64,000 nucleotides of DNA from Leisingera sp. NJS204 (lineage in GTDB: Bacteria; Pseudomonadota; Alphaproteobacteria; Rhodobacterales; Rhodobacteraceae), in NCBI RefSeq assembly GCF_004123675.1, contig NZ_CP035417.1, positions 1,355,501 through 1,419,500 of the forward strand, read 5' to 3'. Shown here one piece after another: positions 1 to 64,000 of this stretch. Each line of letters begins with the position of its first letter. Position 1 is the stretch's first letter. The translations under genes were made by a program, and so were the position numbers. The notes beneath the pieces are model-generated. The model had not been told where the DNA came from and did not search any database. It was given only the letters and a program-made list of their open reading frames with translations.

Positions 1-1480
1 CCGAGAAGTTCAGCCCGCATTCTTCCAGCTTTTCGCGGTATTTGATGTCCACCTCATAGCGGTGGCGGTGGCGCTCCTCGATGTGGGTGCTGCCATAGGC
101 GGCGGCGACCTTGGAACCTTCGGTCAGCGCCGCGTCATAGGCGCCAAGGCGCATGGTGCCGCCCTTGTCGTCATCCGCCTTGCGGCTGATCTTGTGGTTG
201 CCCTGCACCCATTCCTTCAGGTGATAGACCACCGGTTCGAACCGTTTCTTGCCGGCCTCATGGTCGAACTCTTCCGAACCCGCCTCGGTGATACCCGCCA
301 CATTGCGCGCAGCCTCGATCACCGCCATCTGCATGCCGAGGCAGATGCCCAGGTAGGGGACGTCGTTTTCGCGCGCATATTGCGCCGCCTTGATCTTGCC
401 CTCGGTACCGCGCTCGCCAAAGCCGCCGGGGACCAGGATCGCGTGGTAGCCCTGCAGATAGGGGGCGGCGTCTTCCTTGTCGAACAGCTCGGCGTCGACC
501 CATTCGATCTTCACCTTCACCCGGTTCGACATGCCGCCGTGGGTCAGCGCCTCGGCGATGGATTTATAGGCGTCTTCCAGCTGGGTGTATTTGCCGACAA
601 TGGCCACCTTCACTTCGCCTTCGGGGTTATAGATGCGGTCGGCCACATCTTCCCAGCGGGCCAGGTTCGGTTTCGGGGCAGGGGAGATGCCGAACGCATC
701 CAGAACCGCCTGATCCATGCCTTCGCGGTGATAGGCCAGCGGCGCCTCGTAAATGGATTTCAGATCCTGCGCAGCAATCACCGAATCCGGGCGCACGTTG
801 CAGAAAAGCGCCAGCTTCTCGCGCTCTTTCTTCGGGATCGGGCCTTCAGAGCGGCAAACCAGGATGTCCGGCGCCAGGCCGATCGAGCGCAGCTCCTTGA
901 CCGAATGCTGGGTCGGTTTGGTTTTCAGCTCGCCGCTGGCCTTGATATAGGGCAGCAGGGTCAAATGCATAAACAGGCACTGGCCGCGCGGCTTGTCCTG
1001 GGCGAACTGGCGGATCGCTTCAAAGAACGGCAGGCCTTCGATGTCGCCGACGGTGCCGCCGATTTCACAGAGCATGAAGTCGACTTCATCCTCGCCGATC
1101 GAGATGAAATCCTTGATCTCGTTGGTGACGTGGGGAATGACCTGAATGGTCTTGCCCAGGTAGTCGCCGCGGCGCTCTTTCTCCAGCACGTTGGTGTAGA
1201 TCCGCCCCGAGGAGATCGAGTCGGTCTTGCGCGCGGGCACGCCGGTGAACCGCTCGTAATGGCCCAGGTCCAGGTCGGTCTCGGCGCCATCGTCGGTGAC
1301 AAAGACTTCGCCGTGTTCAAACGGGCTCATGGTGCCCGGATCGACGTTCAGATAGGGGTCCAGCTTGCGCAGGCGGACCGAGTAGCCCCGCGCCTGCAGA
1401 AGGGCGCCAAGCGCAGCCGAAGCCAGGCCTTTGCCCAAGGATGAAACAACACCGCCGGTGATGAAGATAAAACGCGCCAT
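1..1480 (-). CDS. pyrG: CTP synthase (partial, C-terminus outside window)
   Basis: Makes CTP from UTP using glutamine-derived ammonia and ATP, the last step of de novo pyrimidine synthesis, in the cytosol. Reading from the ATG at 1480, the protein begins [18 protein letters not shown], the hallmark of the amidoligase domain. The glutamine amidotransferase half contains the nucleophile motif GICLGMQ. About 493 codons are present. Compared with the usual length of about 545, some 55 codons are missing beyond base 1, including the His and Glu of the amidotransferase triad. It lies just downstream of secG in the same direction, with its own promoter-like sequence between them. The identification is secure; only the end is lost to the window edge. 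Confidence 0.97.
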
Positions 1481-1570
1481 ATGTATTCGGCTGCCCCCGT
1501 GAGAAGTCAGATTTCAGCTGCCCGGCGGTGATTGGAATCACCCCAAAAACCGCAGCATCACGGGACTTCA

Positions 1571-1599
1571 TATATAAAGGATTCGCGCAAACAACGCAA
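1571..1599 (-). promoter_or_regulatory. Sigma70-type promoter candidate for pyrG
   Basis: On the minus strand TTGCGT (complement of 1594-1599) and TATATA (complement of 1571-1576) are separated by exactly 17 bp, about 90 bp upstream of the pyrG start. Element quality and spacing fit a housekeeping promoter. No transcript data are available. Confidence 0.5.
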
Positions 1600-1600
1600 G

Positions 1601-1627
1601 GGAACCGCAAGATGCTGTTGCGGTTCC
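1601..1627 (-). terminator. Hairpin downstream of secG
   Basis: A perfect 10-bp inverted repeat (GGAACCGCAA / TTGCGGTTCC) encloses a 7-nt loop about 25 bp after the secG stop. The downstream sequence on the minus strand is only mildly T-rich, so this is a terminator or mRNA-end hairpin of moderate likelihood. Confidence 0.45.
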
Positions 1628-1652
1628 TAAAACCCTCTCAAGGTGTAGTGTG

Positions 1653-2015
1653 TCAGTCTGCGCTGGGAACCAGCGGAGCGTTGTCGCCCTCAGAAGGCGG
1701 CAGAAGATCGCTGCCCAGCGGGGCTGCCGGAGCATCGCCCTGCTCTTCGGCCTGCGGCACGGCCAGACGATCGGTGACCGAGGCGCCTGCGGATTTCTGC
1801 GCGGCCATGATGGTCAGGGTGATCGAGGTGCAGATAAAGGCGATGGCCAGGATCCAGGTCAGCCGGCTGAGCGCTGTAGCTGCCGCGCGGCCGGAGACAG
1901 CACCGCCGCCGCCGCCGCCCATGCCAAGGCCGCCGCCTTCGGAGCGCTGCAGCAGAACAACTGCAATCAGGCCGAGAGCCAAAAGAAGATGGATGATGAG
2001 AACAACGTTTTCCAT
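1653..2015 (-). CDS. secG: Preprotein translocase subunit SecG
   Basis: Small accessory subunit of the SecYEG protein-export channel in the inner membrane. The start at 2015 gives 120 residues beginning MENVVLIIHLLLALGLIAVV, a typical SecG first membrane segment. It is followed by the family's SEGGGLGMGGGG glycine stretch and a second membrane helix near residues 50-70. The C-terminal tail is acidic and Pro-rich, as in other alphaproteobacterial SecG proteins. An upstream in-frame start would add 21 unlikely residues. The order secG then pyrG is common in Rhodobacterales. Confidence 0.93.
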   Translation of the reverse strand: MENVVLIIHLLLALGLIAVVLLQRSEGGGLGMGGGGGGAVSGRAAATALSRLTWILAIAFICTSITLTIMAAQKSAGASVTDRLAVPQAEEQGDAPAAPLGSDLLPPSEGDNAPLVPSAD

Positions 2016-2187
2016 GGGCCCCTGCGGCGGTTGGCTGAGTATCGGGCGGTAAATAGGCAAGATTGACCGGGGGGGCAAGGGCGGAGTTGCAGCCCCTGCC
2101 GCGAACCGTCCCGGACGTCACGCAACATGAATGTTTGCATCATGAAACATGACTGGACAGGCCTCCTGCAGCGGCGCAGCATGGGGT

Positions 2188-2814
2188 ATGCCTCATGATC
2201 ACCCCGACCACCCGCATGCCCTTTTGCCGCCTGACCCTGCTTTGCGGGTCAAGGCGCTGGAATCGATTCTCATTCAGAAGGGGCTGATTGATCCCGCCGC
2301 GCTGGAGGAGATCATTGATACCTATCAAAACAGGATCGGCCCGCAGAACGGCGCCCTTGTGGTGGCGCGCGCCTGGAGCGATCCGGAGTTCAAGGCAGCA
2401 CTGCTGGCGGATGCTGATCCGGTGCTGGCGGACCTTGGGTTTTATGGCCGCCAGGGCGAGCATATGGTGGTGGTGGAGAATACGGCCCTGCAGCACAATA
2501 TGGTCGTTTGTACGCTGTGCAGCTGCTACCCGTGGCCTTTGCTGGGTATACCGCCGGGCTGGTATAAGTCCGACGCCTATCGCGCCCGCGCGGTGCGCGA
2601 ACCGCGGAAAGTTCTGGCGGATTTCGGCGTGGCCCTGCCTGAGGGGACCGCGGTGCGGGTCTGGGACTCGACGGCTGAGGTCCGCTATCTGGTGCTGCCG
2701 ATGCGGCCTGAAGGCACTGAGGGTTTGAGCGCAGAGGAGCTGGCGGCGCTGGTGACCCGCGACAGCATGATCGGCACCGGCCTTGCACGGCAGCCGGGGG
2801 AGGCGCCGGCATGA
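2188..2814 (+). CDS. nthA: Nitrile hydratase alpha subunit, cobalt type
   Basis: Metal-binding subunit of the enzyme that hydrates nitriles to amides. The signature [11 protein letters not shown] places the three cysteine ligands at residues 108, 111 and 113, counted from the ATG at 2188. Thr after the first Cys is the mark of the Co(III) form; iron enzymes have Ser. I prefer the ATG at 2188 because it gives a His/Asp-rich N-terminus starting [10 protein letters not shown], as in other Co-type alpha subunits. An upstream ATG at 2149 is possible; neither has a strong ribosome binding site. The last four bases overlap the beta-subunit start (ATGA). Confidence 0.94.
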
Positions 2815-3488
2815 CCCGGGTGCATGACATGGGCGGGCGATTCGGTGACGGACCGGTAGTGCCGGAAGCCGAGGACGCGCCGGTTTTTGCCGAGGACTGG
2901 CATGCCCGGGCGCTGGCGGTGACGCTGGCCTGCGGCGCGCTGGGGCGGTGGAATATCGACACCTCCCGCCATGCGCGGGAGAAGCTGTCGCCGAAGGATT
3001 ATACGCGGTTTTCCTATTACGAGAAATGGATCTCGGCGCTGGCGGATCTGCTGGTGGAGAAAGGCGTGCTGACGCGCGAAGACCTGCAGGGCCAGGGTGC
3101 TGCCGGACTGCATGCGCTGGCAGAGCGGGCGCTGAAGGCGGATGCGGTGGCAGGGGCCTTGGCCAAGGGCGGTCCAGCCACCCGTGAGGGCGGGCCGAAG
3201 CCGCGGTTTCATCCGGGGCAGGCGGTGCGGGTGCGAATCCCTGCTGACAACGCGCTGGTCGATGGCGGCCACACGCGGCTGCCGCAATATGCCGCCGGCG
3301 CGCATGGCTATGTCCTGCGGCTGCATGGCACCCATGTGCTGCCGGACAGCAACGCGCATGGATTGGGCGAAGCACCGGAGCCGCTGTATGCGGTGCGGTT
3401 TTCGGCGCGCATGTTGTGGGCGCATCCCGAACATCCCGAGGACGAGGTGGTGCTGGACCTGTGGCAAAGCTATCTGGAGCCACTATGA
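2811..3488 (+). CDS. nthB: Nitrile hydratase beta subunit
   Basis: Non-metal subunit that pairs with the alpha subunit and lines the substrate pocket. The N-terminus [16 protein letters not shown] is the conserved beta-subunit opening. The C-terminal SH3-like part contains [10 protein letters not shown] and ends with [13 protein letters not shown], as usual. At 225 residues it is full length for the family. Both ends overlap neighbours by four bases (ATGA), implying translational coupling and a fixed subunit ratio. Confidence 0.94.
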
Positions 3489-3817
3489 GCGGGTGTTCTG
3501 AGGTTGCCGCGCCGGAGCCGGTCTTTGCCGAGCCTTGGCATGCGCAGGTCTTTGCACTGACGGTGCATCTGAACGAAGCCGGGCGGTTTACCTGGGGCGT
3601 ATGGGTCGAGCGGTTCTCGGCCACTTTGCGACGCCACGGCCTTAGCCGTGAGCTGGATGGCGGTGAGGATTATTTTCGCGCCTGGCTGGAGACACTGGAG
3701 ATGTTCCTGGCCGAGGAGGGGGCGGCATCGCGCGCGGAGGCCGAGGTGATGCGCAGCCGCTGGGAAGCGGCCTATCTGGCGACTCCGCATGGGAAACCGG
3801 TGCGGCTAAGCGATTGA
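3485..3817 (+). CDS. Nitrile hydratase accessory (activator) protein, P14K/NhlE type
   Basis: A 110-residue protein resembling the N-terminal part of the beta subunit (PVFAEPWHAQVFALTVHLNE). This is the pattern of small chaperones that load cobalt into the alpha subunit by subunit swapping. It starts at the ATG overlapping the beta-subunit stop (ATGA at 3485) and ends with LATPHGKPVRLSD, a typical end for these proteins. It completes the alpha-beta-activator operon. The family is clear; the maturation role is taken from known homologues. Confidence 0.88.
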   Translation: MSGCSEVAAPEPVFAEPWHAQVFALTVHLNEAGRFTWGVWVERFSATLRRHGLSRELDGGEDYFRAWLETLEMFLAEEGAASRAEAEVMRSRWEAAYLATPHGKPVRLSD

Positions 3818-4193
3818 CCGCGCAGCAGGTTCGGCCGCCGGGGCCGTCCGACCGTCCGGGCGGTTCAGGTTTCTTCTTTCGTTGGTCTGAGCGCTGATCC
3901 GGTTAATGATGGCGGCGCTGCCGGACAGCGCCCGTCCGTCCCATCGGGCGGGCTCTTTTGTCAGGTAAGCCCGCCAACTGAACTCTTGCAGATCCGGCAC
4001 GGTAAACTGCCTTTCAGGTCTGTTCCGCCGCCAGCCCGCGGACGGGCTCTGCCCGGCTGAGAACGGGTTTTGCGGCGGAGAGGGGGCCGCGCGCTGTGAA
4101 TTAGCGTCTGACTGCGGCGAATTTGCGGTTCCCCTGCCGGCGCAGCATCGCTATATGAGCGTGGGTTTGAACCAAGACTGTAAAGGACCGGAT
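3818..4193. other. Intergenic region between the nitrile hydratase operon and purA
   Basis: 376 bp with no convincing gene; short open frames here lack family features. It should contain the end of the nitrile hydratase transcript and the purA promoter, but I see neither a clean terminator nor a well-spaced -35/-10 pair. AAAGGA at 4182-4187 is a plausible purA ribosome binding site. Confidence 0.5.
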
Positions 4194-5507
4194 ATGGCCA
4201 ATGTCGTCGTAGTCGGCGCCCAGTGGGGCGACGAAGGGAAAGGCAAGATCGTGGATTGGCTGAGCGAGCGTGCAGACGTGATCGCGCGCTTCCAGGGCGG
4301 CCATAACGCCGGCCATACGCTGGTCATTGACGGCAAGGTCTACAAGCTGCACGCGCTGCCTTCGGGCGTGGTGCGCGGCGGCAAGCTGTCGGTCATTGGC
4401 AACGGTGTGGTGCTGGATCCCTGGCACCTGATGAAAGAGATCGCCACAGTCCAGGCGCAGGGTGTTGAGATCACCCCGGAAACGCTGATGGTCGCGGAAA
4501 ACACGCCGCTGATCCTGCCGCTGCATGGCGAATTGGACCGGGCGCGCGAAGAGGCGGCCTCGAAAGGCACCAAGATCGGCACCACCGGCCGCGGCATTGG
4601 CCCGTGTTACGAAGATAAAGTGGGCCGCCGTGCGATCCGCGTCGCCGATCTGGCGGATGAGGCGACGCTGATTGCCCGCGTTGACCGGGCGCTGCAGCAT
4701 CATGATCCGCTGCGCAAGGGGCTGGGTGTTGACGCAGTTGACCGCGACGCGCTGATTGAACAGCTGAAAGAGATCGCACCGAAGATTCTGCCCTATGCAG
4801 CGCCGGTCTGGAAGGTGCTGAACGAGAAGCGCAAGGCGGGCAAGCGGATCCTTTTTGAAGGCGCGCAGGGTGCGTTGCTGGACATTGATTTCGGCACCTA
4901 TCCGTTTGTGACCTCGTCGAATGTGATTGCAGGCCAGGCGGCAACCGGTGTGGGCATCGGCCCCGGCTCGATCGATTATGTGCTGGGCATTGTGAAGGCC
5001 TATACCACACGGGTTGGCGAAGGCCCGTTCCCGACTGAGCTGTTGCAGGCCGATGGCACGCCGGATGCGGACGGCCAGCGTCTGGGTGAGCGCGGCCATG
5101 AGTTCGGCACTACCACCGGCCGCCAGCGCCGTTGCGGCTGGTTTGATGCCTGTCTGGTGCGCCAGACCTGCGCCACTTCCGGCATCAACGGTATTTCGCT
5201 GACCAAGCTGGATGTGCTGGACGGGTTCGAGACCCTGAAGATCTGTGTGGGCTATGATCTGGACGGCGAGCGCCTGGATTACCTGCCGACGGCTGCCGAC
5301 AGCCAGGCCCGCTGCACGCCGGTTTACGAGGAAATGCCGGGCTGGAGCGAAAGCACCGAAGGCGCGCGCAGCTGGAATGACCTGCCGGCCAATGCGATCA
5401 AATATGTGAAACGGGTGGAAGAGCTGATTGACTGCCCGGTGGCATTGCTGTCCACCAGCCCGGAGCGGGACGACACCATTCTGGTGACCGATCCCTTTGC
5501 CGACTGA
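4194..5507 (+). CDS. purA: Adenylosuccinate synthetase
   Basis: Joins IMP and aspartate using GTP, the first committed step to AMP. The protein from 4194 (437 residues) starts [21 protein letters not shown], which contains the catalytic Asp and GTP-binding loop. It continues with [10 protein letters not shown] (catalytic His), [14 protein letters not shown] and the C-terminal KLDVLDG guanine-specificity motif. A longer in-frame start at 4155 adds 13 residues without support. The stop overlaps the next start (TGATG), so the DUF2842 gene is probably co-translated. Confidence 0.97.
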
Positions 5508-5743
5508 TGGCTGAGGAAAAAGGCCTGAGCTATAAGGCCCGGCGGCGCTGGGCACTGGTGATCCTGCTGGTCGGGATGCCGGTTTACATCGTGGCTGCTG
5601 TCACGGTGATGAATATGCTGGACCGGCCGCCGTTGTGGCTGGAGCTGCTGATTTATGTGGCGCTGGGGGTTGTCTGGGTGCTGCCGTTTAAGTTTGTGTT
5701 CCGCGGTGTCGGCAAGGAAGATCCGGGCGCGGAACAGGAATAA
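5507..5743 (+). CDS. DUF2842 small membrane protein
   Basis: 78 residues with two predicted membrane helices (about residues 14-36 and 42-64) separated by DRPPLWLEL, ending in a short acidic tail. This is the DUF2842 family, widespread in alphaproteobacteria and of unknown function. Its start codon overlaps the purA stop, so its expression is tied to purine synthesis. A terminator follows about 110 bp downstream. Confidence 0.82.
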   Translation: MAEEKGLSYKARRRWALVILLVGMPVYIVAAVTVMNMLDRPPLWLELLIYVALGVVWVLPFKFVFRGVGKEDPGAEQE

Positions 5744-5850
5744 GGTGAGGGCAGGCTTGAAAGAAGAGGGGCGCTGCCCCTCTGCGCCTGTGGCGCATTC
5801 ACCCCGGAGTATTTCGGCAAAGATGAAGCAGGATCTGGTTCGGAAAATGA

Positions 5851-5879
5851 AAAGGCGGCCCGCAATGGCCGCCTTTTTT
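5851..5879. terminator. Bidirectional Rho-independent terminator
   Basis: AAAGGCGGCC (5851-5860) pairs with GGCCGCCTTT (5867-5876) across a 6-nt loop and is followed by a run of T. The A-run before it and the T-run after it make it work in both directions. It sits between the convergent purA/DUF2842 unit and the acidic-protein gene, and so probably ends both. Confidence 0.88.
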
Positions 5880-5898
5880 GGTCCGGTCGCCGGGGCGT

Positions 5899-8067
5899 TC
5901 AGCCTGCGGCGCGTTTGCCGGGCTTGAAGCCGATGTCGCCGGAGGCGGTGAACTGGCCGCTGCCGGAGCGTTCGATCTTGCCGTCGCGCAAGAGCTGGCC
6001 GAAAGAACGCAGCCCGTCTTCGCGGTTGAAGTCACTGCTGCCGGCGCTGCGCACCTTGTTCATCAGTTGCGGGCGCGAGAAGTGGTCGCGGCCTTCGACA
6101 AAGCTCATGTAGGCGGCGGCCGCTTCCAGCAGCTCATGCAGTTCGGCGGCGCCGCGTTCGGCGGCGTAGGAGGCAAAACCGCTGCTGCCTTCGGTTTCGT
6201 CGCCCAGAACCGCAGCCGAGACCCGGCGCGGGCGCACCGGCTGCTGCGGTGTGCTGCCTTCGTCAATGCGCTGTTCAGCCACCAGTTTCAGCGGGGCCGG
6301 GCGGGAGGCCGGGCCGGACGGACGTTCCGAGGCGTTCGGGCGGGACTCCGGGCGGCGCGGGCGGACCACGCTGGCCAGGTCTTCGCGGTAAGGCTTGGCG
6401 CCATCGCTGCCGGTGGTGCCAGCGGCAGGACCTTCGGCCTTGGTGGCGGCGACAGCGGCGCGCAGCTGGCTGTAAGCCTCGCGGGAAGAGGCGGTGTCAG
6501 GGTCCTCGAGTTTTTCGTCGGCGGCGGCCATCAGCCGGGAGACATCGCTGTCCGCCAGGCTGGCTGCTGCGGATTGGGCTGTGGACTGGGCGGGGGGCTG
6601 GGCCGTGGACAGGGCCGGAGAATCCCCGGCGTCCTGATCTTCGGAAGCGGCCAGGATCTCGGCCTCCACCTCAGCCAGTTCGCGCATCAGGTCGGCTTCG
6701 TCTTCCTGTGACAGCGGCGGCTGCCCGGGCGCGGGGTCTTCGCTGGCTTTGGATTCCTCCAGCCGGCCGGACGCGACGGCCTTGTCAAAGTCGGTGCGTT
6801 TCACCTTGGTGATGCGCACCCGCGCCGGACGGGCGGGGGCAGGTTTGGCAGCGGCAGCTTCGTCTTCGGCGCTGCCGGCCAGGAGGTTTTCGGCGCCACG
6901 GCTGTCTGTGGTTTCGCTGGCGTCCGCAGCAGCCGGCGCATTGTCTTTATCCTGCAGGCCGGCAAACAGGCTGTCGCTGTCTTGTGCCGGGGCATCGCTT
7001 GCAGAGGCGGCCCCGGTGTTCAGGTCCAGGCGGTCCAGTGCCTTGGCGATTGCATCGTTGTCTTCATCATCAAAGCCCTGTGCGCCGTCGGCGTCATCTT
7101 CCAGCAGCGCGTTGGAGATGTCCTCGGCGGCGCTTTCCAGAACGTCGTCGGCATGCTCGTCTTCGGTGAAGTCTTCGTCCGGGGTCTGTGCCACCACAGC
7201 ACGGATGCGCTGCAGTTTGGCGGCGATGCTGTCTGCGGCCGGCACGGTGTCTTCGCCGGCGTCTTTTCCGGTGCGCGGGGCGGCTTCGGCCTTTGCTTCC
7301 TTGGGGGAGGTAACCTCATCGGCAGCGGCTTCATTGACTTCGAGCAGTTCGACTTCGGGGGTGCTGTCTTCGGCGGCCTGCGCATCTTCGCTTGCGGTTT
7401 CCAGCACAGCGGCAATGGTTTCTTCGGCTTCGGCTTCGGCTTCGGCTTCGGCTTCGGCTTCGGCTTCGGCTTCGGCTTCGGCTTCGGCTTCGGCTTCGGC
7501 TTCGGCTTCCTCAATCTCTGCTGTTGCGGTTTGGGCTTCCTCTGCGACAGCCTCGGCGGCGGAATCGGAGGCTTCGGCAGCAATTGTATCTGCTGCTGCG
7601 GTTGCTTCTGCGGTGGCCTCGGTCACTGCAGTTTCTGCAGGTGCCTCTGCCGGGGCGGGTTGTTCTGCAACCGGTTCCGCGGCAGGTGCCGGTTCGGGGA
7701 CAGCCTGTGCTGGAGCTGATTGAGCCGGAGCAGCCTGTGCCGGAGCAGGGGGGTCAACTGCAGCGGTGGCAAGCGCCGGGGTGGCGGCGCGCAGGTGGAT
7801 ACCTCCGTCGCTGGTGCGGGCCTCGACCTGGCGGGCAATCTCGCGTTGGGCGATGCGGGCCAGCATGTCGGCGTCAGGTTGCGGCGGCTCGGCCCCGAAA
7901 TACCTGTCGTCCGACGCAAGGTCGCGGAAATACTCGGCAATCGCCTTCATGGTGCCGAAGGAATCCTCAAACCCTTCCAAAGTGCAGGAAAAGGTTCCAT
8001 AGGATACGGTCAAGACTTTGTTGTTATGTACCATCAGCTCGCTCGTCTTCGTCACATTTGTTGCCAT
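5899..8067 (-). CDS. Large acidic Ala/Glu-rich protein of unknown function, with a hexanucleotide-encoded EA repeat
   Basis: 722 residues with conserved-looking ends and a low-complexity middle. The N-terminal ~95 residues (beginning MATNVTKTSELMVHNNKV) look folded and include EYFRDLASDDRYFGAEPP. Residues ~100-600 are dominated by Ala, Glu, Asp and Pro, including an uninterrupted alternating Glu-Ala tract encoded by 14 TTCGGC units. The C-terminal ~90 residues look globular again (SFVEGRDHFSRPQLMNKV, then FNREDGLRSFGQLLRDGKI). I see no signal peptide or membrane helix, so it is probably cytosolic. I recognise the layout as one found in roseobacters, where it is left hypothetical or loosely called CheA-like; there is no kinase domain here. 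Function unknown. Confidence 0.8.
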   Translation of the reverse strand: MATNVTKTSELMVHNNKVLTVSYGTFSCTLEGFEDSFGTMKAIAEYFRDLASDDRYFGAEPPQPDADMLARIAQREIARQVEARTSDGGIHLRAATPALATAAVDPPAPAQAAPAQSAPAQAVPEPAPAAEPVAEQPAPAEAPAETAVTEATAEATAAADTIAAEASDSAAEAVAEEAQTATAEIEEAEAEAEAEAEAEAEAEAEAEAEAEAEAEETIAAVLETASEDAQAAEDSTPEVELLEVNEAAADEVTSPKEAKAEAAPRTGKDAGEDTVPAADSIAAKLQRIRAVVAQTPDEDFTEDEHADDVLESAAEDISNALLEDDADGAQGFDDEDNDAIAKALDRLDLNTGAASASDAPAQDSDSLFAGLQDKDNAPAAADASETTDSRGAENLLAGSAEDEAAAAKPAPARPARVRITKVKRTDFDKAVASGRLEESKASEDPAPGQPPLSQEDEADLMRELAEVEAEILAASEDQDAGDSPALSTAQPPAQSTAQSAAASLADSDVSRLMAAADEKLEDPDTASSREAYSQLRAAVAATKAEGPAAGTTGSDGAKPYREDLASVVRPRRPESRPNASERPSGPASRPAPLKLVAEQRIDEGSTPQQPVRPRRVSAAVLGDETEGSSGFASYAAERGAAELHELLEAAAAYMSFVEGRDHFSRPQLMNKVRSAGSSDFNREDGLRSFGQLLRDGKIERSGSGQFTASGDIGFKPGKRAAG
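7423..7506. repeat. 14 perfect tandem copies of TTCGGC
   Basis: An uninterrupted 84-bp hexanucleotide microsatellite inside the acidic-protein gene, encoding (Glu-Ala)n on the minus strand. Because the unit is six bases, changes in copy number keep the frame and alter only linker length. It also opens several other reading frames, producing false ORFs. Confidence 0.97.
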
Positions 8068-8174
8068 TCACCATATTGGCAGAAGGGACCAATTTTGCTC
8101 GAATCCGTGCAATTGATCGTATCATTTTGTGTTCAGAATGTGACCTGTTTCCAAAACTGCCAGGAATGCGCCCC

Positions 8175-8837
8175 ATGAACCGTCTGATTGTTGAGGAATT
8201 GGAACCAATCACCCTGGTTGGCGGCGGTGCGCTTGGGTCCGACGATCTGGCGGCGGCGCTGGCGCTGGCACCGGTGCTGGTGGCGGCGGATGGCGGGGCC
8301 GCTGCGGTGCTGGCGGCGGGGCATGTTCCAAGTGCGGTGATCGGCGATTTTGACTCGCTGCCGCAGGATGTGCGGGACCGTCTGCCGCCGGAGTGTCTGC
8401 ATCCGGTGGCCGAGCAGGACAGTACCGATTTTGACAAGGCGCTGCGGGGGATTGCGGCGCCGGTGGTGCTGGCGGTGGGGTTTTTAGGCGGGCGGGTGGA
8501 TCACCAGCTGGCGGCGTTCAATACGCTGGTGCAGGGGCATCAGACCCCTTGTGTGCTGATTGGTGAGACCGAAGTGATGTTTCACCTGACCCATGCGGTG
8601 GAACTGCCAGCGGCGGCGGGGGAGGTTATCTCGCTGTTTCCGATGCGGGCGGTGCAGGGGCGGTCTGAAGGGCTGGAGTGGCCCATTGATGGCTTGCGGA
8701 TGTCGCCGATGGGGCGGATCGGCACCTCCAACCGGGCGACAGGCCCGGTGCGGCTGGTACCGGAGGGGCCGGGGCTCTTGGTGATCGTGCCGCGGCGGCT
8801 GCTGGCTGCGGTGGCGGCGGCGGTCAGGCGGGATTGA
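8175..8837 (+). CDS. thiN: Thiamine pyrophosphokinase
   Basis: Transfers pyrophosphate from ATP to thiamine to make the cofactor TPP. The start at 8175 gives 220 residues. Family motifs are VAADGGAAAVL near residues 38-48, IGDFDSLP (metal/ATP site) and QDSTDFDKAL near residue 80, followed by GFLGGRVDHQLA. The C-terminal half is the thiamin-binding beta-sandwich, with TSNRATG near the end. Transcribed divergently from the acidic protein; its end overlaps the end of the convergent transporter by 14 bases. Confidence 0.92.
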   Translation: MNRLIVEELEPITLVGGGALGSDDLAAALALAPVLVAADGGAAAVLAAGHVPSAVIGDFDSLPQDVRDRLPPECLHPVAEQDSTDFDKALRGIAAPVVLAVGFLGGRVDHQLAAFNTLVQGHQTPCVLIGETEVMFHLTHAVELPAAAGEVISLFPMRAVQGRSEGLEWPIDGLRMSPMGRIGTSNRATGPVRLVPEGPGLLVIVPRRLLAAVAAAVRRD

Positions 8838-9738
8838 TCCGTTCTGCGATCTCGGCGGCCTTGCGTTCGCGCAGCACCGCATAGAGTCCGGCACTGATGG
8901 TCAGCAGAATGCCAAAGGCCGAGAGGGTGTTCGGGAGTTCATAGAAGAACAGCCAGCCGAAGAACACGGCCACCGGGATCTCCAGGTATTGCATCGAGGC
9001 GAGGGTGGAGGTCGGGGCAAACCGCAGGCTCCAGGTCATCATCAGATGCGCGACGGTGCCCAGGGCGCCGGCGGCGGCCAGCAGCGCCCAGGTGTCCTGC
9101 GGCGGTGCGGTGATGGAGAGGGCGTGCAGGCCGGCGGCATCGCCGATCAGGAACACTGGCGCCAGCAGTACCGTGCCCATGGCGCCGGCTACGGCCTGTA
9201 GGGAAATGGGATCGGTCTCCTTGGCGATCTTGCGGGTGACCAGCATGAACAGGGCAAAGATCACCGCCACCAACAGCGGCCAAAGCGCGTTCCAGCCGAC
9301 CGCGGCAAAGCTGGGCTGAATGACCAGCAGGGTGCCGGTAAAGCCCACCACGCAGGCGCCAAGGCGGCGCAGGCCGACCTGTTCCTTCAGCACGTATTTC
9401 CCCAGCAGCAGCATCAGGAAGGGCATCACAAAGGCAATTGCCACCGCATCAGCCAAGGGCAGGTAGCGAAAGGCGGTGAACATGGCGGCGATGCCGCCCA
9501 TCTGCAGCAGGGTGCGCAGCAGCAGCAGCGGTGCCACCCGGCGCGACAGGCTGAGCGGCAGCCGCATCGCCAGTGCCAGCGGCAGCAGGAGCGCGGCCTG
9601 GGCGGCAAAGCGGATAAAGACGATCTGGGCCACCGGCACCCGGTTGGTCAGCAGTTTTGCAATGGCATCCCCCAGCGGGATCACCATGCAAAAGCCCAGC
9701 ATCAGGGCAATGCCGAGGAGGGGCCGGTCCTGTGTCAT
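8824..9738 (-). CDS. DMT-superfamily (EamA/RhaT) transporter
   Basis: 304 residues with about ten hydrophobic segments arranged as two EamA repeats, each near 140 residues, as in drug/metabolite transporters of the inner membrane. Motifs include VIPLGDAIAKLL in the first helix and the second-repeat helix QYLEIPVAVFFGWLFFYE. The C-terminal tail is short and charged. The substrate cannot be read from the sequence; exporters of amino acids or metabolites are common in this family. It lies 62 bp downstream of sdaA in the same direction and may share its transcript. Confidence 0.85.
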   Translation of the reverse strand: MTQDRPLLGIALMLGFCMVIPLGDAIAKLLTNRVPVAQIVFIRFAAQAALLLPLALAMRLPLSLSRRVAPLLLLRTLLQMGGIAAMFTAFRYLPLADAVAIAFVMPFLMLLLGKYVLKEQVGLRRLGACVVGFTGTLLVIQPSFAAVGWNALWPLLVAVIFALFMLVTRKIAKETDPISLQAVAGAMGTVLLAPVFLIGDAAGLHALSITAPPQDTWALLAAAGALGTVAHLMMTWSLRFAPTSTLASMQYLEIPVAVFFGWLFFYELPNTLSAFGILLTISAGLYAVLRERKAAEIAERINPA

Positions 9739-9800
9739 GGCGCCACGCTAGGCGGGGCGCCATGGATTTTCAAGCTCGGGCGAGGGCTTCCAGCGCCGGG

Positions 9801-11174
9801 TCAGCAGTTCGGCACGTTCACCGCCAGACCGCCGAGCGAGGTTTCCTTGTACTTGTCATGCATGTCGGCGCCGGTCTGGCGCATGGTCTCGATGCAGGCG
9901 TCCAGCGGCACGAAATGCTGGCCGTCGCCGCGCAGGGCGAGGGACGCGGCGGAGACGGCCTTGATCGCCGCCAACCCGTTGCGCTCGATGCAGGGGACCT
10001 GCACCAGGCCCTTAACGGGGTCGCAGGTCATCCCGAGGTGATGCTCCAGCGCGATCTCGGCGGCGTTTTCCACCTGTTCGGGCGTGCCGCCCATCACCGC
10101 GCAGAGGCCCGCGGCGGACATCGCGGCTGCAGAGCCAACCTCGGCCTGGCAGCCTGCCTCGGCGCCGGAAATGGAGGCGTTGAATTTCACCAGGCCGGCG
10201 ATGGCGGCGGCGGTCAGCAAAAAGTCCTCGACATGGCTTTCCGACGCACCGGGCACATGGTCGAGGTAATAGCGGATCACGGCCGGCAGGGTGCCGGCAG
10301 CACCATTGGTCGGCGCGGTCACCACCTGGCCGCCGGCCGCGTTCTCTTCGTTTACCGCCATCGCATAGACGCTCATCCAGTCGTTGATGGTGTGCGGTGC
10401 GGTCAGGTTCATGCCGCGTTCGGCCATCAGCGCGTCATAGATGCCCTTGGCGCGGCGGCGGACCTTGAGGCCGCCGGGCAGGATGCCGTCGCGCTCCAGC
10501 CCGCGGTTGATGCAGTCGTTCATCACCTGCCAGATGCGGGCAGTGCCTTTGGCGAGGCTGACCTCGCAGCCGCGGGCGATTTCATTGGCGCGTTTCATGC
10601 CGGCAATGGATTTGCCGCTGGATTTCGCCATCTCCAGCATCTCGGCCGCGGATTTGAACGGGAAGGGGACGGGATCGCCTTCGTCGGTCGCCTTGCCCTG
10701 GGCCAGTTCTTCCTCAGTTACGACAAAGCCGCCGCCGATCGAATAGTAGACCTGTTTCAGGATCACGTCGCCCTGGGCGTCGGTGGCCATCAGGATCATG
10801 CCGTTGGAATGGCCCGGCAGCGCGTGATCATAGTCAAAGATCATGTCGGCCTTGGGATCAAAGTGCAGCGCGCCCAGGCCTTCGGGCTGCATGGTGTGCG
10901 TCTTGTCCAGCTCCGCCAGGAAGGCCGTGGCCTTGGCATCATCATAGTCATGGGCAACAAAACCGCCAAGCCCGAGGATGGTGGCGCGGTCGGTGGCGTG
11001 GCCGACGCCGGTGAAGGCCAGCGAGCCGTGCAGCGAGGCGCGCAGACCGTGGAATTCAAACGGCGAGGCGCGCATCATATCGAGGAAGCGCGCAGCGGCG
11101 ACCATCGGCCCCATGGTGTGCGAGGAGGACGGGCCGATGCCCACTTTGAACATGTCGAAAACGGAGAGGAACAT
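9801..11174 (-). CDS. sdaA: L-serine ammonia-lyase (serine dehydratase), [4Fe-4S] type
   Basis: Converts L-serine to pyruvate and ammonia. The 457-residue single-chain form starts [20 protein letters not shown], the conserved substrate-loop region. The C-terminal half carries the iron-sulfur cysteines in [15 protein letters not shown] and in MTCDPVKG followed by VQVPC. Both beta and alpha domains are present and the length is normal. Its start codon overlaps the stop of the upstream glutathione transferase (TGATG), so the two are translationally coupled. Confidence 0.95.
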
Positions 11175-11881
11175 CAGGTGGCTGATCCTTCTGGGGGATT
11201 GGCATAGGCAGGGGATGTGAACGGGGTGGCGCCGAGGCCCTCGGCCTCGCGCGCGGTGGTCACGGCGGTGCGGTGCTCCAGCCCGGCGCAGAGGCGCTGC
11301 AGGCTGGGGTATGCGGCGATGCGGAACCAGGACCTGTCCGCATCGGCAGGATACAGCGCCATCCAGCGCATCTGGCAGGCCAGGTAATAGTCCAGAACCG
11401 AGGGCTGGGGTGCTGCCAGCCAGGCGGGGCGGCCGGCGGCGGCATGGTCCAGGCTGGTCAGATGCCGGTGCAGCCGCTGACGGATGACGTTCTGCAGCTG
11501 CGCCTGCCGGGCCGGGTCATCGCCGATGTATTTTTGCGGATAGAACAGCATCCGCAGATCAGCATGCAGGGTGTTGGAGGCAAAGAACAGCCATTTCAGG
11601 AACGGAGCGTAGTCCGCAGTGCCTGCCGCCGGGGCCATCGCCCCGTGCCGGCCGGACAGCCACAGCAGGATGGCGGCGGTTTCAAACAGCGCACCATCTG
11701 GGGTTTCCAGCACCGGGATCAGCCCGCCCGGATTGAGCGCCAGGTATTCGGCGCTACGCTGCGCCTTTGCCTTGCGGTCGACGAGGACGGCGTCAAACGG
11801 CAGGCCAAGCTCCTCCAGCACCAGCCGGATGACCAGTGAAGCATTGTCGGGGGCGTAGTGCAGGCGGTATTCGGGTTTCAT
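11174..11881 (-). CDS. Glutathione S-transferase family protein
   Basis: 235 residues: an N-terminal thioredoxin-like domain (about 1-80; NPGGLIPVLETPDGALFETAAI supplies the cis-Pro and the glutathione-binding Glu/Thr region) and an all-helical C-terminal domain. The N-terminus MKPEYRLHYAPDNASLVIRL has Ser where many bacterial GSTs place the catalytic residue. The substrate is unknown. Tight coupling to sdaA suggests they are made together. A second, unrelated-looking GST lies at 33.4-34.1 kb. Confidence 0.85.
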   Translation of the reverse strand: MKPEYRLHYAPDNASLVIRLVLEELGLPFDAVLVDRKAKAQRSAEYLALNPGGLIPVLETPDGALFETAAILLWLSGRHGAMAPAAGTADYAPFLKWLFFASNTLHADLRMLFYPQKYIGDDPARQAQLQNVIRQRLHRHLTSLDHAAAGRPAWLAAPQPSVLDYYLACQMRWMALYPADADRSWFRIAAYPSLQRLCAGLEHRTAVTTAREAEGLGATPFTSPAYANPPEGSAT

Positions 11882-12013
11882 GACGCAATATTATGACGCG
11901 GACGCCTGGAATATGTGTCCGTTTCCGGCGTTTCCAATAGGAAACCCGCCTTTGTGATGCAGGTTTCGCTGCCGGGGTGCCGGATGGCGGTTTCCTGCCT
12001 GCGCTTCAGGTGG

Positions 12014-12790
12014 CTATTGCCGCCGGGCGGTGCAGACAAAATGGGTAAGCGACATGAAGAATCTGCCCTCGGCGGCCAGTTCCTGCTGTTCCTGTGCCCA
12101 GGCGGCGGCGTCGTCTTGGTCGGTGGCGCCGATATCCACTGCAAAGGCGCGGATCAGCTGGATCATCATTGCCGCCAGCCCGTCCGGGCGCAGGGTGGTG
12201 TCGCAGACTGCAAGCGGCTGCATCCGCTGCATTTCGAACCCGCAGCTGCGCAGTTCAGAGGGCAGTTTTGCAGGCAAATCGCGCACCGCCATGTGGCGGC
12301 TCCAGGCCTCCAGCATCCGGTTCATGCGGGTGGTATTGTCGCTGTGCCAGGCCAGGGTGTCCCAATGCATGTCGCCAACCACCAGCAGCCCGCCGAGCTT
12401 CAGCACCTTGTGCAAGGCGCGCAGGGCAAGGCGGCGGTCGGTCAGATATTCGAACACTTGCAGCGAAACGGCTTTGTCAAAGCTTTCCGTCTGAAACGGC
12501 AGCCGGGCCGCATCGCCCTCGGTCAGGGTGGTATTGGCGCGCGCCTCCAGCCGGTTGCGGGCGGCGGCCAGCATGTCGGGGCTGGTGTCCAAGCCAGTCA
12601 CGTGGCCGGCGGGGCCGACAGCGCGGGCCAGTTCCAGCGTCAGCAGCCCGTTGCCGCAGCCCAGATCCAGAATGCGGTCGCCCGGTTCGGGCGTCAGCGC
12701 GTCGAAACTGGCCCGCCGCCGCTGCGACACATCGGCGCCCTGATAGGCGTCTTCCAGCACGCGGGCGGTTTCCTCGTCGAATTGCAGCAT
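12014..12790 (-). CDS. Class I SAM-dependent methyltransferase
   Basis: 258 residues with the Rossmann SAM-binding motif ILDLGCGNGLLTLEL at about 41-55, the acidic loop GLDTSPDMLAAA after it, and EGDAARLPFQ as motif II/III. This resembles UbiE/arsenite-type small-molecule methyltransferases. The substrate is not evident. It is transcribed divergently from rpiA, 143 bp away. Annotated start ATG 12790 gives MLQFDEETARVLEDAY, a plausible complete N-terminus. Confidence 0.85.
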   Translation of the reverse strand: MLQFDEETARVLEDAYQGADVSQRRRASFDALTPEPGDRILDLGCGNGLLTLELARAVGPAGHVTGLDTSPDMLAAARNRLEARANTTLTEGDAARLPFQTESFDKAVSLQVFEYLTDRRLALRALHKVLKLGGLLVVGDMHWDTLAWHSDNTTRMNRMLEAWSRHMAVRDLPAKLPSELRSCGFEMQRMQPLAVCDTTLRPDGLAAMMIQLIRAFAVDIGATDQDDAAAWAQEQQELAAEGRFFMSLTHFVCTARRQ

Positions 12791-12933
12791 GGTTTTGATC
12801 CCCCAAGTTGAAAATCAATAGCCCGGCTGCGGCGCATTTCCAGCCGCAGTCCCGGAATCCGCTGCAAGCCCCCTCGCACAGAGGCGGCAAACCGCCTATA
12901 ACCGCGGCAAATGCGTATTCATGGAGTCACCTG

Positions 12934-13722
12934 ATGACCGGAGAGCTGTCGCCCATCGACAAGGCGAAATTCGTTGCTGCCAAACGAGCGGCTGAAATGG
13001 TTGAGGACGGCATGCGTGTCGGCCTTGGCACCGGTTCCACCGCGGCCTGGCTGGTGCGCTGTCTGGGCGAGATGGTGAGCCGCGACGGGCTGAAGATCAC
13101 CGCGGTGCCGACCTCCAGCCGCACTGCCGCGCTGGCGCGGGATGTGGGCATCAATGTGGTGTCGCTGGACGAGGCCAAATGGCTGGATATGACCATTGAC
13201 GGCGCCGATGAGTTCGACGCCGATCTGAACCTGATCAAGGGCGGCGGCGGCGCCCATCTGCAGGAGAAGATCGTGGCCACCGCCTCGGACCAGATGGTGG
13301 TGATTGCCGATGCCAGCAAGTCGGTTGAGACCCTGGGCGCCTTCCCTCTGCCGGTTGAAGTGCTGCCGTTCGGCTGGCAGAGCAGCCAGGCGCTGATCGA
13401 GGAAACCCTGGTGTCGATGGATGTGATGGGCCGCACCACGACGCTGCGGATGAACGGTGATGCGCCGTTTGTGACCGATGAGGGCAATTACATTCTGGAC
13501 CTGCACCTGAAACGGATCGGCAATGCCCGCCAGCTGGCGCTGGTGATGAACCAGATCCCCGGCGTGATCGAGAACGGGCTGTTCATCGACATCTGCGACA
13601 CCGTGGTGATCGGTTTCGGCGACGGAAGGGTTGAGGTGCGCGACATCAACGAAGGCACGGTTGAGAAGGACAAGCTGGACTTTGTCGAGAACGACAACCT
13701 GTTCACCGATCTTCAGGATTGA
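12934..13722 (+). CDS. rpiA: Ribose-5-phosphate isomerase A
   Basis: Interconverts ribose-5-phosphate and ribulose-5-phosphate in the pentose phosphate pathway. The start at 12934 gives 262 residues beginning MTGELSPIDKAKFVAAKRAA. The family motifs VGLGTGSTAAW (phosphate loop), DGADEFDADLNLIKGGGGAHL (catalytic Asp and the Lys-Gly-Gly-Gly loop; shown in two parts, DGADEFDAD then LNLIKGGGG) and EKIVA are present. A 42-residue upstream in-frame extension is not supported. A GC-rich hairpin follows the stop. Confidence 0.96.
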   Translation: MTGELSPIDKAKFVAAKRAAEMVEDGMRVGLGTGSTAAWLVRCLGEMVSRDGLKITAVPTSSRTAALARDVGINVVSLDEAKWLDMTIDGADEFDADLNLIKGGGGAHLQEKIVATASDQMVVIADASKSVETLGAFPLPVEVLPFGWQSSQALIEETLVSMDVMGRTTTLRMNGDAPFVTDEGNYILDLHLKRIGNARQLALVMNQIPGVIENGLFIDICDTVVIGFGDGRVEVRDINEGTVEKDKLDFVENDNLFTDLQD

Positions 13723-13725
13723 ATT

Positions 13726-13749
13726 GCGCCCGGCCGGCAGGCCGGGCGC
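13726..13749 (+). terminator. Hairpin after rpiA
   Basis: A perfect 10-bp stem (GCGCCCGGCC / GGCCGGGCGC) with a 4-nt loop starts 3 bp after the rpiA stop. There is no T-run directly after it, so it may act as an mRNA-stabilising end or a weak terminator. Confidence 0.5.
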
Positions 13750-13906
13750 TGCCCTGCGCTTTCTGTGTGGGACCTTTCGCCTCACAACCCTGTGCAAATT
13801 CAATGCAAAAGGTTGAATGCGCCGCAGGAACGCCCACTTGGGCATATGGCGTTTGGTGGTCCGTTATGGGATACACCTGATCAAGAAATGCAAAGGGCGG
13901 GATTTC

Positions 13907-15262
13907 ATGAGCTTTGATTACGATCTGTTTGTCATCGGCGGCGGCTCGGGCGGGGTGCGGGCAGCGCGTGTTGCGGCGCAGGAAGGTGCCAAGGTCGCGC
14001 TGGCCGAAGAGGACCGCTATGGCGGCACCTGCGTGATCCGCGGCTGCGTGCCGAAAAAGCTGATGGTGTTTGCCTCTGAGTATTCTGGCATGGCCAAGGA
14101 TGCCCAGGCTTACGGTTGGGACATCCAGCCAGGTGCGTTCAACTGGGACAGTTTCAAGGGCAAATTGCACGCCGAACTGGACCGGCTGGAAGGCATCTAC
14201 CGGGGTATCCTGAAAAACAACGGTGTTGAAAGCTTTGACCAGCGCGCCAAGCTGGCCGATGCCCACACGATTGAGCTGGCCGACGGCACCCGCAAGACTG
14301 CCAAGCACATTCTGGTTGCAACCGGCGGCTGGCCGACGGTGCCGGAATTTCCGGGCTCAGAGCTGGCGATCACCTCGAACGAGATTTTCCACATGGATAA
14401 GCTGCCCGAAAGCCTGCTGATTGTCGGCGGCGGTTATATCGCCAGCGAATTTGCGGGCATCATGAACGGGCTGGGGGTTAAGACCACGCAATTCTACCGC
14501 GGCCCGCAGATCCTGCGCGGCTTTGATGAGGAAGCGCGCGGCGTGATCGCCGAAGGCATGGTGGAGGCTGGGGTGGATCTGCAGCTGAACACCAATGTCA
14601 CGGAAATGCGCCAAGAGGGCGGCAAGATCCGGGTGACCGATACCCACGGCAACACCCATCTGTTCGACAAGGTGATGTATGCCACGGGCCGCGCGCCCAA
14701 TGCGGATAATCTGGGGCTTGAGGAAATCGGTGTTGAACGCGGCAAGGGCGGCGCCATCGCAGTGGATGCCTACAGCCAGACTACGGTGCCATCTGTCTTT
14801 GCTGTCGGGGATGTGACCGACCGGGTGAACCTGACCCCGGTGGCGATCCGCGAAGGCATGGCCTTTGTTGAGACCGTGTTCAAAGGCAACCCGACCAGCC
14901 CCGACCACGAGCTGATCCCGACGGCGATCTTCACCCAGCCGGAAATGGGCACCGTGGGCCTGAGCGAAGAAGACGCGGCCAAGCAGGAAGCGATCGAGGT
15001 TTATTCAACCTCCTTCAAGCCGATGCAGCAGGCCTTTGCGGGCCGCGCCCAGAAGGTGCTGATGAAGCTGGTGGTGTCCAAGGCCACGCGCAAGGTGCTG
15101 GGCTGCCATATCGTCGCACCGGGGGCGGGAGAGATGATCCAGCTGGCCGGTATTGCCGTAAAGATGGGTGCAACCAAGGAAGATTTCGACCGTACGGTTG
15201 CGGTCCACCCGACAATGTCGGAAGAGTTGGTAACGCTGAAGACTCCGGTGCGCTCGACCTGA
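13907..15262 (+). CDS. gor: Glutathione-disulfide reductase
   Basis: FAD enzyme that keeps glutathione reduced using NADPH. The start at 13907 gives 451 residues beginning MSFDYDLFVIGGGSGGVRAA, the FAD-binding GxGxxG region. It is followed by the redox disulfide motif GGTCVIRGCVPKK, a second nucleotide-binding site LLIVGGGYIASEFAG, and the C-terminal catalytic VAVHPTMSEELVT. The variant GTCVIRGCVPKK (instead of GTCVNVGCVPKK) is the form typical of alphaproteobacterial and plant enzymes. It sits alone between rpiA and the hflKC operon. Confidence 0.95.
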   Translation: MSFDYDLFVIGGGSGGVRAARVAAQEGAKVALAEEDRYGGTCVIRGCVPKKLMVFASEYSGMAKDAQAYGWDIQPGAFNWDSFKGKLHAELDRLEGIYRGILKNNGVESFDQRAKLADAHTIELADGTRKTAKHILVATGGWPTVPEFPGSELAITSNEIFHMDKLPESLLIVGGGYIASEFAGIMNGLGVKTTQFYRGPQILRGFDEEARGVIAEGMVEAGVDLQLNTNVTEMRQEGGKIRVTDTHGNTHLFDKVMYATGRAPNADNLGLEEIGVERGKGGAIAVDAYSQTTVPSVFAVGDVTDRVNLTPVAIREGMAFVETVFKGNPTSPDHELIPTAIFTQPEMGTVGLSEEDAAKQEAIEVYSTSFKPMQQAFAGRAQKVLMKLVVSKATRKVLGCHIVAPGAGEMIQLAGIAVKMGATKEDFDRTVAVHPTMSEELVTLKTPVRST

Positions 15263-15292
15263 TCGGGCAGACCGGCAATAATTTAGACCTCA

Positions 15293-15322
15293 TGCCGACC
15301 AGTGTAAAAATCATGGTCGGCA
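15293..15322 (+). promoter_or_regulatory. Hairpin in the hflK 5' leader
   Basis: TGCCGACCA (15293-15301) and TGGTCGGCA (15314-15322) form a perfect 9-bp inverted repeat around a 12-nt AT-rich loop, ending 19 bp before the hflK ATG and just before its ribosome binding site (AGGAGA). It could be an operator, or an end hairpin of gor. Confidence 0.4.
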
Positions 15323-15341
15323 GCATACGGATAGGAGACAA

Positions 15342-16496
15342 ATGGCGGGCAATAGCGGTGGCCCATGGGGGGGCGGTGGCTCCTCTGGCGGCGGAGGAGG
15401 CAACCGGGGCAATAACGGCGGCAACAATGGCGGCGGCGGCGGCCGCAAGCCGGAGGACCCCCAGATCCCCGAGATTGATGAACTGGTCAAGAAAGGCCAG
15501 GAGCAGCTACGCGTCCTGATGGGCGGGCGCGGCGGGTCCGGCGGACGGGGCGGCCGCGGCGGCGGCTCCGGCGGCGGCGGACCGCTGTTCACCAAGGGCA
15601 CGCTGGGGCTGGCCGTTGTTGCTGCAGCCGTGCTGTGGGGCTTTGCCAGCTTCTACACCGTCAAGCCGGAAGAACAGTCGGTTGAGCTGTTCCTGGGCGA
15701 ATACTCCTCGACCGGGCAGCCGGGCCTGAATTTTGCGCCCTGGCCGCTGGTGACCAAGGAAATCCTGCCGGTCACCCGTGAACAGACCGAAGACATCGGT
15801 GTCGGCGGCGGCCGCAGTTCGGAAGCCGGGCTGATGCTGACCGGCGACGAAAACATCGTCGATATCGATTTCCAGGTGGTCTGGAACATCAACGATCCGG
15901 CGAAGTTCCTGTTCAACCTGCGCGATGCCCGCACCACCATCCGGGCGGTGTCTGAATCGGCCATGCGCGAGATTATCGCCCAGTCCGAACTGGCGCCGAT
16001 CCTGAACCGTGACCGTGGCTCGATCGCCTCGCGGCTGCAGGAGCTGATCCAGTTCACGCTGGACGACTATGACAGCGGCATCAACATCATCCGCGTCAAC
16101 TTTGACAAGGCGGATCCGCCTGCGTCGGTGATTGCCGCATTCCGCGACGTTCAGGCTGCGGAGCAAGAGCGCGACCGGCGCCAGAACGAAGCGGACGCCT
16201 ATGCCAACAATGCGCTGGCTGAAGCCCGCGGCCAGGCGGCTGAGCTGCTGGAACGGGCCGAAGGCTACCGTGCGCGCGTTGTCAACGAAGCCCAGGGTGA
16301 GGCGAGCCGCTTTAGCGCGGTTCTGACCGAATACCAGAAGGCTCCGGAAGTCACCCGCAAGCGCCTGTACCTGGAAACCATGGAAAAGGTGCTGGGCCGG
16401 GTTGACAAGATCATCCTCGATGAGCAATCCGGCGAAGGCCAGGGCGTCGTGCCTTATCTGCCGCTGAATGAACTGCGCCGCGGAGGAAGCAACTGA
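15342..16496 (+). CDS. hflK: FtsH protease modulator HflK
   Basis: Membrane SPFH/band-7 protein that forms, with HflC, a cage around the FtsH protease. 384 residues: a Gly/Asn/Arg-rich cytosolic tail (about 1-85, with long GGG runs), one membrane helix near 88-105, the band-7 domain, a helical region rich in Ala/Glu/Arg (about 260-330) and a short tail. AGGAGA precedes the ATG at 15342. The stop overlaps the hflC start by one base (TGATG). Confidence 0.95.
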   Translation: MAGNSGGPWGGGGSSGGGGGNRGNNGGNNGGGGGRKPEDPQIPEIDELVKKGQEQLRVLMGGRGGSGGRGGRGGGSGGGGPLFTKGTLGLAVVAAAVLWGFASFYTVKPEEQSVELFLGEYSSTGQPGLNFAPWPLVTKEILPVTREQTEDIGVGGGRSSEAGLMLTGDENIVDIDFQVVWNINDPAKFLFNLRDARTTIRAVSESAMREIIAQSELAPILNRDRGSIASRLQELIQFTLDDYDSGINIIRVNFDKADPPASVIAAFRDVQAAEQERDRRQNEADAYANNALAEARGQAAELLERAEGYRARVVNEAQGEASRFSAVLTEYQKAPEVTRKRLYLETMEKVLGRVDKIILDEQSGEGQGVVPYLPLNELRRGGSN

Positions 16497-17377
16497 TGCG
16501 TAAGACAACTCTTTTGCTGCCGGTGCTGGTGATCGCTGCGATTGCCGCGCTGTCGTCGGTGTTCATTGTGGACGAGCGTGAAAAGGCGCTGGTGCTGCAG
16601 TTCGGCCGGGTGGTCTCGGTCAAGGAAGATCCGGGCCTGGCGTTCAAGATCCCGGTAATCCAGGAAGTGGTGCGCTATGACGACCGCATCCTGAGCCGCG
16701 ACATTGACCCGCTGGAAATCACCCCGTCGGACGACCGCCGCCTGGTGGTTGACGCCTTTGCGCGCTATCGTATCGTGGACGTGAACCGGTTCCGTCAGGC
16801 GGTTGGCGCCGGCGGTATCGCGACTGCGGAAAACCGGCTGGATTCGATCCTGCGGGCGCAGACCCGCGAGATCCTCGGTTCGGTCAGCTCCAACGACATC
16901 CTGTCTTCGGACCGGGCGGCGCTGATGCTGCGGATCCGCAACGGCGCCATTGCCGATGCGCGCGCTTTGGGCATTGCGATCATCGACGTGCGGCTGAAGC
17001 GCACTGACCTGCCGTCGGAAAACCTGGATGCGACGTTTGAGCGGATGCGGGCTGAGCGTGTGCGCGAAGCCACCGACGAACGCGCCCGCGGCAATGAGGC
17101 CGCACAGCGGATCCGGGCGCAGGCCGACCGGACCGTGGTTGAGCTGGTTTCCGAAGCACAGCGCGAAGCCGAGATCATCCGCGGTGAATCGGATGCCGAA
17201 CGCAACGCGATCTTTGCCCAGGCCTATGGTGCGGACCCGGAGTTCTTTGAATTCTACCGCAGCCTGAATGCCTATGCGAATTCGCTGCTGGCGGGGAATT
17301 CCACCATGGTGCTGTCGCCGGATAACGAGTTCTTCAACTACCTGAAGTCCTCGGACGGCAAGCCGGCCGGGCAGTAA
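16496..17377 (+). CDS. hflC: FtsH protease modulator HflC
   Basis: Partner of HflK. 293 residues: an N-terminal membrane helix (MRKTTLLLPVLVIAAIAAL), then VDEREKALVLQFGRVV opening the band-7 domain, and a long charged coiled coil from about 170 to 240. The C-terminal part (FYRSLNAYANSLL, then MVLSPDNEFF) is the characteristic HflC end. Both ends overlap neighbours by one base, so hflK, hflC and the DUF2065 gene are one translationally coupled operon. Confidence 0.95.
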   Translation: MRKTTLLLPVLVIAAIAALSSVFIVDEREKALVLQFGRVVSVKEDPGLAFKIPVIQEVVRYDDRILSRDIDPLEITPSDDRRLVVDAFARYRIVDVNRFRQAVGAGGIATAENRLDSILRAQTREILGSVSSNDILSSDRAALMLRIRNGAIADARALGIAIIDVRLKRTDLPSENLDATFERMRAERVREATDERARGNEAAQRIRAQADRTVVELVSEAQREAEIIRGESDAERNAIFAQAYGADPEFFEFYRSLNAYANSLLAGNSTMVLSPDNEFFNYLKSSDGKPAGQ

Positions 17378-17571
17378 TGGGGTTCATTCTCCTGGCCCTT
17401 GGGCTGGTACTGATTGCAGAGGGGCTGGTGTACGCACTGGCCCCTTCGCTTGTGGAGCGTTTGCTGGAGATGCTGCGCGCCTTGAGCGAGGAGCAGCGCC
17501 GCAATGCCGGGCTGGCGGCGCTGGCGCTGGGTCTGATCCTGGTCTGGCTGGCGTTCCGCTTGGGGGTCTGA
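17377..17571 (+). CDS. DUF2065 small inner-membrane protein
   Basis: 64 residues with two membrane helices (about 3-22 and 44-61) around LVERLLEMLRALSEEQRRNAG. This is the DUF2065 family, routinely found directly after hflC in proteobacteria. It starts at TAATG, overlapping the hflC stop. Function unknown; position suggests a role with the HflKC-FtsH complex. Confidence 0.85.
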   Translation: MGFILLALGLVLIAEGLVYALAPSLVERLLEMLRALSEEQRRNAGLAALALGLILVWLAFRLGV

Positions 17572-17818
17572 AGGCACCGTTTTCCCCCTCGATTTTCAGC
17601 GAAAATGCAGACTTTCCCTGCTAGAATAGCCTGCAGCAGGACGCGCGCGTTCCGTTGCGGGCTGAAAACCCGGTCACAGCGGCTTTATTCCTTGCAACAT
17701 TTGTTGCGGGGCGGGCGGAAGTTCCTACATTGGGTCCATAAGACTCTGCCCGGCTATCCTGGTGTTTACGCCGGTCCGGGGCGGACAAGAAAAGTTAGAA
17801 GTGACAAGGAGTAGATCC

Positions 17819-19312
17819 GTGCAGCCACAGGCAATTGCAATTCCCGGCCGGGCAGGCGGCAGCAGCGCGATGATGCGCATGATCTGGCTTGCGGTGCTGG
17901 CCATGGCGGTCCTGCTGATGCAGGCGGTATCCGCAATGGCGCGCCCCGAAAGCCTGGCGCCGCTGGCCGACCAGGTGAGCCCGGCAGTGGTCAACATCAC
18001 CACCACAACCGTGGTCGAAGGCCGCACCGGCCCGCAGGGCATTGTGCCCGAAGGCTCGCCGTTTGAGGATTTCTTCCGTGAATTCCAGGACCGCAACGGC
18101 AATGGCAATGGCAACCGCCCGCGCCGGTCTTCGGCGCTGGGGTCGGGGTTTGTGATTTCCGAGGACGGTTACATCGTCACCAACAACCATGTGATCGAAG
18201 GTGCGGATGAGATCGAGATCGAGTTTTTCCCCGGCGACGGCCAGCCCAAGGAGCTGCTGCCGGCCAAGGTGATCGGCACCGATCCCAACACAGATATTGC
18301 GCTGCTCAAGGTGCAGGCGCCGGCGCCGCTGAAATTCGTCAAATTCGGCGACAGCGACACCGCCCGCGTAGGCGACTGGGTGGTCGCTATGGGCAACCCG
18401 CTGGGGCAGGGGTTCTCGGTTTCTGCAGGCATCGTGTCGGCGCGCAACCGCGAGCTGTCGGGGTCTTATGACGATTACATCCAGACCGATGCTGCGATCA
18501 ACCGGGGCAACTCGGGCGGGCCGCTGTTCAACATGGATGGCGATGTTGTCGGCGTGAACACTGCGATCCTGTCGCCCAATGGCGGCTCCATCGGCATTGG
18601 TTTTTCGATGGCGTCGAATGTGGTTGTCAAAGTGGTCGACCAGCTGAAGAAATTCGGCGAGACCCGCCGCGGCTGGCTGGGTGTGAAGATCCAGGATGTG
18701 GATGCGGATCTGGCCGAGGCGATCGGCCTGGATAAGGCCCGCGGCGCGCTGGTGACAGACGTGCCCGAGGGCCCCGCCAAAGAGGCCGGTGTGCTGGCCG
18801 GCGACGTGATTGTCAGCTTTGACGGCGGCGATGTGAAGGATACCCGCGGGTTGGTGCGCCAGGTCGGCAATGCCGAGGTTGGCAAGACCGTGCGGCTGGT
18901 GGTGTACCGCGAGGGCAAGACAGAAACGCTGCGGGTGACTTTGGGCCGCCGCGAAGATGCCGAGCGCAGCCCCGCCGGTCAGCAGAACGGCGACGGTGAA
19001 CCCGGCCAGACCGAAAAGGAACTGCTGGGCCTGTCGGTCGGAGTTCTGACGGACCAGATGCGCGGTGAGCTGAATGTGGGCGAAGATGTCGAAGGGCTGG
19101 CCATTCTGTCCGTGAACGAGACATCGGAGGCCTGGGAAAAAGGCCTGCGCGCCGGCGATGTGATCACCGAGGCAGGCCAGCAGAAGGTCACCTCGATCAG
19201 CGAGCTGGAGGCCCGCGTTGCCGAAGCCAAGGAGGCGGGCCGCAAGTCGCTGCTTCTGCTGGTACGCCGCGGCGGCGAGCCGCGTTTTGTGGCGCTGAAC
19301 CTGGCGAAGTAA
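17819..19312 (+). CDS. degP: Do-like periplasmic serine protease/chaperone
   Basis: Degrades or refolds damaged envelope proteins in the periplasm. I place the start at GTG 17819 because AAGGAG lies 7 bases upstream (17806-17811) and it gives a clean signal peptide (helix ending near MQAVSAMA); a 19-residue longer form lacks this. Catalytic triad: His in VTNNHVIEGAD, Asp in NTDIALLKV, Ser in INRGNSGGPLFN. Two PDZ domains follow (about residues 265-360 and 400-490). Lying after hflK-hflC, it adds periplasmic quality control to the FtsH module. A strong terminator follows. Confidence 0.94.
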   Translation: MQPQAIAIPGRAGGSSAMMRMIWLAVLAMAVLLMQAVSAMARPESLAPLADQVSPAVVNITTTTVVEGRTGPQGIVPEGSPFEDFFREFQDRNGNGNGNRPRRSSALGSGFVISEDGYIVTNNHVIEGADEIEIEFFPGDGQPKELLPAKVIGTDPNTDIALLKVQAPAPLKFVKFGDSDTARVGDWVVAMGNPLGQGFSVSAGIVSARNRELSGSYDDYIQTDAAINRGNSGGPLFNMDGDVVGVNTAILSPNGGSIGIGFSMASNVVVKVVDQLKKFGETRRGWLGVKIQDVDADLAEAIGLDKARGALVTDVPEGPAKEAGVLAGDVIVSFDGGDVKDTRGLVRQVGNAEVGKTVRLVVYREGKTETLRVTLGRREDAERSPAGQQNGDGEPGQTEKELLGLSVGVLTDQMRGELNVGEDVEGLAILSVNETSEAWEKGLRAGDVITEAGQQKVTSISELEARVAEAKEAGRKSLLLLVRRGGEPRFVALNLAK

Positions 19313-19343
19313 CGGCCTGAAGACAGGTCGTGTCCAAACTGCC

Positions 19344-19370
19344 AAAGGCCGGGCTCTTTGCCCGGCCTTT
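19344..19370. terminator. Rho-independent terminator
   Basis: AAAGGCCGGGC (19344-19354) pairs with GCCCGGCCTTT (19360-19370) around TCTTT. An 11-bp stem with A/T ends, between the protease gene and the convergent methyltransferase, it can serve both. Confidence 0.85.
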
Positions 19371-19372
19371 GA

Positions 19373-19900
19373 TCATTCCTGCAAAGGGTTTGCCCGTTTC
19401 ATGAACAACAGGCCGCGGCTGTCCTGTTCGGTGTGCCAAACACTTGGGTCGGCAGCAAAGATCCGGCGGAAATCTTCAAGGTTGGGTTTTTCGTCGGATA
19501 TCAGCACCCAGCCGCCGGGCCGCAGATGCGGCAGGCAGCGGGTCAGGACCGCCCGACGGTCCGGCGCAGCCAGCATGTGCAGGGTCCGGTCGAACAGCAG
19601 GATGTCGTAGTCCTTGCCCGGCTCCCAAGCTGTGAGGTCGGCGGCAGCGCCGGTAACGTCCAGGCCTTCCTTTGCCGCAGCATCCAGCATATCCCGGACG
19701 CCATGCGGCGACAGGTCGACGCCTGTGACCCTGTGGCCCAGGCGGGCAATGAACAGCGCGTCCCGCCCCTGGCCGCAGCCGGCATCCAGAACATGCAGGC
19801 CTTGCGCCTTAAGCCCGTTGAAAAAGGCAGTGATTTCCGGAGAGGGCGCGCCGAGAGCGTCCGGGGTTTCGCGGTAGAGTTTGTCATAATTGTAAGCCAT
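19373..19900 (-). CDS. Class I SAM-dependent methyltransferase (TehB-like)
   Basis: 175 residues from the ATG at 19900 (MAYNYDKLYRETPDALG). SAM-binding motif LHVLDAGCGQGRDALFIARLG near 36-56 (quoted without its last residues: VLDAGCGQGRDALF), then GVDLSPHGV as the acidic loop. Short single-domain form similar to tellurite/thiopurine-type methyltransferases. An upstream GTG at 19909 would add three residues. Substrate unknown; no co-directional partner. Confidence 0.83.
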   Translation of the reverse strand: MAYNYDKLYRETPDALGAPSPEITAFFNGLKAQGLHVLDAGCGQGRDALFIARLGHRVTGVDLSPHGVRDMLDAAAKEGLDVTGAAADLTAWEPGKDYDILLFDRTLHMLAAPDRRAVLTRCLPHLRPGGWVLISDEKPNLEDFRRIFAADPSVWHTEQDSRGLLFMKRANPLQE

Positions 19901-19973
19901 GCGCGGCACCGTAGCGGTCCGGTTTCGGAATGGCTAAGTGAAATATTCCGTGAGCGGAAGGCGGGCCCGGCCC

Positions 19974-20016
19974 AAGACTTTTCAGAAAAGTCTTGCAAAA
20001 GTTTTGGAAAACTTTT
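19974..20016. repeat. Two adjacent AT-rich hairpins
   Basis: AAGACTTTTC-A-GAAAAGTCTT (19974-19994) is a perfect 10-bp inverted repeat, followed 2 bp later by AAAAGTTTT-GG-AAAACTTTT (19997-20016), a perfect 9-bp one. The two are related in sequence. I recall similar AAGACTTTT hairpins as dispersed intergenic repeats in roseobacters; they could also act as terminators. Confidence 0.8.
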
Positions 20017-20171
20017 TCGCCCTCTCGCTGACGGGCGGCGGCTGGCAACGAGAGGGCGGAATGGGGAAGAGCCATGCGCTGGCGGGCACATGGCTCTTTT
20101 GGGACAGGCAGCCATTGGGATGGAACGGATAATGGCTGTCTGATTCCGGTTATGTCCGGATGCGGACAAGC

Positions 20172-20195
20172 GTTCTGTAACCGGGATTACAGAAC
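20172..20195. promoter_or_regulatory. GTTCTGTAA-N6-TTACAGAAC palindrome
   Basis: A perfect 9-bp inverted repeat with a 6-bp spacer, about 48 bp beyond the end of the Crp/Fnr gene. Shape and length suit either a dimeric regulator site or a terminator stem, though no T-run follows closely on the minus strand. Confidence 0.45.
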
Positions 20196-20242
20196 AGGGC
20201 TTTTATGGCGGATTTTCTGGAAAATTGCTGCTGCTGGTGCTG

Positions 20243-20911
20243 TCAGATTGAGTCCGGTTCGGCCAGCACCGCCAGTTCCGTGCGGTCAAGGATCTGCACG
20301 CCGCCGCGGCTGATGCTGACCAGGCCGGTGCGCTTCCAGGCGGCCAGGGTTTTTGAAACCGCTTCCCGGGTGGCGCCGACAAACTCCGCCAGTTCGGCTT
20401 GCGACAGAGCGACCCGGCCGTCGCTGTTTTCAGGTGCCAGATACAGCAGTTTGCGCGCCAGCCGCACCGGCATCGGCAAAAACACCTGCTCGTTCAGCTG
20501 GGTGTTCATCCAACGCATCCGTTGCCCGGCCAGCCGCAGCAAATCGGCGGCCAGATCCGGATACTGGCGGATCTGATCCAGCACGTCGCCGCTGCGCAGG
20601 CGCAGCACCCGGCTGGGCTCGGCGGCGATGGCGGTGGCGGTGCGCTCACCCGGGTCGAACAGGGTGATCTCTCCGAACACCGCGCCGGGGCGCATCATGT
20701 CCAGCGACAGCTTGCGGCCCGAAGCAGACAGCACCGAAAATTCCAGCGCGCCCTCGGCAATTGCATAAAGTGCATCGCCCTGATCGCCCTGTTCAAACAG
20801 CACTTCGCCCTGGCGCAGGCGCACTTCAGCCGCCTGGCTTTCGAGCATCCGCCTAAGCGGGCCGGAGGCGGCGGAGAGAAAGCCGGTATCGGGCAGGCGG
20901 GTTGTCAGCAT
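20243..20911 (-). CDS. Crp/Fnr-family transcriptional regulator
   Basis: 222 residues from ATG 20911: an N-terminal cyclic-nucleotide-binding-like beta-roll (about 15-125; FGEITLFDPGERTATAIA corresponds to the nucleotide-binding segment) and a C-terminal winged helix-turn-helix (LSQAELAEFVGATREAVSK, about 165-185). I see no FNR-type N-terminal cysteine cluster, so it is not an oxygen-sensing Fnr. Effector unknown. A TTG six bases upstream is an alternative start; AAAGAGA supports the ATG. Confidence 0.87.
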   Translation of the reverse strand: MLTTRLPDTGFLSAASGPLRRMLESQAAEVRLRQGEVLFEQGDQGDALYAIAEGALEFSVLSASGRKLSLDMMRPGAVFGEITLFDPGERTATAIAAEPSRVLRLRSGDVLDQIRQYPDLAADLLRLAGQRMRWMNTQLNEQVFLPMPVRLARKLLYLAPENSDGRVALSQAELAEFVGATREAVSKTLAAWKRTGLVSISRGGVQILDRTELAVLAEPDSI

Positions 20912-20999
20912 GGCCAAATCTCTTTGCGTCAGGTGCCCAGTCCGGCGGACCTTAGCAGAGGCGTGGGCACCGGGGAACCGGGGAACTGAACCGGTTGGT

Positions 21000-21521
21000 T
21001 CAGCCCGCCACGGCCACCAGTCCCAGCTTGCGGGCGGAGGTGAGTGTCAGGGTGCCGCTGTCCAGACCCAGTGGTGCCTGATAGCGTTGCACAGCCTTGC
21101 GGGTGGCGGCGTCCATCTGTCCGTGAACGGGGCCGCGGTAAACCCCGCGGACGGCCAGGGCGCGCTGGATGGACCGGATAAAGCCGGGCGTCATCATGGC
21201 GGGGCAGGGGATTTCTATCCAGCGCTTCTGCCGCGGCTGCACGATCTGCTGGCGGGTCTCGGTGCGGAAGACGGCGGAGCGGATGACCTGGCCGCTGCTG
21301 TTGGTTTGCGCCGGCTGTGCCAGCACCTGGCTGATGATGGTTTCAACGACGGCGGGGGAAGTGTGCGTGCTCCAGCAGGTATCGGGCGGCGCGCCGGGCG
21401 GGGCATAGCGGCCGGCGCGGGAGACATCGCCGCCGGGCGGCGGCTGGACGCAGGCCGCCAGCAGCGCCAGCAGCAGCCCGGGCCAGAACCGGCGGCTGGT
21501 TTCGAATATGTTCGGCGTCAT
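21000..21521 (-). CDS. Lipoprotein with C-terminal peptidoglycan-binding domain
   Basis: 173 residues. The N-terminus has a signal peptide ending in the lipobox LLAAC at about residue 24, so it is probably lipid-anchored. The last ~65 residues form a PG_binding_1 domain (RSIQRALAVRGVYRGPVHG, then DAATRKAVQRYQAPLG). The middle contains two Cys (CWSTH, IPCPAMM) that may pair. The exact role is unknown; it likely tethers the envelope to the cell wall. Confidence 0.82.
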   Translation of the reverse strand: MTPNIFETSRRFWPGLLLALLAACVQPPPGGDVSRAGRYAPPGAPPDTCWSTHTSPAVVETIISQVLAQPAQTNSSGQVIRSAVFRTETRQQIVQPRQKRWIEIPCPAMMTPGFIRSIQRALAVRGVYRGPVHGQMDAATRKAVQRYQAPLGLDSGTLTLTSARKLGLVAVAG

Positions 21522-21594
21522 GCCCGGATGCCTTTGTCACTGTGCCTCTGCCGGCGCCCCTGTCAGTTCCGGGCGCCGGTGCTTTGGCGGCAGG

Positions 21595-22047
21595 TTAGCC
21601 CAGTTCCGGCCCTTGCGCAAAGGCGGGATCATCGCGGCGGCTTTGTTCCGCCAGCAACAGGTCAAGCATCGGCGAAATATCCTCAACCGTTTCGGCTATC
21701 ACATGGGTGACGGAATGTGCCCGCTGCAGCCGTCCGGTGACACGCAAGAGCCGGCCTGAGATCACCGCGCGGCGGAAAGCCTCGTAGATCTTGCGCCAGA
21801 CGATCACGTTGACGATGCCGGTCTCGTCCTCAAGCGTGACAAAGATCACGCCCTTGGCGGTGCCGGGACGCTGGCGCAGGATCACCAGCCCGGCGACGGT
21901 GATGCAGGCGTTCTGGGGCGGTTCCTGCAGCCGGGCCGCAGGCAGGCAGTGCGGCGGGTGCGGCCAGGGCTGGGATCCGTGCCCGCCTGCTGCGCAGGCT
22001 GCGGCGGGGGGGAGAACTGAGGCAGGGGTTGGGGCGGGGGCTGGCAT
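21595..22047 (-). pseudogene. Remnant of error-prone DNA polymerase DnaE2 (C-terminal OB-fold only)
   Basis: 150 codons from the ATG at 22047. Only the last ~105 residues match a known family: VAGLVILRQRPGTAKGVIFV, TLEDETGIVNVIVWRKIYE and the GRLQR-HVIAETVEDISPM segment are the OB-fold end of DnaE2, an SOS translesion polymerase normally of about 1,000 residues. The N-terminal 45 residues are Pro/Ala-rich filler. PHP, palm and fingers domains are absent, as are imuA and imuB. I therefore call it a deletion relic. It could still be translated, as the frame is intact. Confidence 0.75.
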
Positions 22048-22104
22048 GAGGAAAACGGCCTTGCGGTTGAAAAATATCCGGCGTGAACAAACATAGAACA
22101 TTGA

Positions 22105-22535
<431 letters not shown>

Positions 22536-22536
<1 letters not shown>

Positions 22537-23340
22537 TGACCGCGGGGGCGGCGGCGCGGCGTCTGATGATGCGCGCCCGGCCCCGTTCCGCCCGCCGCGC
22601 ATGGCGGGCGTTGTGTTTGGGGCTGGCCTTGGCCGGCCCGTCTGTGCTGGCGGCTGAGGACAGAGTGGTCTCGGCGCGTTACGGAGAACCCACCACACGC
22701 TATGGCCATGCAGTGCTGGGTGATGACGTGGAATACGGCGCGCTGGTACTGAAGGTGGAAAACACCGGCTCCGGCGTGGTGTCCGCCAAGGCTGTCAACC
22801 AGCAATCGGAAATCCTGATCCGTCTGCCGCTGGATCATGTGTTCGAGGACATCGCACCGCGGCTGGCGGATATCGATGGCGATGGCCGCCCCGAGGTGTT
22901 GGTGGTCGAGACCGATGTGGCAGAGGGCGCCCAGCTGGCCATTTATGATGCCCGCGGCGAAAAGATTGCCGCCACCCCGCATAGGCACCCGCAACCGCTG
23001 GCTGGCACCCATTGGCGCGGCGGATCTGGATGGCGACGGGCATGTGGAAATTGCCTATGTCGACCGGCCGCATCTGGCCAAAACTTTGCGTATCTGGCGG
23101 TTCAAGAACGGTGCGCTGACTGAAGCCGCCAGCACGCCCGGGCTGACCAATCACCAGATCGGCCAGGACTTCATCACCTCCGGCATTCGCGATTGCGGGC
23201 AGGGACCGGAACTGGTGACCGCCAGTGGCGATTGGCGCAGGATCGTCGTATCCCGTCTGCAGAACGGCAGGATCACCAGCCGGGACATCGGCGGGTTCCG
23301 GCAGGGCACGGGACTGCAGGCCGCAATGGCCTGCCGCTAA
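22536..23340 (+). pseudogene. Secreted FG-GAP/VCBS-repeat protein, frameshifted
   Basis: Reads as one protein only if a frame change is allowed near 22980. Frame 1 gives a signal peptide (LCLGLALAGPSVLAA) and LADIDGDGRPEVLVVETD, a VCBS/FG-GAP calcium-type repeat. It then degenerates, while another frame resumes at GTRNRWLAPIGAADLDGDGH and runs to 23340 with a second repeat. Restoring two bases (CATAGG to CATATAGG) joins them cleanly, so a 2-bp AT loss is likely. This is either a real lesion or a sequencing error. The intact product would be about 267 residues, exported and translationally coupled to the ferredoxin. Confidence 0.8.
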
Positions 23341-23583
23341 GCGCTGCCCGCGACGCGCATTGCGCGGCGCCGCGCCCAACTGGGAAGGGCATCCGCAAGG
23401 ATGGGCTGGAACAGGCAGGAGTGCTTGCCGCCGTTGCCGACAGGAATGACAGGCCTGTTGCGCCGCGTCCAACCCGGTTTTTGCGCGGTGTTTCATATTT
23501 ATTCATCACCTTTGGTTACCTTGCCCCTGACGAGCGGCGCCAGGCGGTTAACTGTCTGGGCCGGTTTTACAGGAGACAGGCGC

Positions 23584-25347
23584 GTGAGCTTTACACCATA
23601 TGTGTTGGGCACCGGTATCAGCGGGTGGACCTTCCTGCAGCGGACCCGCGACCAGCAGCAGGAAATTTATGAGAAGTCGCCGGTCATCGATCGGACGGTG
23701 CAGGACTTCAATCAAAAAATCACCGGGATTCAGACTGCGGACGAGTTGCTGGATGACTACAACCTGCTGACCGTGACACTGGGCGCCTTTGGTCTGGACG
23801 AGGATATCGGCAACAGAGCATTCATCAAGAAAGTGCTCGAATCCGATGTCAGCGACTCGGGCTCTTTTGTGAACCGGCTCAACGACGTCCGGTATCAGGC
23901 GCTGGCGGAAACCTTTGGCTTCAACAGTCCGGATGGCCCGACGCTTCCCACCGCCAAGGCGGGCGCTGAATTTGCCAGTGTCGCCTCGCCGGATGATTTG
24001 CTGGCAAACGGCACCCTATTGCGCAAGGCGCTCGGCAATGTTGGCCTTGAAGGCCTCGAAAATAATCAGTTCTTTCTGCAGAAAGTTCTGGAATCCGACT
24101 TGGAAGACCCGGACTCCTTTGTCAACAAGCTGAGCAATCCCAAATATACCGAGTTTGCCCAGCAATTCAGTTTCAACAAGCCGCCGGTGTATGACAACAG
24201 CATTCAGGCGCTGGTCGGGGAGTTCAACGAACATACCGACGGCCTGGCAAGCGCGGATGAGCTGCTGGAGGATGAGAACCTTCTGCAAGCTGTCATCGAG
24301 ACCTTTGATCTGGAACGCACCAGCCCCGATTTCCTGCGCCGGGTTCTGAATTCAGATACCACCGATCCAGATTCCTTTGTGAACCAGCTGGAGGACACTA
24401 GGTATCTTGCGGTCTCAGAGGCCTTTGGGTTCGGCTGGCCGGATATCAATGAAATGACCGATCCGGATGAGCTGTTGTCAAACCCTGAGGTTCTGGAGCA
24501 TGCGCTGGATACATTCGGCCTTTTTGGCAGGGACGAGGCTGAGCTGCGCCAGATTCTGGAATCCGATTTGTCAGACCCGAACTCCTATGTGAACCAGCCG
24601 GAAAATGCTGCCTACTATGACTTTGCTGACGCGTTCCAGAACGGCTGGCCGGATCATGTCAGCAAGATGCAGGTGTTTTCCGATGACATCACGGACAAGC
24701 TGGGCACCTTCTCCGACCCAAGGGAGCTGGTCTTTGATATAAGCTTGTTTAATGCGACGCTGGATATCTTCGGCCAGAGCAAACGGAGCCTGGATTTTGA
24801 CACCGTGATCCGTGCCTTTGAATCTGACCTGTCGTCCAGCACGTCATATGCAAACTTGCATTACGACACCGGCCTGAAGGCCATGGCTCATGCGTTTTCC
24901 TTCAATGGGGGGGAAACCGGCCGGGAGTATCCTGAAGGCTTTGCCGAGCAACTTTCCGAGCTTTACACCACCCGCCAGTTTGAAATTGAGATCGGTGAGA
25001 GCGATCAGAACATGCGCCTGGCGCTGGCCTTTGAGCGCGAGCTGCAAACCGTTGCTGATGCAGGCGGCAGCGAAAACGCCCATTGGTACGGCATTATCGG
25101 TTCGCCGCCGCTGAAAACGATTTTTGAAAGCGCGCTGGCGCTGCCATCAGGTTTCGGCCAGCTGGATGTTGACAGGCAGGTGGAGGAGATGAAGGAGCGC
25201 TCGTTTGCTGCTTTTGGAACCACCCATCCTGCAGATTTTCTCGAAGCCGGGAAACTGGATGAATTCCGCAACAGGTTCTTGATGCTGGCAGATCTCAACG
25301 CGCCTTTCAACAGCGGGATCAGCGATCCGATTCTGTCGCTCTTCTGA
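23584..25347 (+). CDS. DUF1217 protein with five internal repeats
   Basis: 587 residues from GTG 23584, chosen because AGGAG lies 8 bases upstream and the protein then opens VSFTPYVLGTGISGWTFLQR, the usual DUF1217 start. Five degenerate units of roughly 60 residues begin near residues 51, 136, 225, 294 and 379; each has a (A/P)DELL helix, a VLESD-like turn, a (S)FVN segment and an AFGF-like end. A family-typical C-terminal domain follows (YTTRQFEIEIG, then MRLALAFERELQ). DUF1217 proteins with one or two units usually sit in flagellar clusters of roseobacters; none is here. No signal peptide is evident. Confidence 0.85.
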   Translation: MSFTPYVLGTGISGWTFLQRTRDQQQEIYEKSPVIDRTVQDFNQKITGIQTADELLDDYNLLTVTLGAFGLDEDIGNRAFIKKVLESDVSDSGSFVNRLNDVRYQALAETFGFNSPDGPTLPTAKAGAEFASVASPDDLLANGTLLRKALGNVGLEGLENNQFFLQKVLESDLEDPDSFVNKLSNPKYTEFAQQFSFNKPPVYDNSIQALVGEFNEHTDGLASADELLEDENLLQAVIETFDLERTSPDFLRRVLNSDTTDPDSFVNQLEDTRYLAVSEAFGFGWPDINEMTDPDELLSNPEVLEHALDTFGLFGRDEAELRQILESDLSDPNSYVNQPENAAYYDFADAFQNGWPDHVSKMQVFSDDITDKLGTFSDPRELVFDISLFNATLDIFGQSKRSLDFDTVIRAFESDLSSSTSYANLHYDTGLKAMAHAFSFNGGETGREYPEGFAEQLSELYTTRQFEIEIGESDQNMRLALAFERELQTVADAGGSENAHWYGIIGSPPLKTIFESALALPSGFGQLDVDRQVEEMKERSFAAFGTTHPADFLEAGKLDEFRNRFLMLADLNAPFNSGISDPILSLF

Positions 25348-25408
25348 CCCGTCGGCTGCGCTTTGGCTGTGGAGCAGCAATAGTTTCGCCCGGCTCAGAA
25401 GGCCGGCG

Positions 25409-25828
25409 CTATAGCGCTAGGCGCATGGTGATGCCGGTCACCCTGCTGCAGCCGGGATAAGCGCCTTCTGCGGTCTTGAAAAATCCCAGCCGGTCGAAGC
25501 TGCGGTGATTTTCCACAAGTTCGACCCTCGTTAGCAACTCAAGCGCCGGCAGGCCGGGATCCCTGACTCGCTTTGCCGCCAGGTCCTCTATCTGCCTTGC
25601 CCGGCCCGATCCGTGTCGGGCCGGATCGGCTGCCAATTTGCCCAGATACAGGCGGTCCGTCTTTGATATCAGGAATATGCAAGCCGCATGCAGGCTTCTG
25701 GCGGCCCGGATCTTGCTGCCGACCAGATAGAGATCCTTCCTTAGATCCACCGTCAGCCGGTGCATGGAAGATGGCTGATCAATGCGCCCGTCGATATAGG
25801 CAAAGCTGCGCCGGGTCAGGGCCGGCAC
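25409..25828 (-). pseudogene. GNAT acetyltransferase, N-terminally damaged
   Basis: The 139 codons from GTG 25828 match a GNAT acetyltransferase: LYLGKLAADPARHGSGRARQ covers beta-4 and a weakened acetyl-CoA loop, and ELVENHRSFDRLGFFKTAEG is the usual C-terminal part. The N-terminus is short. In-frame codons upstream (SRLAIRGVPALTRRSFAYID) still look like the family start, but they contain no ATG and meet a stop 13 codons up. Either a rare start is used or the gene has lost its beginning; I lean to a decaying gene. Confidence 0.55.
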
Positions 25829-26205
25829 GCCGCGGATCGCCAGCCTTGACCCGGCGGGGCTGTTTCACAGCTGGGCCACCCAGAGGGCGGGCCGGAAATA
25901 CTCCCGGCTGGCCAATAGCAGAAGGCAAGCGGTGCAGACAGCATGAGAAGCCGCAGAGAGGGAATGGCTAGGCATGCCGCTTTCCTGCAAGTGCCGGCCT
26001 TTGCCGCCTTGGACAGTTCTTATTGCTTCGCTGCATCCCGCTTCTGACTGAAGTCCAGAGTACCGCAATGCTCCGGTCGGGATACTGCGGGCTGGTGGAA
26101 CAATACCGCCGCGCCGGGCGCATTTGCGCCCGGCCACGCCCAACTGAGACTGTCAATCTGCGATTGACCGGGAACAGGCGGGAGAGCCGCCGCCGGGACA
26201 GATGC
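25829..26205. other. Intergenic region, no gene recognised
   Basis: 377 bp between the GNAT remnant and the end of purD. Short open frames in it show no family features. The only structure seen is a perfect 9-bp hairpin (GCCGGGCGC / GCGCCCGGC, 26113-26134), which may end the purD transcript although no T-run follows. Confidence 0.5.
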
Positions 26206-27471
26206 TCAGTCCAGCGCGCGCCAGCCGATGTCGCGGCGGAAGAACCCTTGCGGCCAATCAACCCCGTCAACCATCGCATAGGCGCGGTCGCGGGCCTCCT
26301 GCAGGGTTTCACCGCGGGCGGTCACGTTCAAAACCCGGCCGCCGGCTGCCAGCACCTTGCCGTTTTCTGCCTTGGTACCGGCGTGAAAGACCATGTTGCT
26401 GCTGTCCTCGGGCAGGGCCTTCAGCCCCTTGATTTCCGACCTTTTTTGGTAAGATCCGGGATAGCCCTCAGCGGCCATTACCACCGTGATCGCATGGTCG
26501 TCGCCCCAGTTCACCTGCGCCTCAGCCAGGCGGCCCTCAGCCGCGGCGTGCATCAGGTCCAGCGCCTGCGCGCCCAGGCGCATCATCAGCACCTGGCATT
26601 CCGGATCGCCAAAGCGGACGTTGTATTCCACCAGCCGGGGCTGCCCGTCCTGGATCATCAGACCGGCATAAAGCACGCCCTGATAAGGCATGCCGCGCTC
26701 GGCCATCACCCGCATGGTGGGCTTGACGATGTCTTCCATCGCGCGGGCTTCGACTTCAGCGGACAGAACCGGGGCGGGGGAGTAGGCGCCCATGCCGCCG
26801 GTGTTGGGGCCGGTGTCGCCTTCACCCACGCGCTTGTGATCCTGGGCCGAACCGATCGCCAGTACGTCCTCACCGTCCACCAGCACAAACAAGGACGCCT
26901 CTTCGCCTTCCATGAACTCCTCGATCACCACCTCGGCGCCGGCCCCGCCAAAGGCGCCGCCGAACATGTCGTCGATGGCGGCGATGGCTTCGTCCTCGGT
27001 CATTGCGATGATCACGCCTTTGCCGGCGGCCAGCCCGTCGGCCTTGACCACAGTGGGTGCGCCGTGTTCGCGCACATGCGCCTTGGCAGCCTCTGCCTCG
27101 GTGAAATGGCCATAGCCAGCGGTGGGCGCATTCGCTGCGTCGCAGACTTCCTTGGTAAAGCTTTTGGAGGCTTCCAGCTTCGCCGCCGCCTCAGACGGGC
27201 CGAACACCAAGAGACCTGCCTCGCGCAGGCGGTCAGCCACCCCTGCAGCCAGCGGCGCTTCGGGGCCGATAATCACGAAATCAATGGCGTTTTCCTCGGC
27301 AAAACCGGCTACGGCACCGCCATCCTCGGTATCAAACGACGCGCAATCGGCGATCTGCGCGATCCCTGCGTTGCCCGGCGCCACGATCAGCTTGTCGCAT
27401 TTCGGGTTCTGCATCACCGCCCAGGCCAAGCTGTGTTCGCGCCCGCCGCTGCCAAGGATAAGGATGTTCAT
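26206..27471 (-). CDS. purD: Phosphoribosylamine-glycine ligase
   Basis: ATP-grasp enzyme making GAR, step two of purine synthesis. 421 residues starting MNILILGSGGREHSLAWAV. Motifs include IIGPEAPLAAGVADRL, VVKADGLAAGKGVIIA (ATP binding), EEFMEGEEASLFVLVDG, and PNTGGMGAYSPAP. The C-terminal AIRS-like region ends with GFFRRDIGWRALD. Complete and normal in length. Divergent from xseA with 135 bp between them. Confidence 0.97.
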   Translation of the reverse strand: MNILILGSGGREHSLAWAVMQNPKCDKLIVAPGNAGIAQIADCASFDTEDGGAVAGFAEENAIDFVIIGPEAPLAAGVADRLREAGLLVFGPSEAAAKLEASKSFTKEVCDAANAPTAGYGHFTEAEAAKAHVREHGAPTVVKADGLAAGKGVIIAMTEDEAIAAIDDMFGGAFGGAGAEVVIEEFMEGEEASLFVLVDGEDVLAIGSAQDHKRVGEGDTGPNTGGMGAYSPAPVLSAEVEARAMEDIVKPTMRVMAERGMPYQGVLYAGLMIQDGQPRLVEYNVRFGDPECQVLMMRLGAQALDLMHAAAEGRLAEAQVNWGDDHAITVVMAAEGYPGSYQKRSEIKGLKALPEDSSNMVFHAGTKAENGKVLAAGGRVLNVTARGETLQEARDRAYAMVDGVDWPQGFFRRDIGWRALD

Positions 27472-27606
27472 CTGCGTCTACTCCGATCTGACTGAGCCGA
27501 GAGGCGTCCCGGTGCTGTCCGGGGCTTGCCTTGCTTGCGGCGGGTTCTATGCTGCGCGCGAATTCAAAACAAGACCAGCCGCAAGCCGCAGGAGAGCAGC
27601 CCCGCA

Positions 27607-29100
27607 ATGTCCGATCTGTTTGATGATCCAAAACCGGGGCAGAACGCGCCCGAATTCACCGTCTCGGAACTCTCCGGCGAGGTGAAGCGCACGCTGGAGG
27701 GCACCTTCGGCCGCATCCGGGTCAAGGGTGAGGTGGGGCGTGTGTTCAAGGCGCGCTCCGGGCATTTGTACTACGATATCAAGGACGACCGCTCGGTGCT
27801 GGCATGCACCACCTGGAAAGGGCAGGTTTCCAGCCTGTCGGTGGTGCCCGAGGAGGGGCTGGAGGTGGTCGTCACCGGCCGGCTGACCGCATTCGGCGCC
27901 CAGTCCAAATACAACATGAATGTGGACGAAGTTGCGGTTGCGGGCCAGGGCGCGCTGATGGCGCTGCTGGAAAAGCGCAAAAAACAGCTGGAGGCAGAGG
28001 GGCTGTTTGCCCCGGAACGCAAAGCGCCGCTGCCATACCTTCCGCAGATCATCGGCGTGGTGACATCGCCGTCGGGCGCGGTGATCCGCGATATCCTGCA
28101 CCGGTTGCGCGACCGTTTCCCGCGCAAGGTGCTGGTCTGGCCGGTGGCTGTCCAAGGACAGAACTGTGCAGGCGAAGTGGCCCGCGCCATCGAAGGTTTC
28201 AACCGTCTGACCCCTGGCGGCGCGCTGCCGCGGCCCGATCTGATCATTGTCGCCCGCGGCGGCGGCTCGATCGAGGATCTTTGGGGCTTCAACGAGGAGA
28301 TCGTAGCGCGGGCTGCGGCGGCCTCGAAGATCCCGCTGATCTCGGCGGTGGGGCATGAGACGGATACCACGCTGATTGATTTTGTCTCCGACCGCCGGGC
28401 GCCGACGCCGACGGCGGCGGCGGAACTGGCGGTTCCTGTACGGCTGGAACTGATGGCCTGGGCCGAGACCCAGGGCGCGCGGCTCACCCGCGCCGCAGGC
28501 CAGGCGGTGCAGCAGCGGCGCCAGCGGCTGAATGATCTGGCCCGCGCGCTGCCCAAGCCCGACACGTTGCTGGAAACCCCGCGCCAGCGGCTCGACCGGA
28601 TTTCCGACCGGCTGCCGGGCGCGCTGATCTCCGGTGTGCAGCGCCGCCGGGTGTATCTGAGTGAAACAGCTGCCAGCTTACGCCCCGCCACCCTGCGCCA
28701 ATTGGTGCAAGGCCGCCGCGACCGGCTGCAAAACCTGTCCTCCCGCCTGACCCTGCGCCCGATCCAGCGCGAGATCACAGCCCGCAAGGACGCGCTGGGC
28801 CGTCTGGCGCAGCGGCTGGATGCGGCACAGTCGCTGCGTCTCGACCGCCAGCGCCAAAACCTCTCTGCCGCAGGCCGCCAGCTGGAGATCCTAAGCTACA
28901 AATCCACGCTGGAGCGCGGCTATGCGGTGGTGCGTTCGGGCGCCGGGATCCTCACCACCAAGGCCGCTGCGGCCAAGGCCGGCCCGTTGCAGATCGAATT
29001 TGCCGACGGCATGCTGGACCTGGAGGAGGGCATCGCGGATCCTGGTTCCCTGACCGCTGCAGCGAAACCGTCCGGCGGCGGTCAGGGCTCGCTGTTCTAG
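27607..29100 (+). CDS. xseA: Exodeoxyribonuclease VII large subunit
   Basis: Processive single-strand exonuclease acting with XseB. The start at 27607 gives 497 residues. The N-terminal OB fold (about 15-110) holds EFTVSELSGEVKRTLEGTFG and VRVKGEV-like strands. The catalytic core has GVVTSPSGAVIRDI, LIIVARGGGSIEDLWGFNEE and ISAVGHETDTTLIDFV. A coiled-coil helical arm and a C-terminal strand-rich segment (KSTLERGYAVVRSG) follow. xseB is not adjacent. An in-frame upstream ATG at 27526 is unlikely. Confidence 0.96.
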   Translation: MSDLFDDPKPGQNAPEFTVSELSGEVKRTLEGTFGRIRVKGEVGRVFKARSGHLYYDIKDDRSVLACTTWKGQVSSLSVVPEEGLEVVVTGRLTAFGAQSKYNMNVDEVAVAGQGALMALLEKRKKQLEAEGLFAPERKAPLPYLPQIIGVVTSPSGAVIRDILHRLRDRFPRKVLVWPVAVQGQNCAGEVARAIEGFNRLTPGGALPRPDLIIVARGGGSIEDLWGFNEEIVARAAAASKIPLISAVGHETDTTLIDFVSDRRAPTPTAAAELAVPVRLELMAWAETQGARLTRAAGQAVQQRRQRLNDLARALPKPDTLLETPRQRLDRISDRLPGALISGVQRRRVYLSETAASLRPATLRQLVQGRRDRLQNLSSRLTLRPIQREITARKDALGRLAQRLDAAQSLRLDRQRQNLSAAGRQLEILSYKSTLERGYAVVRSGAGILTTKAAAAKAGPLQIEFADGMLDLEEGIADPGSLTAAAKPSGGGQGSLF

Positions 29101-29131
29101 CTTCTTTCTGGTCTGAAATACCCAGCCCGCC

Positions 29132-29530
29132 TCAGACACCGGCGTCCGGGCCGTAGCACAGCATTTCCTCGCCGATGTCTTCGGCCTCGTATAATTCGGT
29201 CGAGGCCGGGTCATCCTCAAACCGGGCAGTCAGCCCGCCGGGGGTGATTTCAAAGCTCCAGCACTGCGGATCGCCCCGGTTTTCATAGACAAAACAGATC
29301 CGGCCTGCGTCCTCGTACCAGCTGCCCTCCTGGCATCTGCCGTCCAGAAAGGACCAGACCACCCGCCGCCCGGGCAGATAGCGCTCTACCCCGTACATAC
29401 TGCCGCCAAAGCCATAAAACAGGGTGCGGCCCTGAGTGTAGCGGTCGAATTGGTCGGCGTTCAGCGGCTCGGCAGCACGCAACGGCCCATTGAGGGCGGC
29501 AACCAGGGGAATCAGCATCAGGCAGCGCAT
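29132..29530 (-). CDS. Small secreted protein of unknown function
   Basis: 132 residues from ATG 29530, with a signal peptide (MRCLMLIPLVAALNGPLRAA). The mature part contains RTLFYGFGGSMYGVERYLPG, WSFLDGRCQEGSWYED and CFVYEN followed by QCWSFE, with four cysteines that could form two disulfides. The pattern (a substrate-like beta fold with WS(F)xDGxCxxGxWYE) recurs in exported roseobacter hypotheticals, but I know no function. A longer start at 29599 would mask the signal peptide. Confidence 0.75.
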   Translation of the reverse strand: MRCLMLIPLVAALNGPLRAAEPLNADQFDRYTQGRTLFYGFGGSMYGVERYLPGRRVVWSFLDGRCQEGSWYEDAGRICFVYENRGDPQCWSFEITPGGLTARFEDDPASTELYEAEDIGEEMLCYGPDAGV

Positions 29531-29703
29531 GGGGTCACTGTGCCAGAGTGTCCGGGTCCCGGCCAAGGGAAACACGCCGGCTGCAAATACGGGCAGCAAA
29601 CGGGCCGTAAAGCGGAGCGGCGCTGCCAGGCTCCCGTTTGGTCACCTTTGACCCGGCGGCTGTCTTGCGGCCAACTGATGCAAACGGGCAGGGAGACAGG
29701 GCC

Positions 29704-30342
29704 ATGATGATGCAAGTGGCGGCGGCAGGGGCAGCGCTCTGCGCCGCCGGGTATTTGGGTCTGACCGCGCAGCCGCCCGGTATTCTGCGCAGCCTGGCAA
29801 AGACCGCAGCGGTTGCGCTTCTGGCGCTTGGCGCCGGGCTGGCAGGGGCACCGCTGCTGCTGGTGCTGGCGCTTGGTCTTTGCGCGCTGGGGGATCTTTT
29901 TCTGTCGCGCGACGGCGAAAGCGCCTTCATGGCGGGCGTGGGGGCCTTTGCCGCAGGGCATCTGGCTTATGCGGCGCTGTTCCTGACCCGTCCGGACAGT
30001 GATCCATCCGGTCTCCTGCACATGCCGGCTGCGCTGATCGCTGCCGGGTTGCTGGTGCTTGGCCTGATCATGACGCAGGTTCTGGCACCGCGGGCGGGCG
30101 CGCTGAAGGGGCCGGTACTGGCCTATATCCCGATCATCCTGGGCATGGGTGCCGCGGCGCTGACGCTTCCGTTTGGCACCTGGGTCTTTGCCGCGGCTTG
30201 TGCCTTCATGCTGTCGGACATGATCCTGGCGGCGGAAACCTTTGTCCTGAGCGCAGAGCACCCGCTGCGGCGGATCACGCCATATGCGGTCTGGGTGCTG
30301 TATTGGGGGGCGCAAGCCGGGTTTCTGGCTGCATTTTCCTGA
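29704..30342 (+). CDS. Lysoplasmalogenase / YhhN-family membrane protein
   Basis: 212 residues with about eight hydrophobic helices. The conserved ALGLCALGDLFLSRDGESAF (second-to-third helix) and AFMLSDMILAAETF carry the acidic residues expected of the YhhN/TMEM86 family, which hydrolyses the vinyl ether of lysoplasmalogens. GGGAGA-type ribosome binding sequence lies before ATG 29704. Substrate specificity in bacteria is little studied, so the family name is firmer than the activity. Confidence 0.82.
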   Translation: MMMQVAAAGAALCAAGYLGLTAQPPGILRSLAKTAAVALLALGAGLAGAPLLLVLALGLCALGDLFLSRDGESAFMAGVGAFAAGHLAYAALFLTRPDSDPSGLLHMPAALIAAGLLVLGLIMTQVLAPRAGALKGPVLAYIPIILGMGAAALTLPFGTWVFAAACAFMLSDMILAAETFVLSAEHPLRRITPYAVWVLYWGAQAGFLAAFS

Positions 30343-30419
30343 ACCCGGCGGCGCCTTGCGCTTTGCACTCCGGGTAAATCCGCATTAGGTGGGGGGCAGA
30401 CCCTTTTGCGGAGACCAAG

Positions 30420-31595
30420 ATGGCGTTTTTCTCAAAGCTCAAGGAGCGGCTGTTCAAATCCTCCTCCAAGCTCGAGCAGGGGCTCGATGCGATTGTCGAG
30501 GAGGGGGCGGAGGACAGTGCAGCCGAGGCGCTGGAAGCACTGACAGACACACCGGCTGTCACGCCTGAACAGCCCGCCCCGGCGCCTGTGCCGCATCCGG
30601 CGCCGCAACAACCGGAACCTGAGCCGCAACCGGCGCCTGAGCCCGCTCCGCAGCCTGCCGCCGCACCTGAACCGGCACCCGCAGCGGACCCTGAGCCACA
30701 GAAAAAGTCCCCGGGCCTTCTGGGCCGTCTTATGGGCCGCAGTGCTGTTGCCGAACCGCGCCGGGCGCTGGATGACGGCATGCTGGAGCAGCTGGAAGAG
30801 CTGCTGATTGCTGCTGACATGGGGGTGGATACGGCACTGCGCGTGACCGCTAACCTGGCCGAGGGGCGGATGGGCAAGAAGGTGTCCTCCCGCGAGATCA
30901 AGGAACTGCTGGCGCAGGAAGTTGCGCGCATCATGGAGCCGGTGGCCAAACCGCTGCCGATCTATGCAAAGCGCCCGCAGGTGGTGCTGGTGGTCGGGGT
31001 CAACGGCTCCGGCAAGACGACCACCATCGGCAAGCTGGCCAGCCAGTTCAAAGGTGCCGGCAAGAAGGTGGTGATTGCCGCAGGCGACACATTCCGCGCC
31101 GCGGCGGTGGAACAATTGCAGGTCTGGGGCGACCGTGCGGGCGTGCCGGTGCTGACAGCACCCGAAGGCTCCGACCCGGCCTCGCTGGCGTTTGATGCGA
31201 TGACACGCGCGCAGGAAGACGGCGCAGACCTCCTGATGATCGACACCGCCGGCCGGCTGCAGAACCGGGCCGATCTGATGGAAGAGCTGTCGAAAATTGT
31301 CCGGGTGATCCGCAAGAAGGATGAAACAGCACCGCATAACACCCTGCTGGTGCTGGATGCGACCACTGGCCAGAACGCGCTGAGCCAGGTGGGTACCTTC
31401 CAGAAACTGGCGGATGTCTCAGGCCTGGTGATGACCAAGCTGGACGGCACCGCCAAGGGCGGCGTGCTGGTGGCGCTGGCGGACAAGTTCGGCCTGCCGA
31501 TCCACGCCATCGGTGTGGGTGAGCAGATCGACGACCTCGCCCCCTTCGATCCCGGGGAGTTCGCCGCCGCTCTGACCGGTTTGGAAAAGTCCTGA
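30420..31595 (+). CDS. ftsY: Signal recognition particle receptor FtsY
   Basis: GTPase that docks SRP-ribosome complexes to SecYEG. 391 residues: an acidic, Pro/Ala/Glu-rich A domain (about 15-100) and then the NG domain. G motifs: VVGVNGSGKTTTIGKLASQF (P-loop), AAGDTFRAAAVEQLQ, LLMIDTAGRLQNR, TKLDGTAKGG and GVGEQIDDLAPF. Complete. It precedes an EamA transporter and yciB in the same direction, a common Rhodobacterales order. Confidence 0.97.
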   Translation: MAFFSKLKERLFKSSSKLEQGLDAIVEEGAEDSAAEALEALTDTPAVTPEQPAPAPVPHPAPQQPEPEPQPAPEPAPQPAAAPEPAPAADPEPQKKSPGLLGRLMGRSAVAEPRRALDDGMLEQLEELLIAADMGVDTALRVTANLAEGRMGKKVSSREIKELLAQEVARIMEPVAKPLPIYAKRPQVVLVVGVNGSGKTTTIGKLASQFKGAGKKVVIAAGDTFRAAAVEQLQVWGDRAGVPVLTAPEGSDPASLAFDAMTRAQEDGADLLMIDTAGRLQNRADLMEELSKIVRVIRKKDETAPHNTLLVLDATTGQNALSQVGTFQKLADVSGLVMTKLDGTAKGGVLVALADKFGLPIHAIGVGEQIDDLAPFDPGEFAAALTGLEKS

Positions 31596-31683
31596 TCCAT
31601 TTCTTCCTCTGGCCGGAAGTATCCTCCGGGGGACCGGGGGTGGAAAACCCCCGGCGCCTTCCTCCAGCGCAAAGGCGGCTGAT

Positions 31684-32586
31684 TTGAGCGAGTGGCTGAT
31701 CTCCCTGGAAGGCACCGAGGCCGGGCACCAGGCAGCGCTGTTTCTGGCCATCTGGGCCGCATTCCTGCATGCGGTCTTCGGCGCGCTGCAGAAGGGTCGG
31801 CATGATCCCTGGCTGTCGCGCGGGGCGATTGATTTTTCCTACTGCGTGATGGCGGCGCCCTTTGCGCTGTTTGTGGTGCCTTGGCCGGAGCCGCATATGT
31901 GGCTGATCTTCGCTGTCGCCTGGGTGATCCACGTCTTTTACAAACTGTTCCAGGCGCTGGCCTACACCAAGGGCAGCTACACCGTGGTCTACCCGGTGGT
32001 GCGCGGGACCGGGCCGCTGTTCACGGTGATCGGTTCCTTTTTCCTGTTCGGCGAGCTGTTCACCCCGGTGCAATGGCTGGGGGTGGCGGTGCTGCTGGCC
32101 GGGATCTTCGGTCTGGCGGGGTACAACTACCGCTACCTGACGGTGAACCGCGACACGCTGGTGCCGGCGCTGGTGCTGGCGGTGATCACTGGGTTGTTTG
32201 TGGCGGGCTACACCACATATGACGCCTATGGCATCCGGGCGACCGCGGATCCGTTCACCTTTCTGGCGTGGTTCTTCATGATCGACGGGCTGGTGTTTCC
32301 GGTGATTGCCTTTACCCGCTGGCGGCGAATGCCCGCGCCGCCGGCACCTGGGCCGCTGATGGTCCGTGGCTTCTTTGGCGGGCTGCTCGCCTTTGCGTCC
32401 TTTGGTGCGATCATGCTGGCCACAAGGCTGGACAAGGTCGGGGAGGCGGCGGTGCTGCGCGAGACCTCCACCGTGTTTGCCGCCCTCATCGGCTGGCTGG
32501 TGCTGAAGGAAACCGTGGGGCCGCGCCGGATTGCCTTGATGGCTTTGATCGCGCTGGGCGCCGTGATAGTGGAAATTGGCGGCTGA
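31684..32586 (+). CDS. EamA-family transporter
   Basis: 300 residues with about ten membrane helices in two EamA repeats; the first contains FQALAYTKGSYTVVYPVVRG and the second ATRLDKVGEAAVLRETSTVF, each followed by the conserved (L)GE(L)/KE helix. The best start is a TTG at 31684 following GGCGGCTGA. Located between ftsY and yciB. Transported compound unknown. Confidence 0.83.
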   Translation: MSEWLISLEGTEAGHQAALFLAIWAAFLHAVFGALQKGRHDPWLSRGAIDFSYCVMAAPFALFVVPWPEPHMWLIFAVAWVIHVFYKLFQALAYTKGSYTVVYPVVRGTGPLFTVIGSFFLFGELFTPVQWLGVAVLLAGIFGLAGYNYRYLTVNRDTLVPALVLAVITGLFVAGYTTYDAYGIRATADPFTFLAWFFMIDGLVFPVIAFTRWRRMPAPPAPGPLMVRGFFGGLLAFASFGAIMLATRLDKVGEAAVLRETSTVFAALIGWLVLKETVGPRRIALMALIALGAVIVEIGG

Positions 32587-32615
32587 GACCGCGCGCAGAA
32601 CTGACAGGAGGCCCC

Positions 32616-33227
32616 ATGGCCGCAAAGAAGATCAACCCGACCCTGAAGATGCTGTTGGAATTGGGCCCGATTGTCATCTTTTTCATCGGATATCTGAAGC
32701 TGAAGGATGAGGTGTTTCTGATCAGCGGCCATGAGTACAAGGGCTTTATCGTGATCACCGCGGCGTTTATTCCGCTGATGGTGGCGTCCACGCTCGCCCT
32801 GTGGAAGCTGACCGGGCATCTGTCGCGGATGCAATTCGCGACCCTGGTGCTGGTGGTGCTGTTCGGCGGCATGTCGGTGTGGTTCAACGACGACCGGTTC
32901 ATCAAGATGAAGCCGACGATGCTGTATCTGCTGTTCGGCGGGCTTCTGGGCATCGGTCTTATGCGCGGGCAAAGCTGGCTGAAGGTGGTGATGGAGGAAG
33001 TCATGCCGCTGCAGCAGGAGGGCTGGATGATCCTGACCCGGCGGCTGTGCGTTTTTTTCTTTGGCCTGGCGGTGGCAAACGAGCTGATCTGGCGGACCCA
33101 AAGCACCGACACCTGGGTCTATTTCAAAACCTTCGGCCTGCCGGTGGCGATGTTTGCCTTCTTCATGATGCAGGGGCAGCTGTTGCAGAAATTCGGGATC
33201 GAGGAAGAGGCCGGACCAGCGGAGTAA
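32616..33227 (+). CDS. yciB: Inner-membrane septation-type protein YciB
   Basis: 203 residues from ATG 32616, preceded by a perfect AGGAGG at 32606-32611. Five to six helices. The family opening LKMLLELGPIVIFFIGYLK and the end NELIWRTQSTDTWVYFKTFG are diagnostic of YciB/IspZ. It is linked in other bacteria to cell-envelope synthesis and division. A short hairpin followed by T-run lies about 125 bp downstream. Confidence 0.93.
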   Translation: MAAKKINPTLKMLLELGPIVIFFIGYLKLKDEVFLISGHEYKGFIVITAAFIPLMVASTLALWKLTGHLSRMQFATLVLVVLFGGMSVWFNDDRFIKMKPTMLYLLFGGLLGIGLMRGQSWLKVVMEEVMPLQQEGWMILTRRLCVFFFGLAVANELIWRTQSTDTWVYFKTFGLPVAMFAFFMMQGQLLQKFGIEEEAGPAE

Positions 33228-33352
33228 TCTGCGGCTGACAGGGGCGGGCTCCCGCGCCTTTGCCCCTCATCCAGGATGAGGCGCAAAGCCTTGGGCCGGG
33301 CAGCGCACCTGCGCTGCGCTGCGGCATCGCTTCTTTCTGGTCTTAAATACCC

Positions 33353-33371
33353 GCGCCGCAGGCGCCCTTTT
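33353..33371 (+). terminator. Possible terminator after yciB
   Basis: GCGCC-GCA-GGCGC followed by CCTTTTT. The stem is only 5 bp, so it is weak, but GC content and T-run fit. It lies at the 3' end of the convergent GST gene. Confidence 0.45.
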
Positions 33372-33375
33372 TGCA

Positions 33376-34059
33376 TCAATTGCCAAACAACACCTGCTGC
33401 GCCTTGGTGTCCGAGCGGTCGCCGCGTAGCTCTGCATGCAGCGCCCGGCCCGCTACCACACCAGGGCGGGACCACATCAGCTCCAGCCAGCGGGCGAGAT
33501 GCGGTTTGTCCTCCACTACCTGCTGCTGGCCTTCCCACAGCGAGGCCCAGGGCCAGACCGCCATATCGGCAATTGTGCAGTCCGGTCCCGCCACATACTC
33601 ATTCTCCGCCAGCTGCCGGTCCAGAACTCCGTAAAGGCGGGCCACCTCGTTCCGGTAGCGGTCTTTGGCATAGGGCAGATCCTCGGGCGCGTATTTCAGG
33701 AAATGGTGCGCCTGGCCCGCCATCGGCCCGACCCCGCCCATCTGCCACATCAGCCATTGGTCCACTGCCAGCCGGGCGCGTTCATCCGCGCCATAGAACT
33801 GCCCGGTCTTGCGGGCGAGATACTGCAGAATGGCGCCGCTTTCGAACAGGGAAACCGGTGCGCCGCCGGGGCCGTCCGGGTCGATGATCGCAGGCATCCG
33901 GTTGTTGGGGGAGATGTTCAGAAACTCCGGCGCGAATTGGCCGCCGTTGCCAATGTCGATCAGCGTGGCCTGGTAAGGCAGGCCCATCTCCTCCAGGGCA
34001 ATGGAGATTTTCCAGCCGTTCGGCGTTGGCCAGTAATACAGCTGGATCGGCTCCCGCAT
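33376..34059 (-). CDS. Glutathione S-transferase, YfcG/YghU (nu-class) type
   Basis: 227 residues starting MREPIQLYYWPTPNGWKISI, with the TPNGWK loop typical of nu-class disulfide-bond reductases. GNGGQFAPEFLNISPNNRMP supplies the glutathione-binding Asn and cis-Pro; ADMAVWPWAS is the helical-domain N-cap motif. Complete. Divergent from the SAM-II/metZ leader. Likely reduces small disulfides with glutathione, by analogy. Confidence 0.87.
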   Translation of the reverse strand: MREPIQLYYWPTPNGWKISIALEEMGLPYQATLIDIGNGGQFAPEFLNISPNNRMPAIIDPDGPGGAPVSLFESGAILQYLARKTGQFYGADERARLAVDQWLMWQMGGVGPMAGQAHHFLKYAPEDLPYAKDRYRNEVARLYGVLDRQLAENEYVAGPDCTIADMAVWPWASLWEGQQQVVEDKPHLARWLELMWSRPGVVAGRALHAELRGDRSDTKAQQVLFGN

Positions 34060-34161
34060 GGTCGTCCTCCGTCAGATGCCCGGCCACTGGAGCACGGGCA
34101 GCGGTGGTGAGGCAAGAGGCGCCGCCGCTCACTTCCGTGTGACTGGGCGAGACGCTGCCGC

Positions 34162-34190
34162 TTGACCGAATCCCGCAATATGCGTAAAGC
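34162..34190 (+). promoter_or_regulatory. Promoter for metZ
   Basis: TTGACC (34162-34167) and TAAAGC (34185-34190) with exactly 17 bp between them. A start about seven bases after the -10 would place the SAM-II aptamer at the very 5' end of the RNA, as is usual for this riboswitch. Confidence 0.65.
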
Positions 34191-34202
34191 CCGGACATCA
34201 CA

Positions 34203-34260
34203 TCGTGGCGATTTGTTACCGGATTGCGGGCCACGTTAAACACTCCCGCTAAAGAGGTCA
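34203..34260 (+). ncRNA. SAM-II riboswitch aptamer
   Basis: Senses S-adenosylmethionine and reduces expression of the downstream sulfhydrylase. The sequence shows the SAM-II order: CGTGG pairing with CCACG (stem P1; 34204-34208 with 34231-34235), the conserved GATTT in the loop, CCGGATTGC, then GTTAAAC and the 3' GCTAAAGAGG that forms the pseudoknot. It aligns base for base with the conserved positions of the metA-type aptamer I know. It is followed 11 bp later by a terminator hairpin, and then metZ. Confidence 0.9.
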
Positions 34261-34271
34261 GGACGTGAAGG

Positions 34272-34304
34272 ACCCCCTTTCGCTTGGCCGATTGGGGTTT
34301 TTTT
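34272..34304 (+). terminator. Terminator downstream of the SAM-II aptamer
   Basis: ACCCC (34272-34276) pairs with GGGGT (34294-34298), with TCG/CGA pairing inside, followed by a run of seven T. Lying between aptamer and metZ start, it suggests control by premature termination; a purely translational switch would not need it. Confidence 0.8.
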
Positions 34305-34332
34305 ATGCGCGACAGGCGCGAGGAGACAGAAG

Positions 34333-35523
34333 ATGAGCGACAACTGGAACAGCCGCACCAAGCTGGTTCACGCAGGTACCCGCCGCAGCCAGTACAACGA
34401 GGTGAGCGAAGCGATCTTCCTGACCCAGGGCTTTGTCTACGAGAGTGCCGAGCAGGCCGAGGCGCGGTTCATCGAGACCGGCCCGGATGAGTTCATCTAT
34501 GCCCGCTACGGCAACCCGACCGTCGATATGTTCGAAAAGCGCATAGCAGCGCTGGAAGGGGCTGAGGACGCCTTTGCCACTGCTTCCGGCATGGCGGCGG
34601 TCAACGGCGCGCTGACCTCGCTGGTGAAAGCGGGCGATCACATCGTGTCGGCCAAGGCGCTGTTCGGATCCTGCAACTATATCCTGGCGGATGTTCTTGG
34701 CCGCTTCGGGGTCGAGGTAACCTTTATCGACGGCACTGATCTGGATGCCTGGCGGCAGGCCGTGCGCCCGGACACCAAGGCGGTGTTTTTCGAGTCCATG
34801 TCGAACCCGACGCTGGAGGTGATCGATATTGCCGCGGTTGCAAAGATCGCCCATGCAGCAGGCGCGACGGTGGTGGTGGACAACGTGTTCTCGACACCGG
34901 TGTTTTCCCGTGCGATCGAACAGGGCGCCGATGTGGTGATCTATTCCGCAACCAAGCATATCGACGGCCAGGGCCGGGCGCTTGGCGGGGTGGTGCTGGG
35001 CACCAAGGATTTCATCCGCGGCACGCTGGAACCCTATATGAAGCACACCGGCGGCAGTCTCAGCCCGTTCAATGCCTGGGTGATGCTGAAGGGGCTCGAA
35101 ACCATTGACCTGCGGGTCAACGCCCAGGCGGACAGCGCCCTGAAAATCGCCGAAGCGCTGGACGGCCATGCAGCGCTGGAGCGTACCATCTATCCGGGTC
35201 TGAAGGGTCACGCGCAGAACGCATTGGTGCAGGCTCAGCTGGGCGGCAAGGGCGGCACCGTGCTGTCGCTGGACCTGAAGGGGGGCAAGGACGCGGCGTT
35301 CAAGTTCCTGAACGCAATGACCATCCCGGTGATCTCCAACAATCTGGGCGATGCCAAATCCATCGCCACCCACCCGGCTACCACCACCCACCAGCGCCTC
35401 AGCGATGAGCTGAAGGCGGAGCTGGGCATCACGCCCGGCCTGGTGCGCTTTTCGGTCGGGCTGGAGGACGCGGAAGACCTGATCGCCGACCTGAAAGCGG
35501 CGCTGGAGGCGGCGCAGGGCTGA
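34333..35523 (+). CDS. metZ: O-succinylhomoserine sulfhydrylase
   Basis: PLP enzyme making homocysteine from O-succinylhomoserine and sulfide, in methionine synthesis. 396 residues beginning MSDNWNSRTKLVHAGTRRSQ. YARYGNPTVDMFEKRIAALE is the PLP-phosphate region, VVVDNVFSTPVFSRA has the ring-stacking Asp, and VIYSATKHIDGQGRALGG carries the PLP lysine. The HIDGQGR variant is typical of MetZ rather than MetB/MetC. GAGGAGA precedes the ATG. Expression is set by the SAM-II riboswitch. Confidence 0.95.
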   Translation: MSDNWNSRTKLVHAGTRRSQYNEVSEAIFLTQGFVYESAEQAEARFIETGPDEFIYARYGNPTVDMFEKRIAALEGAEDAFATASGMAAVNGALTSLVKAGDHIVSAKALFGSCNYILADVLGRFGVEVTFIDGTDLDAWRQAVRPDTKAVFFESMSNPTLEVIDIAAVAKIAHAAGATVVVDNVFSTPVFSRAIEQGADVVIYSATKHIDGQGRALGGVVLGTKDFIRGTLEPYMKHTGGSLSPFNAWVMLKGLETIDLRVNAQADSALKIAEALDGHAALERTIYPGLKGHAQNALVQAQLGGKGGTVLSLDLKGGKDAAFKFLNAMTIPVISNNLGDAKSIATHPATTTHQRLSDELKAELGITPGLVRFSVGLEDAEDLIADLKAALEAAQG

Positions 35524-35603
35524 GGCGCGCACCCGCCGTCTGCTTCTTTCTGGTGGAAGAAATCTACCGTGTTGCTTTGGTCGATACTTAGCCCCCACGC
35601 CAG

Positions 35604-35654
35604 CATGGGCAAAGAGCGTTTAGACATCGAGTGCCGGAACGCTCTTTGCCCATG
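35604..35654. repeat. 17-bp perfect inverted repeat
   Basis: CATGGGCAAAGAGCGTT (35604-35620) and its exact complement (35638-35654) enclose a 17-nt loop. It lies 80 bp after metZ and 55 bp before the IS1182-type element. It may end the metZ transcript or be a leftover mobile-element tip. T-run support is weak. Confidence 0.85.
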
Positions 35655-35708
35655 AGATTTTCAGCAAAAGCAGCTGTTCGTCTTTCGCGCAGCGGAAACA
35701 ACGTGAGA

Positions 35709-37263
35709 GCCGATGTCGTTGAAAAACCCGTTGTTTTTGGCGGCATACCCGGGGTTATGGACCTGATTTCCTGGAGTAATCTGTGGTTGCACCGCTCTTT
35801 TTACGCAGCGGCAGGCACTATTGGCTTCAGTTTGGCCGGTTTCCTGAGGTTCTGGGCGGTGGCTGCTAAGGTGAACTCGTCCTGGACGCCACATGGGCCT
35901 CGTAGCCGGAGCCGCCCCAGCCCGAGGATGCGTTTGAGGTGCGCGAAGAGCATTTCGACCTTCTGACGCCGCCTCTGGGCGGTCGGGTTGTAGCCGGAGG
36001 CCGTGCAGAGCCGGGCGAAGTCTCTCACGATCTCATATTTGTCTCGATTGATGCTGCGCGTTGCAGTGTCGGGGCAGCATTTTTGCTTCGATAGGCAGGT
36101 CTGGCTGTCGAGTTTTGAGCTGCGGTACTGGCGGCGGCCGGGCTTGGGGTTGTGTCTTCTGGGATCAGAATAATTTCGCCGGGTGTGGCGCAGTTCTTTA
36201 CCTTCCGGGCAGATGTAGCGGTCATTTTCTTCGTCCCATGTGAAGTCGGATCGCGACCGGATGCCATCCTTGCGCTTTGAATGATCAAAGACCGGAATGA
36301 ACGGGAGTATCTTCCGCTTGAGCGTCAGCCAAACCAGATTATCAGATGAGCCATAGGCGGTGTCCGCTGCGGCCCGATCAGGCTTCAGGCCAAAGCGCTC
36401 TTCCGTCCGGCCGGTCATCTTGCGCATGGCACCCGCCTCTGCCTGCCGGATCGAGCGGCTGGCATCCACGTCAAGAATGATCCCATGATCCGTGTCGATC
36501 AGGTAATTGTCTGAATAGGCAAAGAATGCAGGTCCTTTGCGAGCCGCGGTCCATTGGCTGGCGGGATCGGCATGTGCCGTGAACTTGGGTGTTGTCTCAC
36601 CGGCCGCACCGAATGCTGCGTCATCGAGAGTGTCGAGATACTCGCGCACCGCCCGTGATATATCATTGGGATCGATCTCCCTGGCCACCCATTCTTCGGG
36701 ATTGCTGGAGTTCTGCTTCTGAACATCCGCAACAATCAGGCTGGCATCCACGGCGACCCCCTGGCCACCGACAAGCCCTTCCGGCACGCATCTTTCAACA
36801 GTCGTCTCAAAAACATGACGCAGCAGATCACTGTCGCGGAAGCGACCGTGCCGGTTCTTGGAGAATGCCGAGTGATCCGGGATGCGGTCAGTCAGATCAA
36901 GGCGGCAAAACCAGCGACAGGCCAGGTTCAGATGCACCTCTTCGCAAAGCCGCCGTTCGGATCGGATGCCAAAGCAGTAGCCAACCACAAGCATGCGGAT
37001 CATTGGTTCAGGATCGGCCGATGGCCGGCCCGTGCGGCTGTAGAAACCCGCCAGATGACCCCGGATGCCGCTCAGATCGAGATGCCGGTCAATCGATCGC
37101 AGCAGATGATCCTACGGGACATGCTCCTCCAGAGAGAAGTCGTAAAAGAGTTCGGCCTGCGCCGCCTGCCTCGGTCCCGTCATCGCCAACCCTCCCGCTT
37201 AATGCGGATATTGAATCAGCCACTTAATCGCCGATCAAGTAGGAGTTTTTCAACGACATCGGC
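35709..37263 (-). mobile_element. IS1182-type insertion sequence
   Basis: Bounded by a perfect 19-bp inverted repeat: GCCGATGTCGTTGAAAAAC at 35709-35727 and its complement at 37245-37263. Length about 1,555 bp, normal for the family. Contains one transposase gene on the minus strand, interrupted by an amber codon. I see no clear target duplication in the flanks, so one side may have been rearranged. Confidence 0.9.
35801..37183 (-). pseudogene. IS1182-family transposase with an in-frame amber codon
   Basis: Starting at ATG 37183 (after GGGAGGG) the protein reads MTGPRQAAQAELFYDFSLEE, then HVP and TAG at 37114-37112, then DHLLRSIDRHLDLSGIRGHL and on without a break to 35801, 459 sense codons in all. 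The N-terminal DUF772 part, RMLVVGYCFGIRSERRL, and the DDE region (VAVDASLI, DTAYGSSDNL) are recognisable. CAG to TAG is the simplest lesion. A shorter 400-residue product could start at ATG 37003 but would lack part of the N-terminal domain. Confidence 0.87.
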
Positions 37264-37499
37264 CAATTATTGACCGATGCTGTTCGCAACTGAGATTTTT
37301 GCGTGGCTTGCGGAAGTCGCTCATATGTATCCGGCCTTTTTGTCGGCTCGCGGGCCGTTGCCACTGTGGGTTACGAACGCGCCTTGGTCTCATTACTGTC
37401 CGGATCTGTGACGACCCAATTGGCTCTCAGACTTTGGGGGCGTCGTTTCTCCGTTCCAAGCTATTCTCCTTCGCGAACTTCGGTGACCCTTTAGGCGCT
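37264..37499. other. Non-coding stretch between IS1182 and the IS110 remnant
   Basis: 236 bp without a credible gene; probably the non-coding end of the IS110-type element. No inverted repeats stand out, as expected for that family. Confidence 0.4.
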
Positions 37500-38557
37500 T
37501 CAAATTGCGCCCAGAGGCTCATTCCTGTTTGGCTCACAGGTTGAGCCATAGCGCAAAACACTCCATGCGGTGCGGGCCAGTTTGTTAGCCAAGGCAACGG
37601 CGGCCTTGTTATGCGGCATGCGGCCGACAGCGCTTCTTAACCAAGGTTCAAAGTCCAAAGCATCCCAGCGATGAGGGCGCATCAGGATGACATTGGCGGC
37701 CTGAACGAGCAGCATTCGCAAATAGCCATTGCCGCGCTTGCTGATCCGACCAAGGATTGTTCTCCCACCAGTACTGAATTGGCGCGGCACGAGACCGACC
37801 TAATCGGCAAAGTCCCGGCCGCGGTCAAACACGTCGCCCTGGCCAATTGCCGCGACTATCGCAGTCGAGATCAGGCGGCCGATCCCCGGGATGGTCATAA
37901 TGTTGGCGCTGTTCTCCTCCGACCGGCCGATCTCTTCTATTTCCGATGAGATCGCCTTGATCCTTTCGTCGATCCAGAGCCAGTCGCCATAGAGCCCCAG
38001 GAGGGTGGTGCGCATCCGCGGTGAGATTTCTGCCCGCCGGTTTTCAAGGATCGCCTCAAACGAACTCTGCAGTGCATGTCTTCCAGCGCGCACGGTGATG
38101 CCTTGCTCAATCAAGAACGCCCGGATCTGATTGCTTGTCGCGGCGCGCCACAAGCCTGGAGCGCACGCGGTGCAGCGCTTGCAGGTCCAACTGATATTGG
38201 CTCTTTTCGGCAACCGTGCGCAAGTTCGGCCTCATCGCCGCCTCTGCAATCGCTTCCGCGTCGTTGTAGTCGTTCTTCTGGCCCTTCTTGAAGGGCTTGA
38301 CGTAAATCGCCGGGATGATCCGAGGCTCGAAACCAAGCTCTCGCAACATACGACTGACAAAATGAGCGCTCATACAAGCCTCCATGCCGACGACGCATCG
38401 CGGAAGCTTTCAAAGTTCGGCTTCAGCGCTGACCGTTTAATCTTCTTGCGTAAAACACGCTCGCCAGCATGATCAAAACCAACGAGATGGAAGGTTTCCT
38501 TCCCGACATCGACGCCGATGAGCCGTCGTCGCCTGAAAACCAAATGTGCGAAAGATA
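37500..38557 (-). pseudogene. IS110-family transposase, multiply broken
   Basis: Pieces of one transposase lie in order in different frames. The RuvC-like N-terminus (LIGVDVGKETFHLVGFDHAG) is followed by a frameshift near 38405. Then come GMEACMSAHFVSRML and KNDYNDAEAIAEAA, a second frameshift near 38135, and the transposase_20 domain with TIPGIGRLISTAIVAAIG. An amber codon at 37802-37800 interrupts FAD-VGLVPRQF, where the family usually has Trp. The C-terminus ends at 37500. At least three lesions make it inactive. Confidence 0.9.
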
Positions 38558-38646
38558 TTTGACAGTTGAGCTGCCCCCTGAATTTCGGACACTGACGTAA
38601 GCTATGATTTGTTGTCTGCTGGTCTTCGACGAAGAGGAGATCAGAG

Positions 38647-38940
38647 ATGTCGAAACGGAAGAACCACTCGCCCGAGTTCAAGGCGAAAGCCGCGCTTGAG
38701 GCTTTGAAGGGTGAGCGAACTGCGGCTGAGCTTGCCAGCCAATTCGGCGTCCATCCCACGATGATCCACAGCTGGAAACGCGCTCTGCTGGAAGGCGCGT
38801 CCGGCGTGTTTGAACACGGCGGAAAGAAGTCCCCAGAGATCGACGAGGAGCAGGTCAAAGAACTGCACGCGAAGATCGGGGAGCTGGCTGTCGCCAACGA
38901 TTTTTTGTCACGAAAGCTCAAGCCGTGGACCGGCAAGTGA
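38647..38940 (+). CDS. IS3-family transposase OrfA
   Basis: 97 residues: a helix-turn-helix region (HSPEFKAKAALEALKGERTA then ELASQFGVHPTMIHSWKRAL) and a C-terminal leucine-zipper-like part. This is the DNA-recognition half of the IS3 transposase. It overlaps OrfB, which is in the -1 frame; the AAAGCTCAAG region near the overlap is where frameshifting would occur. Confidence 0.9.
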   Translation: MSKRKNHSPEFKAKAALEALKGERTAAELASQFGVHPTMIHSWKRALLEGASGVFEHGGKKSPEIDEEQVKELHAKIGELAVANDFLSRKLKPWTGK

Positions 38941-39837
38941 GGCGCAAGATGGTTGAGCCTGCCAATACCAACCTGTCGATTGGCAAGCAGTGCAAGCTGC
39001 TGTCGATCTCGCGGTCGTCGTTTTACTGCACGCCCAAGGGCGAGACGGCGATGAACCTGATGTTGATGCGCCGGATCGAGGAACAGTTCCTGGAAACGCC
39101 GTTCTTTGGTGTCCGCCAGAAGACTTGGCACCTCCGAAACGACGGGCACCTTGTGAACGAGAAGCGCATCCGACGCTTGATGCGGCTGATGGGCTTGATG
39201 CCGATCTATCAGAAACCAAACACCAGCAAAGCAGCGAAAGGGCACAAGACCTATCCCTATCTGTTGCGTGGTCTACGCCTGGAGCGTCCCAATCAGGTGT
39301 GGTGTGCCGACATCACGTATCTGCCAATGCGCAGGGGCTTTCTGTATCTGGCGGCGATCATGGATTGGCACACCCGAAAGGTGCTGGCCTGGCGCCTTTC
39401 GAACACGCTGGAAGCAGACTTCTGCGTCGAGGCACTGAACGAGGCCATCGCCAGGTTTGGCCCGCCGGAAATCATGAATACGGATCAGGGCAGCCAGTTC
39501 ACATCTTTTGCCTGGACGAGCAGATTGCGCCGATCCGGCGTGCGGATCTCCCCTCTCGCGCATGCACACATGCGCTGCCGGGCAGCGGATGGATGGCAAG
39601 GGGCGCTTCCTCGATAACATCTTCGTCGAGCGGCTCTGGCGGTCGTTGAAATACGAATGCGTCTGCCTGCAGGCCTGGGAGGCCGGATCAGAGGCGAAGG
39701 CCGGCGTTGGGAAATGGATCGATTTCTACAACCGAAAACGCCCACACTCCGCCCTTGGCGGCAAACCCCCAGCCGTGGTCTTTTGGCTGAGAAAAGAAGA
39801 AACCCAAACCGATCAGCAGGAGCAGAGAGTAGCTTAA
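38925..39837 (+). pseudogene. IS3-family transposase OrfB, disrupted by a 37-bp insertion
   Basis: The rve integrase half. The first part runs through VWCADITYLPMRRGFLYLAA (first Asp) and MNTDQGSQFTS (second Asp) to SGVRIS. Then 37 extra bases (39552-39588) shift the frame. The second part resumes at MDGKGRFLDNIFVERLWRSL (third catalytic Glu) and ends at 39837. Without the insert SGVRIS joins MDGKGR exactly, as in intact relatives. Therefore inactive. Confidence 0.88.
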
Positions 39838-39889
39838 CCTACGTCAAAACCTGTCCAAACATTGGGGAGTAGCTCAAGTACCCCTGATG

Positions 39890-40085
39890 CGCACATCCCG
39901 CAAGAAACGCATCGGCGTGGGCCGTTCGCTCAATCGCCTGCGCAACCTGGTCGAGCGGTGCTTCTACAAGCTCAAGAACGCCAGGCGCGTCGCAACACGC
40001 TACGTCAAGACGGCTGAGAACTTCCTAGGCTTCATCGACATCACGTCGATCCGCCTTTGGCTCCGACATTTGGCAACATGACCTA
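39890..40085 (+). mobile_element. IS5/IS427-type element, right-end fragment 1
   Basis: Only the transposase C-terminus remains (LRNLVERCFYKLKNARRVAT, ending RLWLRHLAT) with the right tip CAACATGACC. Its left side is cut by the IS3 element. It ends directly at the complete IS5 copy. Confidence 0.85.
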
Positions 40086-40146
40086 GGCGGTGTTGACAAA
40101 AGGGATTCACAACGCACCGCAGGCGTGATTCAAGCTGGTATCTTCG

Positions 40147-40578
40147 ATGGAGACCAGCTTGGCACGAGATCTGATGACGGATGAGGAATGGGCGTTTTTT
40201 GAACACTTCATCCTCGCTATCCGCGCTGCAATCGGGCGCAAACCGGCCAACCACCGCCTTGTTCTGGATGGGATTTTCTGGATATCCAGAACCGGGTCCC
40301 CGTGGCGGGACCTACCTGAGGAGTTCGGCAAATGGTCCAGCGTTTACCGCCAGTTCAGGCGCTGGACCCTGGCAGGGCTTTGGGAGGATATCCTGGATGC
40401 CCTGAACCAGAGCAGAGCCGTCCCCGACGCCCTGCAAATGGTTGATAGCACCGTGATCCGCGCGCACCACCAAGCCGCTGGCGCAAAAGGGGGACTCCGG
40501 AACAGGGTTTTGGCCGCTCAAGAGGTGGGTTTTCGACCAAGATCCACCTCCGCGTCAACGCGCACGGGTTGCCAATGA
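40147..40578 (+). CDS. IS5-family transposase, first frame (OrfA)
   Basis: 143 codons: DUF4096-type N-terminus (LARDLMTDEEWAFFEHFILA) and the first catalytic Asp in MVDSTVIRAHHQAAGAKGG. The slippery run GCAAAAGGGGG (40483-40493) lies at this point; a -1 shift there gives TPEQGFGRSRGGFSTKIHLR and continues into the second frame. The product made without shifting ends at 40578. Confidence 0.87.
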   Translation: METSLARDLMTDEEWAFFEHFILAIRAAIGRKPANHRLVLDGIFWISRTGSPWRDLPEEFGKWSSVYRQFRRWTLAGLWEDILDALNQSRAVPDALQMVDSTVIRAHHQAAGAKGGLRNRVLAAQEVGFRPRSTSASTRTGCQ

Positions 40579-40934
40579 GAACCGAGATCACGCCGGGGCA
40601 AACGTCAGATTACCTTGGCTTTGATCTTGTCATGGCTGACAACCTGCCCGAGCCGAAAGTGCTGCTGGCAGATCGTGGATATGACGCTGATCGCATTCGG
40701 GAAAACATGAACGAGCGCATTATCCAGCCGCAAATCCCGATGCGAAAGACCCGCAAGATGCGTGTTGGAGTGGATCATACGCTTTACCGGCTGCGCAATA
40801 TGGTCGAACGGTGCTTCAACAAGCTCAAGAACGCGCGCCGTGTCGCAACCCGTTATGACAAAACTGCTGAGAGTTTTCTGGGTTTCATCGACATCACGTC
40901 AATCCGCCTATGGTTCCGCCATTTGTCAACATGA
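40483..40934 (+). CDS. IS5-family transposase, second frame (OrfB)
   Basis: Entered by -1 frameshifting at A4G5 (40485-40493). Contains RSRGGFSTKIHLRVNAHGLP, the second Asp in VLLADRGYDADRIRE, and the Glu region LRNMVERCFNKLKNARRVAT, ending FRHLST. The fused protein would be near 260 residues and looks intact, so this is the one element here likely to be active. A stand-alone start at 40569 is possible. Confidence 0.82.
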
Positions 40935-40936
40935 CC

Positions 40937-41072
40937 TAGTCGAGAGATGCTTCAACAAATTGAAGAATGCCCGGCGTGTGGCAACCCGCTATGACAAGAC
41001 AGCCGAAAGCTTCCTCGGCTTCATAGACATCACTTCGATCCGCCTCTGGATCCGCCATTTGTCAACATGACC
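40937..41072 (+). mobile_element. IS5/IS427-type element, right-end fragment 2
   Basis: A third transposase C-terminus (LVERCFNKLKNARRVATRYD, ending RLWIRHLST) with right tip CAACATGACC at 41063-41072. Its first codons CTA-GTC-GAG span the TA where the complete copy sits, so an element apparently inserted inside this older copy. Confidence 0.85.
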
Positions 41073-41157
41073 TAAGCAAGGTGAAAATACATAAGCCAAG
41101 AGCTGTTGTCTGAACCGCCTAAATGGGACTCGTTTTCAAAACTGAACAGTTGGAATA

Positions 41158-42705
41158 TTATTGCGCCAAGTCGAGCGCGTATTCCTGATAGATGACTGGG
41201 CTAAAAATTGAATTCACTTGAACGGGGCGCTGGGGTAGCAAATCTGTCGCGAAAACCTTGGCGGCTTCGAAGTCTTTGGTTTTCAAAGACCTTAGATCCT
41301 CTGGGAAAGGGATTTGCGGTTGATTTTCAGTACGGCTGGCCAAATTGAAACCCCAGATGCCAAACGATGGAATCGGGATTTGGTAATTCGCAACTTCGGG
41401 AAAAACCGCTTTGAGGGTCTCAGAAACAGTCCAATAGGTGTGCGGCGAAAAGAACGGAGAGCTGCTTTGAGTCACAAGCGTACCATCTTCGGTCAGGACC
41501 GCAGCGACCATAGCATAGAATTCCACAGAATAGAGCTTGGACAGAGCTTCGTTGTGGGGGTCTGGGAAGTCGATAATGATCCGGTCGTACCGCTGGTCCG
41601 TTTCTTTAACAAAAAGAAAGGCATCCTGATTGTAGACGTGCAGCTGCGAGGCCTGCATGCTGCCCTTGTTCAAGCGGACCACCGGCGCAAAGTCTCTCCC
41701 CAAGTCCGTCATTGCAGGGTCGAGATCCACCAGGTCAATGCGCTCAACACTTGGGTGCTTTAGAATTTCCCGAATCGCCAGCCCATCTCCGCCCCCCAGG
41801 ACCAGAACGTTTTTTGCCGGTTTGCCCCAAGACATCACCGGATGCACCAAAGCTTCGTGGTAGCGGTATTCATCGGCCTCAGAAAACTGCAAATGCCCAT
41901 CAATATAGAGGCGCACATCGTTTGTCTTCCAGGTGTTTGTCACAACCAGCGTCTGATATTGTGATTGTTTGCGCCAGACGATGCGGTCGAAATAGAGATG
42001 GTCCTGGGCAAAGGCTGTGATCCAGCCTGCAGACAGAGTCAGGCCGAACAGCAAGGCCACTGCGGCCAGCACATAGCCCATCATACGCCGGGGAGCATCC
42101 AAATGGTCGCGCAACCACAATACGTTCAGAAGGGCAACTGCTGCATTGGTCAGGCCGATTGCAAAAGATGACGAAATCAGTCCCAATGAGGGCAGTAGCA
42201 GCAGTGGAAACATCACTGACCCGAGCAGCGCGCCAAGATAGTCTAGTGACAGCACGCCTGAAATCGACTCCCGGACTGTGGAGCCTTCCGACAGAACCCG
42301 GGTCAGCAAAGGAATTTCAAGCCCGACCAGAAACCCGATAGCCGAGATGAAGGTGAACATTCCCACTGTATAAAACCAGGGTGCCATCGGAAAGAGCATG
42401 AAAAGGGAGATGCTGCACAGCCCGCCAACCAGGGCCAGAATAATCTCTACCCGGACAAAGGCCTGGATCAGGTTTCCATTGATGAAACGTGAAACATATG
42501 ACCCAACCCCCATGGCGAACATAAAGAACCCGATTGTCAGCGAAAACTGATAAACTGAGTTGCCAAGCAGATAGCTGGAGACGGTCCCAATAATCAGCTC
42601 ATAGACGATCCCGCACAATGCCACCACAAGGATCGAACCCAGAAGAATTGCGCCCTGTCTCCGGGGTAAATCCTGATAACGGTTCAGGCTGGATGCCTCC
42701 GTCAT
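41158..42705 (-). CDS. Membrane-bound polyamine aminopropyltransferase (spermidine synthase-like)
   Basis: 515 residues. The first ~225 form about seven membrane helices (IVYELIIGTVSSYLLGNSVY opens the conserved membrane part). The rest is a spermidine-synthase Rossmann domain: NVLVLGGGDGLAIREILKH (decarboxy-SAM site), DLVDLDPAMTDL, VYNQDAFLFVKE and IIIDFPDPHNEALSKLYSVE (catalytic Asp). ADEYRYHEALVHPVM matches the substrate-binding gate. In other bacteria such fused proteins are known, but the substrate is often unclear. Last gene of a three-gene minus-strand run inside the island, with base use visibly poorer in GC than the core genes. Confidence 0.9.
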   Translation of the reverse strand: MTEASSLNRYQDLPRRQGAILLGSILVVALCGIVYELIIGTVSSYLLGNSVYQFSLTIGFFMFAMGVGSYVSRFINGNLIQAFVRVEIILALVGGLCSISLFMLFPMAPWFYTVGMFTFISAIGFLVGLEIPLLTRVLSEGSTVRESISGVLSLDYLGALLGSVMFPLLLLPSLGLISSSFAIGLTNAAVALLNVLWLRDHLDAPRRMMGYVLAAVALLFGLTLSAGWITAFAQDHLYFDRIVWRKQSQYQTLVVTNTWKTNDVRLYIDGHLQFSEADEYRYHEALVHPVMSWGKPAKNVLVLGGGDGLAIREILKHPSVERIDLVDLDPAMTDLGRDFAPVVRLNKGSMQASQLHVYNQDAFLFVKETDQRYDRIIIDFPDPHNEALSKLYSVEFYAMVAAVLTEDGTLVTQSSSPFFSPHTYWTVSETLKAVFPEVANYQIPIPSFGIWGFNLASRTENQPQIPFPEDLRSLKTKDFEAAKVFATDLLPQRPVQVNSIFSPVIYQEYALDLAQ

Positions 42706-42785
42706 AGCGACCTCTTTCAGTAGAATGAAGAATGGCCCGGACGCCGAAACGCATCCAGGCCTGCCGTTCGCGTTCGCGATCCGGA

Positions 42786-43373
42786 TTACTTGCCGGCACG
42801 CAGGCCGCCCGAGCGGGCGCTTGAAGGTGCCTTGTAGCTGGACCGCGGGGTGATTGTACGATTGTTGAAGCTTGCTTTTGTCACCCCGGCGGACCGCTGG
42901 CGGCTGATCAGCGAGCCGATCAGCGCACCGGCCAGAAATCCGGTCCCGGAGAACCGCAGGCCGGTCGAGTTTCCGCTCACATCCGAGGCGATCAGACGCT
43001 TGTTTTCCTCGTCGATTTCAACGGTGAAAACGTCACCTTCCTCACTGTCCTGAACCCCGTTTTCGTTTGCATCGGCAAAGCCCAGGAATTTCGCATCCTG
43101 CTGGGTTTCAAGACCAAGGGTTTGATCAAAGAACCGAGGTTCGGAGTTCATAACGTTTGTCAGATACTCTGTAAATTCCTTGATCTGCGAGTCGTCTGCC
43201 GTGGTAACATTGTTTTCACCTAAGAAGGCTTCGTAGTTCATCAGCGCATACTCGGTGCGGTCCAAGACCTGGCCCAGGTCCGCTGTCTGCTCTCTTTGGG
43301 GGGCAAGGAACATAGAGTAGGCAACAAAGCCAGCAATGCCAACAAATGCGATAGTTTTAATTTTTCCAAGCAT
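42786..43373 (-). CDS. Anchored protein with an EF-hand-like loop, unknown function
   Basis: 195 residues. An N-terminal membrane anchor or uncleaved signal (about 4-24, IKTIAFVGIAGFVAYSMFLA) is followed by a soluble domain with ADANENGVQDSEEGD near 100-114; the Asp-x-Asn-x-Asn-Gly spacing fits a calcium-binding EF-hand or dockerin-like loop. A second hydrophobic Gly-rich stretch (FSGTGFLAGALIGSLI, about 141-156) precedes a Ser/Arg/Gly-rich basic tail. I do not recognise the family. It lies 2 bp after the stop of the rhomboid-GNAT gene and is probably co-transcribed with it and the aminopropyltransferase. Confidence 0.78.
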   Translation of the reverse strand: MLGKIKTIAFVGIAGFVAYSMFLAPQREQTADLGQVLDRTEYALMNYEAFLGENNVTTADDSQIKEFTEYLTNVMNSEPRFFDQTLGLETQQDAKFLGFADANENGVQDSEEGDVFTVEIDEENKRLIASDVSGNSTGLRFSGTGFLAGALIGSLISRQRSAGVTKASFNNRTITPRSSYKAPSSARSGGLRAGK

Positions 43374-43375
43374 AT

Positions 43376-44716
43376 TCAGTTCTCTGTGTAAAATGCGGGG
43401 CAGTCTTTATCTTTCGGGGGCAATGAGCATGTCCACCAATCTTGCTGCAACCCCAAACTGTAAAAATCTTTCAGGCTGCCGCAAAATTTGAACCCTTGTG
43501 ATTGAAGAGCTGCACTATTTGCCGTTGAAAGATCCGATGGCAGCACCAGCACAGCCATGCGTGCGCCATTGACTGCAGCATCTGCCAGAACGGCTTCTGC
43601 CCCCTCTAGGCCTTTACCCGTTTCCTGCCATTTTAGACCAGCTACCTTGTCTCCTTCCGGCGCTTTTTCGGCCCCGGTGAACCGGATCCCATTGGAAACC
43701 TTCAGCTCTGGTGCGGGCGGGGCGGCCTGTTCATGGTTGACCAGCGCATAGATCATCTTGGCTTCTCCCGGTTCATGGTAATCCGGCACCCTTACTTCCA
43801 GATCCGCACCAAACTCTTCATACATACGGTGCGCGGCTGCATAGATCTGTTCACCGTCTTCCGCGTAGTCACTGGTTTCAATGAAGAGCTTTCGCATCTG
43901 ACTGTCTGTCAGTTTCTGCAGCAAGTCTGACATCATCTGCCGCCCCAGCCCCTGGCCGGCGCAGTCCTGGTCCAGATAAGTCCAGGACAACCATGCAACG
44001 CCATCGGCTTCGGTATCCGGAGTATATCCAGTCACACCAAGAATGCTGCTGCCCTGCTTAAGAATGAACATATTGCTGACACCCTGGCTGAGCATTGCGG
44101 CCTCTGCTTCTGCCGCGTCGTCTTCATCCGTTTGTGCAATGATTTCAACCACGCGGGAAAGGTGGTTGAGCACCATAGGCTTCAGCGCGGGTGCTTTGGT
44201 GCCAAAGAGATTTTCGAACATAAAGAATACCCCTCCCAGGGCGGCAGAAACAGCGTGGGAATAAATTGCGAGGCTTTCATCGGCGAAATGCAACTCGGCT
44301 GCAAGCAGCACCGCGCCCCAAAGCAGCAACCAGGGGCGCTGTTTCTTGGACGCCACTGACAGAGCAGCGTAGCTGCCAAGCCCATAGGCCACACCAGAGG
44401 CTCCCGCAAAGCCGGGTCCAACAATGACGAGTTCCGCCCCTGTCCCCAACACAGTGCATGCAAGCATTAATAATACAGTGCCCATATGGCCGAGGCGTGG
44501 CTCTACCTGCCATCCTGCCAAGGCGATGATCAAAGCGTTGACGGCCAAATGGAGCACCGATCCGTGACGCAACACGCCTGCCAAAAGCTCAGCAAAGCTC
44601 TGCAGCCCTACTGTGCCTGAGACTGGCCCAAGGTAGAGATACGCCCAAAGTATCAATATGTTGAACCCGAGGGATGCCGGTGAAACCAGAAGAAAGTAAC
44701 CAACTTTGTGTATCAT
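43376..44716 (-). CDS. Rhomboid-like membrane protease fused to a GNAT acetyltransferase
   Basis: 446 residues. Residues 1-175 form about six membrane helices with rhomboid active-site signatures: HLAVN (His56, Asn60), GASGVAYG (Ser107 nucleophile) and YSHAVSAALGG (His154). The short rhomboid core resembles rhombosortases. Residues ~185-335 are a GNAT domain: WLSWTYLDQDCAGQGLGRQM holds the acetyl-CoA loop (GQGLG), followed by KLFIETSDYAEDG. The last ~110 residues look like a degenerate second GNAT-like or scaffold domain. Two catalytic activities in one chain at the membrane are unusual. Function unknown; first gene of a three-gene run. Confidence 0.8.
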   Translation of the reverse strand: MIHKVGYFLLVSPASLGFNILILWAYLYLGPVSGTVGLQSFAELLAGVLRHGSVLHLAVNALIIALAGWQVEPRLGHMGTVLLMLACTVLGTGAELVIVGPGFAGASGVAYGLGSYAALSVASKKQRPWLLLWGAVLLAAELHFADESLAIYSHAVSAALGGVFFMFENLFGTKAPALKPMVLNHLSRVVEIIAQTDEDDAAEAEAAMLSQGVSNMFILKQGSSILGVTGYTPDTEADGVAWLSWTYLDQDCAGQGLGRQMMSDLLQKLTDSQMRKLFIETSDYAEDGEQIYAAAHRMYEEFGADLEVRVPDYHEPGEAKMIYALVNHEQAAPPAPELKVSNGIRFTGAEKAPEGDKVAGLKWQETGKGLEGAEAVLADAAVNGARMAVLVLPSDLSTANSAALQSQGFKFCGSLKDFYSLGLQQDWWTCSLPPKDKDCPAFYTEN

Positions 44717-44906
44717 GATGAAAGGTTATCCGAAATTAACTCAGCCCAGTGCTGTCCCCTGTATTGCCCAATGCCATTTGTCGGCACTTCATGGCAGGCT
44801 TTAACCGTGAAACTGGCATAGAAGTATGCATCCATTTAGTATCCACTCACTGGAGCAAACCCTCCGGCTTCCAGCCGGATCCGCTTAAGCGTGAAAGAAT
44901 CCTGTT

Positions 44907-44974
44907 ATGCGCTTACCCTCCGGAAAATGAGCCGCAGCCGGGTCGAAGGCTCATTTTCCGGAGGGTAAGCGCAT
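44907..44974 (+). promoter_or_regulatory. 27-bp perfect hairpin covering the tnpA ribosome binding site and start
   Basis: 44907-44933 is the exact complement of 44948-44974, with a 14-nt loop. The right arm contains GGAGGGTAAGCGC and the first two bases of the tnpA ATG (44973). In mRNA the site would be buried, keeping transposase low, as known for the leader hairpin of IS200. Confidence 0.9.
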
Positions 44975-45388
44975 GCAATATGATACCGGCGAACACTGCG
45001 TTTTCTACCACCGCTACCATATCGTATGGTCGACCAAATACCGCTACAAAGTGCTGCGCGGGGCATTGCGCCTGCGGTGCGCGACATTTGCCGCCAGGTC
45101 TGCGCCGAGAACGGGGTCGCCATCTCGCGCGGGGTGCTGTCGAGCGACCATGGGCATATGTTCGTGCCGGTACCGCCGAAACTCGCCATCTCCGATCTGG
45201 TGCGCAAGATGAAGGGCCGTTTGTCTTACCGGGTGCAACGGGAATTCCCTGCGATCCGCAGGCGCTACTGGGGCTGCCGGTTCTGGGGCCGCGGGTATTT
45301 TTCAACCACCAACGGCGCCATCACCGAAGACATCGTACTTCAGTACCTGGAAAATCACATTGCCGATCCTACCGGCGCCAGCCGGTAG
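44973..45388 (+). pseudogene. IS200-family Y1 transposase TnpA, frameshifted
   Basis: Frame 1 gives MQYDTGEHCVFYHRYHIVWS and YRYKVLRGALRLR, then fails near 45077. Another frame continues with VRDICRQVCAENGVAISRGV to 45388. Adding one G to CGGTG (giving CGGGTG) joins them, about 138 residues. The HUH motif is DHGHMF, with Gly where a hydrophobic residue is usual. The catalytic Tyr is in VLQYLENH. Inactive as read, unless the lost G is a sequencing error. Confidence 0.85.
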
Positions 45389-45625
45389 TCGTTCAGTTGA
45401 ATTGTTCCTATCGATATCCTGATCCTTCGTCATCTGCGGCCGCGAAGGCCCTTCTGCCGTTTGGATAGCCGGACATATGGCGCGGCGGGTGGCGTGATAT
45501 TTTGTGACCGTAAAACCGGCCGCCTTCAATCTGACAGAGGCTGGATTGAGGGCAATATCAAACACATAATTCCCGGGGGTGAATTGAGCCGCAGGCTCAA
45601 GTGGGGGACAGCGCCCCCGCATATT
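45389..45625. other. Right flank of the IS200-type element
   Basis: No gene recognised. Contains the short right-end hairpin (45584-45600) and, next to it, GGGGG-ACAGCG-CCCCC (45603-45618), which may help end the convergent M24 gene. Confidence 0.45.
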
Positions 45626-46876
45626 TCACATCTCCCAGGGAAACGTGTCGAGCCGCACCGGCCGGTCCGCGGTGACCAGTACCTGGGTTTCCAGCTTGAC
45701 CGACTCGGATCCTTTCTCGCCGATCAGGCTTTCAATGCAGATCACCATGTTTTCCTCGAACTGACCGCCGTGGGCGCCGTCAAAGTCCACATGCAGCGGC
45801 ACCACCGGCCATTCGTCAGCCATGCCGACGCCATGGGCTGCCAATGAGTAACGGTAGGGTTGATAGGCGTCCGGGATCTGCCAGCTTTTGGCGTTGAACC
45901 CTGCGAAACTCAGACCCGGCTGCAGCAGCGCCATGTTGTGTTCGATCTGCGCCCGTGCCGCGGTGTACAGCCGCTTCTGGGTGTCTGTCATCGGCACATA
46001 GCCGCAGGTCCAGCTGCGCGAGAGATCCGCGCAATAGCCATAGGGGCCGATCATGTCGGTATCGAATGAGATCATCTCTCCCTCGCGGCATTCGCGAGAT
46101 GAGCATTCCTTGTACCAGGGGTTGGTGTTGGGCCCGCAGGTGAGAAGCTTGGTTTCCAGCCATTCGCCGCCCGAGCGCGCATTCTCGAAATGCAGATGCG
46201 CCCACAGCTCCTGTTCGGTGACACCGGGCACCGAATGCTCGTAGATCCGCGCCATGCCGGCCTCGCAGACGCGGATGGTCCAGCGCATCAGATCGATCTC
46301 GTCTGCCGATTTGATGGCGCGGGCGGTCTCGGTAATCTGACCGCCGTCGATGACCTGAAGGCCGTGCTCAGACAGCGCATGCACGCCGTCGGGTTCCATC
46401 CGGTCGACGCCCAGCCGCAGGTTGCCGCCGCCGTATTGCTTGATCAGATCCGCGATCTCCGCCGCCCAGGGGGACAGTCTGTCCGCGGCCTTGTCACCAG
46501 CGCACATGAACATCCAGCCGATGGCGTTCCTGACCTCGTCAATGCCGGGCAAGCCATCGTTCAGATGCTCGCAGCCCTTGAATTCGAACATGATGCCGGG
46601 GCCGCCGTTCAGGATCAGCGCATAGCGGATCGGGTTATGGGCGGTCCAGATCGACATGTTGGAACAGTCGAACGCATAGCGGATATTGACCGGGTCATAG
46701 AGCAGGAGGCCCGCCACGTCCTGGCGTGCCATCTCGTCCCGCAGCCGTTGCAGGCGGTAGGCGCGGGCGCGGTCCAGAACATCCTGGCCGATCGGTGACT
46801 TCAGCGGTTTGTCTGCACCTTCCGCATTGAGGAAAGTGCGTTTGCGCTCGTCCTTGAAAACAGCCAGCCCGGTCAT
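45626..46876 (-). CDS. DddP-like M24-family protein (possible DMSP lyase or relative)
   Basis: 416 residues of the creatinase/Xaa-Pro peptidase fold. It shares long stretches with the DMSP lyase DddP of roseobacters: DPVNIRYAFDCSNMSIWTAH, then NPIRYA, RSGGEWLETKLLTCGPNTNP and FDTDMIGPYGYCADLSRSW. The metal ligands expected from DddP are present with matching spacing: Asp272, Asp274, Asp284, His348, Glu382, Glu396. DddP cleaves DMSP to DMS and acrylate. Whether this paralogue does so is unproven; the cysteine-rich strand after the Asp ligands differs from the enzyme I know. It overlaps the oxygenase gene by four bases. Confidence 0.82.
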   Translation of the reverse strand: MTGLAVFKDERKRTFLNAEGADKPLKSPIGQDVLDRARAYRLQRLRDEMARQDVAGLLLYDPVNIRYAFDCSNMSIWTAHNPIRYALILNGGPGIMFEFKGCEHLNDGLPGIDEVRNAIGWMFMCAGDKAADRLSPWAAEIADLIKQYGGGNLRLGVDRMEPDGVHALSEHGLQVIDGGQITETARAIKSADEIDLMRWTIRVCEAGMARIYEHSVPGVTEQELWAHLHFENARSGGEWLETKLLTCGPNTNPWYKECSSRECREGEMISFDTDMIGPYGYCADLSRSWTCGYVPMTDTQKRLYTAARAQIEHNMALLQPGLSFAGFNAKSWQIPDAYQPYRYSLAAHGVGMADEWPVVPLHVDFDGAHGGQFEENMVICIESLIGEKGSESVKLETQVLVTADRPVRLDTFPWEM

Positions 46877-47661
46877 GAGGCGCGCCCGTAAAAGCCAATG
46901 TTCTCCGCGTCGGTGAACCGCACGCCGGGGCGTTCGTAGAAGGTGAAGACGGCGATCACCCGCGTCTTGTGCCCTTTCACAGTGCCCACCCGGTGGGGGG
47001 AGTTTTTGCCGCGGAAGATGTTGAGGGTGCCGGGGGCCAGGGTGATGGCGCGCATGTTGGGATCTTTGCCTGCCAGCAGCCGCTCGACGCCCTCATAATT
47101 AGGGTCGTCATCGCTGCGCAGCTCGGGGCTGTAGATGAACTCACCGCCCGCATCCGGTGCTTGCAGCAGCATGGTGGTGGTGAACTCGGAGCGGTCGAAA
47201 TGCCAGTTCAGCGCCTGCTCGGCCCCATAGGACATGATGTTCAGCCGCGCCAGAGGGTCGTCCATGGTGTAAAGCGCGGGCTTGTCCATGGTGGCGGCCA
47301 GGAACGCGGCAAAGGGCGGCCAGTCATAGAGCCGCAGCACCGGCGAGTCCGGGAACTGGTCGGCGCAGAGGGTGAAATTGGAGGTCTCAACTTTTTTGAG
47401 CGCCGGATGGTCCGGCGCCAGCCCCTCAACCGTGTCTTTGAAGTAGACGTTGTGTTCGCGCTTGTGGTGGAAGCTCTCGGTCTTAAACTTGCCCTGCAGC
47501 GCATCTGCGGCGCCTTGGGCCACTTCCGTCTTCATCAGACCGTCCAGGCTGAACATGCCGTCCGCAGCCAGCTCGGCGCGGCAGCGGTCCACCAGGGCCT
47601 GCCATTCGGGGCTGCCGGGGCGGTCGAGCGGGTAGCGGTCGAGATCGAGAATATCGCGCAT
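46873..47661 (-). CDS. 2OG-Fe(II) dioxygenase of the BesD/HalD-like family
   Basis: 262 residues. LNWHFDRSEFTTTMLLQAPD gives the iron ligands His154 and Asp156; the distal His223 is in SPHRVG and Arg234 (2-oxoglutarate) in HKTRVIAVF. Relatives include amino-acid halogenases, in which the Asp is replaced by Gly; Asp is kept here, so hydroxylation is expected. Surrounding residues (GGEFIYSPELR) match that family. Substrate unknown, perhaps a free amino acid or small osmolyte. Its stop overlaps the start of the DddP-like gene (ATGA), so the two form one unit. Confidence 0.82.
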   Translation of the reverse strand: MRDILDLDRYPLDRPGSPEWQALVDRCRAELAADGMFSLDGLMKTEVAQGAADALQGKFKTESFHHKREHNVYFKDTVEGLAPDHPALKKVETSNFTLCADQFPDSPVLRLYDWPPFAAFLAATMDKPALYTMDDPLARLNIMSYGAEQALNWHFDRSEFTTTMLLQAPDAGGEFIYSPELRSDDDPNYEGVERLLAGKDPNMRAITLAPGTLNIFRGKNSPHRVGTVKGHKTRVIAVFTFYERPGVRFTDAENIGFYGRAS

Positions 47662-47771
47662 GGGGTGTTCCTTGGGATCTTTCGGGCTTTGCCCAAGCCT
47701 GCGCGCCGGATGGGGATCTGACCACTATAAAATATCTTGGCGAGCATAAGGAAATCTTGCACTGTGCAGCC

Positions 47772-48626
47772 ATGAAACTGCCGCCTCTGAATGCGCTTCG
47801 CGCCTTTGAATGCGCCGCCCGGACCGGGAGTTTTTCGGCTGCGGGCGCGGAGCAAGGGGTGAGTTCGGCGGCGGTGTCGATGCAGGTGAAAAACCTTGAG
47901 GACTGGCTGGGGCTGAAGCTGTTCATCCGCCGTGCGAACCAGGTGCGGCTGACCGATGCGGGGCGTGATTATTACCAGAAGGCGGCGCTGTCGCTGGCAG
48001 AGATTGCTAGTTTCACCCAAGCGCTGACCGAGGGCCGCGGGCACCGTCCGCTGGTGATTTCGGCCACACCTGCACTGGCGCAGCTGTGGCTGCCGGAACG
48101 GCTGAAGATCTTCTCGGGCGTGCGCCCGGATGTGCCTGTACGGCTTCGGATCGAGGATGACAGTATCGACCTTGAGGCTGAGGGCATTGATGCCCGGCTG
48201 TCTTATGGCGGGGAGCATCCGGATTACCGGACACAGGAAATGTTCAAGGACCGTTTGGTGCCGGTTGGCATTGATCCGGGGGCGGATATGCGGACAGCGC
48301 CGCTGGTGGAGGTAAGCTGGGGAGAGACGATTTCGTCGGTTCCCGGCTGGCGGCAGTATTTCGTGCAGCACGGGATTGCCCGCGAAAACCCTGTGGCAGC
48401 GGTGATTGCGCAGTCGGTGCCGTCAGTCGTGCCGCTGGTGCAGGCGGGACTGGGTATTGCACTGCTGCCCGAGCAGGTGGTGAGCGGGGAAATCCGCGCG
48501 GGCAGGCTGCACCGGCTGGACGGGCCGGCGCTGGCCATGCCGCGGCCCTATGTGCTGGTTACCGCGCATTACAAGTCGCGCTCACGGCGATTGCGGACGC
48601 TTGCAGAGGCGCTGGGCGTCCGATAA
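47772..48626 (+). CDS. LysR-family transcriptional regulator (GcvA-like)
   Basis: 284 residues from ATG 47772. N-terminal winged helix (PPLNALRAFECAARTGSFSA, then SSAAVSMQVKNLEDWLGLKL) and a substrate-binding domain with the GcvA-type QSVPSVVPLVQAGLGIALLP. It is divergent from the oxygenase/M24 pair across 110 bp, the usual arrangement for a regulator and its target. A TTG at 47757 would add five residues and is less likely. Confidence 0.9.
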   Translation: MKLPPLNALRAFECAARTGSFSAAGAEQGVSSAAVSMQVKNLEDWLGLKLFIRRANQVRLTDAGRDYYQKAALSLAEIASFTQALTEGRGHRPLVISATPALAQLWLPERLKIFSGVRPDVPVRLRIEDDSIDLEAEGIDARLSYGGEHPDYRTQEMFKDRLVPVGIDPGADMRTAPLVEVSWGETISSVPGWRQYFVQHGIARENPVAAVIAQSVPSVVPLVQAGLGIALLPEQVVSGEIRAGRLHRLDGPALAMPRPYVLVTAHYKSRSRRLRTLAEALGVR

Positions 48627-48738
48627 GGCGCCGGTTCTGCCGCATTTGGCGGATCCGTTTTGAAAAGTGACGCGTAACAGTATATGAGGGTGGCCTGCCG
48701 GATCCTATATGGGGCCGCATGACTTGGGGGAAACGCCG

Positions 48739-49842
48739 ATGAACATTCACAACCGCGACGCTGCCGAGGCGCCGGACCGCGAGGCGGCTGCCGCCGCGCT
48801 GGATGTGCTGCGTGCCTGGGCCGGCACTGTGACCGAGACCGAGATCGCCCAGCTGGACCCGGCGGTGGCGCGGCTGCTGCCCGGCCGTGAAGTGGGCAAC
48901 TACCCGGATCTGTCGCGTCACTACCCCGAAGATTTCACGTCGGACGAGGCCTACCGCGCCACGCTGCCCGACTTGCAGAACGGTCCGACCAGCCTGATCC
49001 GCGGCGCGCAAGAGCAGATCCAGCATGTGGGGATTTCAAATTTCCGCCTGCCGATCCGGTTCCACACCCGCGATGACGGCGATCTGACGCTGGAAACCAG
49101 CGTGACCGGCACCGTCAGCTTGGATGCCGGCAAGAAGGGCATCAACATGTCCCGGATCATGCGCACCTTTTATAAACACGCCGAGCGCACCTTCAGTTTC
49201 GAGGTGATGGCCGCAGCGCTGGATGATTACCTGAGCGACCTGGACAGTCCCGATGCGCGCATTCAGATGCGGTTCTCCTTTCCTGCGCGGGTTCAAAGCC
49301 TGCGGTCCGGCCTCAGCGGCTATCAGTATTACGATTTCGCGCTGGAATTGGTGGACCATGACGGCGTGCGCGAAAAGATCATGCATATGGACTATGTCTA
49401 TTCCTCGACCTGCCCCTGTTCACTGGAGCTGTCAGAGCACGCCCGCCAGTCGCGCGGCCAGCTGGCGACGCCGCATTCGCAGCGCTCGGTGGCGCGTATT
49501 TCGCTGCAGTCGGTGCCGGGCAGCGACTGCCTGTGGTTCGAAGACCTGATCGAACTGTGCCGCCAGGCGGTGCCGACCGAGACGCAGGTTATGGTCAAGC
49601 GCGAGGATGAACAGGCCTTTGCCGAGCTGAACGCTGCCAACCCGATCTTTGTCGAGGATGCGGCGCGTTTGTTTTGCGAGGCGCTGCAGGGCGATGCGCG
49701 AATCGGCGATTTCCGGGTGGTGGCCAGCCATCAGGAAAGCCTGCACAGCCACGACGCGGTCAGCGTGCTGACCCAGGGTCCGCTGTTCAAGGCGATGAGC
49801 CTGGATCCGAAACTGTTCTCGACCCTGATCCACCAAGGATAG
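48739..49842 (+). CDS. folE2: GTP cyclohydrolase FolE2
   Basis: Type IB GTP cyclohydrolase, opening folate synthesis with metals other than zinc. The start at 48739 (after GGGGGAAA) gives 367 residues. Motifs: YPDLSRHYPEDFTSDEAYRA, QHVGISNFRLPIRF, and STCPCSLELSEHARQSRGQL, which contains the metal-binding Cys and substrate residues; SLHSHDAVSV lies near the end. Complete. FolE2 is often used under zinc limitation. Confidence 0.94.
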   Translation: MNIHNRDAAEAPDREAAAAALDVLRAWAGTVTETEIAQLDPAVARLLPGREVGNYPDLSRHYPEDFTSDEAYRATLPDLQNGPTSLIRGAQEQIQHVGISNFRLPIRFHTRDDGDLTLETSVTGTVSLDAGKKGINMSRIMRTFYKHAERTFSFEVMAAALDDYLSDLDSPDARIQMRFSFPARVQSLRSGLSGYQYYDFALELVDHDGVREKIMHMDYVYSSTCPCSLELSEHARQSRGQLATPHSQRSVARISLQSVPGSDCLWFEDLIELCRQAVPTETQVMVKREDEQAFAELNAANPIFVEDAARLFCEALQGDARIGDFRVVASHQESLHSHDAVSVLTQGPLFKAMSLDPKLFSTLIHQG

Positions 49843-50132
49843 CCTGCCGGGCGGCGTGCCCGGTTTGAAGGCAGGCATACAACTGACCTCCCGTAATTTC
49901 TGCGCTGCCGCATTTTTTTGCTGCCGTGCAGCGAAATATGGTAAGCTCCGTGCTGTAGCCTGGAGGATTCTCCAGGGGTTCAGGGGAGCCGTTGTGCATG
50001 GGGCAGGGATCTTACACCCGGTTGCCGATGCTGCAGGCCCGGATCTGCTCCGGAGCCGCACCTCTCCTTTTTTTGCCCGGCCGCAATACCAACAGGCAGG
50101 ATAAAACCAGTGCATGAAGTAAGGAGTATCTG
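49843..50132. other. Intergenic region upstream of the phasin-like gene
   Basis: 290 bp without a recognised gene. It should hold the promoter for the phasin-like gene; AAGGAG (50119-50124) is its ribosome binding site. No clear terminator for folE2. Confidence 0.45.
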
Positions 50133-50924
50133 ATGAGCAGTTTTCACCAGCGCGGCGCATTCTCAGCCCTGGCGCATGAATGGGCAGGTTATACAGCAGG
50201 TACACAGCTGAAGCTGTGGCGGCAGATGACCGAAGCGGCGATTACGGCGCCGCTGGAGCAGATGCGGGCCGCTCATACCATGTTTGAGATGCAGCGGAAA
50301 ATCCTCGGCTTCGCGGTGCCGCAGCAGGCAAGGCCGGAAACAGCAATGCCGCAGACCGCCCAGCCGTCAACGCCTGCGAAAGAAGACACTTCAGTTGCGC
50401 CCGCAGTGCAAGCCACGCAACCGCCTGCCAGGAAAGCGGCGGAAAGACCTGCCGCCAAAAGGAAGCCGGTTGCCAAAAAACCGGCTGAGCGCAAGACCGC
50501 GGAACAAAAACCGGCCCTGCAGGCTGCTGCAGCAAAGGCACCTGCTGGTAAAACCGTGCCGGCCGAGGCAGCAGTTGCCAAGCCGGAAGTTGAAAAACCA
50601 GCGGCGGCGACGGCAAATCAGGCACCGGCACGCGCAACAGGGAAAACGGCCGCTGAAGCGGTTTCCGAGCCATCTGCGGTGTTCCGCGGGTCCTCTGCCC
50701 GTCGCGGCAGCCCTGAAAAACAGCAAAACACTGCGCAGTCCGCCGCAGTGGCGGCAGTGACCAAGTCCTTTGCTGTGCAGACGCCCGCACCGGAAACGGC
50801 GCCCCCGGCTGCCAAGCCGGCGCGATCAGAGAAAGCGGCGCCAGGCAAACGCCCGCGCAAGCCGTCCAAACCGCGCAAGATGCCCGCACGCAACGCTGTA
50901 AAAGCCGGCGAGGGCAAGGAATAG
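50133..50924 (+). CDS. Phasin-like protein with Lys/Ala/Pro-rich histone-like tail
   Basis: 263 residues. The first ~65 (SALAHEWAGYTAGTQLKLWR then QMRAAHTMFEMQRKILG) form an amphipathic helical region like a short phasin. The remaining ~200 are a low-complexity basic tail made of AK, PAK and KPA runs, as in PhaF/AlgP. PhaF binds storage granules with one end and DNA with the other; the same two-part layout suggests a link between PHA granules and nucleoid, but this is inference. AAGGAG precedes the ATG. Confidence 0.6.
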   Translation: MSSFHQRGAFSALAHEWAGYTAGTQLKLWRQMTEAAITAPLEQMRAAHTMFEMQRKILGFAVPQQARPETAMPQTAQPSTPAKEDTSVAPAVQATQPPARKAAERPAAKRKPVAKKPAERKTAEQKPALQAAAAKAPAGKTVPAEAAVAKPEVEKPAAATANQAPARATGKTAAEAVSEPSAVFRGSSARRGSPEKQQNTAQSAAVAAVTKSFAVQTPAPETAPPAAKPARSEKAAPGKRPRKPSKPRKMPARNAVKAGEGKE

Positions 50925-50970
50925 CGGCGCAGGCTTGACACTTACCGTGCGCAGGTCCAACGCTGCCCGC

Positions 50971-52419
50971 ATGTTGGATCTCCGCCCGGTTGGATATGTC
51001 ATCGGCCTTTTGGTCGTCATCTTGGGAGCGATGATGCTGTTCCCGCTGCTGGTCGATCTGCTGGATGGCCGCGGTGAATGGCATGTGTTTCTGGAAAGTG
51101 CGCTCTTCACCATTCTGGTCGGCGGGCTGCTGGCCTTAAGCTGCGCCAACGGGGTGCGGGAAGGGCTGAGCATCCGCCAGACCTTTTTGCTGACCACCAC
51201 CGTGTGGCTGGCGCTGCCGCTGTTCGGGGCAATCCCGCTGATGCTGGGGGCAACCGAGCTGCGCTTTGTCGATGCGTTCTTCGAGGCGATGTCAGGGCTG
51301 ACCACCACCGGATCAACAGTGATTTCTGGGCTGGACGACCTGCCGCGCGGGCTGTTGCTGTGGCGCGGCATCCTGCAATGGCTGGGCGGTATCGGCATCA
51401 TTGTTGTGGCGATGGTGTTCCTGCCCGAGCTGCGGGTCGGCGGGATGCAGATCTTTAAATCTGAAAGCTTTGACACCTTTGGCAAAATCCTGCCCCGCGC
51501 GCAGGCGATCGCCAAGCAGATCTCGTTGATCTACGTGTCGCTGACCATGGCCTGCATGCTGGTCTACATGGTAATGGGGATGGGGCCGTTTGATGCGCTG
51601 GTGCATTCCATGACCACCATCGCCACCGGCGGTTTTGCCAATTACGACACCTCTTTCGGGGCCTTTGCGGGACCGGTGGAATATGCGGCGGCGATTTTCA
51701 TGATCCTCGCGGCGCTGCCGTTTGTGCGCTATGTGCAGCTGATCAACGGCCATGGCACGCCGATGCTGCGGGACAGCCAGATCCGCGGTTTTATGATGAC
51801 GCTGGGCATTCTGGTCGCTGTGGCAGCCGGGGTTCTGTATTACGCCAATCCGCACAGCGGGGAACAGGCGCTGCGCTCGGCCCTGTTCAACATCACCTCG
51901 ATCATGTCCGGCACCGGCTATGCCAGTGCGGATTACATGCAGTGGGGCAGCTTTCTGGTGATGATCTTCTTCTTCACCGGGCTGATCGGCGGCTGTGCGG
52001 GATCAACCGCCTGTTCCGTCAAGGTCTTTCGCTACCAGTTGCTGCTGGCCTCGATCAGAACGCAGATCCAGCGCATCCGGTCGCCGCATGGGGTGTTTTT
52101 CACCCGCTACGAGGGGCGCCCGGTGGACGCTGAGGTGCTCAGTTCGGTTATCTCATTCTTCATGTTCTTTGTAGTTACGCTGGGCGTTGTAGCCTGGGCG
52201 CTGGCGCTGACCGGCCTGGATTTTGTGACCGCGGTGTCCGGCGCCGCGACGGCGGTGGCCAATATCGGTCCCGGTTTGGGCGATACCATCGGGCCGGCGG
52301 GTAATTTTTCAACGCTTAATGATCCGGCAAAATGGATCCTGAGCGCGGCGATGCTGATCGGGCGGCTGGAGCTGATGGCGGTCTACGCAATGCTGACGGT
52401 TCGCTTTTGGCGCAGCTGA
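50971..52419 (+). CDS. trkH: Trk-type potassium uptake protein TrkH
   Basis: 482 residues from ATG 50971 (MLDLRPVGYVIGLLVVILGA); about ten membrane helices with four pore loops. SGLTTTGSTVISGL is the first selectivity filter; TIATGGFANYD, MSGTGYASADY and ANIGPGLGDTIGP supply the others. The start is uncertain: a TTG at 50935 would add 12 residues and neither has a clear ribosome binding site. It works with TrkA, which is not in the window. Confidence 0.92.
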   Translation: MLDLRPVGYVIGLLVVILGAMMLFPLLVDLLDGRGEWHVFLESALFTILVGGLLALSCANGVREGLSIRQTFLLTTTVWLALPLFGAIPLMLGATELRFVDAFFEAMSGLTTTGSTVISGLDDLPRGLLLWRGILQWLGGIGIIVVAMVFLPELRVGGMQIFKSESFDTFGKILPRAQAIAKQISLIYVSLTMACMLVYMVMGMGPFDALVHSMTTIATGGFANYDTSFGAFAGPVEYAAAIFMILAALPFVRYVQLINGHGTPMLRDSQIRGFMMTLGILVAVAAGVLYYANPHSGEQALRSALFNITSIMSGTGYASADYMQWGSFLVMIFFFTGLIGGCAGSTACSVKVFRYQLLLASIRTQIQRIRSPHGVFFTRYEGRPVDAEVLSSVISFFMFFVVTLGVVAWALALTGLDFVTAVSGAATAVANIGPGLGDTIGPAGNFSTLNDPAKWILSAAMLIGRLELMAVYAMLTVRFWRS

Positions 52420-52598
52420 GCGCCCCGCAGATTGGCTGAAATTGCGCAAACCGGACCTTGTGGCGGTTTGCCGCGCTGAAACGGCAGCCTGAACCGCAGC
52501 TTCCTTGCCCGATGGGGCTGCCCGCTCTTGCCCTTAAGAGATCGCTCGCATATGAGGCACGGGACTGAAACCCGCAAGCGCAGGGAGACCCGCTCCAT

Positions 52599-53837
52599 AT
52601 GCCCGTACTTGTGATGAAATTCGGCGGCACGTCTGTCGCCAATCTGGATCGCATCCGCCGCGCTGCCAAACGCGTCGGCGTTGAGGTGGCCAAGGGCTAT
52701 GACGTGATCGTCATCGTGTCGGCGATGTCCGGCAAGACCAACGAACTGGTCGGCTGGGTAGATGAGACCTCGCCGTTGTATGACGCGCGCGAATATGATG
52801 CGATTGTGTCTTCGGGCGAGAATGTGACCGCCGGCCTGATGGCGCTGACACTGCAGGAAATGGATGTTCCCGCCCGCAGCTGGCAGGGCTGGCAAGTGCC
52901 GCTTTTGACCACCTCGGCGCACAGCCAAGCGCGGATCGAAGAGATCCCGCCGGAAAACATCCGCGCCAAGTTTGATGAAGGCATGAAAGTGGCGGTTGTG
53001 GCCGGCTTCCAGGGCATCAGCCCCGAAGGCCGCATCACCACGCTGGGCCGCGGCGGTTCGGACACCACTGCGGTGGCCTTTGCGGCGGCGTTTGAGGCTG
53101 AGCGCTGCGATATTTATACCGATGTGGACGGCGTTTATACCACCGACCCGCGGATTTGCGACAAGGCGCGCAAGCTGGACAAGATTGCGTTTGAAGAGAT
53201 GCTGGAGCTGGCGTCGCTGGGCGCCAAGGTGCTGCAGACCCGCTCGGTTGAACTGGCGATGCGCTATAAGGTGAAGCTGCGCGTGCTGTCGAGCTTTGAG
53301 GAACAAACTGACGAGGCCGGAACCCTGGTCTGCGCCGAGGAGGAAATCATGGAATCCAATGTTGTGGCCGGTGTGGCCTATTCCCGTGACGAGGCCAAGC
53401 TGACCGTGCAGTCGGTGGCCGACCGCCCCGGCATCGCGGCAACCATTTTCACCACGCTCAGCGATGCAGGCGTGAATGTCGACATGATTGTGCAGGATAT
53501 CTCGGACGAGGGCCGCACCGACATGACCTTCTCCTGCCCGACCGATCAGGTTGCCCGCGCCGAACAGGCGCTGCTGGCGATCAAGGAAAAGGGCGAGCTG
53601 AACTATGCTGAACTCTTGGCCGACAAGGATGTGGCCAAGGTTTCTGTGGTTGGTATCGGCATGCGTTCGCAGTCCGGCGTGGCCGCCAAGATGTTCAAGG
53701 TGCTGTCGGATGAGGGCGTCAACATCAAGGTAATCACCACTTCCGAAATCAAGATATCGGTGCTGATCGACCGCAAATACATGGAGCTGGCCGTGCAGGC
53801 GCTGCATGATGCGTTTGAACTGGAGAAAGCCGGCTAA
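52599..53837 (+). CDS. lysC: Aspartate kinase
   Basis: Phosphorylates aspartate, opening the lysine, methionine and threonine pathways. 412 residues starting MPVLVMKFGGTSVANLDRIR. Kinase motifs: GRGGSDTTAVAFAAAFEAER and the TDVDGVYTTDPRIC nucleotide site. Two ACT domains at the C-terminus (from about 265; SVADRPGIAATIFTTLSDAG and VVGIGMRSQSGVAAKMFKVL) give feedback control. GGGAGA precedes the ATG. Ends in a clear terminator. The methionine branch continues at metZ elsewhere in this window. Confidence 0.96.
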   Translation: MPVLVMKFGGTSVANLDRIRRAAKRVGVEVAKGYDVIVIVSAMSGKTNELVGWVDETSPLYDAREYDAIVSSGENVTAGLMALTLQEMDVPARSWQGWQVPLLTTSAHSQARIEEIPPENIRAKFDEGMKVAVVAGFQGISPEGRITTLGRGGSDTTAVAFAAAFEAERCDIYTDVDGVYTTDPRICDKARKLDKIAFEEMLELASLGAKVLQTRSVELAMRYKVKLRVLSSFEEQTDEAGTLVCAEEEIMESNVVAGVAYSRDEAKLTVQSVADRPGIAATIFTTLSDAGVNVDMIVQDISDEGRTDMTFSCPTDQVARAEQALLAIKEKGELNYAELLADKDVAKVSVVGIGMRSQSGVAAKMFKVLSDEGVNIKVITTSEIKISVLIDRKYMELAVQALHDAFELEKAG

Positions 53838-53871
53838 GCGCTGATCGGATAACAGTTTTCTGAATACCGCA

Positions 53872-53898
53872 AAGGCGCCGATCCGGCGCCTTTGTTGT
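53872..53898 (+). terminator. Rho-independent terminator after lysC
   Basis: AAAGGCGCC (53872-53880) pairs with GGCGCCTTT (53886-53894) around GATCC and is followed by GTTGT. Starts 35 bp after the lysC stop. Confidence 0.85.
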
Positions 53899-54108
53899 GT
53901 CTGCCCTGCCGCTGGCGGTATTTTGCGCAATGCCGTGTCAGGCTGCTCTGATTGCGGGCAATGCTGCAAAAACACTTGGACTTTTTCCGCTGGGATGGGA
54001 CAAGTGGGGGGAGGAGAGAACGCTGGGATACTGCTTTGAGTGGTATTTGTTCTGGTGAACCAATCAGAGCGGCAGTGTGCGGGGAAGTGACCTCGGGAGA
54101 GGGTGGCA

Positions 54109-56349
54109 ATGGCTGATACAACGGAATCCGAAAGCAGGAAGCTTCTGGTTCGCCTGCGCGAGGCGATGGCGGGCGACGATGCCGGCCAGGCGCGGCTCGA
54201 CAAGATCACCCATCTGATCGCCGACAGCATGGGGACAGAGGTGTGCTCGGTCTATCTGTTCCGCGATGACGAGACGCTGGAGCTGTGTGCAACCCAGGGT
54301 TTGAATCTGGAATCTGTGCACCAGACCCGGATGCGCATCGGCGAGGGCCTGGTGGGCCGGGTGGCAAGATACGGCAAGGTGGTGAACACGCCGGATGCGC
54401 CCAATGCCAAGGGGTTCCGCTATATGCCGGAAACCGGGGAGGAGCGGTTTTCCTCCTTCCTTGGGGTGCCGGTGCAGCGGCTGGGCGAGATGCTGGGCGT
54501 CTTGGTGGTTCAGTCCAAGGAGGGGCGCGAGTTTTCAGCCGATGCGGTCTATGCGCTGGAAGTGGTGGCGATGGTCATCGCTGAGATGACCGAGCTGGGC
54601 GCCTTTGTCGGCGAAGGCGCGGCCCTGTCGCCACTGCACAAGCAGCCGGTTCTGATCCACGGTACCTCGGCCCAGGAAGGCGCGGCGGAAGGCCACGTCT
54701 GGCTGCATGAGCCGCGGGTGATTGTGACCAATCCGATTGCCGATGATCCCCAGCGGGAGCTGGAGCGGATGAACAGCGCGGTCGAGGAACTGCGGGTCGG
54801 CGTTGACAAGATGCTGGAAGTCTCCCGCAACGGCGACAAAGATCAGCTGCAGGTTCTTGAAGCTTACCGGATGTTTGCCAATTCCAAAGGCTGGATGCGG
54901 CGGATGGAAGAAGACATCGCCCGTGGCCTGAGCGCCGAAGCCGCGGTGGAAAAAGAGCAATCCCAGGCCCGCGCCCGGATGAGCCAGGTGCAGGACGCCT
55001 ATCTGCGCGAACGGCTGAGCGACCTGGATGACCTCTCAAACCGCCTGCTGCGGATTCTGACCGGGCAGGGGGCGGACACCGGTGCCGAGCTGCCGGACAA
55101 CCCCATCCTGATCGCCCGCAACATAGGTCCGGGGGATCTGCTGGAGTATGGTCGCGGCCTGCGGGGCATCGTGCTGGAGGAAGGCTCGGTCGGATCCCAC
55201 GCCGCTATTGTCGCGCGGGCCCTGGCGATTCCGCTGGTGGTGAATGCCAAGCGGATCACCACCGAGGCGCTGAACGGCGACCACATCATGGTGGATGGCG
55301 ATCAGGGCGTGGTGCATCTGCGGCCGGATGACACGGTTGTCGGCGCCTTCCGCGACAAGATCGCGATGCATACCAAGGCGCAGGAACGCTATGCCTCGAT
55401 CCGCAGCAAGGCGGCGGTCACCACCGACGGCCAGCGCATCAATATGGTGATGAATGCCGGCTTGATGGCAGACCTGCCGTCATTGGATAGTTCGGGTGCT
55501 GAAGGTGTGGGGCTGTTTCGCACGGAATTGCAATTTCTAGTGCGCAATCAGATGCCGAAGCGTTCGGAGCTGGTTGCTTTGTACAAGCGGGTGCTGGATG
55601 CAGCCCATGGTAAACCGGTGATTTTCCGGACTCTGGACATCGGATCCGACAAAGTTCTGCCTTACATGAAACCGACGGATGAGCCGAACCCTGCACTGGG
55701 CTGGCGGGCGATCCGGGTGGGGCTGGACAAGCCCGGCATCATGCGGATGCAGCTGCAGGCGCTGTTGCGCTCTGCCGAAGGGCGGCCGCTGTCGATAATG
55801 TTCCCCTTTGTTGCCCAATTCGAAGAATACCGCGCGGCCAAGGCCGAGGTGGACAAGACTATCGAACGCGAGCGCATCCTGGGCCACGTGCTGCCGGCCG
55901 AGCTGGAGATCGGCGCAATGCTGGAGACGCCGTCGCTGGCCTATGCGCCGCAGAAGTTCTTTGACGAGGTGGCCTTTATCTCGATCGGCGGCAATGACCT
56001 GAAACAGTTCTTTTTCGCCGCCGACCGCGAGAATGAGCGGGTGCGCAAACGCTATGACACGCTGAATGTGAGCTTCCTGAGCTTCATCGAGCGCATCGTG
56101 GAACGCTGCGCCATCTCAGGCACGCCGCTCAGCTTTTGCGGCGAGGACGCGGGCCGCCCTGTCGAGGCCGTATGCCTGGCCGCCATGGGCATCCGCACGC
56201 TGTCGATGCGCCCGGCCTCTATCGGACCGGTCAAGTCACTGCTGCTGCGGGTCGATCTGGGCGAGCTGCGCAAGATCATCGCGGATGCGCGCCACCGCGG
56301 CGATCAGGCGGTGCGCCCGGCAGTGATGAAATATCTGCGGGAACTTTGA
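54109..56349 (+). CDS. ptsP: Nitrogen-type PTS enzyme I (EI-Ntr)
   Basis: First phosphotransferase of the regulatory PTS. 746 residues from ATG 54109 (GGGAG upstream; a GTG two codons earlier is the alternative). An N-terminal GAF domain (about 20-165; EVCSVYLFRDDETLELCATQ, then GLVGRVARYGKVVNTPDA) marks the Ntr form. Next come the His domain, with phosphorylated His364 in GSVGSHAAIVARALAIPLVV, and the C-terminal PEP-binding barrel (EGVGLFRTELQFL, FISIGGNDLKQFF, LSFCGEDAGRP). It senses nitrogen status through its GAF domain in related bacteria. Confidence 0.95.
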   Translation: MADTTESESRKLLVRLREAMAGDDAGQARLDKITHLIADSMGTEVCSVYLFRDDETLELCATQGLNLESVHQTRMRIGEGLVGRVARYGKVVNTPDAPNAKGFRYMPETGEERFSSFLGVPVQRLGEMLGVLVVQSKEGREFSADAVYALEVVAMVIAEMTELGAFVGEGAALSPLHKQPVLIHGTSAQEGAAEGHVWLHEPRVIVTNPIADDPQRELERMNSAVEELRVGVDKMLEVSRNGDKDQLQVLEAYRMFANSKGWMRRMEEDIARGLSAEAAVEKEQSQARARMSQVQDAYLRERLSDLDDLSNRLLRILTGQGADTGAELPDNPILIARNIGPGDLLEYGRGLRGIVLEEGSVGSHAAIVARALAIPLVVNAKRITTEALNGDHIMVDGDQGVVHLRPDDTVVGAFRDKIAMHTKAQERYASIRSKAAVTTDGQRINMVMNAGLMADLPSLDSSGAEGVGLFRTELQFLVRNQMPKRSELVALYKRVLDAAHGKPVIFRTLDIGSDKVLPYMKPTDEPNPALGWRAIRVGLDKPGIMRMQLQALLRSAEGRPLSIMFPFVAQFEEYRAAKAEVDKTIERERILGHVLPAELEIGAMLETPSLAYAPQKFFDEVAFISIGGNDLKQFFFAADRENERVRKRYDTLNVSFLSFIERIVERCAISGTPLSFCGEDAGRPVEAVCLAAMGIRTLSMRPASIGPVKSLLLRVDLGELRKIIADARHRGDQAVRPAVMKYLREL

Positions 56350-56437
56350 CGGGCACCGGTGCCTGGGGCTGGATTATAGTTTCATTGGAATATTGAGCAG
56401 ACCCGGCAGGGGCTGCGCCGAAACGTTGCACTCATTT

Positions 56438-56467
56438 ACTTCAAGCTTAAAACTTTATGCTTGAAGT
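56438..56467. promoter_or_regulatory. ACTTCAAGC-N12-GCTTGAAGT inverted repeat, probable operator
   Basis: A perfect 9-bp inverted repeat, AT-rich in its spacer, 60 bp upstream of the first gene of the aryl-CoA cluster. Size and symmetry suit a MarR dimer, and a MarR gene lies within the cluster (59540-59992). No second copy was seen inside the cluster. Confidence 0.65.
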
Positions 56468-56526
56468 TTTCCTGGGCCTGCCTATCCTGATCTGCAAGGA
56501 TGTGCGCTGAGCGGGAAAGGATGATC

Positions 56527-58821
56527 ATGAAAGTCGCCTGTTTGGGAGGAGGGCCTGCGGGTCTTTACTTTGCGATCTCGATGAAGCTGCGCCAGCCCGA
56601 GGCACAGGTCACGGTGATTGAGCGCAACAAGCCTGATGATACCTTTGGCTGGGGCGTGGTGCTGTCGGATGACGCGCTGGAGAACCTCAGCGCCAATGAC
56701 CCGAAGAGCGCCGAAGCGATCCGCGAAAGCTTTGCTTATTGGGACGATATCGCGGTGGTGCATAACGGCACCCGCACGGTGTCAGGCGGGCATGGGTTTG
56801 CCGGAATAGGCCGCAGGCAGATGCTGCTGCTGCTGCAGGACCGGGCGCGCGAACTGGGCGTTGACCTGCAGTTTGAAACCATTGCCAAGACCGCCGCGGA
56901 ATATCAAGCAGACTATGATCTTGTGGTCGGCTGCGACGGGCTGAATTCCAATGTCCGCAATGAGTTCGCGGAACATTTTAAACCGGAAATCGACGTGCGG
57001 CCCTGCAAGTTCATCTGGCTGGGTACCCATCAGAAATTCGACGATGCCTTCACCTTTATTTTTGAGAAGACCAAACACGGCTGGATGTGGATCCACGCCT
57101 ACCAGTTCGATGCGGACACGGCGACGGTGATTGTCGAATGTTCAGCTGAGACCTGGGAGAACTGGGGCTTTGAGGGCATGAGCAAGGAGGAGACCGTCCG
57201 CACCTGCGAGGAGATATTTGCAGATCATCTGGGCGGGCACGCGCTGATGTCGAACGCGGCGCATTTGCGCGGGGCGGCGGTGTGGATCAACTTCCCGCGG
57301 GTGCTGTGCGAAAAGTGGCACCACGAGAATGTGGTGCTGCTGGGGGATGCATCCGCCACGGCGCATTTCTCTATCGGGTCGGGATCGCGGCTGGCCTTTG
57401 ACAGCGCCATTGCACTGGCTGAGCTGGTCAGCACCGAACCGACGCTGGAACGCGCGTTCGAGCGTTACCAGGAGGAGCGGCGGCTGGATGTGCTGCGGCT
57501 GCAGTCGGCGGCGCGCAACTCCTTGGAGTGGTTCGAGGAGGTTGAGCGCTATCTGGATATGGATCCGGTGCAGTTCAACTATTCCCTGCTGACCCGTTCG
57601 CAGCGGATTTCCCATGAGAACCTGCGGCTGCGCGATGCGGACTGGCTGCAAAGCGCCGAGAAATGGTTCCAGGACAAGGCCGGAGCGCCCGCAGATGCAC
57701 CGGTGCGGCCGCCGATGTTTGCGCCCTATCAATTGCGCGGGATGGAACTGCAGAACCGCATCGTGGTTTCGCCCATGGCGCAGTACAAGGCGGTGGAGGG
57801 CTGCCCGGTGGACTGGCACCTGATCCACTACGGCGAACGTGCCAAGGGCGGAGCCGGGCTGGTTTACACCGAGATGACCTGTGTATCGGCTGAGGGGCGG
57901 ATCTCGCTGGGCTGCCCGGGGCTGTATGCACCGGAGCATGAGGCAGCCTGGAAGCGCCTGACGGATTTTGTGCATGCTGAGACCGGCGCGAAGATCTGCT
58001 GCCAGATCGGCCATTCCGGGCGCAAAGGCTCCACCCAGCTGGGGTGGGAGGAAATGGACGCACCGCTGCCGGAAGGAAACTGGGAGACGGTTTCGGCCTC
58101 AGCCATCCCGTGGTCGGAAAACAACCCGGCCCCGCGGGAGATTACACGGGGCGAAATGGATCAGATTCGCGACGAATTTGTTGCATCGGCACAAATGGCG
58201 GAGCGTGCAGGGTTTGACATGATCGAACTTCATGCGGCGCATGGATACCTGATTTCCTCGTTTATTTCGCCAAAATCGAACATTCGGGGCGATGAGTATG
58301 GCGGCTCCTTGGAAAACCGCTTGCGCTATCCGCTGGAGGTGTTCCAGGCCATGCGCGCAGTCTGGCCTGAGGCGAGGCCGATGTCTGTCAGGATCTCCGC
58401 CAATGACTGGGTGGGTGACGATGGCGTCACTCCGGAAGAAGCGGTGGAGATCGCCAAGGGGTTCACTGCGGCGGGTGCGGATATCATAGATGTCTCCGCC
58501 GGGCAGACCTCCACTGACGCGCAAGCGGTCTATGGCCGCATGTTCCAGACGCCGTTTTCCGATCGCATCCGCAACGAGGCCGGGATTGCCACCATGGCGG
58601 TGGGTAATATCTATGAGGCCGACCATGCCAATTCGATCCTGATGGCGGGGCGGGCCGATCTGGTCTGTGTAGGCCGGCCGCATCTGGCGGATCCCTATTG
58701 GACCCTGCACGAGGCGGCGCGGATCGGCGACCGGCACGGGGATTGGCCGCTGCCCTATCAGGCAGGCCGTGATCAGGCCTGGCGGCTGGCCGACCGTGAC
58801 GCGGAGGTGATCCGGGCATGA
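56527..58821 (+). CDS. Salicylyl-CoA 5-hydroxylase / 2-aminobenzoyl-CoA monooxygenase-reductase type fusion
   Basis: 764 residues: an N-terminal class A flavin monooxygenase (about 1-390; [23 protein letters not shown] site, then [20 protein letters not shown]) fused to an old-yellow-enzyme barrel (about 395-764; [45 protein letters not shown]). This fusion hydroxylates an aromatic CoA ester and may reduce the ring in the same protein, as in aerobic 2-aminobenzoate degradation. AAAGG precedes ATG 56527; ATG 56521 is the alternative. The stop overlaps the SDR start (ATGA). Confidence 0.92.
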
Positions 58822-59543
58822 CACGCAGGGTACTGGTAACAGGCGGCGGCACCGGCATCGGCAAGGCAATCGCGCAGGCTTTTTCAGCCCAGAACTGTCA
58901 GGTGACAATTTCCGGCCGGCGGCGCGACGCGCTGGAGCAAGCCGCGAAGGGTACGGATCTGGAGATCAGACCTGCAGATGTCACGGACGAGGCCCAGGTC
59001 GCGGCGCTGTTTGACACGCCGTATGACGTGGTTGTGGCAAATGCCGGTACCGGGAACGCCGCGCGGATCGAGGATGTTGAGCTGGCAGACTGGCAGCACA
59101 CCCTGACGGTGAACATGACCGGCACCTTCCTGACCTTCCGGGCGGCACTGCGGACTGGGATGAAACCAGGCGGGCGCCTGATTGCCATCGCCTCGACTGC
59201 CTCCTTGCAGGGCGGGGCGCATATCCCGGCCTATGCGGCCTCTAAGCACGGGGTGCTGGGACTGGTGCGGTCGGTCGCGCAAAGCGTGGCCAAGCGCGGC
59301 ATCACTTGCAATGCGATCTGCCCGGGGTTTGTCGACACCGAGATGGCGGAGACTGCGATCAGCGGGCTGATGGCCCGGCATGACATTCCGCGGGAGAAGG
59401 CGCTGAAAATGGTGGTTGGCGGCAATCCGATGCAGCGGCTGATCGCGCCTGCGGAAGTGGCGGCAACGGCGGTGTTCCTGGCATCCGAAGGCGCGTCTTC
59501 GATCAACGGGCACGCGATGAGTGTTTCGGGAGGCGAGATTTGA
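58818..59543 (+). CDS. Short-chain dehydrogenase/reductase
   Basis: 241 residues. NAD(P)-binding [15 protein letters not shown] near 8-22, [10 protein letters not shown], catalytic Ser in [10 protein letters not shown], Tyr and Lys in [13 protein letters not shown], and the C-terminal [14 protein letters not shown] typical of hydroxyacyl-CoA dehydrogenases of this fold. By position it should oxidise a hydroxyacyl-CoA intermediate of the aryl-CoA pathway. It overlaps both neighbours. Confidence 0.9.
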
Positions 59544-59992
59544 GCACAACGTCAAAAGACCGGCTGCGGCTGTGGCTGAAGGTGCTGAAGGCCACCAAGG
59601 CGGTGGAGAGCGAGGTGCGTGAAAACCTGCGGCGGGACTTCGCAACCACGCTGCCGCGGTTTGATGTTATGGCGGCGCTGATGCAGCATGAAAAAGGGCT
59701 GAAAATGAGTGAGTTGTCAGGTGTTCTGAAAGTGTCGAACGGCAACGTGACCGGCATTGTCGAGCGGTTGGTGGAGGACGGCCATGTGCAGCGCGAGAAG
59801 GTCGAGGGCGACCGGCGCGCCAATCTTGTGCGGCTGACGGCGGCGGGCCAGACTGAGTTCTCGCGCCAGGCAGAGGCGCATGAAAGCTGGATAAATGCGG
59901 CCTTTGACGGGCTGGCAACGGATGAGGCGCAGGCAATTGCCGAAAGCCTGGACGCGGTGGCGCGGCGGCTGGACGAGGGAGGCAAGGCATGA
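59540..59992 (+). CDS. MarR-family transcriptional regulator
   Basis: 150 residues with a winged helix ([20 protein letters not shown] then [20 protein letters not shown]) flanked by dimerisation helices. Starts at TTG 59540, overlapping the SDR stop, and overlaps the hydratase start (ATGA). Being embedded in the operon suggests autoregulation and response to an aryl-CoA ligand, as in BadR- or FerC-like regulators. The inverted repeat at 56438-56467 is its likely site. Confidence 0.9.
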
Positions 59993-60795
59993 AGGTGAAC
60001 ACGGAGCCGCAGCACTTTCTGTGCCGGATCGAGGATGGCGTTGCCACAGTCTCGCTGGACCGGCCGGAGCGGAAGAACCCGCTGACATTCGACAGCTACG
60101 CAGAGCTGCGCAACTGGTTCCGGGACTTGCACTATGACGACAGCGTCAAGGCGGTGGTGTTTGCCTCCAACGGCGGCAACTTCTGCTCGGGCGGCGATGT
60201 GCATGATATTATCGGGCCGCTGACGAAGATGAGCATGAAGGAGCTGTTGGCCTTCACCCGGATGACCGGCGATCTGGTCAAGGCAATTGTGACCTGCGGC
60301 AAACCGGTGATTGCAGCGATTGACGGGATTTGCGTTGGCGCAGGGGCAATTATCGCCATGGCCTCGGACATCCGGATTGCCACGCCGGAGGCTAAAACGG
60401 CGTTTCTGTTCACCCGTGTCGGCCTTGCAGGCTGCGATATGGGCGCCTGTGCGATCCTGCCGCGGATTATAGGCCAGGGGCGGGCGGCGGAGCTGCTGTA
60501 CACCGGGCGGTCGATGAGCGCCGAGGAAGGGCATGCCTGGGGATTTCACAACAAGCTGGTGGCGCCGGACGCTCTGGAGGCGGAGGCGCAAGCCTGGGCG
60601 GCGCGGATCGCAGCAGGTCCGAACTTTGGCCACATGATGACCAAGACCATGCTGGCACAGGAATGGTCGATGTCGATCGAACAGGCGATTGAGGCTGAAG
60701 CGCAGGCGCAGGCGATCTGCATGCAGACGGCGGATTTTGAGCGTGCGTTTCATGCTTTTGTGAAAAAGGAAAAACCGGTGTTCGAGGGCGACTGA
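59989..60795 (+). CDS. Enoyl-CoA hydratase/isomerase family protein
   Basis: 268 residues of the crotonase fold: [20 protein letters not shown], oxyanion-hole [11 protein letters not shown] and [20 protein letters not shown]. At the catalytic site it reads [20 protein letters not shown], with Cys-Asp where ordinary hydratases have one of two Glu. It therefore may catalyse an isomerisation, hydrolysis or a specialised hydration. Co-directional and overlapping the MarR gene. Confidence 0.9.
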
Positions 60796-60886
60796 GCCGC
60801 TGGAGCCGCAGGCCTCGTGCCGCAGGAGGGTACGGGAGCCCCCGGCGGCAGTATTTGGATAAAGGTGAAACAGGGAGAGCCGCGCC

Positions 60887-62047
60887 ATGGCGGACAAGTC
60901 GTTTTTGAACTGGCCGTTCTTTGAGGACCGGCACCGGGGCTTGGCGGAGGAGCTGGAGGCCTGGGCTCGGGAGAATCTGAATGGCATAGATCATTCGGAC
61001 ACCGATGCGGCCTGCCGGGCTTTGGTAGCTGCGCTGGGAAAGGCTGGCTGGACGCAGCATTCCGGCGCGATGGCCGGCGGGAAATTGGACGTGCGCAGCC
61101 TGTGCCTGATCCGCGAGACGCTGGCGCGCCATGACGGGCTGGCGGATTTTGCTTTTGCCATGCAGGGGCTGGGGACCGGCGCGATTTCGCTGTTCGGGAC
61201 AGAAGCGCAGCAGCAGGAGTGGCTGCCATTGACGCGGGCGGGCAAGGCGGTATCGGCCTTTGCGCTGACTGAGCCGCAGTCGGGGTCGGATGTGGCCAAT
61301 TCCGCCATGACGGCGGCGCTGGACGGCGATCATTACGTTTTGAACGGTGAAAAGACCTGGATCTCCAACGGCGGGATTGCCGATGTCTACACGCTGTTTG
61401 CCCGCACCGGCGAGGCACCGGGAGCGAAGGGGCTGAGTGCCTTTGTCGTGCCGGCGGACCTGCCTGGGTTCGAGGTGGCGGAGCGGCTGGAAACCATTGC
61501 GCCGCATCCGCTGGCAACCTTGCGTTTTACCGATTGCCGGATTCCGAAGTCGGCTTTGCTTGGCCAGCCGGGTGCGGGCTTCAAGATTGCGATGTCGGTG
61601 CTGGATGTGTTCCGATCCACCGTGGCGGCGGCGGCGCTGGGGTTTGCCCGCCGGGCGCTGGACGAAGCGCTGGCGCGGGTGGCTGCGCGGCAGGTGCAGG
61701 GCGCGCCGCTGTTTGATCTGCAAATGGTGCAGGGGCATATAGCGGATATGGCTCTGGATGTGGATGCCGCTGCGCTGCTGGTTTACCGTGCCGCCTGGGT
61801 CAAGGATTCAGGCGCCGCGCGGGTCACGCGGGAGGCGGCGATGGCCAAACTGTTTTCCACCGATCAGGCACAGCAGGTCATCGATAAGGCAGTGCAGCTG
61901 CACGGCGGCGACGGCGTGCGCCGGGGCCAGAAGGTGGAGGAGCTCTACCGCGATATCCGGGCCTTACGCATCTACGAGGGGGCCTCGGACGTGCAGCGGG
62001 TGGTGATCGCCCGCCAGGCGATGGGTGCCTTTCAGGGAGGGAAGTGA
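60887..62047 (+). CDS. Acyl-CoA dehydrogenase
   Basis: 386-residue FAD enzyme. [20 protein letters not shown] binds FAD and substrate; [20 protein letters not shown] follows; the catalytic Glu is in [20 protein letters not shown] near the end. GGGAG lies before ATG 60887. It probably desaturates a ring-derived or side-chain acyl-CoA in the same pathway. The 91-bp gap before it carries the recurrent CAGTATTTGGATAAAGGTGA motif. Confidence 0.93.
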
Positions 62048-62048
62048 T

Positions 62049-63662
62049 ATGCTGGGACTAACCGCGCATGTAGACAGTTTTGCCCGGGACAACCTGCCGC
62101 CTGCGGATCAATGGCCTGAGTTTCTGCTGGAGGGGTTTGACTATCCGGAACACCTGAATGCCGCTGTCGAGCTGACCGATGCGATGGTTGAAAAGGGGTT
62201 CGGCGACCGCACTGCGCTGATAGGCAACGGGCGCTACCGGACCTACAAAGAACTGGCGGACTGGACCAACCGGCTGGCGCATGTGCTGAGCGAGGATCTG
62301 GGGGTGAAGCCTGGCAACCGGGTGCTGATCCGCTCGGCCAACAACCCGGCGATGGTGGCCTGCTGGCTGGCGGCAACCAAGGCGGGCGCGGTGGTGGTCA
62401 ATACCATGCCGATGCTGCGCAAGGGAGAGCTGGCCAAGATCGTCGATAAGGCCCAAGTGTCCCATGCGCTGTGCGACACAAGGCTGAAGGATGAGCTGGT
62501 CGCCTGCGCCAAGGATTCGGAATTCCTGAAAACGGTTGTCGGCTTTGACGGCACGTCCAATCACGATGCGGAACTGGACCGGCTGGCACTGGAAAAACCA
62601 GTGGCTTATGAAGCGGTGCAGACGGGGCGTGATGACGTGGCCCTGCTGGGTTTCACCTCCGGCACCACCGGCGCACCCAAGGCAACCATGCATTTCCACC
62701 GTGATCTGCTGATCATCGCTGACGGATATGCGCGTGAAGTGCTGGATGTGCAGCCGGAGGATGTGTTCGTTGGCTCGCCGCCGCTGGCCTTTACCTTCGG
62801 GCTGGGCGGGCTGGCGATCTTTCCTTTGCGCTTTGGTGCTGCGGCGACGCTCTTGGAAAACGCTTCGCCGCCGAACCTCATTGAGATCATTGAGAAATAC
62901 AAGGCGACGGTTTGCTTCACCGCGCCGACTGCTTACCGCGTGATGCTGCGGGCGATGGAGGAGGGGGCGGATCTGTCGTCGCTGCGGGCGGCAGTGTCGG
63001 CCGGGGAGACTCTGCCCGCGCCGGTTTATGACGAGTGGATGCAGAAGACCGGCAAACCGATGCTGGACGGGATCGGGGCGACGGAGATGCTGCATATCTT
63101 CATCACCAACCGGTTCAGCGACCACCGGCCCGCTTGCACCGGCAAGCCTGTGGGCGGCTATCAGGTGAAGGTGCTGGATAAAAACGGCAACGAGGCTCCG
63201 CGCGGCGACATCGGGCGGCTGGCAGTCAGGGGACCCACAGGGTGCCGTTACCTGGCCGATGACCGGCAGGCTGGGTATGTGCAAGACGGCTGGAACATCA
63301 CCGGCGACAGTTTTATCCGGGATGACCGCGGGTATTTGCACTTTGCCGCCCGCAACGATGACATGATCGTTTCCTCCGGGTACAACATTGCAGGACCTGA
63401 GGTAGAGGCGGCCTTGCTGGCGCATGAAGCGGTGGTGGAATGCGCGGTGATCGGCGTCCCGGATGAAGCGCGGGGCGAGATTGTGCAGGCGCATGTGGTG
63501 CTGGCCGATGAGCTGGCGCCGTCGGATGAAATGGTCAAGCTGCTGCAGGATCACGTAAAGGCGGAAATTGCGCCTTACAAGTATCCGCGTTCATTGGTGT
63601 TTACCACGGCACTGCCAAAGACCGAGACCGGAAAAATCCAGCGGTTCAGGCTGAAAGCCTAG
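62049..63662 (+). CDS. Benzoate/2-aminobenzoate-CoA ligase-type AMP-binding enzyme
   Basis: 537 residues activating an aromatic acid to its CoA ester with ATP. Starts at ATG 62049 after GGAGGGAAG. FTSGTTGAPKATMHFHRDLL is the P-loop (A3), GIGATEMLHIFITN is A5, the ITGDSFIRDDRG motif is A7, and the C-terminal acylating Lys lies in PKTETGKIQRFRLK. The SPPLAFTFGLGG and FTAPTAYRVML segments match the benzoate-CoA ligase subfamily, specifically forms used for 2-aminobenzoate. It supplies substrate to the fused hydroxylase at the operon front. Confidence 0.92.
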   Translation: MLGLTAHVDSFARDNLPPADQWPEFLLEGFDYPEHLNAAVELTDAMVEKGFGDRTALIGNGRYRTYKELADWTNRLAHVLSEDLGVKPGNRVLIRSANNPAMVACWLAATKAGAVVVNTMPMLRKGELAKIVDKAQVSHALCDTRLKDELVACAKDSEFLKTVVGFDGTSNHDAELDRLALEKPVAYEAVQTGRDDVALLGFTSGTTGAPKATMHFHRDLLIIADGYAREVLDVQPEDVFVGSPPLAFTFGLGGLAIFPLRFGAAATLLENASPPNLIEIIEKYKATVCFTAPTAYRVMLRAMEEGADLSSLRAAVSAGETLPAPVYDEWMQKTGKPMLDGIGATEMLHIFITNRFSDHRPACTGKPVGGYQVKVLDKNGNEAPRGDIGRLAVRGPTGCRYLADDRQAGYVQDGWNITGDSFIRDDRGYLHFAARNDDMIVSSGYNIAGPEVEAALLAHEAVVECAVIGVPDEARGEIVQAHVVLADELAPSDEMVKLLQDHVKAEIAPYKYPRSLVFTTALPKTETGKIQRFRLKA

Positions 63663-63838
63663 CTGCCAGGGATTTCTCAGTGCTTATCCTGTTGGCGGCT
63701 GCCAAGCAGCCGTCAGGGTGCATGAGTTTTATACTCGCAGCACGCATGCGGCATGCCGAAGATCCGTTCTGCGGGCATCTGTGCCGCGCTCTTCAACCGT
63801 TTCAACGCACTCGGCATAGCCGAGATAACACACAAAGC

Positions 63839-64000
63839 ATGACATCAATGGGGAAAGGGGCCACCACGCTTATCGTTGCTGAGGAATTGCGCACCATCAA
63901 AATGAAGATGAAGCACGAGAAGGTGAGCTACTGCAAAACGCACGGGTTCGGGAAGAACGCGACGATCGAGCTGTATCTGGCCGGTTGTGATGACGAGATG
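63839..64000 (+). CDS. Unidentified gene, 5' part only
   Basis: An open frame from ATG 63839 runs to the window edge (54 codons; MTSMGKGATTLIVAEELRTI then KMKMKHEKVSYCKTHGFGKN). ATG 63848 is an alternative start. No clear ribosome binding site is visible, and its base use is less GC-rich at third positions than the operon before it. I do not recognise a family, and it may not be real. Confidence 0.4.
   Translation, partial: MTSMGKGATTLIVAEELRTIKMKMKHEKVSYCKTHGFGKNATIELYLAGCDDEM

Follow-up and report, generated by a model that had tools for sequence, protein, structure and literature searches.

Three genes of Leisingera sp. NJS204, encoding a rhomboid-GNAT fusion (RHG), a small anchored protein (SML) and a membrane SpeE (SPE), form a conserved unit, and we tentatively propose, at rather less than even confidence, that they represent a variant of the AdoMet decarboxylase/membrane spermidine-synthase-like system in which SPE would aminopropylate the C-terminal lysine of SML. 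The window, i.e. the whole stretch of DNA analysed (64,000 nt; positions 1,355,501-1,419,500 of the forward strand of NZ_CP035417.1, assembly GCF_004123675.1), contains them as three minus-strand ORFs with gaps of 2 bp (RHG/SML) and 80 bp (SML/SPE) (Table 1), in agreement with the co-directional arrangement described in an earlier note on this DNA. A genome search for the triplet and its order, proposed in the same note, found the genes kept together: since the same 5 of 248 genomes of the family carry all three (at least 62% identity), their association is more than chance. The complete cassette has the order speD, RHG, SML, SPE, which was observed at 23 of 26 loci on the genome contigs examined. 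The speD gene, normally preceding the triplet, is present at 24 of 27 clade-1 loci, and the product of one cassette copy (L009) matches AdoMet_dc (Pfam). No trace of speD, whose adjacency would mark an AdoMetDC-linked membrane aminopropyltransferase system, was found in the window, which thus holds three of the four genes, its copy having lost speD. The three-gene system postulated earlier therefore stands as a unit of fixed order, but counts four genes. All three remaining genes are under purifying selection in comparison with congener G626 (dN/dS in Table 1). The triplet variant was found here in Rhodobacteraceae in the wide sense.

Table 1. Features of the RHG-SML-SPE region (positions are those of the window)
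Feature	Position	Strand	Basis
Insert, about 10 kb relative to six congeners	35560..45570		Congener comparison
IS4/5-type transposase, two ORFs, SPE side	40147..40934	+	
Stretch common to window and G626, 95.6% DNA identity	41074..44839		
SPE, 515 aa, membrane-fused spermidine-synthase-like aminopropyltransferase	41158..42705	-	ORF, Pfam, NCBIfam, PDB matches, alignment; dN/dS 0.09
SPE aminopropyltransferase domain, residues 238-463	41317..41994	-	Pfam, TIGR00417, PDB matches, invariant motifs
SPE hydrophobic part, residues 19-230, read as seven TM segments (hand-set limits)	42016..42651	-	Hydropathy, charges
SML, 195 aa, membrane-anchored, C-terminal lysine	42786..43373	-	ORF, alignment, model; dN/dS 0.07
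SML C-terminal tail, residues 180-195, final Lys	42789..42836	-	Alignment
EF-hand-like loop, SML residues 101-112	43038..43073	-	DxNxNGxxDxxE
RHG, 446 aa	43376..44716	-	ORF, Pfam, alignment, structure model; dN/dS 0.22
RHG C-terminal part, residues 327-446	43379..43738	-	Model secondary structure alpha/beta
GNAT domain, RHG about residues 177-326	43739..44188	-	Acetyltransf_1; Foldseek
Rhomboid domain, RHG residues 1-171	44204..44716	-	Pfam Rhomboid, GlpG profile match, conserved S107/H154, model helices
RHG His154 codon	44255-44257	-	
RHG Ser107 codon	44396-44398	-	
IS200-type transposase (Y1_Tnp), side where relatives have speD	45026..45388	+	

The window copy lies within an insertion-sequence-rich insert that is absent from the six congeners examined, out of nine others with the flanking DddP-like gene; in these six, the two genes flanking the insert sit adjacent. 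Transposase genes are found on both sides of the triplet, the GC content of which (0.53-0.54) is below that of most of the window (about 0.60-0.67), and SML was detected in only one other of 21 congeners, G626. The earlier description of an AT-richer cassette between two mobile-element zones was borne out. Other GC dips occur in the window at 23-26 kb and 35-41 kb.

SPE scored 582.6 bits (cut-off 472) against NF002956, the NCBIfam model of the membrane 'polyamine aminopropyltransferase' (PRK03612). This score, together with the hydrophobic N-terminal domain and the intact donor/catalytic motifs, places it by sequence in that family; GGGDG, D379 and D382 are invariant in all 27 clade-1 and all 7 clade-2 sequences. 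The catalytic domain spans residues 280-461 by Pfam Spermine_synth and 238-463 by TIGR00417. Assignment as a canonical SpeE was rejected (TIGR00417, 165.1 bits; cut-off 249.55). The one AdoMet_dc gene (speD) of the genome is situated outside the window, beside a SpeE-like gene.

The final residue of SML is lysine in all 27 aligned copies (one locus with an in-frame stop in SML, L024, was left out of these alignments). It terminates a strongly basic region, residues 158-195 containing on average 8.4 K/R and 0.07 D/E, and an acidic domain lies between the anchor and this tail. The anchor is predicted to be N-in/C-out, and a glycine-rich hydrophobic stretch at about residues 141-157 could be a second TM segment. 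In the structure model, residues 191-195 have low confidence and no convincing fold match was obtained. The EF-hand-like character claimed earlier applies to the loop, in which D101, N103, D109 and E112 are conserved in 27 of 27 rows and N105 in 26, but not to the family: the ligands of a 12-residue EF-hand loop are present in the sequence, but no Pfam family exceeded its cut-off, only SdrD_B and SARAF being listed at E <= 1, both below.

The N-terminal part of RHG matches Pfam Rhomboid (38.3 bits, cut-off 22.6) and, like GlpG, to whose chains it has a profile match (E 5e-14), possesses the Ser/His dyad, S107 and H154 being conserved in 90% or more of the 26 aligned rows (L040, at a contig end, omitted); by score and dyad it is a predicted rhomboid protease domain. 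It differs from GlpG in its GNAT extension and in Gly108 of the GxSG motif, which 8 of the 25 rhomboid-bearing rows replace by Ala or Ser. Assignment as a rhombosortase was rejected (TIGR03902, 25 bits; cut-off 84). The GNAT part matches Acetyltransf_1 (32.8 bits, cut-off 20.7), with 2r7h as the best Foldseek match (E 2e-10). As regards a SpeG-like spermidine acetyltransferase, no NCBIfam acetyltransferase exceeded its cut-off. Residues 327-446 alone gave no Pfam match, and the model suggests that they are perhaps a second GNAT-like domain. Within RHG, dN/dS is higher in the rhomboid part (0.29) than in the first GNAT part (0.06), and a Roseibium cassette retains GNAT, SML and SPE but is missing the rhomboid domain. 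SML had been put forward as a rhomboid substrate. Rhomboid substrates of the classical kind span the membrane in the opposite orientation to that predicted for SML, and since the Roseibium cassette has no rhomboid domain, cleavage of SML is unsupported.

Of 53 SPE loci belonging to other types, 49 likewise contained an anchored protein with a Gly/Ser/Arg-rich tail and a final lysine. In clade-2 Rhodobacteraceae, all 20 loci have, upstream of DUF350, a small ORF with one TM segment and a final Lys, and a look blind to the last residue detected 24 such ORFs (22 locus rows, 17 genomes), 22 of which end in K; the linker preceding the final two positions of these peptides differs in length and sequence, whereas the terminal residue stays the same. 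At more distant SPE loci, lysine-ended tails were found in 29 of 33, although 8 of these 29 fall outside the blind rule, most having been found by seeking a final K; at the other four, L119 (contig edge), L137, L147 and L150, no such tail was seen. When ORFs were picked at 79 loci by a rule that ignored their final residue, 62 of the 74 lying close to SPE on its strand ended in K. The corresponding figures were 3 of 27 for the opposite strand, 2 of 14 at a greater distance, and 0 of 8 for 110 kb lacking SPE. Overlap with longer ORFs in other frames affects 21 of the 62 K ORFs, 7 of the 12 non-K ORFs and all 3 opposite-strand K ORFs; for ORFs without such overlap the figures are 41 of 46 near SPE on the same strand versus 0 of 6 on the opposite one. 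The tail counts include related, non-independent sequences. Each of the 31 genomes of the phylum that matched SPE was assigned to a group, and 6 of 13 plasmid records with a match were included; L018, in which 5,000 masked bases make SPE unreadable, was left out of the SPE counts and the blind rule.

The two clades differ in their other partners. DUF350 and DUF4178 are present at 20 of 20 clade-2 and 0 of 27 clade-1 loci, neither being seen among the window ORFs as a DUF350/DUF4178-type SPE operon would have them, whereas RHG or its GNAT part is present at 27 of 27 clade-1 and 0 of 20 clade-2 loci. RHG takes the position that DUF350/DUF4178 often hold in other SPE operons. Because these partners are mutually clade-specific, the lysine tail is what both clades share besides SPE, and lysine-ended partners beside most of the related enzymes thus hint at what SPE may act on.

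In 67 SPE sequences, K/R are found mostly in the loops before TM1, 3, 5 and 7, a distribution suggesting an outward-facing catalytic domain. This side rests on hand-set TM limits, with two outer loops only one or two residues long; two segments were counted in residues 151-197, which show three hydropathy maxima, and an eighth TM segment would reverse the side. The hydrophobic domain of SPE-type proteins is called 7TM in the available part of PMC11237479. Charges just after TM7 are undecided on the side. Judged by eye, two tail carriers start like lipoproteins and three amine oxidases adjoining SPE like twin-arginine lipoproteins. The strongly basic tails would, by themselves, fit an inside location.

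In the proposed mechanism, decarboxylated AdoMet would come from a cassette-encoded SpeD or, in the present genome, probably from the SpeD encoded elsewhere; with the transferase outside the cytoplasm, it would have to be exported, possibly through the TM domain of SPE. SPE would then aminopropylate the C-terminal lysine of SML rather than putrescine, so that SML, anchored and with its EF-hand-like loop and flexible basic tail, would present at the membrane an aminopropyl (or oligo-propylamine) group attached to protein. RHG, predicted to have a cytosolic GNAT and a periplasm-facing rhomboid domain, would be an accessory. More doubtfully, this may apply to membrane-fused spermidine synthases generally: outside the cytoplasm, they would add aminopropyl groups to the terminal lysine of an anchored partner dedicated to them, yielding a protein-tethered polyamine, with SML as a domain-elaborated partner and RHG as a lineage-specific accessory.

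Nearly as likely as the proposed mechanism is that the acceptor of SPE is a small molecule or an amine-bearing lipid and that the lysine tails are docking or anionic-lipid-binding signals keeping the partner beside SPE. The basic composition of the SML tail fits this, and equal invariance could be expected of a docking peptide whose C-terminal lysine stays free, but simple charge binding should tolerate a final Arg where K dominates, and the fixed last residue behind a variable clade-2 linker argues against it as well. A calcium-regulated envelope sensor, in which SML would bind Ca2+ and control SPE, with RHG cutting SML or some other protein and its GNAT acting on a regulator in the cytosol, appears improbable: the invariant loop ligands, the acidic domain and the conserved rhomboid Ser/His are consistent with it, but SML has no convincing fold match and the rhomboid is absent in one lineage. 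Least likely is the model of the earlier note, in which SPE makes polyamines at the membrane, the GNAT acetylates them and the rhomboid cleaves SML. It can draw on the SPE active-site motifs, the rhomboid dyad and the linkage of the genes but conflicts with the speD found elsewhere beside a SpeE-like gene, the substitutions at Gly108, the higher dN/dS of the rhomboid part, the Roseibium cassette and the orientation of SML. Its synthesis and acetylation steps are unlikely because the bacterial homologues of these membrane-fused enzymes have, according to the available part of PMC12803844, no part in spermidine/spermine synthesis (deletion of a fungal fusion lowered but did not abolish spermine in another study cited there); moreover, the GNAT is predicted to be cytosolic and the SPE domain outside.

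Aminopropylation of SML would be a bacterial protein modification drawing on decarboxylated AdoMet and would give AdoMet decarboxylase a role beyond free polyamines. Membrane spermidine-synthase-like enzymes are common, with matches in 31 of the 299 genomes that made up the phylum sample, and a lysine-ended partner offers one definite candidate residue as their acceptor. Membrane-fused spermidine-synthase-like proteins with AdoMet decarboxylase were reportedly described by Li et al. in 2019; the present cassette resembles that system in the NF002956 score of SPE and in normally including speD, but differs in its partners RHG and SML and in the absence of DUF350/DUF4178 from its loci. Propylamine units on protein lysines, as proposed for SML, are found in diatom silaffins, for which AdoMetDC and an aminopropyltransferase were suggested as makers of the oligo-propylamine lysines (PMC3820600, available part); unlike SML, silaffins are eukaryotic and modified at many internal lysines. 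The PspA/CesT operon group (7TM-spermidine synthase, DUF350, lipoprotein and DUF4178), as described in PMC11237479, shares with the cassette the 7TM-fused synthase and a membrane-anchored partner but differs in DUF350 and DUF4178, and the words 'lysine' and 'rhomboid' do not occur in the main text of that paper. The cassette suggests that partners can switch between DUF350/DUF4178 and rhomboid-GNAT while the transferase and the lysine tail persist; the window genome itself carries elsewhere (L061) an operon of the order DUF4178-DUF4178-peptide-DUF350-SPE.

In the window, three genes had been read in an earlier note as one mobile unit, and the three ORFs do lie on the minus strand with gaps of 2 and 80 bp: a rhomboid-GNAT fusion (RHG), a small anchored protein (SML) and a membrane-fused spermidine-synthase-like protein (SPE). 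RHG consists of a rhomboid domain joined to a GNAT domain (Pfam), SPE matches NF002956 with 582.6 bits (cut-off 472), which assigns it to the membrane-fused aminopropyltransferases, and Pfam and NCBIfam searches gave no over-cut-off family match for SML. Residues Ser107, His154, His56 and Asn60 of RHG are at least 90% conserved (26 rows), with Gly108 replaced by Ala or Ser in 8 of 25 rhomboid-bearing rows; its predicted model (pLDDT 87) has six rhomboid-like helices plus alpha/beta domains. The SML model (pLDDT 83) comprises an N-terminal helix, a well-predicted domain at about aa 31–180 and a flexible end; an EF-hand-like loop is present, and the C-terminal residue is Lys in 27 of 27 rows. 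The catalytic motifs of SPE are invariant in the alignment. GC content drops to 0.53 across the triplet, and a second dip was seen elsewhere in the window.

Coordinates of the features discussed (Window, or the locus named)
Sequence	Feature	Position	Strand	Length
Window	second GC dip, about 0.57	23001–26000		
Window	Cys/Met-metabolism gene	34333–35523		
Window	insert holding the triplet	35560–45570		about 10 kb
Window	cassette genes together	41158–44716	-	
Window	SPE	41158–42705	-	515 aa
Window	SML	42786–43373	-	195 aa
Window	RHG	43376–44716	-	446 aa
Window	DddP-like gene	45626–46876		
Window	HalD (halogenase D) match	46873–47661		
L024 (Jannaschia marina)	SML	6272–6850		
L028 (Ruegeria sp. 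HKCCD8929)	SML, first of pair	8001–8588		
L028 (Ruegeria sp. HKCCD8929)	SML, second of pair	8694–9320		
L035 (Roseibium)	GNAT-only RHG	7148–7957		269 aa
L103	Amino_oxidase protein	6445–8061		
L140	Amino_oxidase protein	6949–8706		
L143	Amino_oxidase protein	1662–3341		

The three genes travel together, as had been proposed: of 248 family genomes, five gave an SML match, and these five also have RHG (E ≤ 1e-30) and an SPE at 62–100% identity, while the sole SPE of 15 further family genomes is of a 39–44% identity type. SML occurs in 2 of 21 genomes of the genus, and among 367 genomes of the class SML or RHG was found in the window genome only. Scanning genome_contigs with SML gave 26 loci (4 from genomes also among the 248-genome family matches), belonging to Roseobacteraceae, Paracoccaceae, one Roseibium and one Neomegalonema. 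A fourth gene, for AdoMet decarboxylase (speD), completes the order speD-RHG-SML-SPE in 23 of the 26. The exceptions are L018, where masked bases obscure SPE; L040, cut by the contig end, in which speD was not seen; and L035, which has SML and SPE with a GNAT-only RHG, lacking speD and the rhomboid domain. The upstream gene of L009 was identified as AdoMet_dc (Pfam), and all 24 cassette SpeDs contain AESHI..HTWPE, the usual processing site. L028 carries a tandem SML pair, each ending in RSGGLRAGK, and the L024 SML has an in-frame stop with the tail frame still there.

Lysine-ended partners were also found beside SPEs outside these cassettes. In all 20 loci of clade 2 (Rhodobacteraceae SPEs of DUF350/DUF4178-type operons), a small single-TM ORF with a variable linker, some 50 residues long when counted from the probable start, lies directly upstream of DUF350 and ends in Val-Lys or Ile-Lys. 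Among 33 distant loci (5 plasmid records and 28 genomes from a phylum sample of 299), 29 have a lysine-tail carrier. A rule blind to the last residue picked 21 of them; the remaining 8 fell beyond that rule and mostly came from searching for a final Lys. No carrier was found in L119 (contig edge), L137, L147 and L150. The carriers are small peptides, lipoprotein-like or N-terminally anchored proteins, or DUF4178 proteins whose C-terminal part is a TM segment followed by the tail; among the endings are GGK, SGK, RGK, SHK, THK, GHK, AHK and HGK.

To pass the blind rule, an ORF had to be at least 45 residues long, contain a hydrophobic segment and have Gly/Ser ≥ 6, Asp/Glu ≤ 1 and Arg ≤ 6 among the 20 positions that precede the final one. 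On the same strand within 3.6 kb of SPE, a final Lys was found in 15 of 16 such ORFs in clade 2 (20 loci), 21 of 25 in the other types (33 loci) and 26 of 33 in clade 1, the cassette SPEs (26 loci, copies of a single family), against 3/27 on the opposite strand, 2/14 farther off and 0/8 in 110 kb without SPE. The three opposite-strand ORFs (L104, L141, L143) look like tails of this lysine type belonging to genes that run in the opposite direction, but they are overlapped by longer ORFs, as many blind-rule ORFs are; among ORFs free of such overlap, 41 of 46 on the same strand end in Lys versus 0 of 6 on the opposite strand. DUF350 and DUF4178 are each absent from clade 1 (0/27), present throughout clade 2 (20/20) and found in 9/33 and 13/33 of the other loci, respectively, whereas RHG or its GNAT part is confined to clade 1 (27/27, 0/20 and 0/33). 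Apart from SPE, then, the element common to these operons is the lysine tail rather than RHG or DUF350.

The cassette is best read as a variant of the membrane aminopropyltransferase system, and the acceptor in it may be the lysine at the C-terminus of SML. In PMC11237479, operons of 7TM synthases with DUF350, a lipoprotein and DUF4178 are described and aminopropylation of other substrates is raised; PMC3820600 supplies the silaffin precedent. According to PMC12803844, bacterial homologues of such membrane fusions take no part in making spermidine or spermine; it also refers to another study in which deletion of a fungal gene lowered spermine. Among the titles and abstract openings listed by the literature searches, none concerned a rhomboid-GNAT cassette or lysine-ended partners. 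The suggestions that SML is a rhomboid substrate and that polyamines are made and then acetylated by the triplet gained no support.

With TM limits set by hand in 27 + 7 + 21 + 12 sequences, SPE loops ahead of TM1, 3, 5 and 7 contain K/R and those ahead of TM2, 4 and 6 almost none (highest mean 0.75, in 12 gamma-type sequences). Seven TM segments and an inside N-terminus would place the transferase domain outside, a topology weakened by two outer loops of 1–2 residues, three hydropathy maxima where two segments were counted and mixed charge past TM7. Basic tails taken alone would argue for the inside. The lipoprotein-like starts of tail carriers in L146 and L153, and the twin-arginine/lipobox-like starts of three flavin amine oxidases (Pfam Amino_oxidase; L103, L140, L143) beside SPE, all judged by eye, agree with chemistry outside. 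The limits of the topology evidence and of the ORF-overlap control slightly lower the odds for the SML lysine as acceptor.

speD was found neither in the window nor in G626, the second member of the genus to carry the cassette. The window genome has a single AdoMet decarboxylase, adjoining (by eye) a 287-aa SpeE-like gene whose product is 26–32% identical to SPE proteins, and a second SPE elsewhere, in a DUF4178-DUF4178-peptide-DUF350-SPE operon. One supported clade unites the SPEs from the window, G626 and Roseibium, and therefore the three speD-less copies are nearest kin. Although it lacks a speD of its own, the triplet remains under selection: dN/dS between the window genome and G626 is 0.09 for SPE, 0.07 for SML and 0.22 for RHG (0.12 for a DddP-like control).

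The proposed mobile setting is supported. The DddP-like gene flanking the insert is present in 11 of 21 congeners, 9 besides the window genome and G626, and adjoins the Cys/Met-metabolism gene in all 6 fetched of these 9; in the window the two are separated by the insert, with transposases of several IS families. In G626 about 1 Mb separates the cassette from the Cys/Met-metabolism gene, which in the window borders the insert on its left (L094, L074), so this site seems to have been crossed by a rearrangement. When the window genome is compared with G626 (L074), dS is 0.12–0.13 in the cassette and 0.215 in one DddP-like control gene, so that, with this single control, the cassette copies may have diverged more recently than the genomes that carry them. 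The DddP-like gene scores 367 bits against a DddP cut-off of 600 and overlaps a gene that matches HalD in Pfam.
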